A stretch of 64,000 nt of DNA, taken from the NCBI GenBank assembly GCA_013306675.1, contig JABLUY010000044.1:1-64000 (forward strand), in the 5' to 3' direction. This DNA is from Thraustochytrium sp. TN22 (lineage: Eukaryota > Sar > Bigyra > Thraustochytrida > Thraustochytriidae). This document shows positions 1-64,000 of this stretch, piece after piece. How positions within the stretch are numbered: the first letter of the stretch is position 1; the number at the start of each line of letters is the position of its first letter. A model generated the notes under the pieces. It had not been told where the DNA came from. It saw only the letters and a program-made list of their open reading frames with translations, and searched no databases. Both the position numbers and the translations under genes were made by a program.

Positions 1-43
<43 letters not shown>

Positions 44-44
44 A

Positions 45-78
<34 letters not shown>
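1..78. repeat. TCCTCG hexanucleotide microsatellite
   Basis: The window opens inside a nearly perfect tandem array of the hexamer TCCTCG, with one variant unit (TCCTCA). It ends about 115 bp before the start codon of the first gene, so it lies in that gene's promoter or 5' leader. The left edge is cut by the window, so the copy number is a minimum. Confidence 0.9.
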
Positions 79-192
79 AACGTAGTCTTTACTTGACGTT
101 GCGTCTGCTTGCAGCGGCCAGCCCAAGTGAAAGCAGAACTTGCCAGCCCGAGCTCACCGCTGCGCTCCGCTCGCTCGCGCCGCGCGCGCACA

Positions 193-3100
193 ATGAGCGG
201 CAGCGCGGCCAGTGCGGCGGCGCGACCCTTGCGTCGCGTGGCACCGGCCTTGGCGCGAGCCGTGGCGCTCCTGGTGGGAGCGGCCCTGAGCGGGCATGGT
301 GCCGTGGTCACCGACGAGGAGACCTGCCAGCGGCTCGGCGCGCCGACGCAGGACGGCCTGCAGGTGGTCGGGTGCTCGTGGACGGCCAACGTGCTGGAGG
401 ACCGCTTCCTCAACATGTCGTGCGAGCCTTCGGAAGCCTGGCTGCTAGCCAGCAGAACGCTCGCCACGGACGACAGCCCCACGGCTTGCGACGCAAAGAG
501 CGCGGACACGTGCGCGTACGCCGGCGGGGAGCACTGTTTGCTGGACGATGCCGAGGACGGCAACGGCTGCTACCTGCCGCCGCTCCAGATTCTGGCCAAG
601 TATACGCAGACGCTTATCGACACCTTCACCAAGCTGTATGAAGTAGTGGAGGAGTGGCCGGCGCGCTGCGCCAACATTGACAACAACATCACCTGCGGAG
701 CAGCCGGCCCCGCCTGCACGTGGGACAACTCTAGCGAGGAGAACTTCAAGGTGGTGCGCATCAACGCCACGACAGAGTACACACAAGAGGTGCAAAACGT
801 CGCGGTCTTCCGCGAGATCTCCCCGCCCACACCCCAGGTGCAGCGTGTGAGCTCAAGCGCCGCGCCCTACGATGCGCGCGTCGTCACACTCTCCATTACG
901 GATGTCCAGGTGTCCAGGCTCGACCTCGGCTCCAGCACCTTCCAGCTCCTCTTCAATGACGTCAGCACGGCGCCCATTCGTGCCGACGCGCGCGCCGAGG
1001 ACATCGACGCCGCCCTACGCGAGCTCGAGGCCATCCCGGCCTCTGGCTTCGTCACCGTGCAAAACGCGACGCACGACGAGGATGGCTACGCGTCCAGCTG
1101 GACCATGGCCTTCGACACCGCTGCTGATGCAGACCTTCTGCAGCTCGGAAAGGTACTCACCGTCAACACAGCACAGAATCCGCTCAACCCCGACCTCGAC
1201 AGCTTCGTGCTCACGCGCCACCGCCACAACAAGCAGCGCGTCACCCTCTACAGCAACGGTAACGTGACCGGCGGCCAGTTCGTGCTGCGCTACACCATCC
1301 CGGACTCCACCGACCCCTCCAGCGTGCTCTCCGACGACACCGTGCTCATCGCCTTCAATGCCTCTGCCCAAGAGGTGCGCTCCGCGCTTTTGCAACTCAC
1401 GCGCAGTGGCGAGCAGCTTCTCACCTTCGTCGCCGTGTCCGTCATCACAGAGCCGGACGAACTGGCGCTCGAGGTGCCCTTGATGGACGACGCCTGGCCC
1501 TGGCGCGCGTGGAACATTACCTTTGTCGGCAGCGTCGCCGAATTCGAGCTTGCCGAATTCGCCCTCGTTCCGGGATACAACAGTCAGGATCCCTGCCTCG
1601 TGTGTAGCAACTTCACGGTGCAGGACCGCACAGACGCAGACGCCGTCACCTATATGACCACCGAGATCGTCCACGCTGCGCCCAAGCTCCACGGCTTCTT
1701 CTACATCTCCGCCTGCACCTTTCTCGACGCGCTCCCGGGCCGCGCTCTCCCCTCCTACGGCTCGCCGCTCGTCCCCTTTGACTTCCTCCAGTCGCACGAA
1801 TCGCTCGAGGATAGCGTGCAGGCCGGCGACTTTGTACGCATCGCAGGCGTCGTCTCTTCCGTCGCCAGCGTCAATCGCACGGCCCTGACACTCGACGAGC
1901 CCTTCTTGGGTGTGACTCTCCAGGCCACGCAAGAGGGCGTTGCGGCGCATGGTTGCCGCTTCGAGCCTCAGAGCGACACCCTCCTCGCAAGCACGGCGTC
2001 GGGCCCGGAGATTGCCGCCGTCCTCACCACGGCATTCCCCGGCAGTCAGGTCACCGTTGCGACTACCGAAGTTGACGACCTCGGCGCGCGCGACTGGCTC
2101 ATTACCTTCGCCAACCCATACGACGCCTATAACCCGCTCGACTTCATCTCTGCCACAGACTACGCTGCCCTCACTCCGGGCGCCTCCGTCACCACGACCG
2201 CCGTCTCTCCGGGCACCGCCACCATGCAGGGCTACTTCCGCCTCGCTTTCTCCGGCTATGACGGCTCCGACGAGCGCTACAACGACCTGCTGCCGGGCTT
2301 CGGACTTTCCGACCCGTGGCGCAACCAGTCCGGCTTCCTCGACGACAACTCCGTCCATGGGACCCGCGTCTACTACACGCGGCCCATTCCGTGGAATGCG
2401 TCTGCGGCGGAGCTCCGAGATGCTCTCGAGGACCTCGACAACATCATCGTGGACGGTCTCTCCGTCCGTCGCGAGGACGCCTATATCGAGCCCCTTGACG
2501 GAGACAACGCCACCGTCTGGTACGGTTACGTCTGGCGTATTACCTTCATCACCGAGTCCACCTCCATGCTTGAACTCTTCTCGCCCGACGAACTCGAGTT
2601 ACTCACCGCCGATATCCCGCAGCTCGCCGTGGCTGACGTCAGTCTGCTTCATGGCACCGACGCACAGGTCTTAGTGCAAACTGTGGAGGACGGGGAGGGC
2701 ACGCTCTTTCAGAGCAACCAGACTCTCTACACCGAGAACGCCCTCGACCCGCGTGACACCCCGTGCAAGGTCAACCTAACGTTTCGCAACGAGACCATGC
2801 TCGAACTCGGCATCGAGGATGACAAGATCTCCGCCCTCGACGAGCTTGACCTCAATCTCGCACGCTGTGCCGGTGGCTTCAACGAGTCCGAGGTTTGGCA
2901 CACACGCGACCAGTGCGAGCTCGTGCAGTACTCGCGCGACGGAGCCAACAATTCCTTCGTTTTTGACGAGGAGACCGGGCTCTACACCGCGGGCTACTTT
3001 TGCATCTGGCGCGGGCCTTCCGCCGAAGAAGACCTCCCAGACAACGTTGACCCACTCACCGTGCACGCCTTCAACTGGGACAACGAGACCTATGGCGGCG

Positions 3101-3693
3101 TCAGCTCGCGCGTGCGCGCGGCGAACTGCACGGTGCCGCGCATATACCGCTCGCAGCAGCTGCTCAAGCTTTTCTCTGTCTCCGACACCTACCTGGAATT
3201 TTATGAGGCGCTCTCCAACGAATCGTGGAAGCACTACCAGCCGATCGACACAGGTACCAACTCCAACGTCACAAATACGCTCAGCGCCTTCATTGAGCAG
3301 TTCAATTCATGCTACGAGGACCTCGAGACCGTGCTGCAGCTGCCCGTGCCCACCTTCGTGCGCCTCTGGCAGGAGGTCATCACCTTCACGGTGTATACCG
3401 TGGGCCTGGCCTACGGCCTTGGCGGCCTACTCTTCACCTGGCACATGCGCAGCTTCGACCTGCTCAGCGCCAAGTCCATCGGCTCCACCATTCTCATCGT
3501 CTTTGCCTGCGCGCTCGTCGGCAGCGTCATTGGATTCGTCCTCGGTGCCATTCCGGCCGCCATCATCTTCAACATCTACTCGGCCATTCCGCACAACCTG
3601 CCGGCCGATAGCGCCATCTCCCTCGGCATCGCGCAGGGCCTGATCATCCTCTACTTTGACGCCGGCCGCGGTTTGCGCATGAACGCGCAGTGA
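193..3693 (+). CDS. Large secreted or type I-like membrane glycoprotein with repeated beta-rich domains and C-terminal membrane segments
   Basis: Start ATG at 193, giving 1166 aa; the open frame continues upstream without another ATG. Residues 1-40 are basic then hydrophobic (ALARAVALLVGAAL), a signal peptide or anchor. The ectodomain has many N-x-S/T sequons and cysteines. At least four repeats share a layout: a strand such as GYFRLAFSGYD, a sequon, an A-x-E-(L/I)-x-x-AL-x-x-L helix, then a strand ending W-x-(I/M)-(T/A)-F. They begin near residues 248, 360, 502 and 680. This repeat type is familiar from large surface proteins of stramenopiles and other protists, though no named domain is assigned. 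Residues about 1063-1160 hold two or three hydrophobic membrane segments and a short tail. The role is unknown; surface adhesion or sensing is a guess. The 3' end overlaps the open frame of the convergent channel gene. Confidence 0.85.
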   Translation: MSGSAASAAARPLRRVAPALARAVALLVGAALSGHGAVVTDEETCQRLGAPTQDGLQVVGCSWTANVLEDRFLNMSCEPSEAWLLASRTLATDDSPTACDAKSADTCAYAGGEHCLLDDAEDGNGCYLPPLQILAKYTQTLIDTFTKLYEVVEEWPARCANIDNNITCGAAGPACTWDNSSEENFKVVRINATTEYTQEVQNVAVFREISPPTPQVQRVSSSAAPYDARVVTLSITDVQVSRLDLGSSTFQLLFNDVSTAPIRADARAEDIDAALRELEAIPASGFVTVQNATHDEDGYASSWTMAFDTAADADLLQLGKVLTVNTAQNPLNPDLDSFVLTRHRHNKQRVTLYSNGNVTGGQFVLRYTIPDSTDPSSVLSDDTVLIAFNASAQEVRSALLQLTRSGEQLLTFVAVSVITEPDELALEVPLMDDAWPWRAWNITFVGSVAEFELAEFALVPGYNSQDPCLVCSNFTVQDRTDADAVTYMTTEIVHAAPKLHGFFYISACTFLDALPGRALPSYGSPLVPFDFLQSHESLEDSVQAGDFVRIAGVVSSVASVNRTALTLDEPFLGVTLQATQEGVAAHGCRFEPQSDTLLASTASGPEIAAVLTTAFPGSQVTVATTEVDDLGARDWLITFANPYDAYNPLDFISATDYAALTPGASVTTTAVSPGTATMQGYFRLAFSGYDGSDERYNDLLPGFGLSDPWRNQSGFLDDNSVHGTRVYYTRPIPWNASAAELRDALEDLDNIIVDGLSVRREDAYIEPLDGDNATVWYGYVWRITFITESTSMLELFSPDELELLTADIPQLAVADVSLLHGTDAQVLVQTVEDGEGTLFQSNQTLYTENALDPRDTPCKVNLTFRNETMLELGIEDDKISALDELDLNLARCAGGFNESEVWHTRDQCELVQYSRDGANNSFVFDEETGLYTAGYFCIWRGPSAEEDLPDNVDPLTVHAFNWDNETYGGVSSRVRAANCTVPRIYRSQQLLKLFSVSDTYLEFYEALSNESWKHYQPIDTGTNSNVTNTLSAFIEQFNSCYEDLETVLQLPVPTFVRLWQEVITFTVYTVGLAYGLGGLLFTWHMRSFDLLSAKSIGSTILIVFACALVGSVIGFVLGAIPAAIIFNIYSAIPHNLPADSAISLGIAQGLIILYFDAGRGLRMNAQ

Positions 3694-6600
3694 GAGCGTA
3701 CCATCCGGCGTGCTGCAGCAAGTGCTGCGAGCAGAGAGCAATATTGTTCCCTCGCGGTGGAGGCTGCTCGCGGCCGAGGTTGCTCTCTCCAGGGAGACCG
3801 CAGACAGGTCTTCGTCGGCAGCCAGGTCCTCGTCCTCTGCAGCGCCGCCGCCCGCCGCCCCAGCGCGCCTGGCCGAGACCACGCGCGCGAACTCGCTCAT
3901 GAGCGTCCGAAAATCGTTCAGCTGCGCCCGGATGTTCTCTCGGGCCTCCGTGAGCGCGTCGTGGTCCTCCTCCACGCGCTGCAGCTTCCCTGACGCCCAG
4001 CGGCTGGAGGACTCCTCTGCGACCACTGGCTGCAATTTCCCCGAGGCCCACCTGCTGGAGGACTCGGCGCTCAGCGGCTGCAGCTTGCCCTGCGACCCGC
4101 ACCGGCCCGTCGTCCCGGAACGCTCCTCGTCCCGCCGCCGGGGCGGCTCAGAGTCGGCCTGTACCCTGGCCATCTCCTTGGGCTGCCTGGAGGCCGAAGC
4201 TGCGCTCCAGAGGTCGCTGCCCCAGGTGGAGACGCCGAGCTCCGGGATATCCTCCATGTCGACCGGGTCCCCGTGCGAGAGGCAGAGCAGGCTGTCGGCA
4301 GGGTACAGCGCGCTGGACGCCACCGGGTTGGTCACAACGTAGGGCTGCGGGTTGCCCAGCGCGCCGAAGCGCGTCTTGCGATTCACGCCGCGGTACAGGC
4401 CCACCGGGAGGATACCGCGCCGCATGAGGATCGCGAAGACATCTCCGTAGCTCATCCCGGCCATGTCGGGCGTGACATCGATGGAGTAAAAGTGGGAATC
4501 AAGGATGTCGCCCGCCACCACCTCGTCGCTCGACCCGCACAGGAGGAGCCGGAGAACTGTGAGCAGGTGCTGGTTGTAGTTGGTCTGCGCCATGATCCCA
4601 TCGAAGAGCTCATCACAGAGCACCGTCCCAGAGACGATCCCCGGGGAAAGCAGGCGCTCGTCCTCCGCGTCTACGCCCATGAGCGGCGCCGCCAAGAATG
4701 AATTTTGCCGTGTCTGCAGAAGCTCCACGTTCGAGCTCGACTGCATGACGCAATTGATCTCGATGTGTTTGTTCTCGCGCGAGATGAGCTTGTGCAAGAA
4801 GAGAGTCTCGTCGTCGCTGCCTTGCGCCGCCTGCCGCCGACGCCGCCCGCGCCGTGCTGATGCTTCGGCTTTGTCGGCGCCCGTGACTTGGCTCGCCGCA
4901 CGGCTCGCCGCCAGAATCACACGTGAGGCGGATCGCAGCCCTGCGCGATGCCACGTGATGACCAGCTCGGGCTGTCCCACCACTACGTACACTTGCGCGA
5001 ACTGGCTGATGCGACTCCACGAGCCGTGCCCGATCGGCCGGCGCGTCACAATCACCACCGGAATCGGCCGTGCCGCACAGCCCCGGCGCCGCAGCTGCAG
5101 CACGAACTCGCTGCAGTCGGCGCCATCCGCGTACAAAATGACGTGCTGCGCCACATCGGGGAAATCCTTGCGCAGCGACGCCTGCACGGTGACTTCGTTC
5201 TGGCTCACTGTGTCCTCCGCAAACAGGAAGCGCTTTCCGAATGCGTTGCTCGCGCGCCCAAAGAGGAAGCGGTCGTTGCGGCGTTGCGGGGTCATCGGGC
5301 CAGATAGATTACGCTGCCGAAGGGCGCTGAGGCCGGCCTCGGGCTCCTTCTTCTTCGTCTCGGCGGACTCGCTACCCTCCTCCGCAAGGTCCAGCGTCAG
5401 AATTGGCTTGCCGGCCATTCCTGACTTGCGCACCTTGCCCCAGCTCGCGGTTTCCGGCGATAAAGCCTGATGAGGCCCGGGCCTCTGGTCATCGAAGCGG
5501 GGCTTCTCCGAGCCCGTGCGCAGGCGCTCAAGCGCTGGCATCAGGGTGGGTCGTGCGAGGCCTGTGATGGCTGCGCTGCGCCGTTCCTTCTCTTCAGCAC
5601 TCGAAGGCCGCTCCGTTGAGCTGGCGCCTTCGAGCCCCGAAATCGATGGCTTCTCCGCGAGCTGATTCTGGTTCTGATCCGGGAAGATTGTTGCCGAGGA
5701 GAGCCGCTTTTCCGCGGCGCGCTCTTGCTGCTCCATAAGCTCTGCGAGGCGCATGCGAACACGCAGTTGGGTCATCTCGCGCCGGTCTTCGACAGATACC
5801 GCGGACTGGCGCAAGCTGCCACCACCACCCTTGGGGCTGGCCGGCCCCTGCCCCATCGGTCGGAAGAACCTCGACGCCTGCGTTTTGCCCATGCCCACGC
5901 CCATGCCAGCACCGCGCATGCCCCGCGCCACGGTGGGCAACCGCTTCGTATCATTGGGCTTGCTCGCACCGGCGTTCGTGGTGCCGCCTGCAACCGCTGG
6001 AGACGCTGTCATGGCCCGCATGCCCCCGGTCATGGTCCGTCCAAGCATTTGCGCCAAGAGGCGCGAGTTGGACAAGCGCCGCTGCATCGAGTCTGCACTA
6101 CCGACCTTGAGTCCGCACATGTCTGCACTTGCCCTGTCTGTGGCGATGACAAAAACGCGCACATGGAACTTGGTTGTGGACGGCAGCACGTAGAGCCCCG
6201 GATTCAGGAAGACTTGCTCATCTGAACCCCTACGAAGGGTCACCGCAAGACCAATGGCCAGGATCCCAGCCTCTTCGTAGAGGATGCGCGACAGGTCGCA
6301 GAATCGCAAACCCTCAAAGGCCGACCCGAGCTGCACCTGGTAGAGCTCAAAGGCGGTACCGTCGAGGTACTCTCGGAACCAAGGCCGGTCGGGCGCTGTT
6401 TCGCCCGCGGAGACGCCTGCGTCCCGCAGCTGGTCGATCTGCCGGCCGCCGACCGACTTGCAGAGGTTCGAGATCAGGGTACAGAAACCAGGGCAGGTGC
6501 AAGCACGCGCGAGCATCTGCATCTTGGTTTCCTCCACGCAAAGCACGTGGACCCGCCGGCGGATCGCGAGGCGCTCGTCGCGCACCACAAGTTGCTCGAG

Positions 6601-7211
6601 GATGCGCTTCGTGTGCTGCCGCAGCACTTTGACGAAGAGATGCTCGCATACTTGCGGTGTAGAGGGCAGTATCACTGAATCTCGCGAAAAGAGCATCGTT
6701 CCGTTGGCACTCTGCGTGGGCGGCGTCGCGCCGAGCGCCCTCCGAAAGCGCTCGAAGATGGTGCGTGCAATCAGGAGCGTCTGCCGGTCCTGCGCATCTG
6801 GGTCCTCGGACTGGTCGTTGCCCATCACGTACACCGCCTTGGCCGACTCGATCGATGCCTTGGCCAGAACGGACTCCACGAAGGCGGACCCTCCCTGAAA
6901 GCTTAACAGATGAGCACGCTCGCGCGACCCGGAGACCATGCGCAGCGCCAGCTTGGCTTGCATTTCGTTCGAGACAAGGAGTACCTTGGGCTTCTGGCCA
7001 GACCCGTGATCGGGGTGGAAGAACTCTTCAAAGTAGTTGTACAGGCCGGTCGTGATCCCGCCGCACAGCACCACGTGATTCGTCCGCCTTCGCACTTTGC
7101 GCCGCTGGCTGCCGCTGGCACTGCTTGCGGACCGCGTGCGCCCGCCACTCGCGTCGCCGCCTTGGCCATCCTGGCCTTCGCCGCCCTGTTGCTGTTGCTG
7201 TTGCTCGTCGA

Positions 7212-7244
<33 letters not shown>

Positions 7245-8181
7245 CCTCCTGCTGTTGCTGGGTCTGGTGCTGTTGGGAGTGCGGGTTCTGCTTCTGCGCA
7301 CCATTACCGCGGTGGAAGAGCGCATGTGACTGCATCGGGATCATCACCATCGTGGTAAGCACCAACATGATAACCACGAGACGCGCGCCTTCGGACACCA
7401 TGCGCACATCGCCGTAGCCGACCGTGGTGACGGACACGACCGCGAAGTAGAACGCCGTAGGGAATGAGATACCCTCTATAGATGCAATGATCGCGGAGAA
7501 GACCATGATAAGGGCGAGCATCTGTGTCACGAAGTAGAAAGTCTTGCGCAAGGCCTCATTCTTGAGCATGTTGCTCACGCGTAGCACCTTAAAGAGCCGA
7601 AGCACGACGAGTACGTGCATTGTGCCGATATCCAGTCTCTCACATCCGCGCAAGCAATTCGTTGTACTAGCTGTGGTCGGGCTTTCATTGACCGCATCCC
7701 GCTTTGTGCCAGCCTCGATCACGAGATTGAGCGCGAGAATCGCTACGGGCACCGAGCTCACCAGGTCGCAAATCACGAGCGGGTTGAAAAAGTAGGAGGC
7801 CTGCCAGGCATGCGCATGCGCGACGGCCAGGTAGTCAAGCGTCAGCAGTACTCCGGTCCACATGTAGATGTGGTCTGACGCCAGGTTATTCAGCGACTCG
7901 CCCGGTGCGCTGAGCGTGTCGAAGACGTACGTCACCATCGACACAGTGGCAAGCGCCGCCCCGACCAGGACGGAGCGCTGTTCCGTACGCGTGCAAAAGA
8001 GTCCGACGAGGGAGTCTGCAGCCATCCATTCCGGCGTGCGCTCTTTTACAGCCTCGACACAACGTCTCGACGCCTCGTACATTGCCCGCCTTTTCCGCGT
8101 CCGCGCACTCTCGAACGCGCGCGGCAGCACGTCGTCGTCATCGTTGTCGCCGCCGCCGCCACCGCCGTGGCGCCCGCGCAT
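3427..8181 (-). CDS. BK/Slo-like potassium channel with two RCK domains and a poly-Gln insert
   Basis: ATG at 8181, 1584 aa. Six membrane segments precede residue 300; S4 is the basic VLRLFKVLRVSNML, and the pore filter TVGYGD lies near residue 257. Immediately after S6 comes a Gln-rich linker (about 295-345), where most Slo channels have only a short connection to RCK1. A first RCK/TrkA-N-like domain starts near residue 368 (HVVLCGG) and a second near 1009 (HVILYADG), separated by a long low-complexity linker. This is the architecture of Ca2+- or Na+-gated Slo channels; a gating ion cannot be assigned because no calcium bowl is evident. The final 90 or so residues are acidic low-complexity sequence antisense to the 3' end of the convergent gene. 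They may be an artefact of an unrecognised 3' splice, with the true stop upstream of 3427. No intron is needed up to there. Confidence 0.87.
7180..7275 (-). repeat. CAG/CAA trinucleotide tract encoding poly-Gln
   Basis: On the minus strand this is an interrupted (CAG)n/CAA tract inside the channel gene, including a run of eight to nine pure CAG codons. It codes for the Gln-rich segment directly after S6. Length polymorphism would be expected. Confidence 0.9.
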
Positions 8182-8696
8182 ATCGCCTCGCTGGCCTGAT
8201 GGAGTTTGCCGCTCGTTTGGACGCCAAGCTCTAGCTAGCGAGGCAGCCTCGCCTGACTTTCAGCCGCCATGTGCGATGGTGAGATGAGTCAGCCTGCCTG
8301 CCAGCTATGCTGGTGCCAAAAAATCGGAATAACTTACGGCCAGGCACGCTGCAGTGTACTTGAAGGCGCAACAGGTTAGTCATGTTCCGACAGCGAGCTG
8401 GGGTGGCCCGCCTGACAGCGACCCGACAACGCGAGCAGTTTATGAGTGTCAGCGGACAGTGAGTGCCGCAACGGCTCGGATTTCCCCTTTGGCTCGCCGC
8501 ACACCGTTAGAGCGCACACCTCTACGGAGACCAACCGTGGCATCGCGACTCGGACCCTCGCTCTTGCCTTGCCTTCTCACATATTGCCTGGCGGTCGATA
8601 CGACGGGACGCGGCTTGACCAAAAGCGCGCGGACGCAAGGCATGCGGCGCACCTCGTTGGGCGCAGCAGCCGGTTGGCCGCAACTCGCGAGTGTCC
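8182..8696. promoter_or_regulatory. Divergent intergenic region, channel / EF-hand-LRR gene
   Basis: This 515-bp spacer separates two head-to-head start codons and must carry both promoters. It contains no convincing ORF and no clear TATA box. Nothing else is recognised. Confidence 0.5.
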
Positions 8697-11600
8697 ATGG
8701 CGGAGCCGAGGTCGCTGTTGCCCGCGGCAGCGGCAGCGGCGACCGCGACCTCGCCCGAGGGCGCTTCGGCGTCCGGTGCCAGCCGCGACCCGCCGCCGCC
8801 GCGCAATGACGCCCTGCAGCCCCAGCTTACGCTGCGCAGGGGCAAGTCCACACTGCACCGGCAGGTGATCGGGTCGGCGGACGACCTGCCGAATGCAGGT
8901 GCGTCGCCGACGACGATCGCGGCGCCTCCGAGCGCCGCGCCACCACCATCGTCGCCACCAAGCGGGGGGACGCGGCCGGGAACGAGCGAGACGCCGGTCC
9001 GTGCAAGCTCAAGCCGTCAGCTTGGCCGCAGCATGTCGTCGAAACGCATCTTGCGCGCTGGCGCCTCGGTGCGCGAGCTCAAGCCACTCGTGCGCCGCGA
9101 GGCGAAGCTGACCATGACCAAGGCGGCCAAGCGGGCCCGCATCCGCGCGCCGAGCGGTGACGGGAGCTTGGCGGACTCGGACTTCGAGGCGACGCTGCGC
9201 TCCTACCTCGAGTCAGGGGACTTTCGGGCGCGCGTCATCCAGCTGGGGAGCTCGTACCGCGTGGGATTTTCGGAAACCTTCCTGAACCTTGTTGGCCAGG
9301 TCGCGGCGCCTATGAGCATTTTTTTGCTCCGTGCCAAGGCAAAGAGCAAGCTGAACTCCATCGAGGAGGACGAGGAGTTTAGCAACGTGAACAAGAACGA
9401 GGCCAAGGCGGTATGCCTTGGCACCATCTCGCAACGATCCTATGTAGCGGGCCAGGTCGCCGAGAGCCTGCCGGACGCGGGCGACGATGTGGACCCGGAA
9501 TACTTTCACGGCGACTGCTGCTTTGAGTACGACGACACCTTTCCCGGCCTGGTCGGAGAGCCGCTGCAGTGGGTTGGCTTGGCGCTGGTTAAGCGCGCCG
9601 AGTCCAAGCCGGTGAGTCTGTACCCGGCGGTGATGTTCTACGGCACGTTTAAGGATCCAGAGACTTCGCAGCAACGAAAGCGCATGCCGGGCAAGAAAAG
9701 GCAGGTGGCAGAGAAGCAGAGCGCCGCGGATGAGATGCATCGCAAGATGCGCGAAGCGACCACCTGGGAGCCCGGGCTCGGGCTTCGCGCGATTCGTAGG
9801 CTGCTGCGGTCGAAGCTGCGGTACTTTGACCGAGATGGAACCGGCACGATTGATTTCGAGGAGTTCAAGACGGCGATGGAGAACCTCGGGCTGTTCCTGA
9901 CGGAGACGCGCCTGCAGAAGCTCTTTCAGGCGTGCGACTTGGACCGGAGCGGGACCGTGGAACTAAACGAGCTGCCACTGGCGCTGCATATTAACGACCA
10001 GCTCCGCGTGCGCGAGCGAGTCTCGCCTCGCGACGCCTTCGAGCTCTTCGACTATGATGGATCTGGCGCCATCAATGAGCAGGAGTTCTTCGAGGTAGTG
10101 AACGTGCTCCCCCTCATGTCCATGACACGCGACAAGGCGAGCAAGGTTTTCGCCAAGTACGACAAGGACCGCTCGGGCGAAATTGAGTACGAGGAGTTCC
10201 GCACCATCTGGCTGTCGCTCTGCGACGTAGACCGCGAGCTCAGCGCGCGCGTCAAGGAGTCGCAAGAACAGGCGGAGGCGGCCCTGCGCGCCGAGCTCAA
10301 GGAGGACCCGGCGGCGCTTGATCACGCCCTGGTGAGCATGCAAAAGGCGCACTCAAGGGAGCTGCAGCGCGTGCTCGGACGACGACACGGTACCAAACGA
10401 CGCGATCTCGAGGCGCGCGTGCGCGCGGAGGAGGAGGTGGAGGCTTCCGAGTTTGCCGCTGCCAGGGAGCTCGCGTACAAGGATGCGCACGAGCTGCGAC
10501 TGGAACATGACCTCAAGCAGAAGGCGGAGAAGCAGCAGCGAAGGCGCGAAATGATGGCCGCGAAGGTGGCCATCAGCAAGGCGGAGCGTGAGCTGCGAAG
10601 GCAGAAGCAGCTGGAGATGAGCCAGCGAAGGCGCATCGAAGAGCGCGAGAAGGTCTTGCGTTCGCACCTCAACAAGGAGATCCGCTACCGTGAGGAGAAG
10701 GAGCGCGCTGCACGCCGCGCGGAGCGCGAGCTGCGACAACAGCAGGAGAAGGAGGCGCGTGCGCGTCGCGGCGACGACCGTCTCGACCTTCCCGGACAAG
10801 GCTTACGCGCCGTGCCAGAGGCGATCTATAAGGGCCCCGGCGCGCAGGACCGTCTCACGTACCTGGTGAGCATGGACCTCTCCGGGAATAAGATCGAGAG
10901 CCTCCCGTCGCAAGGTATGCTATTCTGGTGCGGGAACCTGCGCAAGCTGGACATTGCAGCAAACCGGCTTACTTCGTTGCCGGCGGAAATCGAGGCACTC
11001 GAGAGCTTGGAGATCTTGAGCGCCGGCCATAACCGTTTGCGCGCGCTGCCCAGCACGATAGGGGCACTCAAACGCCTCGTCGCGCTCAATCTCTCGGAGA
11101 ATGAGATTGAAGCGGTGCCACAGGAGATCGGCAGCCTTCATCTGCGCAGCCTGGTGCTCTACAAAAATGCCATCAAGGAGCTGCCGGCGACGCTGGGCGA
11201 GCTGGGCGCCACCTTGCAGTCGCTTGACGTCTCGCTTAACGCTCTACGCGACCTTCCCGAGGAGATCGGCTCGCTGGAGGCACTGGTGACGCTCGACGCC
11301 TCGTGGAACCGGCTGCAGAAGCTGCCGCCCACGCTGGGCAAGCTGGCGCAGCTGCAGACATTGGTGCTCTCTGGCAACGACCTGCGTCGGCTCCCGGACT
11401 CGCTGCAGGCGCTTCAGGCGCTGCAGGTCCTGGACCTCGGGCGCAACGACCTGATCGAGATTCCAGCCAGCGTGGTGGGCCTCGTCTCGCTGGTCCGCCT
11501 CGACGTGGCGCAGAATCGCATTGTGCGCGTCCCACGCGAGCTGGGCAACGTGCGCAATCTGCAGTATCTGGACTTCTCACGGAACAGCGTGCGCGAGTTG

Positions 11601-13022
11601 CCACCCGAGATTGGACGGCTGCGCCACCTCGTCGTCCTGGTGGCCCAGTCGAACGCGTTGGAGTCGCTGCCGGAGGAGATGGGCGCCATGCGCAGCCTGG
11701 AGCGCCTGGACCTAAGCCACAACCGACTTCGCGGGCGGCTACCGACGGCCACAGGCGCGCTGCGGCAGCTCGTGGAGCTAAATCTGGCGGAGAACCAGAT
11801 TGACACTCTGCCGTCCTCCATGGGCGCCCTGGTAAACCTCCGCATTCTCAACATGAACGGCAACGCGCTGAAGAGCCTTCCAAGCACGGTGGCATGCTGG
11901 CATTTGGAGCGGCTGTACCTCTCGCGGAACCGCGTCTCGGAGCTGCCGACCGCGTATGGCTACCTGGAGGACTCACTCGAGCTCCTGGACTTGAGCAGCA
12001 ACGTGATTGAGTATCTTCCTGCGGCGATCGCCTCACTGAGCAAGCTGCGGCACCTGGATGTCCAGCACAATCGACTGCGCGCCGTGCCGCCGGGGCTGGC
12101 CGACCTGATGCCGCAGCTGGAGACCTGGCGCGTCACACACAATCCTCTGGACGAGCTGCCGCCCAGGTTTGCGAATGAGGTTGCGGCTGGCGGGCCGGCG
12201 TCCGAGCTGCTGTGGTCCGGCTACTCGGACGGCCAGGTTGCGGACTGGGCGCTCGAGGTGCGCGACGTCTTCGACGCGTGCCGGAGCTGTATCGACGTGA
12301 GCCGCGCGCTGGCGCCCAACAGCGACCCTGCGCGGCAGTCGTTCTGGGAGTTCTCCAACGCCGTCAAGGCGGCTTTGGAGCCCGACGGCAGGTGGCGCGA
12401 GCAGCTCATGAAGCACGTCAACTTCTTCTTCTTCCGCGCTAAGGCGCTGGGCGAGGTCCCTCGCCTCGAAGCTCTCTACGGCACGGACGCCAGCGACCGC
12501 GCCGAGGCCATCGCGGCGCGCGAGCAGGAGCGTCAGCGACTCATGGAGGAAGTCAAGGACGCGCACATTGCGCGCGAGCTGCTGAGCCGCGAGGTCTACG
12601 CCGTGACCAAGCCCGACTTCCTGCGTGCGGAAACCAAGCTAGATCGCAACCTTGCGCGCATGCGGCGCGAGCAGGACGCGCGCCGCAAGGCGCAGATTGA
12701 AGAGACGCGACCCATTCACGAGCGCCAGGAGGCCATCTACATTGCCACAAAGCGCAGTCGCGAGGAGACGCGCAAGAAGGAGCTTGAGGAGTGGCTCGCT
12801 CACTTTCGTGAGCAGCACGAAGACTACATTCGCGAGCTCGTGCGCGCGGACGAGGAGGAGCAGGCCGAGCAGGAGCGCGAGCGACACGCCAGGCGCGCGG
12901 CCGTCGCCGCGGCAAAGGCAGCCACGAAACGCCCGGTCACGGACGGGCGGCGCAGGCCCTCTGTCGCTGCTAAAGAGGACTCCCGAGTGAGCAAGAGTGC
13001 TGGCGGCAGCACGATGAGTTGA
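8697..13022 (+). CDS. EF-hand, coiled-coil and leucine-rich-repeat protein
   Basis: ATG at 8697 (the frame also opens at an upstream GTG); 1441 aa, no intron needed. The order is: a low-complexity N-terminus rich in Ala, Pro and Ser; a unique region to about residue 350; four EF-hands with intact loops such as DRDGTGTIDFEE (about 375), DLDRSGTVELNE (413), DYDGSGAINEQE (451) and DKDRSGEIEYEE (488); a highly charged coiled coil (about 520-700); some 17-19 leucine-rich repeats of the short L-x-x-L-x-L-x-x-N-x-(L/I) type (about 720-1155); and a second charged coiled coil to the end. EF-hands imply Ca2+ binding and LRRs a protein-binding surface. The N-terminal unique region (about 180-330) is not recognised. 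The combination suggests a Ca2+-regulated scaffold, possibly cytoskeletal or ciliary, but function is inferred only. Confidence 0.92.
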   Translation: MAEPRSLLPAAAAAATATSPEGASASGASRDPPPPRNDALQPQLTLRRGKSTLHRQVIGSADDLPNAGASPTTIAAPPSAAPPPSSPPSGGTRPGTSETPVRASSSRQLGRSMSSKRILRAGASVRELKPLVRREAKLTMTKAAKRARIRAPSGDGSLADSDFEATLRSYLESGDFRARVIQLGSSYRVGFSETFLNLVGQVAAPMSIFLLRAKAKSKLNSIEEDEEFSNVNKNEAKAVCLGTISQRSYVAGQVAESLPDAGDDVDPEYFHGDCCFEYDDTFPGLVGEPLQWVGLALVKRAESKPVSLYPAVMFYGTFKDPETSQQRKRMPGKKRQVAEKQSAADEMHRKMREATTWEPGLGLRAIRRLLRSKLRYFDRDGTGTIDFEEFKTAMENLGLFLTETRLQKLFQACDLDRSGTVELNELPLALHINDQLRVRERVSPRDAFELFDYDGSGAINEQEFFEVVNVLPLMSMTRDKASKVFAKYDKDRSGEIEYEEFRTIWLSLCDVDRELSARVKESQEQAEAALRAELKEDPAALDHALVSMQKAHSRELQRVLGRRHGTKRRDLEARVRAEEEVEASEFAAARELAYKDAHELRLEHDLKQKAEKQQRRREMMAAKVAISKAERELRRQKQLEMSQRRRIEEREKVLRSHLNKEIRYREEKERAARRAERELRQQQEKEARARRGDDRLDLPGQGLRAVPEAIYKGPGAQDRLTYLVSMDLSGNKIESLPSQGMLFWCGNLRKLDIAANRLTSLPAEIEALESLEILSAGHNRLRALPSTIGALKRLVALNLSENEIEAVPQEIGSLHLRSLVLYKNAIKELPATLGELGATLQSLDVSLNALRDLPEEIGSLEALVTLDASWNRLQKLPPTLGKLAQLQTLVLSGNDLRRLPDSLQALQALQVLDLGRNDLIEIPASVVGLVSLVRLDVAQNRIVRVPRELGNVRNLQYLDFSRNSVRELPPEIGRLRHLVVLVAQSNALESLPEEMGAMRSLERLDLSHNRLRGRLPTATGALRQLVELNLAENQIDTLPSSMGALVNLRILNMNGNALKSLPSTVACWHLERLYLSRNRVSELPTAYGYLEDSLELLDLSSNVIEYLPAAIASLSKLRHLDVQHNRLRAVPPGLADLMPQLETWRVTHNPLDELPPRFANEVAAGGPASELLWSGYSDGQVADWALEVRDVFDACRSCIDVSRALAPNSDPARQSFWEFSNAVKAALEPDGRWREQLMKHVNFFFFRAKALGEVPRLEALYGTDASDRAEAIAAREQERQRLMEEVKDAHIARELLSREVYAVTKPDFLRAETKLDRNLARMRREQDARRKAQIEETRPIHERQEAIYIATKRSREETRKKELEEWLAHFREQHEDYIRELVRADEEEQAEQERERHARRAAVAAAKAATKRPVTDGRRRPSVAAKEDSRVSKSAGGSTMS

Positions 13023-13090
13023 TAGATGAATGTCAGCGCTGGGCCTCGAGCGATGATGGATGGTGTACATGATTCTTTTTAGCTGGGCAG

Positions 13091-13687
13091 CTAGCGATGC
13101 CGACGGCCGCGCTGGGCATAGGGCGCGCAGGCCGGGCAAAGCGTAATAAGGTTAAAGCCGGCCTGCATGAAGTGTTGGCAGTCGCCGCAGACGAGCCTCG
13201 TGCAGGAAAAGCAGCACGTCTTGGCGACCTCGCGGCAGCAACCGACGCAGTGCGAGGTGCAGCGCGGGCAGGCATCCGCGTCGCATAGGGGGCAGGAGAT
13301 CTCGCTAACGCAGCACATGTTGCAGTGCCGGCGCGCGCACGACGGGCACACATCCTTTCCACAGCAGGGCATTTTGCGCCGCACCTCGGCCCTGCGCAGC
13401 GTGGGCGGCGCCATCAAGTTCGCCGGCGGCATTTCGCACTCAAAGACCACGAACTCCAGCACGAGCCGCACCACGCCCGCTTCCATGCCACTGGGGCTGC
13501 GTAGCATCTTACGGGCCACCTCCAGTACGGCGGCCAGCCAGGCCTGCTCGTCCGCAGACATTTCCCCCGTGCAGCGCGCCAGCTCGCGCCCTCCGAGTCC
13601 GGTCCAGGCCGCCACTGCCTTTTTGGCACCGGTCAGCGCCAGCATCTCCGTCTCGCCCTTCGCCGCCGCCGCCACGGCCGTCGCCAT
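13091..13687 (-). CDS. Small cysteine-rich zinc-binding protein
   Basis: ATG at 13687, 198 aa, convergent with the LRR gene (68 bp between stops). The first 105 residues are an Ala-rich helical region. Residues about 106-190 hold some two dozen Cys/His in closely spaced C-x2-C pairs (CCGKDVCPSCARRHCNMCC, CPLCDADACPRC, CVGCC, CGDCQHF, CPAC). This points to several bound zinc ions, in a RING/B-box-like or LIM-like cross-brace. The pairs do not follow a canonical RING spacing, so ubiquitin ligase activity is possible but unproven. Confidence 0.75.
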   Translation of the reverse strand: MATAVAAAAKGETEMLALTGAKKAVAAWTGLGGRELARCTGEMSADEQAWLAAVLEVARKMLRSPSGMEAGVVRLVLEFVVFECEMPPANLMAPPTLRRAEVRRKMPCCGKDVCPSCARRHCNMCCVSEISCPLCDADACPRCTSHCVGCCREVAKTCCFSCTRLVCGDCQHFMQAGFNLITLCPACAPYAQRGRRHR

Positions 13688-15077
13688 CGCGCCCGCCCGC
13701 CCGCTCGCGCCGCAGGCACGCGCCGCGGCGCCTCGCTTTCTTTCTTTCTTTCTCTCGAGCGCTTTGCTTTGCTTTGCTTGTTGTTGATGTCTTGATGCGC
13801 TGCGGTCGCCTGGCCCAGTTGATGCCCCGGCGCGCCCGGCCTGCGCGCCGCGCCGCTCCTGCTGCTCTGCCGCGCGGCGCGCCTCGCGCCGTTGCCGCTC
13901 TGCTGCGCGCTCTCGAGGTACGCCGGCAAGCGAGGCAGGCGGCCAAGTCAGTTAGCTAGGCTAGGCCGACAGGCGATGATGATGGTGACCTGCTTCAAGT
14001 TGGGGTCTTGTTGTCCGCCGACGTTGTGCAAAGTGCGCTGCTGCGCTGGCGGCGGTACGGGTACCCGCGCCGCGGCAGTGCGGCCTTTCACTCCACTCTG
14101 CCAGTCTGCCAGCACCAGTGTGACTGCCTGTCAGTGGCCAGTGGCGGCCAGCGAGCGCTCGAACCGCAACTTGAAGCAGCTGGCCGGCGCCGGCGCGTGC
14201 GCTGGCGATGAACGTGCGACGCTCGAGCCGCAAGCCTTGAGCAGAGAGGAGGATCTGCGATGGCGATGACGTACGACGCTCGAAGCGCAAGCCTGGAGCA
14301 GAGAGGAGGATTTGCAGTGGCTCCGCGCCGAAGACGCGCGTCTCGTCTCCGAGTCGTCTCGTCTCGTCTCGTCTTGTCTCGCGCGCGACGAGCTTCTGGT
14401 GACAGCGAGCATGTCTCGGTCAGCTTTTCGGCTTGCGTACCCGCTCAGCTTTCTCTGCTGCGCGAGCATCGCATCTCTGGATGCGCGCGCGCGCAAGGTC
14501 GCTCGAGGCCTCAAACGAAGCTGCATTCCAAGTTCCCCGCGGGCGTCGAGCGCCGTCGAGCGCATCTCAAGGTGCCCTCCCTGGCCCTGCAGGCAGCTCA
14601 GCTCGGCCCAGGCCGAATCCGACGTTGCATTCACTGTCTGGCTCAAGCTTCCGTCGAAGAGAGACGAGAGAGAGACGAGAGAGAGAGAGACGTCGAGAGA
14701 TGAGAGACGTAAAAAGCCGCTGCCGGCGACAGGTGCGCCGCCAGCAGAGGACGGCGAGATGTACTCCTCGCCCACGCCGCCCGCCGCGCGCGGCTGGAGC
14801 TCCACCTTGCGCTCGGACGAGTGAGGAGTGCCCTGCGCAACAAGCTGCCGCTCGTGGTCGCTGAGAGAGGCCCGCGCGGCACCAGCCTGAGCGAGTGGTC
14901 CTCGCCGCCCTCCACTCCGCCGCCGCCGCGCCGCGCCGCCGCAGACCTGCAGCGGCGCGGGGCGCGGGGCGCGGGGCGCGGGGCGGCGGCGCGGCGGCGC
15001 GGCGGCGCGGGCAGCGCGGGCAGCGCGGGCGGCGCGAGCGCGAGCGCCGAAGCGGCTTCGGGGCCGAGGCGGCGCCC
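13688..15077. other. Long intergenic region with simple repeats
   Basis: About 1.4 kb upstream of the RPC5 gene without a convincing gene. It contains TTTC and TTTGC runs near 13735-13785, a GCTAG-type motif near 13955, an imperfect direct repeat (14218-14320), a TCTCG run near 14345-14390 and a GAGA tract near 14655-14700. Very GC-rich CGGCG runs lie at 14950-15060. Open frames here are GC-driven and show no family features. Confidence 0.6.
14218..14320. repeat. Imperfect direct repeat, two ~46-bp copies
   Basis: Copies at about 14218-14263 and 14275-14320 share GACGCTC, CGCAAGCCT and GAGCAGAGAGGAGGAT with a few substitutions. A weaker third copy may start near 14155 (GCGCTCGAACCGCAACTTGA). 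It is non-coding and of unknown origin. Confidence 0.7.
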
Positions 15078-16781
15078 ATGGAGGCCAAGGCAGAGCCCGA
15101 GGCGACCGTCAAGTCGGAGGCGGCCGTCGAGGCGGAAAATGGGGACGCAGACACCATGGAGGTGGACGCAGACGCGCCGGGCGAAGAGGAGGAGGACCTG
15201 GACGCGGACGAAGACCCGGTGGAGCAGATCTTCGACCTGTACCTGAACCGCGAGATGGAGGACGCCATGTACATGCTGCGGTACCCGCTGCGGTCGGTGG
15301 CGCGCAAGCCGCCGCGCGTGGCAAGCGCGAGGTACAAGCCGCAGAACGAGGTGCTGGAGACCACCGTGGACGTGTTGGACGCGTACCCCGATGATGACCC
15401 AGCCACGGGCAACCGCTATTTCCAGCTCCCGGAGCATGTGCTGGACATGACCGAGTATGAGCGCCAGAAGTACATCCAAAAGGTGCGCATGCAGAACTTC
15501 CGCTCGGTGCGTCTCAACACGCAGGAGCGCGCGTACGCGGCGGCTATCGTAGACAAGGAGTCCAACAGCGTGACCCTGGTCCCACTGCGCGGCATCTATG
15601 ATATGCTGCCCGTGATTCAGACTGGCTTTGAGTCACGCGATGGATACTTGGGCGAGGTAGGCGGCGAGGAGTCCGCTGGCGTCTCGCGGCCTGCAGAGCC
15701 GGTTGCGCAGCCTGTGGCCGTGCAGCGCGAGGCCACTTACGACCCGAGCCGGCAACGCTTCGCCAAGGCTCGCCAGAAGCTGGACGAGGAGCAGTGGGTC
15801 GAGCTCCAGGTGCACGAGCGAAACAGCCATCGCGCCAACGAGGCGTACAGGGGCTTGCGCTTTGCGCCGCCGGAGGCGTACGCGCCCACCTTTCTCAACA
15901 GCCCAGAGGCCGAGGACGGGGACACCGAGATGGAAGGCGCGGGTGCCGCGGCGCGCCGCAGGGCTGCGGCTGCGGCTGCAGCAGCGGCCGCCGCGGCGGA
16001 CAACGCCGCGGATGGCCTGACGTCCGCGCACGAGGCGTTCTCGTTGAGCCAGGAAGAGTATTTGAATGTGCTGGCGCCGCGGACGCGCCAAGAGCGCGAC
16101 GCGGAGCCTGTAAACGAGGTGGGCGCAGGCGAGAACTTGGACGATAAGGCACACGTTCGCGCGCAGCTCATCAAGCGTTCCTATGTGACGACGCAGTCCA
16201 TGGAGGCCTCGCTCACCGCGGCCTTTGGGACGACCCTCAAGGCCGAGTGGCTGCGCGATCTCCCCGAGACCCTGGGCACATATGCGCACCTTGTGCACGG
16301 CGCCTGGTACGTGCGTAGCGATATTTACAACGAGCAGCGCTTCGGCACGGCACAGACCGGGGTGGACGACGCCGACACACACCGCAACCACGTGCGCAAC
16401 ATCATCCTGGCCATTTTCTGTGAGGCGCCCAAGGGCCAGGTGGCTCGCACGGATATCGGCAAGGAGGTGCGCGGCGCCATCGCCAAGGCTATGCTGGACT
16501 CAGTCGCCGTGTACAATGGCGACAGCAAGGTCTGGCAGCTGCGGCTGCTTGATGAGAAGTACAGCAACCGCCACGAGCAGCTCGCCATGACGCACCGCAA
16601 CCGCCTGCGCGAGATGCGCTGCGAGGGCCTGCAGCGCGCGCTCGGCTTCCCACTCGACAAGGCGCATAGGCATGCGTACGGTACGGGCGGGGGCGCCAGC
16701 GCCTCTGCTGCCGCCGTCAAGGACGAGTCGTCCGGCGCCACCGGCGCCAAGGCTAAGTCCGTTGTGAAGAAGGAAAAGTAA
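15078..16781 (+). CDS. POLR3E: RNA polymerase III subunit RPC5 (Sin-like)
   Basis: ATG at 15078 in strong context (GCCCATGG), 567 aa. The frame is open upstream but only through GC-rich low-complexity sequence. After an acidic N-terminus (to about residue 50) comes the RPC5/Sin signature: an L-x-R-E-M element, then MYMLRYPLRS, matching the region where RPC5 proteins read (Y/L)-(L/M)-x-Q-Y-P-(L/V)-R-P. The conserved block continues to about residue 190. A poly-Ala stretch (about residue 300) and a basic C-terminus follow. RPC5 pairs with RPC4 in a TFIIF-like subcomplex of Pol III and works in tRNA and 5S transcription. The length fits the shorter lower-eukaryote forms. Identification rests on the N-terminal block. 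Confidence 0.78.
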   Translation: MEAKAEPEATVKSEAAVEAENGDADTMEVDADAPGEEEEDLDADEDPVEQIFDLYLNREMEDAMYMLRYPLRSVARKPPRVASARYKPQNEVLETTVDVLDAYPDDDPATGNRYFQLPEHVLDMTEYERQKYIQKVRMQNFRSVRLNTQERAYAAAIVDKESNSVTLVPLRGIYDMLPVIQTGFESRDGYLGEVGGEESAGVSRPAEPVAQPVAVQREATYDPSRQRFAKARQKLDEEQWVELQVHERNSHRANEAYRGLRFAPPEAYAPTFLNSPEAEDGDTEMEGAGAAARRRAAAAAAAAAAAADNAADGLTSAHEAFSLSQEEYLNVLAPRTRQERDAEPVNEVGAGENLDDKAHVRAQLIKRSYVTTQSMEASLTAAFGTTLKAEWLRDLPETLGTYAHLVHGAWYVRSDIYNEQRFGTAQTGVDDADTHRNHVRNIILAIFCEAPKGQVARTDIGKEVRGAIAKAMLDSVAVYNGDSKVWQLRLLDEKYSNRHEQLAMTHRNRLREMRCEGLQRALGFPLDKAHRHAYGTGGGASASAAAVKDESSGATGAKAKSVVKKEK

Positions 16782-16872
16782 AAAAGAGCCGACAGTGAAT
16801 GAAAGTTTACAATTGCAGTGCGCACGCACAGCCCTGCCAGCGCACGCACAAAACCAGACCAGACCATCAATC

Positions 16873-19645
16873 TCACTGCCACAAGGGCGTCCGAATGCTT
16901 CGCTGCAGCGCAACCGCCTCACGTAGGTCCGCCTCGTCGGCCACCCCGGCTGTGAGACGCTGAAAGAAGTCCGCAGACTGCCCGCCAAGCACGTGGCGCG
17001 CGGCCCACCGCAGAACGAGCCAGTAGCCCAGGCCCGGACGTGCGCTCCACGTGACGATCTGCCCGGCCCAGTACGCCAGATTCGTCTTCTCGTTCCACAC
17101 GATGCCGTCCTCCAGGATACGTCTGTGGATCGTGTTCCACGTATGATCGGGCGAGGCTGCTGCGGCCAGGTCGCCAGGTAGCGGCGCGTCGCCCTGCACG
17201 TGCAGGTGCGGCACCAGCGCCGCACCCGAGCCCACCACGCCCGGATTCAGATCGAACTTGCTCACAGACTCCTTGAAGCTGCGGAACGCGCACAGCACCT
17301 CGTGCTCGCGCTGCGCGACCAACTCCGTTACAAGCGCCGCCTGCCGCTTGCGCAACGCGCGCGCCGCGGCAATTGGCGAAAGCAGACCTTGCCGCAGGTG
17401 TACCACAAGCTGTTCGCCAAGCTCCTGGATGCGGAAGTCGTCCAGGGCCGTTTGCGAGGCGAGTGCCGCAAGGTTCGCGCGCACACGCTCGCCGCTCACG
17501 CGAGACACATGCTGCGCACTCCGCAGCCAGGCCGCCAACACGCTGGGCTCCACGAGCGACCAGCGGTCGTACACGCGGCGCGGCACGAGAACGGCACCAT
17601 CCTCGGTCCGCACCCCTGCTCGCTGCGCGTCCTCGCTCACAGGCTGCAGGCATGGTACAAAGTGAGACCACTCCATCTCATCCATGACCGCGCCCATGCC
17701 CTCCGCGAGCCTAGCATGGTGAGCCTCCCTAGCCGCACAGTCGCGCTCGTTGCCCTCCTCTGCGCTGATCACACCCCGCACGAGGTCCGCGAGCAGATAT
17801 CTTGGCGGCAGGAAGCAGTCGCTGTCCACGCTGTACAGCGGGCACGGGATGGCGCGCGCCGCGCTGCGCAGCAGCAGCATGCTCGTCGGCGCGTACGACT
17901 CGGGCACAATTACCATGTGCGCGCCGATGCCACGTGTGAAGCATGCCATGATGGATGTCACCTCCGCAGCGTCACAGTAGGCACCCACCAAAGGCACGCC
18001 CCAGCGCTCCAGTTGGGCGCGCAAGTCTAAAAGGAGTGCAGCGAAGTCCCGGAAGAGCGAGGTCTGCCTGTCCGCCTCGCCCGCGTCGCATGCTGCGCGC
18101 ATCGCCGCGGGGAGCAGCGCAAGCGCAACCACCGGGAGCGAGAGCTCTGTGTGCAGCCATAGCGCCAGCGCCAGCGCCCAGTTGTCCTCTATGCGGTTGC
18201 AGGACGCCGCCTCCCCGTCCACACCGCCGAGCTGCAGCCAGAGCACGATGGTGCGTCCGGCAACCTGCCTGCGCGGCGCCGGCATCTTGTACGCAAAGCT
18301 GCGCTTCTTGAGGATGGCCGGCCACTTCCCCAGCGCGTACAGCTCATCGCCGCGTGTCTCACTGCCTTCTTCGCACGGGGGCGCGTCCAAAGCTGCATAT
18401 GCAGACTGCCTAGGAGGCCGTGCTTGCCCTTTGGAAGACCCGGGTGGCATTCTTGGCGGTGTTGATTCGGACTGCGAGATGGAAGATGCCGAAGCCGCAG
18501 CCTCCTGGACGCGCAAGGCTGCCTCTCCACGGTCGACCAAAGGGCTCAGAACGACCACCTGCTCCTCCTGACCGGTGGCGCCCACGTCCTGCCTGCCCTC
18601 GGGCTCCTGCCTGCCCTCGGGTCCCTTCCGTTCACAGGCGTTTCCCTTTTCGACCTCGTGCTGTTCTCCGGCACCCTTTGTCTGCTGACTTTCACCAGTG
18701 ACCTCTTTTGGCTGTCCACATGCGACCTCCTCTGGCTTTTCACTTGCGACCTCGCCTTGCTGTCCCTCTTTCGCTCGATCCTTCACTGGGAGCTGTTCTC
18801 CTGTGTTCAGCTCTTGCTTGCCATGTTCTCGGGCAACCTCTCCTTGCTCAGGCTGTCCAAGAGCGTCCTCGTCTGCTTGACTGTGCCCATTTTGCTCATC
18901 TTCGGCAACCTCATGTGCAGAAAGGTGCCCTTCGCTCACATCATCTTCGTAGAGCTGAACGACGCGAGCCGCTGGTACGGTGGCAGTAGAGGATGTCGAG
19001 GCTGCATCGGAGATAGAGTCCTGGCCCCGCTGCGCCAGGTCAGTCGGCTCTTTCGCGTCCTCTTCCTGGTTGGACTCCTCCTTGAAGAAGAGGGCGTCCA
19101 CGGTCGTCGTCCCGTCGTGTATGGCGGTCTGCGAGGGAGGCTGCTGCGTGGCGCTTGCTAGTGGTAGCTCGTTCGAGCTCGCAGGTGGCGGTGCGGCGCC
19201 CCGCTCCGTGCCGATCGTGAGGAGGTGGCGGTGGCGGCGCTCCGCCGCTGCGAGCGCGTCCCAGAAATCGTCGGGCAGCGGCGCCGGGTCGTCGTCGCTG
19301 CGTTGTTGGCGGTCGGTCAGGGCGGCGTCAAGAAGGCGTCAAGACGGCGTCCGTGCGGCGCGCCGCGGGCGCAGTGGCGACCAAGTCAACTCACAGCACG
19401 GTCACGCAGCGCGAGAGGCCCGGGTCGGCCTGCACGCGCAGCGCGTAGGACGCGCACGGCGGCGGCGTGCGCCTCAAGGCGGCGCTGCGCTCCAACTCCG
19501 CGGTCGATCCATCGTTTGGATCTTCAGAACCCTCCCGTCGCGCGAAGGTGCGCTTGCGCCAGCGGCGGGGCGCGCGCGCGTGCGCGGACGCGCGCTCGAA
19601 GGCGTCCGCGGCGAGCGCCAACAGCCGGTCATCCTCCTCGGACAT
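16873..19645 (-). CDS. Divergent class II (CPD) photolyase-like protein, two exons
   Basis: Exon 1 is 19645-19395 and exon 2 is 19297-16873, giving about 891 aa. The 97-nt intron has a GTGAGT donor, a CTGAC branch-like motif and a CAG acceptor, and keeps frame. Residues 1-425 are an acidic, low-complexity N-terminal extension. A photolyase-homology region follows: an alpha/beta antenna domain beginning TIVLWLQLGG (about 430), with EDNWAL matching the DNWAL of class II enzymes, and a helical domain with PHLHVQGD where class II has SP(Y/W)LHFGQ. The helical domain also holds HTWNTIHRRILEDG and NLAYWAGQIVTW, resembling the class II WNAAQ and YMRMYWAK-x-IL-x-W motifs. The usual C-terminal DGRDPNGYAG stretch is not recognisable, so light-driven repair is doubtful; a cryptochrome-like or structural role is possible. 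Confidence 0.75.
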
Positions 19646-19693
19646 GAGAGGAGAAGCGGCTCTGCTTGAGTTTGGCAAATGCAGGCAGGCCAA

Positions 19694-20250
19694 GTCTTGG
19701 CAAGGCCGAAAGCCTTGGCAAGGCCGAAAGCCTTGGCAAGGCCGAAAGCCTTGGCAAGGCCGAAAGCCTTGGCAAGGCCGAAAGCCTTGGCAAGGCCGAA
19801 AGCCTTGGCAAGGCCGAAAGCCTTGGCAAGGCCGAAAGCCTTGGCAAGGCCGAAAGCCTTGGCAAGGCCGAAAGCCTTGGCAAGGCCGAAAGCCTTGGCA
19901 AGGCCGAAAGCCTTGGCAAGGCCGAAAGCCTTGGCAAGGCCGAAAGCCTTGGCAAGGCCGAAAGCCTTGGCAAGGCCGAAAGCCTTGGCAAGGCCGAAAG
20001 CCTTGGCAAGGCCGAAAGCCTTGGCAAGGCCGAAAGCCTTGGCAAGGCCGAAAGCCTTGGCAAGGCCGAAAGCCTTGGCAAGGCCGAAAGCCTTGGCAAG
20101 GCCGAAAGCCTTGGCAAGGCCGAAAGCCTTGGCAAGGCCGAAAGCCTTGGCAAGGCCGAAAGCCTTGGCAAGGCCGAAAGCCTTGGCAAGGCCGAAAGCC
20201 TTGGCAAGGCCGAAAGCCTTGGCAAGGCCGAACGCCTTGCCAAGACCGAA
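19694..20250. repeat. 18-bp minisatellite, about 30 copies
   Basis: A near-perfect tandem array of the 18-mer CTTGGCAAGGCCGAAAGC. Only the terminal copies carry substitutions. Because 18 is a multiple of three and the unit has no stop in any frame, the array is open in several frames on both strands; these are not genes. It lies between the 3' end of DRG2 and the start codon of the photolyase-like gene, about 50 bp upstream of that ATG, so it occupies that promoter or 5' leader. The unit contains the short palindrome CTTGGCAAG and the NF1-like half-site TTGGC. Confidence 0.95.
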
Positions 20251-20329
20251 AAGAGCAAGTCGCACGCCACACGAGAGCAAACGCAAAAAGGTCATCTCCA
20301 CAGTCATCGTTTCAAAGTGAGCCCAGACA

Positions 20330-21701
20330 TCAAGTCTTCAGCTTGCCCTTGCTCTTGCGCTTCGACTTGACGGCGTCATAGTGCGCCTGCACGCGGGCGT
20401 TGTAGTCTGCTCGAGCAAGCGAGCGCAATCGTTAGTCTGGCCACGGAAGCGGATCGTCACGGCGCGGCACGTACCTTTGTCCCTCTTGAGCTGCGTGTTG
20501 GTCTTCTTGACAATTTGTAGGACATCCTCGTCATCAAGCATGTGCTGCAGGCCGACGCGCTGCGGGTTGTGCTTGGTGCTGGTGCCCCAGACCATGGCGA
20601 AGTGAAAGTCGTCAATGAGCGACTTGTGCACCTGACGGCAGGCGGCCTCGATTGAGGTGCCGTGGCGAAAGTTGGTGAGCACGACGGGCTCCTCAAAGTC
20701 GGGCGGCGAGCCACGCTTCTTGGTGTAGACGCGAACGAGGCCGAGGTAGTCCCAGATGCGCTCGAGCAGGTAGTCGTAGCCGAGCTTGAGGTTGCACGAG
20801 ATGACGAGCGAGTGCGGCTGGCGCGCAAGCGCGTCGACCTCTTCCAGACTGATCATGTCTGCCTTGTTGTAGACATAGAGGCAGCGCACGTACTTGCGGT
20901 TGCCCTCGATGAGATCGATGAACTGCTCCGGAGTGCACTCCTCGCGGAAGAGAACATCGGCGTTGTGGACCTTGTACTCCTGCAGAATGCCCTTGACGGT
21001 CTTCTCCGGGTCGTCGCCGAAGGCTTCCAGCTTGAAGCCGCCGGCGTTGAACTTGACGCCGCCGTCCTTCTTCTTCTTGAAGTAGATGTTGGCGGGGGAC
21101 TCGTTGAGCCGCATGCCGACAATCTCCAGCTCGCGCTCAAGGATGCGCCGGTGGTTCTTGACGCCTTCCTTGGCGGCGTCAAGCACCATGAGCACGAGAT
21201 CGGCGGACTTGGCACAGGCAATCACTTGCCGACCGCGACCCTTGCCATGGGCAGCGCCTTCAATAATACCGGGAAGATCCAGCAGCTGCAGCTTGGTGCC
21301 CTTGTACATGAGGTTGCCCGGAATGGCCGTGAGCGTGGCTGTGTTGCGGCGACCGTCAGTGTCCGCTGCCCTGGCCCAGACAAGGCGCCCATCATCAAGG
21401 ACAAGGAAAACGTACTAAACTCAAAGGCGGCCTGCTCGCTCTCTGTGTCGGTGAGCTCCGACAGCAGCGTGGACTTGCCGACGCTAGGAAAGCCGATAAG
21501 TGCGATGCGCGCGGACCCTGTCTTGCTCACCTCGAAGCCCTCGCCGCCGCCGCCCGACCCGCTCTTGGCCGGGTCCAGCAGCTCGCTGCGCAGCTTGGCC
21601 AGCCGCGCCTTGAGCGCGCAGATGTGCCTCATGGTCGCCTTGTTGATCTGCGTCCGCGACAGCTCCTTCTCAATGTCCTCGATGCGCTCCAGGATGCCCA
21701 T
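20330..21701 (-). CDS. DRG2: DRG2-type developmentally regulated GTP-binding protein, three exons
   Basis: Exons are 21701-21416, 21338-20475 and 20406-20330, giving 408 aa. Introns of 77 nt (GTACGT...ACACAG) and 68 nt (GTACGT...GAGCAG) both restore family sequence: the first inside YEFTTLT, the second before a Lys-rich C-terminal tail. GTPase motifs visible are GFPSVGKST (G1), the TTLTAIPG switch region (G2), DLPGIIEGA (G3) and NKAD (G4), with a C-terminal TGS domain ([23 protein letters not shown]). The start MGILERI and phrases such as YTKKRG and VWGTSTK match DRG2 rather than DRG1. DRG2 is a ribosome-associated GTPase that partners DFRP2. It is close to full family length. Confidence 0.95.
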
Positions 21702-21898
21702 GGTGCCTTGCGCGCGCGCGCGCCGCCGCCGCGCGAACCACCGCCGCCGCCGCGCGCTCGCCTCCACCGCTCCTTGGCCGCCCTTCCCGCTTGCCGCGCC
21801 CGGCCTCCGCGCCACCGCCGCTGCCGCCGCTGCCGCCGCTGGCCGCCGCCGCGCGCTGCCGCCGCTGGCCGCCGCCGCCGCCGCCGCCGCCGCCGCTA

Positions 21899-21936
<38 letters not shown>

Positions 21937-22122
21937 CGACGCTGCCGACGCGCAGCGTTTTGAACTTGAACTTCAAGTTGAACTCGACGGCCGTCATGGT
22001 GACCGCCGTCTTGGCAAGCAGCAGGCGCGCTCGGCACGTGGCTGGCGCGGGCGGGCAACGGGCGGGCGGGCGGGCGGCAGGCAGATCGGATCCGCGGCGC
22101 GGCGCGGCGCGGAGCAGATGGC
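21702..22122. promoter_or_regulatory. Divergent GC-rich spacer, DRG2 / unknown helical protein
   Basis: This 421-bp head-to-head region is dominated by (GCC)n runs (about 21780-21935) and carries both promoters. On the minus strand it includes a 33-codon ORF upstream of DRG2. Confidence 0.5.
21896..21997 (-). CDS. Candidate upstream ORF in the DRG2 leader
   Basis: A 33-aa frame begins at an ATG in strong context (GTCACCATGAC), reads [19 protein letters not shown], then a run of 12 Gly encoded by a GGC tract, and stops at TAG. It lies about 300 nt upstream of the DRG2 start. It could be a uORF, the first exon of a separate gene, or chance. There is no family match. Confidence 0.25.
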
Positions 22123-25101
22123 ATGGAGGCTGCGGCTGCCGCGGAAGGCGGCTGGGCCGCGGCCGTAGAGCGTATCCGCGCGCAGCGGGATGGCTCGCTG
22201 GAGGCTACGCGAGAGACGCTGGCGGGTTTGCAGCCACCGCTGCCGGCGCGCGGCCTGCGCCAACTCGCGGGCGCGCTCGGCCTGCACCTCTTCTCGGCGG
22301 TCGTCGCGGACGCGCTCGCAGGCCTGCTCGTAGCGAGCGTCCCGGCGGCAAGACCACGCAGGACCAAGGACAAGGACAAGGCCAAGGCAACCTTCGACGG
22401 CGAGCGCGCCCTGGCCGAGAGCGACGACGACGACGACGACGAGGAGGAGGAGGAGGAAGAGGAGGGGGGCGGCGGTGAGTGCGACGACGCGCTCGAGGTC
22501 TGGATCGCACTGCGCGAAGATGTGCGCACCGCGCTGGAGGCCCTGCCGGAGGAAACGGCAAAGCCCCTGGCCCTCGCACTGGCGCGCGTACCGGCGTGGT
22601 TCTGGCCGCAGCGACTCCTCGTCGACGCCCTCGCCAAGTGCTGGACGCAGTGGTGCACTGACGCCGCCGCGATAGACGCGGCCGTGCGCGCTCTGCAGCT
22701 CGACAACGGTGTCGCTGTGCCGGACAGCTTCGACGCGGACGTGCTCGAGCTCTTGGCCGCGAGTGCGGTTGCCGCCCCAGAGGTGGTCGCACGCCAGCTC
22801 TGGCCCGAGACCGTGGCAGCCCTGTCGCGGGCCCGCGCTCCGGGCCCGCCCGCAGCGCTGCGCGCCATCGTGGACCTCGCGCGGGGCGAGCTGCCGGCGG
22901 CCTGCCCCGACGAGATCGCCCGGCTGGTCAAGGCGGGCGTCCTCGATGCCACGCGAACCGGGGTGAGCGTTCGACAGCTCGCGACGCGGTGCTTGACGCC
23001 CGGCAACAGCGCCCAAGGCCCCGCAACCTGGGCGGCGCTGGTCGACATTGGCCGGGCTGACGCCGCGGCACTCCTTCGCGATGCTATGCGCGCGCACGCT
23101 CGGCATCCGGAGATCGTCTACGAGGCCTTCTTCGCCTTGGCCTCGCGGAAGCCCGCGGCGCTGACCGACGAGATCCTGGAAGAGCTGTGTGACTTTTGGG
23201 ACCGCGAGCTTGCGGAGCTTGTGCTTCTTTCCGAGGGCCTCCAAGGAGAGCTCACGGAGGCGAGGTGGCGCGGCTGGGCGCGGATCCTGGTGCACGCGCA
23301 GTCGGCAGCGCTGCGCCTCCTGCGCGATCGCATGGAGCGCGTCCCGGCTTTGCACTGCGCCACTAGCCGACTCATCTTGCTCCTCGGCTCCCGCGAGGCC
23401 GGGGCGCGCCTCGAAGCCAAGGACGTTGGTCTGTGGCTCTCAAGTAGCGGCCGGGCGCTGCGAGCTCATCCAACGCAGACCGCAGCGCTCACCTTTGGCT
23501 CACTTTGCGAATGGCTAGATGTTGACACAGGATTGCGAACCGCGTACGAGCGGACCGTGGTGCCGTTGGTCGCATCGCGCGGGCTCTTGGATTTGCAGAG
23601 CATGATGGTTACTTTGCGCCGCGCCGCGGCCGAGGACAGGCCGCTGTGGCGGCTCTACGTGGCTCTTACAAAGCGTCTGGGCATGCCACTCCCGCCCCTC
23701 GCGACGGACTCCGCAGCGACGACAGAGGAGCACGCCACGATCGGCGTGAGCGCCGGGCTCCTCCTCGTGGACGCGCAGGGTCTTTTCAACGCGGACAGCT
23801 TTGCAGGTCCGCAGGCCGACGAAGCCTTCGTGTGGATCCGCGCCTTGGCATCTGTTGGCACGCTCAAGGCTCGTGGAGGTGGCGCGCGAAAGCGCAGGCT
23901 CGCGGCGCCACCCAAACCGGACCCAAAGCTGGAGGCGCTGCCGCTAGAGCACGTCCGTGAGGAAATTGTGCGAGCCGCCTGGCTAGCCTCATCGGTAGCG
24001 GACGCCTCGCATGCCCGTTTCCCGCGCGCGCGGCTGGCGCGGCGCCTGACCGCCCTGGTAGGGGGAGGGACCCCGCCTCAGTCGCGGGCCCTCTTGCAAA
24101 GGCTGGTCTCGGAGCGCCTCACGTCCAGCGTGGGCGTGGGCGAGGGCGAGGGCGAGGGCGAGGGCGAGGAAGGTGACGGCGGCGGCCTTTTGCACTGTGC
24201 GTGCACGGCTTGCAGAGAGGCGGTGCGCGAGGAGCACCGCCTGCTGGCGGTCGCGGTGTCGGCGGCCGGGCTGGAGGCCCTCGAAGAGGTGGTGGCTTCG
24301 TGCGTGGATACGAGCGGGCTGGCGATTCCGAGCGTGTTCGGGCTGTTCTTAACGCGCACGGAGCTCATGTTTCGCCAGGATCGCGCCCTGGAGGCGCTGG
24401 TGAACCTGGTGCTGCTCTCTCAGTTGGTGAGCAGCGACGCGGAGCTCAAAGCGGTCTGCAAGGTGACTGGGACCTTTATGCGCACCATGTCAATGTCTGG
24501 TGCGACCGAGGGCGACGTGGCCGTCGAGAGCGCCCTCTTGCGGGTCATCGAGGGCGCGGACGAGGCGCAGTGGGCGCTGTGGGCCCCGCTGCTGCCGCTG
24601 CCGCAGGCGCAGGCGGGTGGCGGCGCCTCGCACCAGCAGACGGCGCTGCAGCCCCTGGCTGTGCTGGCCTGTATGGGCGCAAGCGCACCGTACCTGCGCG
24701 TACTGGCGTCCGGCCAGGACGCGGACTGCTCCGCCACGGCCATCGTGGGGCGCACGCGGTCGCTCGCTCGCGCCCTGGTCAAGGCCGGCCAGGCTGCGCG
24801 GCCGGGCGAAAAGGGCGCGCTGCTCGCCGTGGCCTGTGTCATGGCGGTCGACGTTCTCCAAGCGAGCGTCCGCGCGGACATGGAGGTGGCCGAGGCGGCC
24901 GGGGAGGCTTTCAAGGCGCTGGAGGCGGCCGCCTACATGTGCGAGGGGGGCGCGGGCGCCGGGGACGCGGCTTCGTGCAGGGCCGTGAGCGGCGCTGCTA
25001 CGCTATGCTCGCGCGTCGCGTCCACAGTGCCGGCCCTGGAGGCACACGTGGCGGCGCTTGCGCAATCCGGCCTCTTGGAGAGGCTGAGCGCGCTGTACTA
25101 G
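22123..25101 (+). CDS. Large helical protein of unknown function
   Basis: ATG at 22123 (GGCATGG context), 992 aa, single exon. The family is not recognised. The sequence is rich in Leu and Ala and looks entirely alpha-helical in short paired helices, as in HEAT-type solenoids. An acidic run (six Asp then eight Glu) lies at about residues 102-118 and a short Gly-Glu repeat ([11 protein letters not shown]) at about 672-683. There is no signal peptide or membrane segment. Nucleolar pre-rRNA processing factors and other large helical scaffolds look similar, but no diagnostic motif was found. The last codons and 3' flank are partly duplicated downstream. Confidence 0.8.
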
Positions 25102-25430
25102 CTAGCTAGCTAGGTCTTCGTCGTAAGAGGCAACACCACGTCTTCTTACTGAAGCTAGGCGCATGTCGCTCGCTCGCTCCATCGCTCGCAAGGTCGTCTC
25201 GTGGGTGTAATTTGTTTGTTGGTTGAAACACTCTTCAGCCAGACTCTATTCCAGCGAAGCCAGGCGGCTGGCTCTCCAGAGGCTGAGCGCGATGTACTAG
25301 GCCTACTAGCTAGCTTGGCGCATGTCGGTCGGTCGCTTGCTTGCTCGCAAGGTCGGCTTGTGTGTGCGTTTTTAAATTTGTTAGTTACTCTCCAGCCAGA
25401 CTCGATTCTAGCTAGCGAAGCCAGGTTGCT
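25079..25430. repeat. Imperfect tandem duplication of a gene 3' end and flank
   Basis: The sequence AGGCTGAGCGCG(C/A)TGTACTA, which contains the stop codon of the upstream gene at 25099-25101, recurs near 25278. Both copies are followed by GCTAG runs, a GGCGCATGTCG(C/G)TCG segment and a CAGCCAGACTC...AGCGAAGCCAGG segment. The first copy spans about 25079-25264, the second about 25278-25426. It is non-coding apart from the copied stop region. The rest of the 460-bp spacer to the PP4 gene holds nothing else recognisable. Confidence 0.75.
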
Positions 25431-25561
25431 CTCTAGGCCTCTTAGCTAGGCTACTACCACCTAACTGTGAAGCGATGACAGACCTAGTTGGTCGCTCTCA
25501 TGGGGTCTCTCGTCATGGAGCCAAGGTTTTTTGCTTTCGGGCGGGTAGTGTGACAGGGTCA

Positions 25562-26485
25562 TCAGAGAAAGTAGGCGGGCGAGGTGCGCTTGTTTGGAAC
25601 GCCACGCGCATCCTGGGGCGCAGCCTCGACGATCTTGAACTGCTTGCCGAGGTTCTCGTCGAGCTCGAGAATGGCGGCGACGTTGCCGCAGCGGTAGCAG
25701 TAGTTGGGCGCGGACCAGACGGTGACGAGCGACTCGTCGAACATCCACTTGTAGCCCTCCATGACGAGCTGATGCGCGCGGCAGATGAGGTCGATGGAGT
25801 TGGTGTGGTTGAACTTGTCGACGACGTCCTTGCCAAAGAGGTAGCCGGCCCCCCGCGGGCTCAGGCCCCAGCCGTCGATGTCCTCCGGGTCGCTCCACAT
25901 GAGGTCGCACATGGCGCCGTCGTGCGGAACCTCCTGTTTTCGGTCAATGATGCGAATCTGGTCCAGCGTGTTGATGGAGGGCGAGAGGCCGCCGTGCACG
26001 GCGAAGATCTTGTCCTCGATGATGGCGGAAAGGCTGAGGAAGTCGAAGATCTCAGTGCAATAGCGCCAGACATTGACGGAGCCGTACTTGCGCAGGCACT
26101 CGTCGTAGAAGCCGTAGACTTGCGTGATCTGCCTGGACTCGTGGTTGCCGCGGATGAGCGTGATGCGATCCGGGTAACGCACCTTGAGCGCCAGCAGCAG
26201 CAAGAAGGTTTCCACGCTGTAAAAGCCGCGGTCCACAAAGTCGCCCATGAAGAGGTAGTTGGTCGTGGGGCACTCGCCGCCGACGCGGAAGATCTCCTTC
26301 ACGTCGTAGTACTGCCCGTGCACGTCACCGCAGATGGTCACGGGCGCGTCGACGCGCTGCACGTTGCTCTCATCGATGAGGATCTCGCGCGCGCGCGAGC
26401 ACAGCACCTTGACCTCCGACTCCGTCAGGTACTCGCACCGCTGCAGCTTCTCGATCTGCCGGTCCAGGTCCGAGTTGGACGCCAT
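25562..26485 (-). CDS. PPP4C: Serine/threonine protein phosphatase 4 catalytic subunit
   Basis: ATG at 26485, 307 aa, the same length as human PP4C; the frame extends further upstream only through a GC-rich leader. It begins with [16 protein letters not shown], as in PP4. It carries all PPP-family metal and catalytic motifs: [28 protein letters not shown] and the RAHQLV block, plus [11 protein letters not shown]. It ends with the PP4/PP2A-type C-terminus YFL, whose Leu is methylated in this subfamily. The near-identity to PP4C rather than PP2A or PP6 is clear from [19 protein letters not shown] and the tail. PP4 acts with regulatory subunits in DNA repair, centrosome and splicing-related dephosphorylation. 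Confidence 0.97.
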
Positions 26486-26610
26486 CCTCACGCCCGCTGC
26501 GCGCGCCGACGACGTCGCTTCGCCCCTCCCTTCTGCTTCCCGAGCGCAGCCAGCTAGCTCGCTCGCTCGATCCGCCGGCCCGCCCTGGCGGCGACGGCGC
26601 GCGGCGCGCG

Positions 26611-26671
<61 letters not shown>

Positions 26672-27151
26672 GGGCTTGCGCGGGCGGCGGCGGCGGCAGC
26701 GCGCGCGAGCGGCGCGACGGGCGGCGACGCGCGATCGGCCGCGTTCCAGCTTTGCTGCCGCTGCGGCTCGGCCTGAATCGGGCCTATCCGCCGATGGGGC
26801 CATTCTCCTACGCTGCGCAGCTGCGGAGAGACTCGCGCGCGTGCAGTGGAGCGCCGCCACGTACGGGTCACGCGACTTGGGCGATGCCTATAGGTGCTGA
26901 GCTGGCTGGCCATCTTGCTGCGAGACCCTGTGCGCTTGACGGCCGGCCTGCCAGCGAAGGGCCGAAAAGCGTGGGCTTCGCCCTGCGCTGGGGGGCTCGC
27001 TTTGCAAGCAATGGGGACAGGGCAATGGATCCTCTCGGAGCCGGGCGGAGGGATACCGGTCACGAAGCGAGGCTCGCGAGGAGGTCCTCGCGAGTGAAGA
27101 AGACGGGAGAACACAAAGAAACTAAGAGTTAAAAGGCAGAGTACCAGCTTA
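26486..27151. promoter_or_regulatory. Spacer with GGC tract upstream of PP4
   Basis: 666 bp between the PP4 start codon and the stop of the next minus-strand gene. A (GGC)n tract at about 26600-26690 sits 115 bp upstream of the PP4 ATG, probably in its leader or promoter. No gene is seen. Confidence 0.5.
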
Positions 27152-27991
27152 TTAGTAAAGGAGGAGTGAGGCGGCGGCGAGAGCGAGCGAGGCAGACACC
27201 CCGAGAGCCACGGCGCTGTTGCCCGTGCCATCGACCGAGGTCGGCGGCTTGCTCACAAAGGTGGGCGAGTCGGTGGGGAACTGCACGGAGCCCGGCGCGG
27301 CCTCCATGCACCACTCCGCTAGGCCATAGAGCGAGTCAAGCGCGAACTCGACGTAGGGCAGGACGGCGTCGGCATCGCCAGACTGCAGCGCCGCGAGGAA
27401 GCCAGAGACGTTGTAGGCCTGCTGCAGACGCCGACGCTCGACGTCGGCAGTGCAAATGTCGTGGAAGTCTTCGATGATGCCCGTAATGTTGATGGCGTCC
27501 AGGACACCTGAGAGCGTGTGGTTCAGGGTAAGGTTGAGGCCGTCGAAACTGGGCATGTAATCCAGCAGCGCGGCGCAGGAGGCCTCCTCCTCGAAGCCCG
27601 TCTGCGCGTCGATGAGGAAATCAGTAACGTCGTCCGCATCGAGCGCGAGTGCGCACTCGAGGAGCGAGTCGTCGAAGACCGTCCAGCACACGGTCTCGTT
27701 GAGGCTACCATCACCCGTGTAGTTGGCGAGATCGCTAAGCGAAAAGTTGCCGTCCAAGCTCTCGAGCGTGGCGATGGCCGTCTCGAGGCCGGTGGCCGAT
27801 CCCGAGCCTGCCGATGCGACCGTCTCGGCAGCGCACAGCACGAAGCTCGTCATGCCGTACGCCGTGAGACAGGTGACGGCCTCGGCCGCAAGGTCCGCCG
27901 CACTCTCAGCCGCAAAGGGCGCCCGAACTGCATCACTCGTCCAGGCGCAGGTGGCCGCCACCAGCGTGAGCGTCACGGCGCGAGCTAGCAT
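27152..27991 (-). CDS. Secreted, probably GPI-anchored Cys-patterned protein (family member 1)
   Basis: ATG at 27991, 279 aa. It has a cleavable signal peptide (LARAVTLTLVAATCAWTSDA) and seven N-x-S/T sequons. The core pattern is C-x4-F-x5-(L/I)EC-x2-(S/A)L-(D/N)-x-D, seen here as CWTVFDDSLLECALALDADD, with further paired cysteines on either side. After a TDSPTF stalk the protein ends in a hydrophobic tail (ALGVSASLALAAASLLLY) that lacks a basic cytosolic end, typical of a GPI signal. Two paralogues lie at 29336-30250 and 38177-39055 on the same strand. No known family was recognised; a cell-wall or surface protein, loosely like stramenopile elicitin-type proteins in layout, is a guess. Confidence 0.82.
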   Translation of the reverse strand: MLARAVTLTLVAATCAWTSDAVRAPFAAESAADLAAEAVTCLTAYGMTSFVLCAAETVASAGSGSATGLETAIATLESLDGNFSLSDLANYTGDGSLNETVCWTVFDDSLLECALALDADDVTDFLIDAQTGFEEEASCAALLDYMPSFDGLNLTLNHTLSGVLDAINITGIIEDFHDICTADVERRRLQQAYNVSGFLAALQSGDADAVLPYVEFALDSLYGLAEWCMEAAPGSVQFPTDSPTFVSKPPTSVDGTGNSAVALGVSASLALAAASLLLY

Positions 27992-29152
27992 CTTCGCTCC
28001 GTGTCTCGGTTTCTTTGACTCTGTCCCTCTCCTTGTGTCTTGCGTCGCGTAGGACTGTCCAACAATTGCGTGTTTGCTTCTGGAGGCGAGCGACACAAGC
28101 CAGGCGAGCGGGCGAGCCGGGCGGGCGAGCGAACGGGGTTTCTGGTCAAGATAGCCGAGCCCGGACCCAGGGGCCTCATGCATCTCATCGAGTCATGAGG
28201 GGTGGCCCGCGCCGCAGCCGGGCTGGCAGGTCCACTCCCACCCCCTCTGTGTGCTGGCCCGCGCACGCAGCCTACAGCGGGGTCCCTCGCCGGTTCACCG
28301 ACGATTGTGCATCAGAGCGCGCTTCCAGGCAGCCTCGTTGCATAAGGCCGCAGCCCGTGGTACGAACGAGGCCAATGTTGCCGACGTGGCGCGCCATCAC
28401 GAGATCGCCACCCACGGCCCGTCGCCCACGAGCGAGCGAGCGGGCGAGGATGGGCCCGAGCGATGCGCGCGCCGCGTTCGATGGATCATAGCCTAGAACA
28501 TAGGAGAAGAGTCCAGCTTGCTCTCATTCACTGTCAGCGAGGACGGGACATGAACTGCGCGCCGGCCGCGTCAAGCGCGCTTAGCGCGGGTCGGAGGAGA
28601 CGAGCCAGGCCGGCGGAGTAGTACTTCCAAGGAGGGGGCGCGTCCGCCGTCCCGCGAGCAGCGAGCGGCGACGGCGCCCAAGCTGGCAAGCTACACTGGC
28701 AGCCCGGCCAGGGCGGAAAGGTCAGATGCACGCACATTGCACGCCTGGCCATAACAAGCGAGCGAGCATGCCAAGGCCAAGCAAGCAATCAACCTACCCT
28801 AGCAGCCCAAGGCAAGCCGCTGCCGTCTTCGCCCAACCCTGCCTGGCGAGGTGGGAGCGAGCGAGCGAGCGAGCGAGGGAGCCAGCAAGCAAGTCTCTCG
28901 AAGGAAGCGGAGGAGGGAGTCGGAGGGACCGCCGAGAAAAGACGAGCCTGTGGATTGTAGGCAGTGCAGGCGGCGTTGCAGATGGACTCGGGCGGCGTTG
29001 CAGATGGACTCGGACACGGCGCGCCCCCAAGCGCGATGACCTCGTTCCAGCATCTTCGAAGATGGGACCGCCGCTGCACCAAGGAAACAAACGCACCTCA
29101 TAGATCTGATGAATGTCATGTATGAGGTGATCGAGAGCGCAAATTCTAGACG
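27992..29152. other. Intergenic region without recognised genes
   Basis: About 1.16 kb. It includes GAGC/GCGA simple repeats (28855-28880) and a short duplicated 20-bp motif near 28975-29010 (CGGCGTTGCAGATGGACTCGG, twice). Open frames lack family features or homology to neighbours. Nothing else is seen. Confidence 0.5.
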
Positions 29153-29319
29153 GAGATCCTCAACTCCCTCACCGGCCCCTCGGCCTACTTCTTCGCCGAC
29201 ATTGGCGCGGCCATCGCGGTCGTCTTCGCCAACCTCGGCACGGCCTGTGGTGTGGCACCGCCAAGGCCGGCGGCGGCATTCTGTCCATGGGTGTCGCCTC
29301 GCCGCACCTGGTAGTGAAG
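29153..29319 (+). pseudogene. V-ATPase proteolipid subunit c exon fragment
   Basis: The plus strand encodes SAYFFADIGAAIAVVFANLG, the start of a V-ATPase 16-kDa proteolipid, whose first membrane helix reads FFG-x-(I/M)G-x-A-x-A-(I/V)-x-F-x-(S/N)LG-x-AYGTAK. The later part, GGGILSMGVASPHLVVK, is in a different frame. The switch falls in TGTGGTGTGG, which looks like a 5-bp tandem duplication. The fragment ends precisely at AAG|GTAAGT, a good splice donor, so it appears to be a copied genomic exon rather than a retrocopy. There is no upstream start region, and the remaining helices, including the one with the essential Glu, are absent. It lies just beyond the stop of the next minus-strand gene. 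Confidence 0.8.
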
Positions 29320-29335
29320 GTAAGTCGGCTTCTAC

Positions 29336-31859
<2,524 letters not shown>

Positions 31860-31860
<1 letters not shown>

Positions 31861-32869
31861 TGGCTTGGACGTAGCTGGCTTGGTCGTTGAGAACGAGCGA
31901 CTTGAGCATGCTGGTGACGGGCTCGAGCACGGTGTCGAGCAGGCCGGATTAGAGGCGCGCGACGGCGGCGCCACGAGCTGGAGGCGCTAGGGGCTCCCCT
32001 GGGAGCTTGCAGACGGCGAAACAGGCGCTGGGCTGCGCTCTAGGAGGCGGGGCGCCCCACCAAGGATGGCTCATCTCCATCAGCATGTGAAGGCGGGGAC
32101 AAGGGCAACGACGAGGCGCGGGACGGCGCGAGCAAGGGCGACGACAGCGGTGGCACGCTGCATTATAGAGGCGGGCGCAAGCCTGGTGGATAGCCTGGCA
32201 AGCGCAAGATCCTGCAATTGCCACCGCGGGCGAAGCGTCATCGTGGCGCAGCGCTCGAGGCTTCACAGGCGATCAGGGCAGACGCGGCGCCGAGCGTGGA
32301 GCTGGAGGACAATGCGAAGGAGAGGGGCAAGGACAATCGTCTCATCAAGGACATTCCGGACCTTCTTGCAGCCTTTGGGTTTGGAGAGACAAGGACCGTG
32401 AGGAGGGAGAGCTGCCGGAGGACCACTCACGGGTGCGAGCGGTGGTCAGCGACGTCTTGGCCGCGACCGTGCGAATGACGGAGCTCATGTATCCTGGCAA
32501 GACGGGCATCATTCAGCCGCTTGCTGGCCAGAGGCTCACTGGCGTCGGCGAGAAGTCCCGCGAGCTGTGCAGCCTGATCGAGGTGGCAACCACGGTCACC
32601 AGGCAGCCTCGAAACGCTCAAGTCAAGGCCGTACCGAGCGGGCGTTGCTCGTAAAAGGTGTCCTAAGGAAGACGCCGGAGGACTTGCGCAAGGCAAGAGA
32701 GGTCATCCTTAGCGGGAAGACTCGGCCAAAGGCGCAACATCACAACCTCGCGTGCGCTAATGGCGAGGTCCTTGCCACGGTTGAGCGCAGGCTGGAGAGC
32801 TTCGACAAAGACATACGCGTCGCCGCCCGCTTCATGCTGGTGGCAGAGAATGTCGTTTGCGCTAGTTGA
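31860..32869 (+). pseudogene. Probable decayed coding region, family unknown
   Basis: Three plus-strand open stretches follow one another in different frames (about 32218-32478, 32433-32654 and 32567-32869). Each looks protein-like: amphipathic, charged, with motifs such as DIPDLLAAFGFGE, VSDVLAATVRMTELMYPGKT and LRKTPEDLRKAREVILSGK. None starts in good ATG context. The pattern suggests a relic gene or element whose origin is unknown. There is no match to the neighbours. Confidence 0.45.
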
Positions 32870-33124
32870 GCACCTTGTCCAAAAGGCGAAACCCGAGTCT
32901 CGCTAAATAGAGCAAAGTACTAGACAATAAAACACAACAGTACTGAGGTTATCATTTTCCCAATGCGTCCTTTGCGGTTAGGCCGAGCGCACCTTTATCA
33001 CGGAGAGGCCAGGGTGTGACCAGGTGAGGAACGACGACAGAGAGACAGGGAGGTCGAAGGCACGCGGCGTGACGGCAGAGGTACGCAATCGAGCGGGCTG
33101 CGGCGGGCTGCGGCAGAGCGGCAA

Positions 33125-33215
33125 CGCGGCGGCGGCCCCGGCGGCGGCGGCCCCGGCGGCGGCGGGCGCGCGCGCGGCGGCGGCGGCGGCGGCGGCGGCA
33201 GCAGCAGCAGCGCGC
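33125..33215. repeat. GGC-rich tract upstream of the kinase-like gene
   Basis: Interrupted (GCGGCGGC)n and (GCA)n sequence. It would encode poly-Ala if translation began upstream, but no ATG precedes it in frame, so it is probably 5' leader or promoter. Confidence 0.7.
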
Positions 33216-33269
33216 GTGGCGTTGAGCGAGTCAGCCAGCGCGCCGGGCCGGGCTGCAGCGCAGCGCAGC

Positions 33270-34887
33270 ATGCCGAGATCGGACGGCAGGAAGAAGGACA
33301 AGAAGAAGGACAAGAAGAAGAAGCACAGGTCGAAGGAACGCCGCGAGCGCATCTCGATGTCTGCCCCTGAGGCTAGCAGCACGCATTACGCCGATGAGAA
33401 GGACGGCGACCTGGATGACGAGAAGGACGACGTCCAGATGGACAGCCATGCGCAGCTTCTTGCAGAACTGCAGCGGGCGAGGGCCGAACTGGCTCGCGAA
33501 AAGAGGCGATCAACTGAACGGGAACAAGACCGCGATCGCGCCTTCAAGCGCCTGAGCAGGGAGCTAGACAAGGAAAAGACCAAGAACGCTCAGCAAATGA
33601 CCAAGAACGCTCAGCAGCAGGCCGAGCTCGACGCATTGAGAGCAGACATCTCCCCGCTCCAGCTTGTCGTCACGTCGGCGCCGCTGTGCAAGCGCAAGAT
33701 CCTGTCCCCCGAAGTCCCCGTGTATGTCGGGTCCCTCGCAACGGGGACCAAGCACGAGAACAAACTCTCGATCCTGCCGGCCTCCGTCGAACGCTGGACG
33801 TCTGAAGACTTCAACAGTACAATTGGGCTCGTTGACAAGTGGAACCACCCGGACATTGGGAAGAAGGAGTACCACAACCAGTATTTCAGGATGGCGACAC
33901 CGTCGGTGTGCAACGAGGAAATGGTGAAGAGATGCCTGGATTCTGCGTTCCATAACCCGTTCCTTGCGTACATCGCAAGTGACGAACGCGTCGTCCCGAC
34001 CGGCAGCACCGGCGCGAGCTCATCCTCGTCCAGCAGGGCCGCTAGTACCCCCAACATCTTCGGGACCTCCTCGTCCGAGGCCGGCTTCCTGCACATGCTC
34101 CGTGAGGCCAACACGCCGGGCGCGCGCTTTGACGGTTTCTTCATCGTGGACTACTCGGACAAGCCTGAACTACTGGAGAACTTTCAAAAGTATGGCGTGA
34201 TGACGTACGGTAGCAAGGTCGGCGTGCTCACGGAGGAGCTCAAGAGCCCAGGTCGGTTCCCCTTTTCGAAACTCGGACCGCTCCGCTGCACCGACGAGCT
34301 GGCCGACCCGGACGTGCCGGCCACCAGCAAGGAAACGCATTTGCTCAAGCCATCGTTCTTTGACGAAGAGGAAGGTTACATGCGTCATTTGCAGACCGAT
34401 CTCGTTCGCCTCTGGCGACTTTGCTCCGATGGGGACAGCAGGGAGAAGCTCAGGCTGCGCTACCCGATTCTCCAGGTCTACACGTACATGGTTCGATCGC
34501 TCACCAAGTTCGGGGTGATGTCCACGGGCGATTACACCTGGTTCATGCGCCTGGACAGCAACAACCGTCTCTTCATCACGGAGCCGTTCGTGTCCACGCG
34601 GCCTGACGGCGGGCCGCTCAGTGTCAAGTGGGCGTACCTTTGCCTGCTCGTGCATTGCGCGACGGACTCACTGCTCGAGCCCTCTGAGGACTTCCTCCGC
34701 CAGCTGGTCGACATTAGCTCCGAAGTGAACCCCCGGTGGCAAACGATCGTGCGGCACATGCTGCATGATAAGCGCAGCGGCAATGCGACCGATCTCGAGA
34801 CGGGTACCGCGCGGGCCGACGCGATGTTCGAGGATGATGATGAGGACGATGATGATGAGGACGATGATGATGATGGGGGCAACAACG

Positions 34888-34926
<39 letters not shown>

Positions 34927-35775
34927 ACGCAGAGGACGCCGCAGCGAGTGCTGGTGACGGCGGTTTGTGGTCGCGCACCCGGCTACGCGAGCTGCTGCCC
35001 ATCACGGACGCGGCAAAGTTCCCGTACCGGGCGCGCATTGGCGGCGACTTTGTCTCGTGCTTTGGCCCCGGCCAGTACAGCACGGCGTATCGGGCACGCA
35101 TGTCACCGGCGCCGGCCAACGGGCTTGCGGACCATGTGGTCAAAATCTTGACCCCTACGTACAAGGAGGACCAGCTCCTGGACGACCCGGACCTCGTGGA
35201 CCCTGCCTCCGTGGCCTTTGCGAACGAGACCGCGGTCTACCTGCACCTGGCCTCTCTCTGGGGCGAGGTCGTGCCGTACCTCATCTACAGCGGCGAGCAT
35301 GCCATGAACGACATCATCCTCGTCACGAGCTACGTGGGTGCATCTGTCGCGCACAAGTTCGATCGTACGGGCTACCCTGAAGAAGTCAAGGCGGACATGC
35401 GCGCCTGTGTCCAGGCTTTGCATGATATGGGGGTGCTGCATGGCGACCTGAGCCCAAACAACTTCGCGGTTGACGATCAGACCGGGCGAATTTTCGTCCT
35501 GGACTTTGGCATGTCCACTCTCGACAGCACGCCCAGCGAGCTCGCTCGCGAGATGCGCGAGTTCAACGAGGATCTGGAGTACTTGCCTGCCTGGACGCCG
35601 CCGCCGCCGCAAGACGACAAGCTGCAACGCAGGACGTCGTGGACCTCGAGCTTGCGCAAGCGGGTCGTGTCTTGGGTCAGCAGCAGCAGCAGCAGCAGCA
35701 GCAGCCCTAGCAGCAGCAACAGCAGCAGCAGCCCTAGCAGCGCGAGCAGCGGCAACAGTTCGACGAGCACGAGTT

Positions 35776-35817
<42 letters not shown>

Positions 35818-35846
35818 GCAACCGCCACCGCCACGAGCTTGACTGA
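33270..35846 (+). CDS. Nuclear-looking protein with PD-(D/E)XK-like region and protein kinase-like domain (Crinkler-type architecture)
   Basis: ATG at 33270, 858 aa; the frame is open upstream through a GGC/poly-Ala tract but without ATG. The order is: a basic nuclear-localisation-like N-terminus (RKKDKKKDKKKKHRSKERRE, about 7-27); a coiled coil (about 60-125); a globular region (about 130-500) including RYPILQVYTYMVRSL and FGVMSTGDYTWFMRL; an Asp/Ser low-complexity linker (about 515-560); and a kinase-like domain. The latter has a glycine loop GPGQYSTAYRA (about 600), VVKI lysine, catalytic loop HGDLSPNNF (about 724) and LDFGMS (about 745). The Ser-rich tail is encoded by AGC repeats. A restriction-endonuclease-like fold next to a kinase is known in Crinkler-type proteins of eukaryotes and in fungal FunK1-like kinases. 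The region before the kinase fits this by motif style, but its catalytic residues cannot be fixed by eye. It looks intact. Confidence 0.75.
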
Positions 35847-36226
35847 TTGATCGATCGATCGATCCATTCGGAACATCTCAGGTAAACAGTATCTCTATAA
35901 GACAGGCTAAGAGTAGCCGGTGACGCGCGTACGTACGAGCGCCGTGTAATAATCATTCTGCCTTGACAGAATGGGTGCAGCTGCCCTGACAGCACGTTTC
36001 TGTCGCACCTGTTGCGAGTGCGTCGGTGGTCCCGACGGTCAAGTGGACAGCGCCAGCCACGAGCCGAAGCGCGACTGGGCTGCAGCGCCGCCGCCACCGC
36101 AGCAGATCCTGCGCCGGCGCGCCCAGAGCAATGAGCAACCCGTCTTGGAAGTTTAGACATAACCATAAGTCCATTTAATTAAAGAGTCCGAGGGTGGTGT
36201 CGAGCAACCAAAACAAAACAACAAAG
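35847..36226. other. Intergenic region
   Basis: 380 bp. It begins with a GATC tetranucleotide run (about 35846-35863) and shifts toward lower GC near 36160. No gene is seen. Confidence 0.5.
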
Positions 36227-36676
36227 ATGAGCGCCAGTGAAGAAGACGAAGAATTGCAAAGGCAGTTAGAAACACACAAGCAAATGCTTGCAAACGCGAA
36301 AGGTCGACGTGATGATTTGGAACGCGCGAATCAGCAATTGCAAGAGGACCTTGCCGACTTGCGAAGATTGCTAAATCAGCACGGGACACGGGGAAAGTAT
36401 AAGAACACCCATTTTGAGTCAGACGAGCAGGTCCGAGATGCAATCCGCGAGGTACAAGATGAGCTTGCAGAAAATAACGCGCGCCTTGCACATGCAGAGG
36501 ACGAAGTTTTTGAGTCAAGCCGCGCTGTACGAGAAACTGAAGCTCAGCTGAGGCGCGATTCAGATTGGAAGAGTAGAGCTTTACAGTTCATGTTTTGTTG
36601 TTGTTCTGTGTTTTTTTTTCTTTTCTTGTTTGGCGTGCTGCTATGTGTCCACCCTGTCCGCGTGCAATTAGCATTT
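36227..36676 (+). CDS. Coiled-coil protein with hydrophobic segment, 3' end unresolved
   Basis: ATG at 36227 follows an A/C-rich leader (AACAAAACAACAAAG). The first 120 residues are a charged coiled coil (QRQLETHKQMLANAK, DDLERANQQLQEDLADL). A strongly hydrophobic stretch follows (FMFCCCSVFFFLFLFGVLL, about 124-142), resembling a C-terminal anchor. The frame stays open to 37441, but past about 36677 it is antisense to a minus-strand ORF, so the coordinates given stop there by judgement. Codon use is less GC-biased than in flanking genes. The family is unknown. Confidence 0.5.
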
Positions 36677-37204
36677 TTAGAGCGGGAAAAGTGTCATGCC
36701 CTGGTGGCGCGGCGACTCGCGTTTGCGCTCGCGGTCCTCCTGGCCGAAGCGCTGCGAGATGGCCTGGAGGCGCGCCCAGATCTCGTCTGGCTTGATCAAG
36801 CGCGTTTTCTCAACCTTGTGTTTCAGTGCTTCGTTGCGGCCCTCGTACCGAGCGATGAGCGCGCCGCGGTCCCAGACGAACACGGCGCGCGTCACGTCCA
36901 GGTAGCAGAGCGCAAGTTCGGCGAAGGCGTGCGCCGCGACCGCGTTGCGCTCGTCGCGCGGATCGAACTGGCCCGGCGGCACGTTTCGCGCCGTTTTGCG
37001 CGACTCGGCCGTGCGCTGGAAGATGCGGTAGATGCGCTCGATGTTGAGCGTGCAGAGCACGCCCTTGCGGCCGCAGGACTCGCAGTCATCCGAGTGCAAA
37101 TAGCAGCGCACGCAGCCGTGCAAATACGAGACGCCGAGAAAGCTGATCGCTGTGAGCGCGAGCGCGAAGCGGTCCTTCTGCACGGGCTTGCTCTGCTCCG
37201 ACAC
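36677..37204 (-). CDS. Unidentified ORF, partner of the following one
   Basis: An open frame of about 175 codons without an ATG near its beginning. It is rich in Cys near its start (CVRCYLHSDDCESCGRKGV), then charged and helical (LDVTRAVFVWDRGALIARYE). It overlaps by 119 bp the minus-strand ORF that ends at 37086. The two may derive from one locus. Origin, host or element, is undetermined. Confidence 0.4.
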   Translation of the reverse strand: MSEQSKPVQKDRFALALTAISFLGVSYLHGCVRCYLHSDDCESCGRKGVLCTLNIERIYRIFQRTAESRKTARNVPPGQFDPRDERNAVAAHAFAELALCYLDVTRAVFVWDRGALIARYEGRNEALKHKVEKTRLIKPDEIWARLQAISQRFGQEDRERKRESPRHQGMTLFPL

Positions 37205-38045
37205 CGTTGTAGCCGAGCAAGCAGTTCAACACGCGAAACGCAGGATTTGGGTCGAGAAGAACTGGCAAGGGACTTTGTGTCTCAGGATCCGTCTCGCAGA
37301 AACGCACGTCGCTGCCGAAACCGAACCGATCCCGGACGTCGCTCGATGGCAGCGCGGGCACGCGGAAAAGGACACGGAGCCTGGCCTTCCGCGCCTGGCG
37401 ATCTGGTTCGGTTGTTCCGTACAGGGGCTGCGTTTCGGTGACCAGAAAGGCGGGCGCGGATCTGTCTTTGAAGACCTCGAAATGACTTACTTGACGAACG
37501 GTCGCCTGCTCGGCGACGCAGTGTCTGACACAGGCCAATTGATCAGCCATCCGGAACATGCAGAACGAGCTCTGCGCGGCTGCTTCGCTCCCGGCGAAAG
37601 TGCACTGGGTCGCGCTGAATGAAGCAAAATTTCGAGTCGAGTCGGGTGCTGCGACGAATGGCCTGCTCTCGAACGTTGGGCGGCCGAGGCGAACCAGCAC
37701 CTTTTTGCACATCGCGCGTGCATTCTCCGCGCTGCTCTCTTCGAAGCTTGCCAGCATGTACAGATACACGTGCCGCGTCTCCGCGTCGTACTGCAGGCAG
37801 CACGAGAGCCGCCCGGTCCTCGTGTCGCTGCTCGGGTTGTCTCCGCACAAGAATTCCTGGTCCGTTCCAGTCGCCGTGTCCTGACTTTCCAGGACGGCCG
37901 CGATGCTGTGCATCTCGGACTGCGCGCCGCTCTCAGCCTGCGCATGCCTCGGCCTTTCCAGGTTCGTGACAGAGCAACCTGACGTCAGCGCGCCGTAGAA
38001 CCCCGCCAGCATTGGCGGAACCCGGGCCTGAGCACTGCAATCCAT
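37086..38045 (-). CDS. Unidentified ORF in the lower-GC island
   Basis: ATG at 38045, 319 aa. It contains several cysteines and segments such as LSCCLQYDAETRHVYLYMLA and FKDRSAPAFLVTETQPLYG. The last 45 or so residues, antisense to other frames, are Arg/Ala-rich and look unlike the rest. No family was recognised and no signal peptide or membrane segment is clear. It lies in the 36.2-38.1 kb island with lower GC than the rest of the window, which could indicate acquisition from elsewhere. Confidence 0.5.
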   Translation of the reverse strand: MDCSAQARVPPMLAGFYGALTSGCSVTNLERPRHAQAESGAQSEMHSIAAVLESQDTATGTDQEFLCGDNPSSDTRTGRLSCCLQYDAETRHVYLYMLASFEESSAENARAMCKKVLVRLGRPTFESRPFVAAPDSTRNFASFSATQCTFAGSEAAAQSSFCMFRMADQLACVRHCVAEQATVRQVSHFEVFKDRSAPAFLVTETQPLYGTTEPDRQARKARLRVLFRVPALPSSDVRDRFGFGSDVRFCETDPETQSPLPVLLDPNPAFRVLNCLLGYNGVGAEQARAEGPLRARAHSDQLSRRLVFARLRALLFALG

Positions 38046-38176
38046 CTAGCCTAACGCAATTTGTGAACAAATGGTTTTGATCGTTTATGAGGGTTACGCC
38101 GTTTCGGTGCGACCATTGATCTTGGAACTTGGACAACTCCGGAGTCAGCAGAGATCTGAACCTGGCACCATGCGGT

Positions 38177-39055
38177 TTACCACTGGAGAGCAGCGGCCAG
38201 GCTGAAGGTGGCGAGGACGAGCGAGGGGAGGGAGAGGCGCAGACTGGCAGAGGTCGAACCGAATGTCGGCGATGCCGTGCCGTCGCCGAGACCGGGCGGG
38301 GGGGTGGACTCGGGCGGGAGGGTGAAGTCAGGCGGGAGGGTGAAGTCAGGCGGGAGGGTGAAGTCAGGCGGGAGGGTGGCAATCACGCCCAGCTCCACAC
38401 AAGTCGCCACGATCTCCTCATAGTCGTCGAGAAGGTCGGCGTAGATAGGATAGAGAACCTCCGCGAGCTCGGTCATGTTATCGGGCGGAGCGGTAGGCCA
38501 GCGCTCGAAGACCGGGTTGTAGGACTCAGGGGCGCTCTCCTCCTGAAGGTCGCGAAGCTCATCCATGCTGCGCCTGCCGAGAACGATGGAATCCTCCTCC
38601 TCTACCCCACCCTCAGAGCTGACCTCACAAATCTCCTCAGCAGCGACGGAGCAGGACTCAGAGAGCATCCCATCGAGGAATGTGACTGCGAAGATCATGG
38701 TGCTGAAGTCCGTGAGGCCGTCAATGTCGAGGGAGCTAGCGCACTCCAGACCCGTATTGTTGAAGAGGGTGGTGCAGACCTCTACTGTCATGTTATCGGC
38801 ACCCAGGCCGTAAAGGCTGGCCAGCAGATCGGGGGGCGAGGCGTCACTTTCGCCCTCGAACAAGGTCGAGTACGCACACGTGAAGTACTCATCCAAACCG
38901 TATTCGGCCAGGCAAAGCGTAGCGTTGCCAGCGAGGTTCGCCATGTCCTGCAGGACGCGCATCCCCAGGTTCGCCGACGTCGGCAAAGTCATGGCCTGCG
39001 CCGAGGCAGCCATGCCAGCCGCCACAAGTGCCACGGAGGTGGCCTTGGACACCAT
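38177..39055 (-). CDS. Secreted, probably GPI-anchored Cys-patterned protein (family member 3)
   Basis: ATG at 39055, 292 aa. The signal peptide is MVSKATSVALVAAGMAASAQA. The family core reads VCTTLFNNTGLECASSLDID, followed by an SESCSVAAEEIC segment and ATCVELG. The stalk has a perfect (LPPDFT)3 hexapeptide repeat followed by LPPEST, encoded by an 18-bp DNA repeat at about 38305-38378. Then come GTASPTFGS and a hydrophobic tail (SLVLATFSLAAALQW) consistent with a GPI signal. It is the most distant of the three loci, about 8 kb from member 2, with unrelated genes between. Confidence 0.82.
   Translation of the reverse strand: MVSKATSVALVAAGMAASAQAMTLPTSANLGMRVLQDMANLAGNATLCLAEYGLDEYFTCAYSTLFEGESDASPPDLLASLYGLGADNMTVEVCTTLFNNTGLECASSLDIDGLTDFSTMIFAVTFLDGMLSESCSVAAEEICEVSSEGGVEEEDSIVLGRRSMDELRDLQEESAPESYNPVFERWPTAPPDNMTELAEVLYPIYADLLDDYEEIVATCVELGVIATLPPDFTLPPDFTLPPDFTLPPESTPPPGLGDGTASPTFGSTSASLRLSLPSLVLATFSLAAALQW
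38305..38378. repeat. 18-bp coding minisatellite, about four copies
   Basis: GGGAGGGTGAAGTCAGGC is repeated in tandem inside the third secreted-family gene. On the minus strand it codes LPPDFT units in the Pro-rich stalk. Confidence 0.9.
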
Positions 39056-40568
39056 CTTACTTTTGCCGGTCTTTTGTTGCGTTCACGCTCTGGCTCTGGC
39101 TAGCTCGGTTTCTCTTGCACTCTTGGGTTGAGGATTTGCTGCCGCCAGAACCTGCCGAGGAGAGGCCAACGAGCGGCCCTGCATGCGCGAGCAAACGAGG
39201 TGATCTTCTGCTGCAAGCGGTGCACGCTGGTCGACTCTTAAGGATACTTTTAGCGACTCTTAGCTAGGCTGAAGCGGTGCGACAGCTTTACGCCGCACTG
39301 CACACCACGCACGGAGCGACGGGCATCATCACTGGCTGACAAAAGGAGCGTGCGGGCCAATCCGCTTCATGCCCAGCTCCTGCCTCTAGCTAGCTACTAG
39401 GTAGCTGAGCTAGCTCGACCGCAGTAGGCTGGAGGCTGCTTGGCCCAGACCCAGCGCACGCGCGGGCGAGCGAGCGAGCGAGCAATCAATCCATCCGTCT
39501 TTTCGCAGCCTGTGGCTGCCCACAACTTCAACACTCTACTGGCGGTCTACGCCAGTGGGCTGGCGGTCTACGCTAGTGGGCGAGCTGGCTGGCTGGCCGG
39601 ACTTACGGCCAGCTGCGCCGGTCGTGTCGACCGAGCAGCGGCGGCCGGACGAGCTGGCTCGTGTTGCAGCCTCGGACAACACCTTGCTACGCTGCGCGCT
39701 GCGGTCAGCACGCTGCCTGGCCGACGTAAGATCTGGGCCGCCAGCTCGCTCGCGACGCCCGCCGCGGTGCCGGTGCCGCAGAGGCGGTGCGAGATGGCCA
39801 CTCACGGTCACTGTGGCACCATCGGGCCGGGTGGTGCCCCTGGTCCATGGTACGTACCTCAGCCCCGACCGTCACCACGAGGCACAAGTACTACGACCCG
39901 ACACCCACAAGGCGAACCAACCACTGGTGATGGCAGGCAGACGCGCAAGCTAGCTAGAAAAGAGCACTGCAAGCGCGCAAGCGCGCCGCGCATAAGCGGC
40001 GCGAACGTGCGAGCACGCGAGCGAGCGAGGGAGCGAGCCAGCGGGCGACTCGAAGCGGGTGAGGGAGGCGGATTATCTGAACGCACCTGGACTTTCGGAA
40101 GCATCTTACCTCGAATCCTGCCAGTGGCCGCGGCCCGCCCGGCCCCACCCATGCCCCCGGGGGCCCGGACCCACGTAAATCTGATGGTTAGTAGAGCCGC
40201 CAGCCGCTGGTTAGGTCTCGCCAGTGTTGCGGGTATGACATGGGCAAATGGCCACAAATGCGCATGCACATGCCATGACAGCCGCCAGCACGCGCGATGA
40301 CAGTCCATCTCACTCCTCCAAGACCGCGCCAGCGCGCGCTGGCCAGGCGCGACGCGTCGAGCATGAGCATCATGGGCATGAGCTGGCCCAGCTGGGCAAG
40401 CTCCCATGCGAACCAGCACTGCTGTAAGTTAGACAAGACAGACACCCGCTGGACACCCGCCGCATCAGCCTTAACATTACGCCTAGGCTAGCTAGTTCTA
40501 AACAGTAGTGCAAGCTGAGGTCCGCCAACAGAGGCGGCGGCCGCGGCTGGCGGCCGCGGCTCTGGCCC
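39056..40568. other. Intergenic region without recognised genes
   Basis: About 1.5 kb. It holds GCTAG-type runs (39388-39418), GCGA/GAGC tetramers (39465-39483 and 40016-40030) and a short local duplication near 39540-39580 (GGCGGTCTACGC(C/T)AGTGGGC). ORFs here look GC-driven. Confidence 0.5.
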
Positions 40569-41120
40569 CACACATCCGGTAAACATGTTTAGTTTAGAAG
40601 TAAACAAAAAACGCTTAGAAAAAGTAAAGTAAACACCCATCTTAAACACGGCCAAATTGGCCGTGTTTAAATTTTTGAGACGGTGTTTAAAAATTTTAAA
40701 CACTTTTTGTTTAGAATTCTAAACAAAAAGTGTTTAGAATTCTAAACACGGCGTATTATTCGTATCAAATGGAGTACTAAACAACTTGTACGTCCAGTCG
40801 CCAAGCTTGTGCCAATCGAACTCTCAGACTGGTTGCTGCTGTGTGCCATCTCACTGTTACAAGATCTAACTCCAGGAATAGAATAGGCCTGATGTTTAAG
40901 TCAGTAGGCCCATTGTTTACCAATTGAGCCTCTTTTTAAACAGTTGTTTACCCAATTGAGCCTCTTGTTTAAACACCTCGGCCCCAAAAGTTTACAATTT
41001 CTAAACTGTTTACCCCATCTTAAACACGGCTCTGGAGGCCTTGTTTAAACACTTTCGCCGGTAAACTAAACACCGCGTAAACACGGTCTAAACACGGCCA
41101 GCCTGTTTACCGGATGTGTG
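40569..41120. mobile_element. AT-rich MITE with perfect 17-bp terminal inverted repeats
   Basis: The left end CACACATCCGGTAAACA (40569-40585) is the exact reverse complement of the right end TGTTTACCGGATGTGTG (41104-41120). The 552-bp interior is far more AT-rich than the flanks. It is packed with copies of TAAACAC(GG) and GTTTA in both orientations, including GTTTAAAC palindromes and a perfect TTTAGAATTCTAAA. There is no coding capacity. TIRs plus dense subterminal repeats are the mark of a non-autonomous cut-and-paste DNA transposon, where such repeats bind transposase. No convincing target-site duplication is seen at the flanks, so the superfamily is not assigned. Confidence 0.82.
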
Positions 41121-41342
41121 CGTTGACGTCGACGTCGACGTCGACGGCTGACTCACGCAGTCTGGGCGTCACGGTAGTAGAGTGCCGGCACGTCCACGTC
41201 GACGACGGCAGAAACTCTGGCTCATTACGGCGACAAGTGCCTGTGCGAAATGATCTCGACGACTCGGTGTTTGCTACTAACTTAGCTATTCTCAAGCTCC
41301 AGCCTGGGCTCACACAACGACTCTGGGTGAAGGATCGAGCAA

Positions 41343-43010
41343 TCAATAGTCGTCGCCGCGCGAGAGCACCTCCTTGACGGTGGGGCGCAAGATGAAGGTG
41401 TGCTCGTATTGGGCGACGTAGGAGCCCTTGATGTCGACCAGCGGTGGGCAGGCCTCGACAATACCAACATCAACGAGGTTGCGCAGGGCGCCGAGGTAGC
41501 GCGTCTGCTTGCCGGTGTCGCCGTTCACGGTGCGGGAGCCGCCGTCGTCGCGCTCAAGCCAGCGGCGGCAAAAGGGCAAGGTCCCAAAGGTGCGGTTGAT
41601 GTGGCTCAGCAAGCGCTTGGACGCCGGCATGCGCAGCGGCACGTGCGGCGCGTCGGCGCGTTTCACATAGTGACTGCACTCTAGGTCTTCTACCACGTAG
41701 CCGCGGCCCGTGCTGCCAAAGGTCTCGATCGCATAGATCTCGCCTTCCTCCATCTTGGTGGCGTCGCCGCCGCGCACCGACAACACGCTCTTACCACCGT
41801 GGATTTGGTACGGCTCGATGGAGTGGCCCGCCAGGTTGCGCATCGACTTGACCGGAAACGTCTTGCCGTCCAGCTCCACCTCAAACGATTCCATCACCTC
41901 TTGGATGGCCGCACCAATGTCACACATGCGTGCGTCGATACCGGCCGTCTTGACGCCAACATCGGTCGACTCGCGCACCGCCTGCAGAAGCGGGTCGTAC
42001 CGCGGGTTGAACGCAACGGTCCATGCGCTGTCGATGATGCGTCCATCGATTTGCGTGCCAAAGTCGACCTTCATGACGCTGTCCGCGCCCAGGCGCGTCT
42101 CGTCGCCGCCGTTCGGCGAGAAGTGCGCTGCCACGTGGTCCAGCGAGCAGCCCGTCGGAAACCCGATGCCAGCAGCCAGACCGTTCTCCTTGACCAGCTC
42201 GCGGTTCTTGTTCTCGATCAGCTCGCACATGTCGCGCAGCCGGATGCCCGGCTTGATCCATGACTGCGCCCACTTGCGCACCTGCCGATGGCACTCGCTC
42301 GCCACGCGTAGCTTGCGGTACAGGTCACCCTGCAGGCGCTCCATGGCGCGCATCTCTTCGCTTGTGATGCGCTGCCGGTTCATGTCGCCCGGGTGCTCCA
42401 TGAGCTGGCCCACCGGACCCTCCGACCCAGCCGGGAAGAGCGAGTCCACCGCCTTGGTCGGCGGCCACGTCTGGCCGTACTTGTCGCAGAAGCTGTCACA
42501 TCGCACACCCGCGTTCAGCCCGCGCTGCACCGGCACGCGTATGTCCGTGCTCAGGTCGATGCCGGAGTCCGGGTCAACCTCCGGCAGGGCCAGAGCTGCA
42601 TCTGCCACGCCTGCCGCAGCGAGAGTCTTGCCCTCGGCCGCGGCCTTGTTCTTCTTCTTGTTCTTCTTCTTGTGCTTTTTGTTCTTCTTCTTGTTGTTGC
42701 TGTGACTCAGAAGGTTCAAGTCGTCACCTGTATCCTGCCCGGGCGTGTTCGAGCCCATCACGGCGCCGTCCAGTTGGTCCTTGGCGGCGCCCAGCTTGGC
42801 GACGACGCCTAGGTCCGCGCCGTCCTCCGTATGGCCGGCCTGCCTGGGCTCCTCGCCTGCGACGAGGTCCAGCTCCATGCGCTCGAGCGCCGCTTGCTCA
42901 TCCTGCTCCTGGCGCGCGGGGTCCTCCTCGCGCCGCGCCTCGAGCGTTGCGCCCGACTCCGCCTCCACGTCCTGCGGCTTGGCCGCCTGCACCGCGCCTT
43001 CGGCGACCAT
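41343..43010 (-). CDS. METAP2: Methionine aminopeptidase 2, copy A
   Basis: ATG at 43010, 555 aa; the frame continues upstream only as a shadow of other sequence. The N-terminal 130 residues are acidic and then Lys/Asn-rich ([17 protein letters not shown]), the polylysine block typical of MetAP2. The pita-bread catalytic domain keeps all ligands: His in LDHVAAHF, Asp pair in [17 protein letters not shown], His in [13 protein letters not shown], Glu in [10 protein letters not shown] and Glu in [10 protein letters not shown]. It removes initiator Met cotranslationally and binds two divalent metals. A second copy lies 460 bp upstream on the same strand. Catalytic domains are very similar, while the acidic N-termini differ strongly. 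Confidence 0.96.
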
Positions 43011-43470
43011 CTTGTTTCGAGTCCTGTTCAAGTTCTGCTGCAAGCTTGGCGAGGGGCCCAAGCGGGCCGAAGAACCCTTCGACGTTCGAGCCTCGAGGCG
43101 TCCCTCGCAACGCCGCCGCGCACGTCGCTCCTCGCCGTCTTCCGCTTCCGCGCCGCAAGAGCTGCAGCTTGGTTGGATCAAGCAGAGATGGAACCAGGCA
43201 ACGTGTGGGGCGCGGCGGGGCGCGCGGCGGCCGCGTGTACTACTGCACAGGCACAGACGCCGATCTGCGCGAGGGAAGGAGCCCGGACTGTCGGACAAGC
43301 GTTCGAGAGCACGCGATGCGCGCTTCTGGTCCCGACGTCCCAAAGCTCCCAAAGCAAGCGATGCGCGTGCGCGAAAGCGAAGCGCCTCCGGTCCCGGCGG
43401 CCAAAACCACGCACCACAAGCACCCCTGGGCACTCCAAATCTTCCTTCTACAATACCACTGGCTGGCCAC
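43011..43470. promoter_or_regulatory. Spacer between tandem MetAP2 genes
   Basis: 460 bp between the copy B stop and the copy A start codon. It must hold the copy A promoter and copy B 3' end. No other feature is recognised. Confidence 0.5.
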
Positions 43471-45757
<2,287 letters not shown>

Positions 45758-48700
45758 ATGGAGGGCGGCGGCTGGGCTGACGAGTCGCTAGACGAAGAGA
45801 TGCTGCTGGCATCGCGCGCTGACGAGGCCGAGGCCGAGGCTGAGGCCGCCGCATCGCAGTCGCCAGCCTCTGCTGCAGGCGACGAGGAGGAGCTGGGCAA
45901 GGGCGAGGAGCTCATGCAGCCGCCGCCTGAGGCCTTCCCGACGCCACTGCCGCCGCCGACGACGATGACGCCTGGAGACACGCTCTCGGTCGCCTCACAC
46001 GTCGCTACCAAGGGCAGCGTCGCCTCCTCACGGCCCGGCTCCGTCGCCGCTGGATACACCACCGAGGACGACCTTCCCGCAGGAGCGCCCACGCCGCCAC
46101 CAGGAGCGCTCACGCCACCGCCAGGAGCGCCCACGCCGCCACCCATGGACACGGTCTCCGTGTCTTCGCGCATGGCCACCAAGGGTAGCGTCATCTCCTC
46201 GCGCCCGGGCTCCATTATTGCGGACGACTCGGCGGACGACGGCCTCCCCATCTCGACGCCCTCGCCCTCGCTGCTCTCCGCAGCCGGCCCGCATGACACA
46301 GTCTCGGTCTCTTCTCGCAGGGCCTCTAGAGGCAGCGTTGCATCCTCGCGGCCCGGGTCCGTCGATGTCTGCGATGAGATGGCGACGACGACGGGGAGCG
46401 AACCGCCCGCCCCGCTAGCACCGCCCACGCTGCTCAGCGCGCCGCACCTGGGCTTGGGCATTCAGGACACCGCGTCGGTATCCTCGCATGTCGCCACCAA
46501 GGGCAGCCTCGCCTCGTCGCGCCCCGGATCTATCATCGCTGACGATGACGCCACCGAGGGCGACCGCGAAGGCAGTGTCGGAGGCTGCGATGAGGATGGC
46601 GAGTACGGCAGCTCCTACTCAGACGCTGGCGCTGGCGCTGGCGCTAGTCCGGCTTTTAATTCCCTCGTCGTTGACGCCGATCAGGGCCCGCCCCGCTCGC
46701 TCGAAGTGCTGTCCCAGGCCGCCACCAAGGCCACCTCGGACGCTGGTGATCTCGAGTCGCTCGACGATCAACCAGACGTCGGAGAGGCGTTCGTCGCCGA
46801 ACAGGACGTCAGCGCCCCGTTTCTCTTTCGCGCCTCGTCGCGCCAGGCCGACGGCTCCGCCTCGCTCGCCGAACAGGACGATGGCGCCTCGTCGCTCTTT
46901 CACACCTCGTCGCACCAGGCCGACGGCTCCGCCTCGCTCGCCGCCCACTCCGACTTCGCCGAGCCTGACGACTTGCCTCCAGAGGCTACCTCGCCCGACC
47001 CGCAGGCCTTCGCGCCCATGCCGCCCAGGACCCCTCCCCAGGTCTCGGGGGTCGACGTACGCGCGACCAGTGACGATGATTTCGAGCACGACGACGGCCG
47101 TGACCCGGAGCTCACCTCGCTCGGCGCATCGCATGACCTGCTCTTGGAGGGCGAGGACATGGAGGATGACCCGGAGACGTCCGCGGACCCGGAGGCCGCC
47201 GGCGGCCTGCCAGCGCCCGCCGCCCTGCCTCCATCCGACACAGATGCCGACATTCCGCCCGAGCTCTCCAGCCTGCCGTCGCCCATCGCACAGGTCCCGT
47301 CCAACGCGCAGGATCACCCGCCCGTGTCTGACGCGAGCCACTTCTTCCAGTACGAGGATGCGGGCGCCGAGGTCGCCGCCAACTCAACACACGAGACCCC
47401 CCTTGCGCCGGACGGCTTTGCGGACGCCGCGGCGGCTGCCGGCCCGCCCTTGGATGCGCAGCTCTCGGCGGATAGCATGCCTCCGCCTTCCGACGCCCAA
47501 CTTTCCGGGCCGCCACGAGACGCGTCGGGCTTCTCGTCCTCACCTGGCAGGGCCGCCAGGCTTCACGGCGCCTACGCGCCGACGCCTGGACTCTACTCCG
47601 CGTCCTCCGAAGCGCCTCTATCGCAAACCGCGCCAACTTCGCGTCCCCCGGCTGCATCAGGCCCGCCGCCGCCCTTGGCTTCGTCACCCAACCGTGTCGC
47701 CACGCTCCACGGTGCCTACCCTCCGACCCCTGGGCTCGTCCCGACCTCGAACGCGCCAACTTCCTACGGAACAGTGGGCTCGCCGCCCTCCGCTACGGCT
47801 CCGCCCGCCGCGGCGTCGAGCTCGCCGCCCAGCATCATGAGCCCGCCTGAGGTCGCTGACACCGGCGAGCCCGAGAAGCAGTACGACGTCGCTGCGGAGG
47901 TGGACTTGGGTGCTGGCGGCGGTGGTCCGTCCGAACCAACCAGCGTTCTCTTTGGGCAGTCTGATGTTTCGCCACAGGGCGGCCTCTTCGACTTTGCGCC
48001 GGGGCTCCAAGGCTCGCAAGAGCCCGCCGCCTCTGGCCTCTTCGAGGTTGCACACTCAGGTACCGCCAGCAGCCCCTTTGACGGTCCCGCGGAGGCCACG
48101 TCTGGGCCCTCGGGCGAGGCACAAGCAGGGGCTTGGGGCTCTCCAGGGACGCAGGACGCCGCAGCTGGCGCGCAGATTTCCGTGGACGCCGGGCACGAGC
48201 ACGGAAGCATCCCGTCGGAGACGCAGTCAGATGACGCCGCTGGCCTTTTTGGCGGTGCCAGCGGCGGGGACGAGCACATGTTTCCCACTGACCAGCAGCC
48301 AGCCTTTGGCGAAGTTCAAGTGGCAGGCGCTGAGTTTGTCTCCTATGAAGATCAGCAGGGTTCTCAAGAAGCGAGCAGCGCCGCCGAGCTCTTTGGAGGA
48401 GCAAGCGAGGATTCGGGCAAGGCGTTTGGTTTCCAAGGTCAGCAAGACGCGCAGGAGAATACCACTGATGCTGGGGCTGGGGCTGGTGCCGGTGACCTTG
48501 CTAGTGACCTGGGTGGTGGTATCCCGATGCAGACGCAGAGCGGCATGTTTGACCAGCAGCCTCCGGACGCTGACAACACTTTCGACATTCAGCAGGAGGA
48601 GAGCCAGGCGCTCGACCTCCAGAATGAAAGCAGCGCTGCCGCACTTTTTGAAGGACGTGCCGAGACCGGTGTTCCGCAGGATGATGATGCCTTTGGCGAG

Positions 48701-51700
48701 GCGCCGGCTGAGGTTCAAAGCACGAGCAACGAACTGCCGCTTCAGGTCCAGAGTGATGCATTTGACGTACCTCCTGCAGAGGGGTCCCACCCAGAGGATC
48801 ATGGGGATGACAATACCGCCGGGCTCTTTGGGAGAGCGTCTCCGGCGCTAACTGAGGGTCAAACCACGAGCAACGAACTGCCGCCTCAGATGCAGAGCGA
48901 AGCGTTCGACGTACCACCTGCGGAAGGAATCACCCCAGAGGATCACGGGGCCCGCGACAGCGCCGGGCTCTTCGGCAGCGCGTCTCCGGCGGCGGCTGAG
49001 GGCCAAACCACGAGCAACGAACTGCCGCCTCAGATGCAGAGCGAAGCGTTCGACGTGCCACCTGCGGAAGGAATCACCCCAGAGGATCACGGGGCCCGCG
49101 ACAGCGCCGGGCTCTTCGGCAGCGCGTCTCCGGCGGCGGCTGAGGGCCAAACCACGAGCAACGAACTGCCACCCCCTCAGGTGCAGAGCGATTCGTTTGA
49201 CGTACCCCCCGCAGAGGGGTCCGCTCCAGATGATCAGGGGGGCGCCGACACCACCGAGCTCTTCGGGAACGCATCTCCCTCGCAGGACGTTCTTACGCAC
49301 GATGACCAGGGTCAGGGTCCGGCTTTTGGCGATGGACAAAGCCCGAGTGGCCTTTTCGGTGGCGCTAGCACCGCAGAGGACGAGAACTGGCAGCAGCAGA
49401 CTAGCCTCGCGTCGCCGTCGCAGTCACCTACAGTGTCGCAGTCGCCTCCCGCAGTGCAGTCGCCGGATGTGTCGGGGTCGCCCGCCGCGTCGCAGTCACC
49501 TGTTCCAGCTCACAGTATCTTGCAGCACGAAGGTCGCGAGCAGCCGCAGCAGGAGCATCAGCAAGAAGAAGGAAAAGAGAGCGGCGTTCTCTTTGTGCAA
49601 ACCTCAGAGGAGGGACAGACGCATTGGCAGGGGGGCGAGGCGAACGAGCCATCTTCGGTGGCGTCTGCTGGCGGCTTGTTCGCGAGCCCGGTGGACCGCG
49701 TGCGCAACGAGGACAAGGCGCGGGCACCCGGGACGCCTGGGACGCCGCCCTCCGACGCTCTCTTTGGAGGCGCGGGCGGGCCAGAGCCATTTTCAAGCCG
49801 CTCGCCTGAGGAGGGCGGCGGCGACCTGTTTGGCTCGGGCTCGGGCTCGGGCTCCGGTGACGGCCTCTTTGACCGCAGCCCAACGAAGTCTCGGCCGCAG
49901 GATCAGTTTGGGTCGTCTTCTGATGCGGATCCGTTCTCTCAGCCGCCGCAACAGTACATGCAGGCGCCCGCGTACCAGCAGCCGCAACAGCAACCGCATT
50001 CCGGATACTACCAGGACTACCCTCTGCGGCGGCAGCAGCAGCAGCAGCAGCAACAGGATCAGCAGTACTACCAGCAGGAGCAGAGCGCGTACGACTCGTA
50101 TGGATACACCGCGGGCAGTGACGAGGGCGTTTCGCGGCGTGACTCGATCCAGTCCGTTCAGTCACTCGGATCAGGCACGTACTCACAGCACGGGGGGTCC
50201 ATGGACGCGAACACGTCCATGCACGGCGCGCTGCCACATCAAATGGCGCGCCGCGAGTCGAGCGCGTCGGCGCGGTCGCACATGAGCCAGCACATGGCTT
50301 TCCCGCAGCATAGCATGGGTCCTCCGCCACTGCAGCAGCTGCAACAGCAGCAGAACAACGACGACATGTATGGGAAGCATGGCTCGGACATGTACTCGCA
50401 GCCATCGAACGGGATGATCTCGCAAGATATGCAGCAGGGCGAGGAGGCGATGAGCTACGCGATGGATGCTGGGGCTTGGGACGGCGCAGGCGACTACGCA
50501 TCGCAGCAACAAATGGCGATGCAGGGCCAGCAGCAGGGCGAGGGCGCCCCGATGTCGCCGGGCAATGAGTTCAGTTTGGACTTCCAGCAACCGGACCCAG
50601 CAATGACGGAGGAGACAATGCAGGTGCCGCAACCGCCGCAGCCAGAGCTGCAGCCAGAGCTACTCGCGGGCACGGTAGTGGCACCACGGCGCATGAGCGT
50701 GTCGTCGAGCCACAGCGGCGTGGGCCCAAAGCCGCTGTCCATGCCGGATAACCCGGTGGTTGGCTTCGGCGATATTCATAGGCAGGATGGCCGGCGGCCA
50801 CACGCGGTCGCAACGTTTGGCTTTGGCGGCCGCCTCGTGACCATGTTCCCCGTGCGCCGGCGCAAGCTCGGTTCTTTCTCGGACCAAGGCGGCGCAGCGC
50901 GGCCGAGCGGCAGTGACCCAGCTGGCCCGCTCGAGAGCAAGCTGCGTCAGGGTCACGTGCAGCTCTTTAGCGTGGCGGACCTGGCCGGTTCTAGCCGCCA
51001 TGTCGACCGACAGCTCGCCTTTCCGGGCCCGCTCGTCTCGCCGGCACCCGGTTCGCCCCCGGTTAATCACGCCAAGGTGGCAGCCTTTTTGCAGGACGAG
51101 GTGCAGCGCCAGGCGGAGCGCGGAAGCACTGGCTTCGTGGGCAAGCTCCTATGGCAGGTGGTCCAGCTGTTCCTACGCGGCGAAGGCGACCTGCAGTCCA
51201 AGGAGGTGCTCCCGGAGCTGCTTGCCGTGCTTCGTGCCCCGAGTGGCGAAGACGCCAGTCAGGCGCCGACGCCAGCGCCGCCGTCGCCCACACCTTCGTC
51301 CTCGCCTTCGCCGAACGCGGCGGGTGAAGAGAGCGAGACGGGTGCGGCGGCGGCGGCTGCAGGGCAAGACTCGCTGTCTCGCGGTGAGCTGGCTACTCTT
51401 GCGAGCAGCAAGAGTGCCGGCTTCAAAGTGGGCAGCTCCCTCGGCGAGGAGGCGGCGCAAGCCGCCATGGCGGACATCGAGGCGATGCTCGAGGCCGGTG
51501 ACCGGGAGGGCGCTGTGGTGCGCGCCGTAGAGAGCGAGCTGTGGGCACAGGCACTCATCATCAGTAACTTCGTAAGCGTGGCGGCCTACCGGCGCGTCGT
51601 GGAGCGCTTCGTGCACGCGACGATGCCGCCGACCTCGCAGTCGCACGCGCTCTTCATGCTCTTCGCAGGTCTTGGCGAGAAGGTCCTTGAGACGCCCGTG

Positions 51701-53515
51701 GATGGCGACGGTACCGCGGCCGGCCCGTCGCTGCGCGAATCGTGGCGACGCACGCTGAGCGCCATCCTGGCGAACCGCACGCCCGGCGACACGGAGGTCA
51801 TCACTGCACTGGGCGACCGGCTGTGGTCGGAACTGGACGACGCGGTCGCCGCGCACGTGTGCTACCTTGCCGCGGGCGTCCCGCTGAACTCGACGAGCAA
51901 CTCGCGTATGATCCTGGTGGGTGGTAATCACCGCTCGTGCGAGTCGCACCGCGTCTTTGTGACGCCGGACACCATCGAGCGCACGGAGCTCTACCTGTTC
52001 GGGTTGACGCAGCGCAACATGAACTACCGTTTCGACGGCTTCCACCCATACCGACTCGTGTACGCCATGTGGCTGGCCGATTTGGGCGCAGTGCGTGAGG
52101 CCTATGCATGGGTGCGATCGATCCAGGAGGTCATCAAGGCGCGCTCGCCCAGCAAGCGGTCCTCTTCGTCCTCGAGCGTCGGCGGCAGCCCGCGCCGCTC
52201 AGGCCCGTTCCCGAACGCCTTCCAGCGACAACTCAAGATCTTCGCGGACCGCCTCATGATGTGCGAGGCTGCCAAGCTCGGCATCGCCGCGCCGGCACAG
52301 AGCAGCGAGGACTCGGGCTGGATTCCGCTGCGGCTTTCGTCTCTTTGGAAGCGCAACTCGGCGTCCAACGCGCCCAAGCTGGCCGCCCCGCCCTCCACTC
52401 CCCAACAACACCAGGGCCCCCAGCCCTCATCCGTGCCCCCCGCGCCTATGATGATGTTGGGGGCGCAGGCATCGCAGCCGCCGTCCCAAGGTCCGGATCA
52501 GTCGCAATCGTCTTCGCAGCCGCCCTCGCAGCCTTTCGGTCAGCACCAGAGGACCCGCGAGAACCACGGCTTTCCCGGTCCGAGCCAAGGCGACGCAGGC
52601 CCGCCGCCGCCTACGCCCATGCCCACACTGACGTCTGCGGAGCCGAGCCGGCCGCCCCTTCACCCCGGGACGGGCCGGCCAGGTGCGGACGACAGTGGCG
52701 GCGACGGCGGCGAGCGCTCGGGGACCAAGTCGCCGAGCAAGGCGGAGGACGAGGGCGGCGAGGACGACAAGTCCAAGGGTCAGCAGAATAGCAGCTGGGG
52801 CTTTCGGTCGCTGATTCAGAAGGTGATGCCCAAGAGCAACGTGAAGCGCGGCACCACCGGCAACAAACTGGACGCGTATTACGACGAGAAGCTCAAGCGC
52901 TGGGTCTTCCCTGGCGACGACCCGAACGCCGGACCGGCGGCGCCCGAGGCGCCCCCCAAAATGGAGGACTTGCGGCCGTCCAGCGCGCCGGCGAGCGGAG
53001 ACGCGCCGGGCGGTGGCGGCGGAGGCCCTGGCGGGCCTCCAGGAGGCCCGCCGCAGTACAATGCGGGTGCGGGCTTTCGACGAGGCAACACGCGGTCACG
53101 CTACGTGGACAGTTTCGCGCAGAGCGGCTACGCCGCGGACGCGCCGCGGCCCGACACGGCGCCGGGCAACAGCGGCGCGCCGCCTCCCATGTCGATGCTC
53201 ATGCCACCGGGCGCCATGGCGCCGCCCGGCGCCAACCCGATGATGCCCCCTCCCATGATGATGGGCGGCCCCATGAGGCCTCCTGGTGGCGCTGGTGGCG
53301 CTGGTGGTGGCGCCGGTTCTGGCGGCGCGCCGCCGGCATTCAAGGTGTTCAAGCCACCTCCTGTTCCGAGTTCTCCGGCTCCTGCGCCCGAGCCAGGCTC
53401 CGCCGAACGCGAGGGCGGTCTCGACAATGTGTCTCATCACGGCGCCGAGGGCGACGGCCACTCCGACATTGCCGGACCGGAGACGACGAGCCCACCGCCC
53501 GCCGCTGCTCACTAG
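45758..53515 (+). CDS. SEC16: Sec16, COPII coat assembly scaffold at ER exit sites
   Basis: ATG at 45758, 2585 aa, single exon. The first 1650 residues are low complexity: early (T/R)-x-GSVASSRPGS motifs repeated four or five times, then many GLFG-like units. A four-copy 48-aa repeat lies at about 985-1165 and a Gln-rich stretch near 1400-1460. The Sec16 central conserved domain follows, recognised by AVATFGFGGRLVTMFP (about 1683) and the helical ACE1 element (about 1750-2110; VGKLLWQVVQLFL, AVESELWAQALIIS, FHPYRLVYAMWLADLG). The Pro/Gly/Met-rich C-terminus, with NKLDAYYDEKLKRWVFPG, is the region that binds Sec23 in other species. Sec16 organises Sec13/31 and Sar1 at ER exit sites. The length is at the upper end for the family. 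Confidence 0.95.
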   Translation: MEGGGWADESLDEEMLLASRADEAEAEAEAAASQSPASAAGDEEELGKGEELMQPPPEAFPTPLPPPTTMTPGDTLSVASHVATKGSVASSRPGSVAAGYTTEDDLPAGAPTPPPGALTPPPGAPTPPPMDTVSVSSRMATKGSVISSRPGSIIADDSADDGLPISTPSPSLLSAAGPHDTVSVSSRRASRGSVASSRPGSVDVCDEMATTTGSEPPAPLAPPTLLSAPHLGLGIQDTASVSSHVATKGSLASSRPGSIIADDDATEGDREGSVGGCDEDGEYGSSYSDAGAGAGASPAFNSLVVDADQGPPRSLEVLSQAATKATSDAGDLESLDDQPDVGEAFVAEQDVSAPFLFRASSRQADGSASLAEQDDGASSLFHTSSHQADGSASLAAHSDFAEPDDLPPEATSPDPQAFAPMPPRTPPQVSGVDVRATSDDDFEHDDGRDPELTSLGASHDLLLEGEDMEDDPETSADPEAAGGLPAPAALPPSDTDADIPPELSSLPSPIAQVPSNAQDHPPVSDASHFFQYEDAGAEVAANSTHETPLAPDGFADAAAAAGPPLDAQLSADSMPPPSDAQLSGPPRDASGFSSSPGRAARLHGAYAPTPGLYSASSEAPLSQTAPTSRPPAASGPPPPLASSPNRVATLHGAYPPTPGLVPTSNAPTSYGTVGSPPSATAPPAAASSSPPSIMSPPEVADTGEPEKQYDVAAEVDLGAGGGGPSEPTSVLFGQSDVSPQGGLFDFAPGLQGSQEPAASGLFEVAHSGTASSPFDGPAEATSGPSGEAQAGAWGSPGTQDAAAGAQISVDAGHEHGSIPSETQSDDAAGLFGGASGGDEHMFPTDQQPAFGEVQVAGAEFVSYEDQQGSQEASSAAELFGGASEDSGKAFGFQGQQDAQENTTDAGAGAGAGDLASDLGGGIPMQTQSGMFDQQPPDADNTFDIQQEESQALDLQNESSAAALFEGRAETGVPQDDDAFGEAPAEVQSTSNELPLQVQSDAFDVPPAEGSHPEDHGDDNTAGLFGRASPALTEGQTTSNELPPQMQSEAFDVPPAEGITPEDHGARDSAGLFGSASPAAAEGQTTSNELPPQMQSEAFDVPPAEGITPEDHGARDSAGLFGSASPAAAEGQTTSNELPPPQVQSDSFDVPPAEGSAPDDQGGADTTELFGNASPSQDVLTHDDQGQGPAFGDGQSPSGLFGGASTAEDENWQQQTSLASPSQSPTVSQSPPAVQSPDVSGSPAASQSPVPAHSILQHEGREQPQQEHQQEEGKESGVLFVQTSEEGQTHWQGGEANEPSSVASAGGLFASPVDRVRNEDKARAPGTPGTPPSDALFGGAGGPEPFSSRSPEEGGGDLFGSGSGSGSGDGLFDRSPTKSRPQDQFGSSSDADPFSQPPQQYMQAPAYQQPQQQPHSGYYQDYPLRRQQQQQQQQDQQYYQQEQSAYDSYGYTAGSDEGVSRRDSIQSVQSLGSGTYSQHGGSMDANTSMHGALPHQMARRESSASARSHMSQHMAFPQHSMGPPPLQQLQQQQNNDDMYGKHGSDMYSQPSNGMISQDMQQGEEAMSYAMDAGAWDGAGDYASQQQMAMQGQQQGEGAPMSPGNEFSLDFQQPDPAMTEETMQVPQPPQPELQPELLAGTVVAPRRMSVSSSHSGVGPKPLSMPDNPVVGFGDIHRQDGRRPHAVATFGFGGRLVTMFPVRRRKLGSFSDQGGAARPSGSDPAGPLESKLRQGHVQLFSVADLAGSSRHVDRQLAFPGPLVSPAPGSPPVNHAKVAAFLQDEVQRQAERGSTGFVGKLLWQVVQLFLRGEGDLQSKEVLPELLAVLRAPSGEDASQAPTPAPPSPTPSSSPSPNAAGEESETGAAAAAAGQDSLSRGELATLASSKSAGFKVGSSLGEEAAQAAMADIEAMLEAGDREGAVVRAVESELWAQALIISNFVSVAAYRRVVERFVHATMPPTSQSHALFMLFAGLGEKVLETPVDGDGTAAGPSLRESWRRTLSAILANRTPGDTEVITALGDRLWSELDDAVAAHVCYLAAGVPLNSTSNSRMILVGGNHRSCESHRVFVTPDTIERTELYLFGLTQRNMNYRFDGFHPYRLVYAMWLADLGAVREAYAWVRSIQEVIKARSPSKRSSSSSSVGGSPRRSGPFPNAFQRQLKIFADRLMMCEAAKLGIAAPAQSSEDSGWIPLRLSSLWKRNSASNAPKLAAPPSTPQQHQGPQPSSVPPAPMMMLGAQASQPPSQGPDQSQSSSQPPSQPFGQHQRTRENHGFPGPSQGDAGPPPPTPMPTLTSAEPSRPPLHPGTGRPGADDSGGDGGERSGTKSPSKAEDEGGEDDKSKGQQNSSWGFRSLIQKVMPKSNVKRGTTGNKLDAYYDEKLKRWVFPGDDPNAGPAAPEAPPKMEDLRPSSAPASGDAPGGGGGGPGGPPGGPPQYNAGAGFRRGNTRSRYVDSFAQSGYAADAPRPDTAPGNSGAPPPMSMLMPPGAMAPPGANPMMPPPMMMGGPMRPPGGAGGAGGGAGSGGAPPAFKVFKPPPVPSSPAPAPEPGSAEREGGLDNVSHHGAEGDGHSDIAGPETTSPPPAAAH
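48718..49270 (+). repeat. Four-copy 144-bp coding tandem repeat in SEC16
   Basis: Each unit encodes TTSNELPPQMQSEAFDVPPA plus EG-(I/S)-x-PEDHG and (A/T)(G/E)LFG-x-ASPA. Units two and three are almost identical at DNA level (about 48862-49005 and 49006-49149); units one and four are diverged. Recent unequal exchange or slippage is implied. Confidence 0.9.
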
Positions 53516-53982
53516 AGAGCCCGAGTCGTAGAAGAAGAGTAGCTAGCAAGAAGAATGCCAGAAGACGAATTCGTCCTTGGATGGCCTCTCGCGTGGAAGG
53601 CTGTTGCACGTGTACGCACGCAGTGCCACGCACACATGCGATGCTGCGCAAGTCACGATTGCGAGCCAGCGAGAGCGCGTGAGAGCACATTTGCCGTGAA
53701 GCGCGAGCTTAGCGAGCTTGGCGGCCACGTTGCAGTGGTGCTGCTCTGCAAGTACACGTGGATGTCTACATTAGAGGATTGAGACGCGTGCAGAGCGAAG
53801 ACCCGCTCACGGCGGCGGCGCAGCAGGCCAAACGGGGGGACGGACGCCTTGCTTGGCGGCGCAGCATGCAGACCAAAGCCCGAGCACGCACAGGTGCTGC
53901 GGCTCTGCGCCGGCGCGGTGGCCAAAGCGAGTCGCCCTGAGGTCCACTCCGTTCCGAGGTTGGCTGTCCTCAAGCGACAGCG
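53516..53982. other. Spacer from SEC16 to first YDF-DH gene
   Basis: 467 bp. From about 53545 it belongs to the duplicated 1.5-kb unit. It holds a 75-codon ORF (53555-53782) whose start codon is not kept in the second copy, so it is probably not a gene. Confidence 0.5.
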
Positions 53983-55084
53983 ATGAGGACTCGGACAACG
54001 AGGCCCGTGTTCGTGCCGGACGCAACGCTCGTGGAGGCGGCTCTAAGGACCACGTGGCATGCTGTTCAAGTGAAGCCCCTATCCGCCGTGCTGCATCTCC
54101 GCAGTCTGGTCATTGTTCTGTTCGCGACGGTGAGTTCGCAACAAGAAAAGGAGAACCATGTCTCCATGAGGCCCTTCGTTTACGTCAGTTCGCTCACTCA
54201 CTGGCTTGCTGACTCAGCGACGGGCTACGCTTGGTACGCTCTTTCACCTTACGACTCTCATGTTGTGCTTCGCTCTCATCTTTTTCGTGCACTGGGTCGC
54301 CCCGCTCAAACGGGTGGGAAACGGTGTTGCCGAGCCCCTCTACCTCTTCTCGCGTGTGATCACCGCAAAGCTCCTCTTTGACCAGAAAGTGCTTACTGAA
54401 ATGAGTGGCGCCGGTAGTTTGACAGGTCTGATCGCATCCCTGTACTTTTGGGAGGGAATTGCAGAGGCAACGCTCCTGGGCCTGTCGCTGAGCCGCACCA
54501 AGCCGTATAGGCACGAACAGCTCCTTGTCGATCGTCTGACTGTGGAGCCCGAGAGGGAACTCAGCTTCGAGCATACGCCGAAGACCTACGACTTCGCGGA
54601 TCATATCGGAACCACCTTTTGCTTCGGAAGCACCGTCCTCATCTTTTTCACCGTTTCGGTAAACTTCGTTCTCTCGCAATGGAAGCGCCGCTTCAGAGGC
54701 ACCCTATGGTGATTCTCGAGTGCAGGATCGTGCTCTGGGTGCCGGCAAATCTCGCGGGCATTTCGAGTTGATTTTGTTGCATTTTATTCCCATGGAGGTT
54801 TGCTCAGGTCATCATCTGGGTGATGATGATGGCTTGACCTTTGCCTTGCGAGGACGCCTCAAGCGAGCACTGAACTGACCGTGGCTTCAAACGCAGGCTC
54901 GTGCGCGGCTGCACGTTGCGGTCATGCCAGGAACTTTCTCCTACCGTGGCACGTATCGGCAAGCTCGAAGCGCGGATACGATCGCACGCGTCCTACACGC
55001 ACCAAGGCGATATTATCTTAGACGCCACCAGGCCGGTGAGCCAGAATGGGCTCATGGCGAGCTCATCTCGTCGTAAGTTGGGTG
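53545..55084. repeat. Tandem segmental duplication, unit 1
   Basis: About 1.54 kb from GCAAGAAGAA(T/C)GCCAGAAGA to TCGTCGTAAGTTGGGT. It is repeated directly downstream at about 55090-56618 with high identity over promoter, both exons, intron and 3' flank. Each unit contains one complete gene. Confidence 0.92.
53983..54712 (+). CDS. YDF-DH membrane protein, paralogue 1, two exons
   Basis: Exons 53983-54129 and 54218-54712, giving 213 aa. The 88-nt intron has a GTGAGT donor and a CTGACTCAG acceptor and lies in phase 0. Exon 1 ends with VLHLRSLVIVLFAT. Exon 2 starts RRATLGTLFHL and holds about four hydrophobic segments (LTTLMLCFALIFFVHWV, EPLYLFSRVITAKLLF, SLTGLIASLYFWEGIAEATL, STVLIFFTVSVNFVL). 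The family hallmarks are GLIASLYFWEGIAEA, the basic-rich KPYRHEQLL(V/L)DR loop, and YDFADHI before the last segment. No known family was recognised; it is a small polytopic membrane protein of unknown role. Three paralogues follow downstream on the same strand. Confidence 0.78.
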
Positions 55085-55508
55085 GTACCAGCAAGAAGAA
55101 CGCCAGAAGAAGAATTTGTCCTCGGATGGCCTCCCGCGTGGAAGGCTCTTGCACGTGCACACATGCGATCCTGCGCAAGTCACGATTGCGAGCCACCGAG
55201 AGCGCGTGAGAGCACATTTGCCGTGAAGCGCGAGCTTGGCGAGCTTGGCGGCCACGTTGCAGTGGTCGTGCTCTGCAAGTACACGTGGATGTCTACATTA
55301 GAAGTTTGAGACGCGTGCAGCGAGGACCCGCTCACGGCGGCGGCGCAGCAGGCCAAGCGGGGGGACGGACGCCTTGCTTGGCGGCGCAGCATGCAGACCA
55401 AAGCCCGAGCACGCACAGGTGCTGCGGCTCTGCGCCGGCGCGGTGGCCAAAGCGAGTCGCCGTGAGGTCCACCTCCGTTCCGACGTTGGCTGTCCTCAAG
55501 CGACAGCG
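54713..55508. other. Spacer between paralogues 1 and 2
   Basis: 796 bp, non-coding, made of the 3' flank of unit 1 and the promoter of unit 2. It has its counterpart 3' of paralogue 2. It includes a short palindromic ATCATC...GATGATGATGG stretch near 54808-54832. No gene is seen. Confidence 0.5.
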
Positions 55509-56618
55509 ATGAGGACTCGGACAGGGAGGCTCGTGACCGTGCCGGACGCAACGCTCGTGGAGGCGGCACTACGGACCACGTCGCATGCTGTTCAAGTGAA
55601 GCCCCTATCCGCCGTGCTGCATCTCCGCAGTCTGGTCATTGTTCTGTTCGTGACGGTGAGTTCGCAACAAGAAAAGGAGAACCATGTCTCCATAAGGCCC
55701 TTCGTTTACGTCAGTTCGCTCACTCACTGGCTTGCTGACTCAGCGACGGGCTACGCTTGGTACGCTCTTTCACCTTACGACTCTCATGTTGTGCTTCGCT
55801 CTCATCTTTTTCGTGCACTGGGTCGCCCCGCTCAAACGGGTGGGAAACGGTGTTGCCGAGCCCCTCTACCTCTTCTCGCGTGTGATCACCGCAAAGCTCC
55901 TCTTTGACCAGAAAGTGCTTACTGAAATGAGTGGCGCCGGTAGTTTGACAGGTCTGATCGCATCCCTGTACTTTTGGGAGGGAATTGCAGAGGCAATGCT
56001 CCTGGGCCTGTCGCTGAGCCGCACCAAGCCGTATAGGCACGAACAGCTCCTTGTCGATCGTCTGACTGTGGAGCCCGAGAGGGAACTCAGCTTCGAGCAT
56101 ACGCCGAAGACTTACGACTTCGCGGACCATATCGGAACCACCTTTTGCTTTGGATGTATCGGAAGCACCGTCCTCATCTTTTTCACCCTTTTGGTATTCT
56201 CCGTTCTCTCGCAATTAGAGCGTCGCTCCAGAGGCACCCTATGGTGATTCTCGAGTGCAGGATCGTGCTCTGGGTGTCGGCAAATCTCGCGGGCATTTCA
56301 AGTTGTTTTTGTTGCATTTTGTTCCCATGGAGGTGTGCTCGGGTCATCATCTGGGTGATGATGATGGCCTGGCCTTTGCCTTGCGAGGACGCCTCGAGCG
56401 AGCACTGAAGTAACCGTGGCTTCAAACGCAGGCTCGGGCGCGGCTGCACATTGCGGTCAAGCCAGGAACTTTCTCCTACCGTGGCACGTATCGCCAAGCT
56501 CGAAGCGCGGATACGATCGCACGCGTCCTGCACGCACCAAGGCGATATTATCTTAGACGCCACCAGGCCGGTGAGCCAGAATGGACTCATGGCGAGCTCA
56601 TCTCGTCGTAAGTTGGGT
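55090..56618. repeat. Tandem segmental duplication, unit 2
   Basis: Second copy of the 1.54-kb unit. Small differences include an 18-nt deletion in the upstream part and a 9-nt addition in exon 2 (extra Cys-Ile-Gly). Its end TCGTAAGTTGGGT (56618) marks the junction with unrelated sequence. Confidence 0.92.
55509..56247 (+). CDS. YDF-DH membrane protein, paralogue 2, two exons
   Basis: Exons 55509-55655 and 55744-56247, giving 216 aa, with an 88-nt phase-0 intron. It is almost identical to paralogue 1 up to the YDFADHI motif, but the last membrane segment and tail differ (FGCIGSTVLIFFTLLVFSVL). Most changes cluster in the last 35 residues. Intact splice sites and frame suggest both copies are expressed genes. 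Confidence 0.78.
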
Positions 56619-57100
56619 ACTATGTCGTAGGCCAACTTTCAAGGAGCCGAGCGAATTTGGCTTAGCGCTCGGACACGTTCAGGGTCTCCAGCACAAGGCC
56701 GTTCTCTGCGTCCCGACATTGCATTGCAGAATATGCGCGCCTTGCTGGCCACAACGGCCGCAACGAGCCTCCGACTGCCCTCGATTAGGCCCGGGCATCG
56801 CGCCGCTTTGTTGCGTGGTGACGATTGTGCTCTCCCCACGCGCAGCAGCGCATAACGCACTACAAGGCAGCAGAACCTGAAAGGCTTCGAGCGACGAGCG
56901 ACAGGCGAGCGACAGCGACAGCGAGCGACAGCGAGCGCGCGCGCGCGCGCGCACGCAGGCACGAGCGCTGGAGGTCCGGGCCGGCGTGGCCAAAGCGGGC
57001 CGGCGCGCGCGCGCGCGTGCGTGGATGAGGGCGTGCGCACACGTCGCCCACCCCGTCCTGCTTGGCTGCGTGGGCTTCTGCACTGCTCGGCAAGCGCGTG
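56619..57100. other. Spacer with GC dinucleotide runs
   Basis: About 480 bp after unit 2. It contains alternating (GC)n runs at about 56936-56953 and 57003-57021, sequence that favours Z-form DNA, with GCGACA repeats before the first. No gene is seen. Confidence 0.5.
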
Positions 57101-57818
57101 ATGTTCGAGGGCATGGTGCCCGTCGCGCGGGCGATGGAGTACGCCGCGATGCGTAGCCTTCGCTTCATCAAATACAAGCCCGTGACCGCAGTCATCCAAC
57201 AACGAAGCCTCCTCGTCGTTCTTCTGGTGTCGGTAAGCTGCCGGGGTGGTGGGTGTGCAGCGCCTGATGCCATTGCTCAACCTAGTTCACTGACCTGATT
57301 GGCTCGCTCGTGTGCTGACGCAGCGCCGAGTTGCAATTGGCACGATCTTCCATTTGGCGACCAATATGGTATTCGGCGCTCTGTTGGTTATCTTGGATAA
57401 AGTCGCTTTGCTCGTGTTGGAGAATGGAATGGGCGAGCTCATCTACGTGATTTCGCGCATGATCGCCGCAAGGCTCCTCTTCACGCAAGCAACACTGGCG
57501 AGCATGACCTCTGTCGGGACCCTGGCAGGCCTGATCGCGTCCCTGTACTTTTGGGAAGGAATTGCAGAAGCAGCTCTCCTCTGCCTCTCGCTCTCCCTGG
57601 TCCGCTTCAAACCGTTCCGGCACGAACAGCTTCTCCTCGATCGTCGCACCGGCAGGAACACACGCTCAGCACCCTACGATTTCTCGGACCACATCGGGAC
57701 TGCCCTTTGCTGGAGCTTTTTTGTGGCCACGATCTTCTTTTTTCTTGTCTTGGTTTCTTTCATGGGTGCTGGCCTCATTTTGAGCCCACACGCCTTCGAC
57801 GTGGCGCACCCCGACTGA
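57101..57818 (+). CDS. YDF-DH membrane protein, paralogue 3, two exons
   Basis: Exons 57101-57232 and 57324-57818, giving 208 aa. The 91-nt intron (GTAAGC...CTGACGCAG) is at the same position and phase as in paralogues 1 and 2. Exon 1 aligns without gaps over its last 39 residues (VPVARAMEYAAMRSLRFIKY; ending SLLVVLLVS). Exon 2 keeps GLIASLYFWEGIAEA, RFKPFRHEQLLLDRRTG and YDFSDHIG. The sequence is clearly diverged, so selection on these motifs is implied. The first ATG is a choice; a second in-frame ATG lies at 57113. Confidence 0.75.
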
Positions 57819-58836
57819 AACTGAGACAAGAGGTGGACCTCTCGAGAAGCTCCGCGTCCAGTGGCAAGTGCATGGCTGGTGTTCGGATAGCACGCTTCGC
57901 TCAACTCGGCCCGAGGCACCGATCGCACTCAAGTCATCAAGAAGGGAGAAGGGAACCGGAAAGCGTGGGTCCGCCAATACGCCCGCCCCTCGCGCGAAGC
58001 GAAGCTCGTGCAGGCGGGCGGGGACCGCAGGCTTGACGCAGGCTGCCCTGGCGCGCACCGAGAGCCGGCCCTCGCGCGGCCGGCAAGGGTCTGCAGCGTC
58101 ATGGGCGATCATACGGCCCTCGCTCGCTGACACTTGAGGGCAACTGTGACGGCACCGGCGCTCGCGTCGCTGTTCTCAGGAGCTTGCCCACTTTCTGTTC
58201 GACGTAACGAGATGTTTTTCGAGGCACACGACACACTCATCTTTGGTTGCGCCTCGATTCCCAGGGATTCTCATCGTGTTCGCAACCGCATGCATAGCCT
58301 AGTTTCGCTTGACCTGGCAAGTGAGCTCAGGCGCGCTCGTTGTTTGGGTCGACGCTCTTCTTCGTCCCGTTTCCCTTCAAGCTCGCAAGCCAGAGAAAGG
58401 GCAACAGTTCGACTCCCTCCTCCTGCACTCCACGGGACTCGCCTTTGTGTCGGCCGCCTGCGCTCAATCTCTATCAAGCTCATTCTTGCGAGGTGCGCTC
58501 ATCTGTGCCCCCGCGCCGAAGAGGCAACCTGACGATGACCTCGCGTGAACGCCAAGTACCAGTGGCCAGCACGCACGCCGTCCGAGCTGGCTGCTCGGCA
58601 CGTCGCGGTGCCACTGGCGGCTGCGCACGTGCCGCCAGCAGTCCGGGTCCCTTCTTGCTTCTCGTGCTCTCGCTCCCTCGCTCGCCGACCGAGCGCGGGC
58701 GGAGGGCGGCAGCGCTGCGGGCGCAGAGCCGCGGCGGACGCGAGCCTGGAAAGGCCAGCGAGCGCCGGCGCGGCCGAGCCGACGCCGCCTGCCACTGCAG
58801 GCTCAGGCGGCTCAGGCTCACGGGGTCGGGCGCACC
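57819..58836. other. Spacer between paralogues 3 and 4
   Basis: About 1 kb with no recognised gene. Open frames here show no family motif. It must contain the promoter of paralogue 4. Confidence 0.5.
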
Positions 58837-59498
58837 ATGGATCAGCTGCTCGTCGTGGGCGACATGGCGGAGGACCTGCTGGCGGACGCGCTGAGCTGGG
58901 TCGAGGTGCTGAGCTTCGAGGCCGTCGTGTATACCCGGCAGTTCCTCATCTTGTGGGTTGTGCTGGTACGTGTCTTGATCGGACGAGCGAGCAGCGAGCG
59001 CGAAAGCTGACGCGAGCCAGCGGCGGCGCGCTGTGCATGCAGCGGGACATCAAGACCGCGATCTTGCTCTACGCGATGACGACGCTAATCTTTGGGATCG
59101 TGGCCACGGTTGCGCTCAGGATTGCGGAGCCGCGCGTTCAGAGACAGATTCTACGCGCCGACATTCTTTACTTTATGGTCCGGCTCGTGTGTGCGCTGGC
59201 GCTCTTCAAGACCGGCGTGCCGGGCATCATTACGCGCATCTACCTTGGCGAGGCAGTCAGCGAGGTCCTCGTGCTAAGCCTCCGTGAGGCCGGTCTCTTG
59301 GGTTCAAAGACGGACGAGAATCTACCGGACGTGTACGATTTCTGCGACCATGCCGAGGTGGCCCTTCGGGTCACCGAGCAGTTTGGGACGCTAGCAGTCG
59401 GCGCCATGCTCTTGGTGAAAGCCTTCGTCAGCCCGTACCTTTACGCCGCGTCGGCGCTAGGCCAGCAGTCCAGCACATCACGACGCACGTCTTTGTGA
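58837..59498 (+). CDS. YDF-DH membrane protein, paralogue 4, two exons
   Basis: Exons 58837-58965 and 59043-59498, giving 194 aa. ATG lies in strong context (GCACCATGG). The 77-nt intron (GTACGT...CATGCAG) is again in phase 0 at the family position. Exon 1 is MDQLLVVGDMAEDLLADALS then ...RQFLILWVVL. Exon 2 begins RDIKTAILLYAMTTLIFGIV and retains GIITRIYLGEAVSEVLVLSL, where the others have GLIASLYFWEGIAEA, and YDFCDHAEVALR. It lacks the RHEQLL loop and is the most diverged member. It is probably the oldest branch. Confidence 0.75.
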
Positions 59499-60047
59499 AC
59501 GTGGTCAATAAATCGCGGAGTGCCGCGAACGAGACGCTTGTCAGGCGGCAGCCTTTTCATTTTGCTCCAAAACATGGATGTTGCCGTATGAGCGGAGGCG
59601 CGTTTGATGATACGGCCGGCTGGAAGCGAGGTGAGGAGGTAGCCGTCTCTTCTCTCTGGCTAGCTCGCTCCTGCCAGAGGTAGTTTTACCTGAGCGAGGC
59701 TCGTCGCGACCACCTACAGGCAGGTGGGCAGGGAGCGGCGCTCCACGCAAGGGACCCACTTCACGAGACGGCCTCCAGCATGATTGCGCTCGTCTGCGCT
59801 CGCCTGACTACGTCTCATCGTCAGGTAGGTGTAGCCAGGAAGGTCGCAGCAAAGCCCGACGCTGACGAGGCTTGACGCGTGAGCCTTGCCAAACCGACGG
59901 TTGTCTCCTCGTGCCCAACCCGTGCCGTCTCCGCGCGAGACATGCCGCATGTCTTTTTCGCGGCGCGTGCCTTGCCTCGCGGCAGGTACAAGGCGCGTGG
60001 GTGGCACACCTTATTGGCGCAGAACATGAAATGAAGGGGTATTACGG
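59499..60047. other. Intergenic region
   Basis: 549 bp between the convergent paralogue 4 and the Asterix-like gene. No gene is seen. Confidence 0.45.
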
Positions 60048-60335
60048 TCAGCCGGCGTGGTTGACAAGCAGGCCGAGCAAGACGCAACCCAGCGTACAGA
60101 CCGTTTGCTTCGCATCGAAGTGAGCCGCCTTGATATTCACGAGCGAACTGAGGCAACAGATCACCGATGTCCATGCGAGCATTGGGCTGGCCAGCAGGTA
60201 CGCGAGCAGCCCGAGCATGAGCGCCACGAGCGAGAGATAGTCGGGCGGCAGCTGGTCCATGTCCGGTGGCGTCTCCTGCCACGGCCGCACCGCGGGGCCG
60301 CCGCGGCGCGGGTCGCCCTCGGTTTCCAGCACCAT
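60048..60335 (-). CDS. WDR83OS: Asterix-like ER membrane protein (PAT complex subunit family)
   Basis: ATG at 60335 (context GCGACATGG), 95 aa; human Asterix has 106. A longer frame to 60596 only adds a GGCGAC-encoded Gly/Asp tract. Matches to the family are DPRRG near the N-terminus, PPDYLSLVALMLGLL in place of the P-D-Y-M-x-L-x-G-M helix, LAWTSVICCLSSLVN and DAKQ before the last helix. Asterix and CCDC47 form the PAT complex, an intramembrane chaperone at the Sec61 translocon. The usual NP-x-PMTPPW tail is missing or lies in an unseen exon. Confidence 0.65.
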   Translation of the reverse strand: MVLETEGDPRRGGPAVRPWQETPPDMDQLPPDYLSLVALMLGLLAYLLASPMLAWTSVICCLSSLVNIKAAHFDAKQTVCTLGCVLLGLLVNHAG

Positions 60336-60811
60336 GTCGCTGCCCCCGTCGTTGCCGCCGTCGTCGCCGTCGCCGCCGCCGCCGCCTTCGCCGTCGCCGT
60401 CGCCGTCGCCGCAGCCACAGCCGCAGCGCAGAGGCGCGTCGGCTCGCTTGCTAGCTTGCTTGCCCCAAACGCGGCAAGGCCGCTCGACTTGGGCAAACTT
60501 GGCGGCAAACTCGTGACTTCGATCCTGCTGCATCATGCCTTGCCTGCTGGGGCCGGCCCGGGCACACACCGTCGAGCGGGAACGAGGGCACTGCACGCGT
60601 ACTCCGTCAATGACCGTTACGTTGCGTTATGTGGCGTTATGATGCCGCTGCGGTCACTCTGAACGTCGTCCGGTCGCTGCGTTGGGCTCGCCGCAGGACC
60701 GCTTCTTCCGCGCTAGCTCGCGCACGCCGTGCGTCGCCTGTTGCCGCTGCGCCTGGCTGGGTCGCCTGCTGCCGCCGCGCTAGGTGCGCCGCCTCTGCTC
60801 GCCGCGCCGCC
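60336..60811. promoter_or_regulatory. Divergent spacer, Asterix-like / ankyrin genes
   Basis: 476 bp head to head, with a GTCGCC hexamer run at about 60343-60415 close to the Asterix-like ATG. It must carry both promoters. No gene is seen. Confidence 0.5.
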
Positions 60812-61513
60812 ATGGAGGCAGCGCCGGCGCTTCGGAGAACGCAGATAGAGGACGAGGAGGACGCGCAGGCGTTTAGTCTTGCGTACGACGATGGTGTGCT
60901 GCCCGAGCACGTGCCACGGCGCGAACAGGTACCGGAGATCGACTTCAAGCTGCTCTCGAAGCTGCACGTGGCCGCTCGAGACGGCAAGGTGGCGGTGGTT
61001 CGGGCCATCCTCAAGACGGAGCAAGAACCGGTCAACGGGGCGGATCCGGCGCACCAGACCCCTCTGCACTTCGCGTGCGGTGGACGCCTTGGGCCCGAGG
61101 GTGAAGGCCCCGCGCTGGAAGTGATCGCCGCGCTGCTGGCCAAGGGCGCCAACATGAATCTCAAGGATGCGACAGGGTGCACGCCGCTGCACAATGCGGT
61201 GCGGAGCGGGCGCGTGGAGGCGGTGCGCGCGCTGCTGCGCTGGAAGGGTAGCGAGACGGCAAACGTGAACGCATCTGACACGCACATGGACACACCGCTG
61301 CACCTGGCAGTAAAGATGCAGCGCGTCGCCATCGTGCGCGAGCTGCTGGAGCACGGCGCGTGCGCGACGGTCCTTAACTTGGAGAACCGCACGGCGCCGC
61401 TCATCGCCAAGGAGCTTCACTGCGTGCCTCTGATCGAGATCTTCCTCGCGCAGACTGGTCCTGGCGCGCACCTGTCGCGCCTGTCAGCAGAGGCAAGGGC
61501 CGTACGATTGTGA
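60812..61513 (+). CDS. Ankyrin-repeat protein
   Basis: ATG at 60812 (CCGCCATGG), 233 aa. After a 45-residue acidic N-terminus there are about five ankyrin repeats from residue 50 to 215. Clear cores are KLHVAARDGKVAVVRAIL, QTPLHFACGG, GCTPLHNAVRSGRVEAVRALL and DTPLHLAVKMQRVAIVRELL. There is no other domain. It is probably a protein-binding adaptor, and no orthologue can be named from ankyrin repeats alone. Confidence 0.9.
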   Translation: MEAAPALRRTQIEDEEDAQAFSLAYDDGVLPEHVPRREQVPEIDFKLLSKLHVAARDGKVAVVRAILKTEQEPVNGADPAHQTPLHFACGGRLGPEGEGPALEVIAALLAKGANMNLKDATGCTPLHNAVRSGRVEAVRALLRWKGSETANVNASDTHMDTPLHLAVKMQRVAIVRELLEHGACATVLNLENRTAPLIAKELHCVPLIEIFLAQTGPGAHLSRLSAEARAVRL

Positions 61514-61785
61514 CGCATTGGATGATGGGAGGCAGCCTGTTGTTTTAGAAATGGGCGACTCACTGTAAAGGGCGAGGCGGGATGGGTGCATTTGGCGGGG
61601 CACACCAACCTGGGCCGGGCCCCTGGCTGCGCTGCTGGGCTGGGCTCTTCTTGGCTGGGCGCAGAGCAGCGCCTCGTGTGGAAGGAGTAGAATAACAAGG
61701 GTGTGATCAAAATTCGATACCGGTACCGGCCCCTCATCGTGGGACCACGCCGCGGCGAGGCGTGTTGGCAGCGACCCGGACCCGC

Positions 61786-62892
61786 TCAAAAGACGGGGGC
61801 GGTCTGCACGCGGGGGCGCGACTTGGGACTGGCGCTGCCGACACTCCTCGGGAGGTCGTCGCTGTGGACGCTGTCATCGTCTCCGTCAGAGATATGCGAG
61901 GCGGCCTCGAGGTCAGTCTCCATGTCGCAGCAGCGCTGCACGAGAACATCCTGCTCCTCCCAGAGAGCGAGGAGGCGCGTGAGCACCGGGAGCGTCTGGC
62001 GGCGCGACGCCTTAGTGGGCACGTGGAAAATGACGATGCTGCCGGCCTTGGCGTGCTGCAGGGCGTAGGCGATGTGGTAGCGGACGGCGGAATCGCGCGG
62101 CGGCTCGGCGCTGCCGCCAATGGCCGGGTCATTGCTCCAGACGTCGCCCATGGCGACAAGGTAGTCCTCGTCGTCGAGCACGCGCATCATGGCGCGACTG
62201 AGGCGGCCGTGCGGCGGGCGGAACCAGCGCTGGCGCGAGCGGCGCGGTCCAAAGCGCATTGGGTCGAAGCGCGAGAGCACGTCCTCGGCACGCAGCAGCT
62301 CAGCGCGGAAGTCGTCGGCGCTTAGCCGATGGTACGGCTTATCTTCGGGCATGTGGTTGCCGAGCTCGTGGCCGCTGTCCACCATGCGCTGCAGCGTACG
62401 CTCGCTCTCGATGTTGGTCACAGAGGATGTCATGACAAAAAAGGTGACCTTGACCTTGTGGCCGTCCAGCAGGTCCAGCAAGTTTTGCATCTCCTTGGAC
62501 GAGTTGCCTGGCGCGTCGTCCAGCGTGAGCACGACCTCCTGCCGGCTCGTGCGGAAGCGCCATACGCAACGCTCGTGGCCCCAGGTGGCGCCCATGCAGG
62601 GCCTGCCCACGGTGAGTAGGTCCTCGAGCATGCCGCCTGCAATCAGCGACCAGAATGCGCGCAAGCAGCGTTGGCTTTTGCCGCCGAGGCGCGGCTCCAG
62701 AATCGTGCCAATGGCGAGCAGCGGGACGACGAGGACCGCAAAGGGCATCACGACGAGCAGGCGCACGAGGGCCCCAAGGCGCGACGGCCACTCCGTGCTG
62801 AGCTTGCGCGCCGCCACGCCCACCAGGTCCCTCTCGGCTGCCTCTGCCGGCGCCGGGGTCGCCAGCGCCGGTGGGACCGTGAAAGGCAGCAT
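61786..62892 (-). CDS. Polysaccharide deacetylase (NodB)-like membrane protein
   Basis: ATG at 62892, 368 aa. An N-terminal membrane anchor (LLVVMPFAVLVVPLLAIGTI, about 44-64) precedes a NodB-type domain. Motifs visible: LTLDDAPG (motif 1, catalytic and metal Asp), SGHELGNH (motif 2, two metal His), RWFRPPHGRLS (motif 3), GDVWSNDP (motif 4) and IVIFH (motif 5). These are the signatures of carbohydrate esterase family 4, which removes acetyl groups from chitin or related polymers. The C-terminus is Ser/Asp-rich. Topology suggests a Golgi or cell-surface enzyme. The substrate is unknown. It converges on the ankyrin gene with 272 bp between stops. Confidence 0.88.
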   Translation of the reverse strand: MLPFTVPPALATPAPAEAAERDLVGVAARKLSTEWPSRLGALVRLLVVMPFAVLVVPLLAIGTILEPRLGGKSQRCLRAFWSLIAGGMLEDLLTVGRPCMGATWGHERCVWRFRTSRQEVVLTLDDAPGNSSKEMQNLLDLLDGHKVKVTFFVMTSSVTNIESERTLQRMVDSGHELGNHMPEDKPYHRLSADDFRAELLRAEDVLSRFDPMRFGPRRSRQRWFRPPHGRLSRAMMRVLDDEDYLVAMGDVWSNDPAIGGSAEPPRDSAVRYHIAYALQHAKAGSIVIFHVPTKASRRQTLPVLTRLLALWEEQDVLVQRCCDMETDLEAASHISDGDDDSVHSDDLPRSVGSASPKSRPRVQTAPVF

Positions 62893-64000
62893 GCTCGCGA
62901 CCTCGCGTTAGCGCGCGCCCGCTGCCGCGCCGGAGCCTGCGCTTGCCGATGCCATTCTGCGGCGGCCCCGTGGACGGCGGCACCTCGCCGCCTTGCACCC
63001 CGACCCGCCAGCGCTCTAACGGCAGACGCAGGGCCGCTGCCGCACCTCCACGCCCACCCGCTGCGCCCTTGTGCACGCAAGCTTGTCTGACAGTGACTGA
63101 GGAGCAGCACTCGGAGGGGCGCTGCAAGTGCAGGAGGAGCGAGCTGTGATGCACCAGCACCGCGCTTCGAGGACTTCTCTGCACCTCCAAGGGCCAAGGC
63201 CGCGGCTTGTGCACGCGCGAGCACAGCGCCGCACAGTGCGGCACACGCGCCCGGGGCCGACGCGGGCCGACGCGGGAGCGACACGTACTTCATGCCCCGT
63301 AATTAGCTAGAGCTCTAGCTAGCGCTAGCTAGTCGCTCGCTCGTGGAGCGTGTCGGTGGCCTTGACCACCTTGCCAGGGGACCCGGACGGGCCGGACTCC
63401 AAGTTGGGCGGGCGGGGCTGCACACGGTCATCAGGGGAGGACGTTAGCTTGCGTCACGGTCGGCGCGCCACCAGTGCCCACTGGCACCACCACTGCACCG
63501 GTCACGGCAGGCGCACAAAGGGCGCACAAGACGTCCTCGCGATGCCAAGGGAACCACCGCCGAGGCGAAAGTCCGTCGCGAAAGGCCGGCGAGGCACCCG
63601 CGAGGCACCCAGACCCGATCAACGAGCGAGATGCTTTCGATCGGCCGGATGTGGCGCAAAATGAGCGCGAGTGCGTCGTGCGTGCTTCATCGCGGGAGCA
63701 GCGGCGCCTCTGGAGGAGGAGCCGCCGCTTTGTTGTGCCCGTCGAGTACAAGACATCGCTGTACAGCAATCTTCTAGCGCATCGGGCGGCGGCTCAATCT
63801 TGCTTCTGGCTGTGGCTGTCAACCTTCGCTTAGAAATGGCTTCGGGGAGGTCATCCGATGTTCGGCCTCACGTGCCGCAGTCGGCTGAGGTCGCACGCAT
63901 TGTGTAGAACACTACCCCGAATGCATCATTCCGCGGACTCCCTCGGCGCGCTTCAGTCCTGCACAGTTTGAGAGCGACGAACCGCCGGAGGCGTGGCTCA
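62893..64000. other. Right-hand region without recognised genes
   Basis: About 1.1 kb upstream of the deacetylase-like gene to the window edge. It has a GCTA-type run near 63302-63334. ORFs here are short, mutually overlapping and featureless. A gene beyond the edge cannot be excluded. Confidence 0.45.

Follow-up and report, generated by a model that had tools for sequence, protein, structure and literature searches.

Gene models in the array

Four predicted genes lie in tandem on the + strand of the window, the whole 64,000-nucleotide stretch of DNA that was analysed (64.6% GC), at positions 53983–54712, 55509–56247, 57101–57818 and 58837–59498. An earlier note on this DNA had proposed four same-strand genes of two exons each, with a common intron position in phase 0, and this description holds: all four models are open, and every predicted intron runs from GT to AG. 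In gene 1, exon 1 (53983–54129) is an open stretch of 49 codons that ends in phase 0 at the donor GTGAGT. The predicted intron that follows (54130–54217, 88 nt) begins with GT and closes with CTGACTCAG, and exon 2, including the stop codon, occupies 54218–54712. Gene 2 is built from exon 1 at 55509–55655, a predicted intron of 88 nt at 55656–55743 with 1 mismatch in 88 positions relative to that of gene 1, and exon 2 with its stop at 55744–56247. The corresponding elements of gene 3 are found at 57101–57232, 57233–57323 (91 nt, beginning with GT and ending in CTGACGCAG) and 57324–57818, and those of gene 4 at 58837–58965, 58966–59042 (77 nt) and 59043–59498. The predicted proteins of genes 1 to 4 comprise 213, 216, 208 and 194 aa, respectively, and are free of internal stops; retention of the intron brings a stop into frame at codon 133, 133, 66 and 58.

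Comparisons between the genes bear on the proposed splice boundaries. Genes 1 and 2 have almost the same intron sequence and are uninformative in this respect, and gene 3 provides the useful contrast. Among the tblastn matches listed, that of gene 3 exon 1 to genes 1 and 2 stops at the donor, at position 57232 (E 0.002–0.006), and that of exon 2 is strong from the acceptor onward, with the caveat that it spills over by some residues into the intron. The motif GCTGACNCAG at the intron 3′ end is found three times in the window, each time at an acceptor of genes 1–3. This count is not significant by itself, as 17 of 100 shuffles reach at least three, and the looser motif CTRACNYAG is not enriched (8 in the window versus 6.2 expected). 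Base composition was counted against our reading of the array as a gene family: GC3 is 0.67–0.71 in genes 1–3 and 0.80 in gene 4, as compared with 0.77–0.86 for six further genes or parts of genes in the window.

Duplication, divergence and selection

Genes 1 and 2 reside within a 1.5-kb tandem duplication, whose first copy (53545–55083, + strand) holds gene 1 and whose second (55090–56618, + strand) holds gene 2. The copies are 94.4% identical by blastn, with 57 mismatches in 1519 gap-free columns, and they share an identical stretch of 302 bases. Their proteins had been described as near-identical, and 200 of 213 aligned residues are indeed the same. Identity to gene 1 falls from 94% for gene 2 to 47% for gene 3 and 26% for gene 4. 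Gene 4 had been called remote, and it is nonetheless related: for each of its pairings with genes 1, 2 and 3, none of 500 full shuffles and none of 500 confined to 10-residue blocks reached the observed score, and among the matches listed in a tblastn search of the window alone, gene 3 finds exon 2 of gene 4 with E 1.8e-5. Genes 1–4 are thus homologous and share one gene structure. The tandem duplication, this graded divergence and the dN/dS between genes 1 and 3 (given below) support the earlier proposal of repeated local duplication with the motifs retained, and the family expanded by ordinary gene duplication.

Purifying selection has acted between genes 1 and 3. For this pair dN is 0.45 and dS 1.29, giving dN/dS of about 0.35, and dN was smaller than dS in 300 of 300 bootstraps; for genes 2 and 3 the same was true of 299 of 299, one further bootstrap being undefined. 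Genes 1 and 2, with dN 0.036 and dS 0.041, show no clear mutual constraint, so that one of them may be relaxed. A stronger version of this idea, in which genes 1 and 2 are duplicates in decay, function being confined to genes 3 and 4 and a dispersed copy (see below), would account for dN lying near dS and for the 13 amino-acid changes among the 213 residues aligned. We consider it improbable, as the frames of both genes are open, the splice sites of both introns are kept, residues 49–171 of the two proteins differ at one position, and the 302-base stretch is identical. The near-identical core suggests either gene conversion or constraint on the core.

Conserved residues and a probable fifth copy

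Membrane-helix-like segments are common to the proteins of genes 1–4, in keeping with the polytopic layout claimed for them, and each protein has four to six hydrophobic peaks. The array itself stands, yet it is probably an incomplete account of the family, since a likely fifth, dispersed copy was found on another contig (C52) of the same genome assembly (37.9 Mb in 453 contigs). The C52 copy was found from gene 4 with E 0.036, and the reciprocal search returned gene 4 with E 0.014. Its score with gene 4 was reached by none of 1000 full and none of 1000 block shuffles. With gene 3, the numbers of full and block shuffles that came up to the observed score were 0 and 1 of 1000, and with gene 1 they were 37 and 91 of 1000. 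In a ranking by a profile of genes 1–4, the C52 copy comes first among 2002 sequences (itself, a PEX11 protein and 2000 block shuffles), with a lead of only 1.4 bits. Judged by sequence alone, the C52 copy is weak. It has candidate splice sites at the family intron position in the same phase 0; its start codon and splice sites were chosen by eye in the light of the family structure, so the shared intron position is partly circular.

Over the five copies, 15 alignment columns are invariant, including those of gene 1 R40, Y91, R95, Y125, E128, E132, D177 and H178. A Y-x2-E-x3-E motif and a D-H pair ahead of the last helix are present in five of five. The Y-D-F-x-D-H motif reported previously before the last membrane segment is found in full in genes 1–4; in the C52 copy the equivalent is FQLCDH, and D-H alone remains invariant.

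The placement of these residues relative to the membrane is less uniform, and this also weighs against the family reading. The gene 3 residue equivalent to R95, R89, falls outside every hydrophobic peak, and two glutamates, E122 in gene 3 and E177 in the C52 copy, sit just beyond the edge of one. The structure models are poor (mean pLDDT 45.8 and 60.7; pTM 0.33 and 0.32), and at this level of uncertainty they can confirm no topology.

Known families and the place of the array in its host

The earlier note could match the proteins to no named family, and profile searches bear this out. Pfam returned no family for any of the five proteins and NCBIfam none for genes 1–4, at a limit of E 10, with HMMER's own filters dropping most matches above about 0.1. 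A sequence search of the PDB gave nothing for genes 1–4, and an alignment that included the C52 copy gave a single chance-level match to a soluble enzyme (E 1.4). A fold search found no match at E ≤ 0.001, a weak result given that the query was a poor structure model. Phage families contained no convincing relative. A viral origin was rejected, as none of the pattern matches in three scans of viral contigs (2, 18 and 14, respectively) was confirmed, and a prokaryote origin likewise, with 124 pattern matches and none confirmed in one scan of prokaryote genomes. No title or abstract opening among those listed in the literature search describes the family, which is weak evidence because text searches cannot detect sequence motifs.

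The one candidate kinship to emerge was with PEX11 (Pfam PF05648). Beyond the array, the sole match of gene 3 (E 0.06) is a 237 aa protein on contig C310 of the same genome, L011, which Pfam names PEX11 at E 8.2e-17, and none of 1000 full or 1000 block shuffles attained their pairwise score of 80. That the family as a whole consists of PEX11-like peroxisomal membrane proteins is nevertheless extremely improbable, and we rejected it. The PEX11 profile matches none of the five family proteins, and the scores of L011 with gene 1 (29), gene 4 (24) and the C52 copy (38) are all at shuffle level, in the case of gene 1 despite its 47% identity to gene 3. The gene 3 alignment spans residues 23–114 of L011 and leaves out the D-H pair; within it, Tyr and Trp align with Tyr and Trp, but the two invariant glutamates of gene 3 face Arg and Gln. 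L011 is also encoded in one open frame and lacks the shared intron as far as examined. EXPERA-domain proteins such as EBP and TMEM97 are small membrane proteins of 4–5 helices with buried acidic residues. None of our five proteins matches this family in Pfam, where it is presumably represented. The array also resembles the lineage-specific, tandemly arranged multi-pass families of protists, in which local duplication, graded divergence and a shared intron recur. Orphan tandem families are common; compared with them, the present array is small and probably has a dispersed copy.

We favor, at a probability of roughly 60%, a genuine family of small multi-pass membrane proteins that is restricted to one lineage and has probably five genes in this genome; its relatives were sought in viral, prokaryote and PDB sets. 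Old duplications, together with a single recent tandem one, would have given rise to it. As a somewhat unlikely alternative, the proteins may form a branch of a known membrane family that has diverged too far for profile searches with few sequences to reach. Fast-evolving protist proteins often elude detection, the comparison had just five sequences to draw on, four of which come from a single array, and Pfam scans with single proteins miss remote members. Against it stand the lack of a Pfam match for all five proteins, the PDB results given above and, with less weight, the fold search.

The host of this family is most likely a labyrinthulomycete of the thraustochytrid group, which are marine single-celled stramenopiles, with the genes in its nucleus. 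Within the genes of the mitochondrial contig TTA is avoided, just as it is in Thraustochytrium, which fits TTA as a stop codon (table 23); TTA is described as being read as stop in the Thraustochytrium mitochondrial code in PMC5203790 and PMC9866869. Across 14 mitochondrial stop-to-stop frames, 3 of which lack TTA, there are 22 TTA and 221 TTG codons. Six of the 22 precede the first Met and 14 fall within the last 16 codons of their frame. The remainder are both in nad5, one at codon 67, directly ahead of a Met that gives a plausible start, and one at codon 727 of 795. Leucine tRNAs among the 17 mitochondrial tRNAs listed are caa and tag.

Four or five membrane crossings are predicted for each family protein, with the invariant Y-x3-R on one helix, the invariant Y-x2-E-x3-E on the next and the D-H pair directly ahead of the last. 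The arginine and two glutamates may form a polar cluster within the membrane, whose most likely use would be in a small channel or transporter, as a binding site or passage for a cation or proton. This ion-handling role is put forward tentatively, with the odds well against it; a purely structural part, with charges paired inside an oligomer, is given almost the same likelihood. More doubtful still is the idea of a labyrinthulomycete-specific class of cation- or proton-conducting proteins, with a buried Arg and Glu-x3-Glu cluster closed at the membrane face by Asp-His, unrelated to described channels and transporters.

At present these findings document a further orphan family of membrane proteins in the genome of a protist, of value mostly for annotation. 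Labyrinthulomycetes can be cultured. If the family is widespread among them, its duplicated genes, with charges that are invariant and probably buried, would be a clean set in which function could be tested by deletion or point change.

Four tandem two-exon genes

The genome that carries the window comprises 37.9 Mb in 453 contigs, and the window lies within contig C385; a range of 30-60 Mb is given for thraustochytrid genomes in a passage of PMC12258536. Gene models were assembled from the listed reading frames, and the region inspected was 53000-60500. An earlier note had described four two-exon paralogues here on one strand. As modelled, all four lie on the plus strand: gene 1 (exons 53983-54129 and 54218-54712), gene 2 (55509-55655 and 55744-56247), gene 3 (57101-57232 and 57324-57818) and gene 4 (58837-58965 and 59043-59498). 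The anatomy given in the note proved correct, because in each gene the exons join in frame at phase 0 across a predicted GT...AG intron (88, 88, 91 and 77 nt, respectively), and frame translation with the intron kept runs into an early stop in every one of the four. GC3 is 0.67-0.71 in genes 1-3, lower than in gene 4 (0.80) and in six further complete or partial genes of the window (0.77-0.86). At the window's other end, a BK-type (slowpoke-like) potassium channel with an RCK domain occupies a single long frame at 3427-8259 on the minus strand, and one frame at 8619-13022 on the plus strand contains leucine-rich repeats and EF hands.

Identity to gene 1 falls from 94% in gene 2 to 47% in gene 3 and 26% in gene 4. 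Alignment scores for pairs 1-3, 1-4, 2-4 and 3-4 were matched by none of 500 full and none of 500 block shuffles. Between genes 1 and 3, dN is 0.45 and dS 1.29 over 193 codons. Because dN was lower than dS in all 300 bootstraps, and in both exons (0.69 vs 1.62 in exon 1, over only 44 codons; 0.39 vs 1.21 in exon 2), the comparison is good evidence that genes 1 and 3 are translated. For pairs that include gene 4, dS is saturated (1.46 to 1.99), so we place no weight on their selection estimates.

Duplication and the core of genes 1 and 2

Genes 1 and 2 lie within adjoining copies of a 1.5-kb unit, at 53545-55083 and 55090-56618, which are 94.4% identical (blastn, with gaps). The duplicated unit starts 30 bases past the stop codon that closes a Sec16-like gene. 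That gene (45530-53515, plus strand) immediately precedes the array; it is a single open frame, 2661 codons long, and carries both the central domain of Sec16 and the Sec23-binding domain. The two copies differ by 57 mismatches in 1519 gap-free columns, and a stretch of 302 bases, between 54168 and 54471, is free of them; no run as long arose in 5000 random placements. Amino-acid changes between the two genes cluster toward both ends of the protein, with only one in residues 49 to 171. Selection on the protein alone would leave unexplained the absence of silent changes at core codons and the near-identity of the introns (1 mismatch in 88). For this reason we prefer gene conversion, which is what the core of the two genes looks like.

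A probable fifth copy, and the mitochondrial contig

With exon 2 of gene 4 as query, one further match was found in the genome, on the minus strand of contig C52 (65278-65580; E 0.036), and the reverse search from that locus returned gene 4 alone (E 0.014). As modelled, with a start codon and splice sites of our choosing, the C52 copy encodes 268 aa and has a predicted intron of 164 nt whose position and phase agree with those in genes 1-4. The segment R-Q-I-V-I-L before the intron resembles R-Q-F-L-I-L in gene 4, and the motifs LYVWEVGTEL and FQLCDH are present. Its score against gene 4 was equalled by 0 of 1000 shuffles, full or block, and that against gene 3 by 0 of 1000 full and 1 of 1000 block shuffles; its score against gene 1 was not distinct (37 and 91 of 1000, respectively). 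Scored with a profile of genes 1-4, it stood above 2000 block shuffles, by a margin of only 1.4 bits. Taking sequence, motifs and intron place together, we accept the locus as a probable fifth copy. A search of the genome with a hand-made consensus returned these five loci alone at E<=10; five is a lower bound, the search having scored best candidates only. The C-terminal coding part of the C52 copy is repeated several times just downstream (locus L023, 4243-5110, minus strand), where tblastn gave three matches (38-41 residues, 79-80% identical) and a further two that are weaker; on this similarity the repeats are a local array.

A cox1 match in the same genome (G000) led to a 22-kb mitochondrial contig, C318 (loci L020-L022). 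Its 14 recognisable mitochondrial frames contain 221 TTG and 22 TTA codons. Six TTA lie ahead of the first Met and 14 among the final 16 codons of their stop-to-stop frames; of the remaining two, one directly precedes a plausible nad5 start and one is nad5 codon 727 of 795. cox1, cox2 and atp6 have none, and the leucine tRNAs among the 17 tRNAs listed are caa and tag. Such a pattern, with TTA shunned within genes and most of its occurrences close to the ends of frames, is what would be seen under the Thraustochytrium mitochondrial code, in which TTA is a stop according to passages of PMC5203790 and PMC9866869. Together with the genome size, it makes a labyrinthulomycete the likely host. Two rRNA searches, of which only the second was controlled, with prokaryotes, returned nothing and carry little weight.

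Shared residues and standing of the family

An alignment of the five copies, loose at such distance, has 15 invariant columns: the start Met and, in gene 1 numbering, V36, R40, T62, Y91, R95, A99, L102, Y125, E128, E132, L138, E149, D177 and H178. Hydropathy peaks number five each in genes 1-3, six in gene 4 and four in the C52 copy. Counterparts of R95, E128 and E132 fall within such peaks in genes 1, 2 and 4. In gene 3 no peak contains the Arg, and the first Glu falls just beyond one, as it does in the C52 copy; we therefore propose, and do not claim, that a polar cluster may be buried in the membrane. Structure models from the four-protein alignment (mean pLDDT 45.8, pTM 0.33) and from gene 3 alone (60.7 and 0.32) are both predicted to be all-helical, with an arrangement of helices that is not trustworthy. 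A search of solved structures with the gene 3 model gave eight matches at E<=10 (best E 4.8) and none at E<=0.001.

The earlier note's failure to match a named family was borne out by Pfam, NCBIfam and PDB sequence searches. Genes 1-4 and the C52 copy had no Pfam match (limit E 10, with filters that drop most above about 0.1), genes 1-4 had none in NCBIfam, and their profile none among PDB sequences, where genes 1, 3, 4 and the C52 copy gave a single chance-level match (E 1.4). Five phage families each matched one of these same four members, the best (E 0.017) being a family without function, and we regard all five as chance matches. No confirmed relative emerged from viral contigs or prokaryote genomes, both probed with short conserved peptides that distant relatives can escape. 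Kinship with PEX11 was rejected: gene 1, gene 4 and the C52 copy do not share the match of gene 3 to a Pfam-named PEX11 protein elsewhere in the genome.

Any function for the family would be inferred. The term orphan applies relative to the collections searched and implies nothing firm for other thraustochytrids. The four-gene finding is right and modest: judged from its sequences, the family is real, and it is unnamed within the Pfam, NCBIfam, PDB, phage, viral and prokaryote collections searched.
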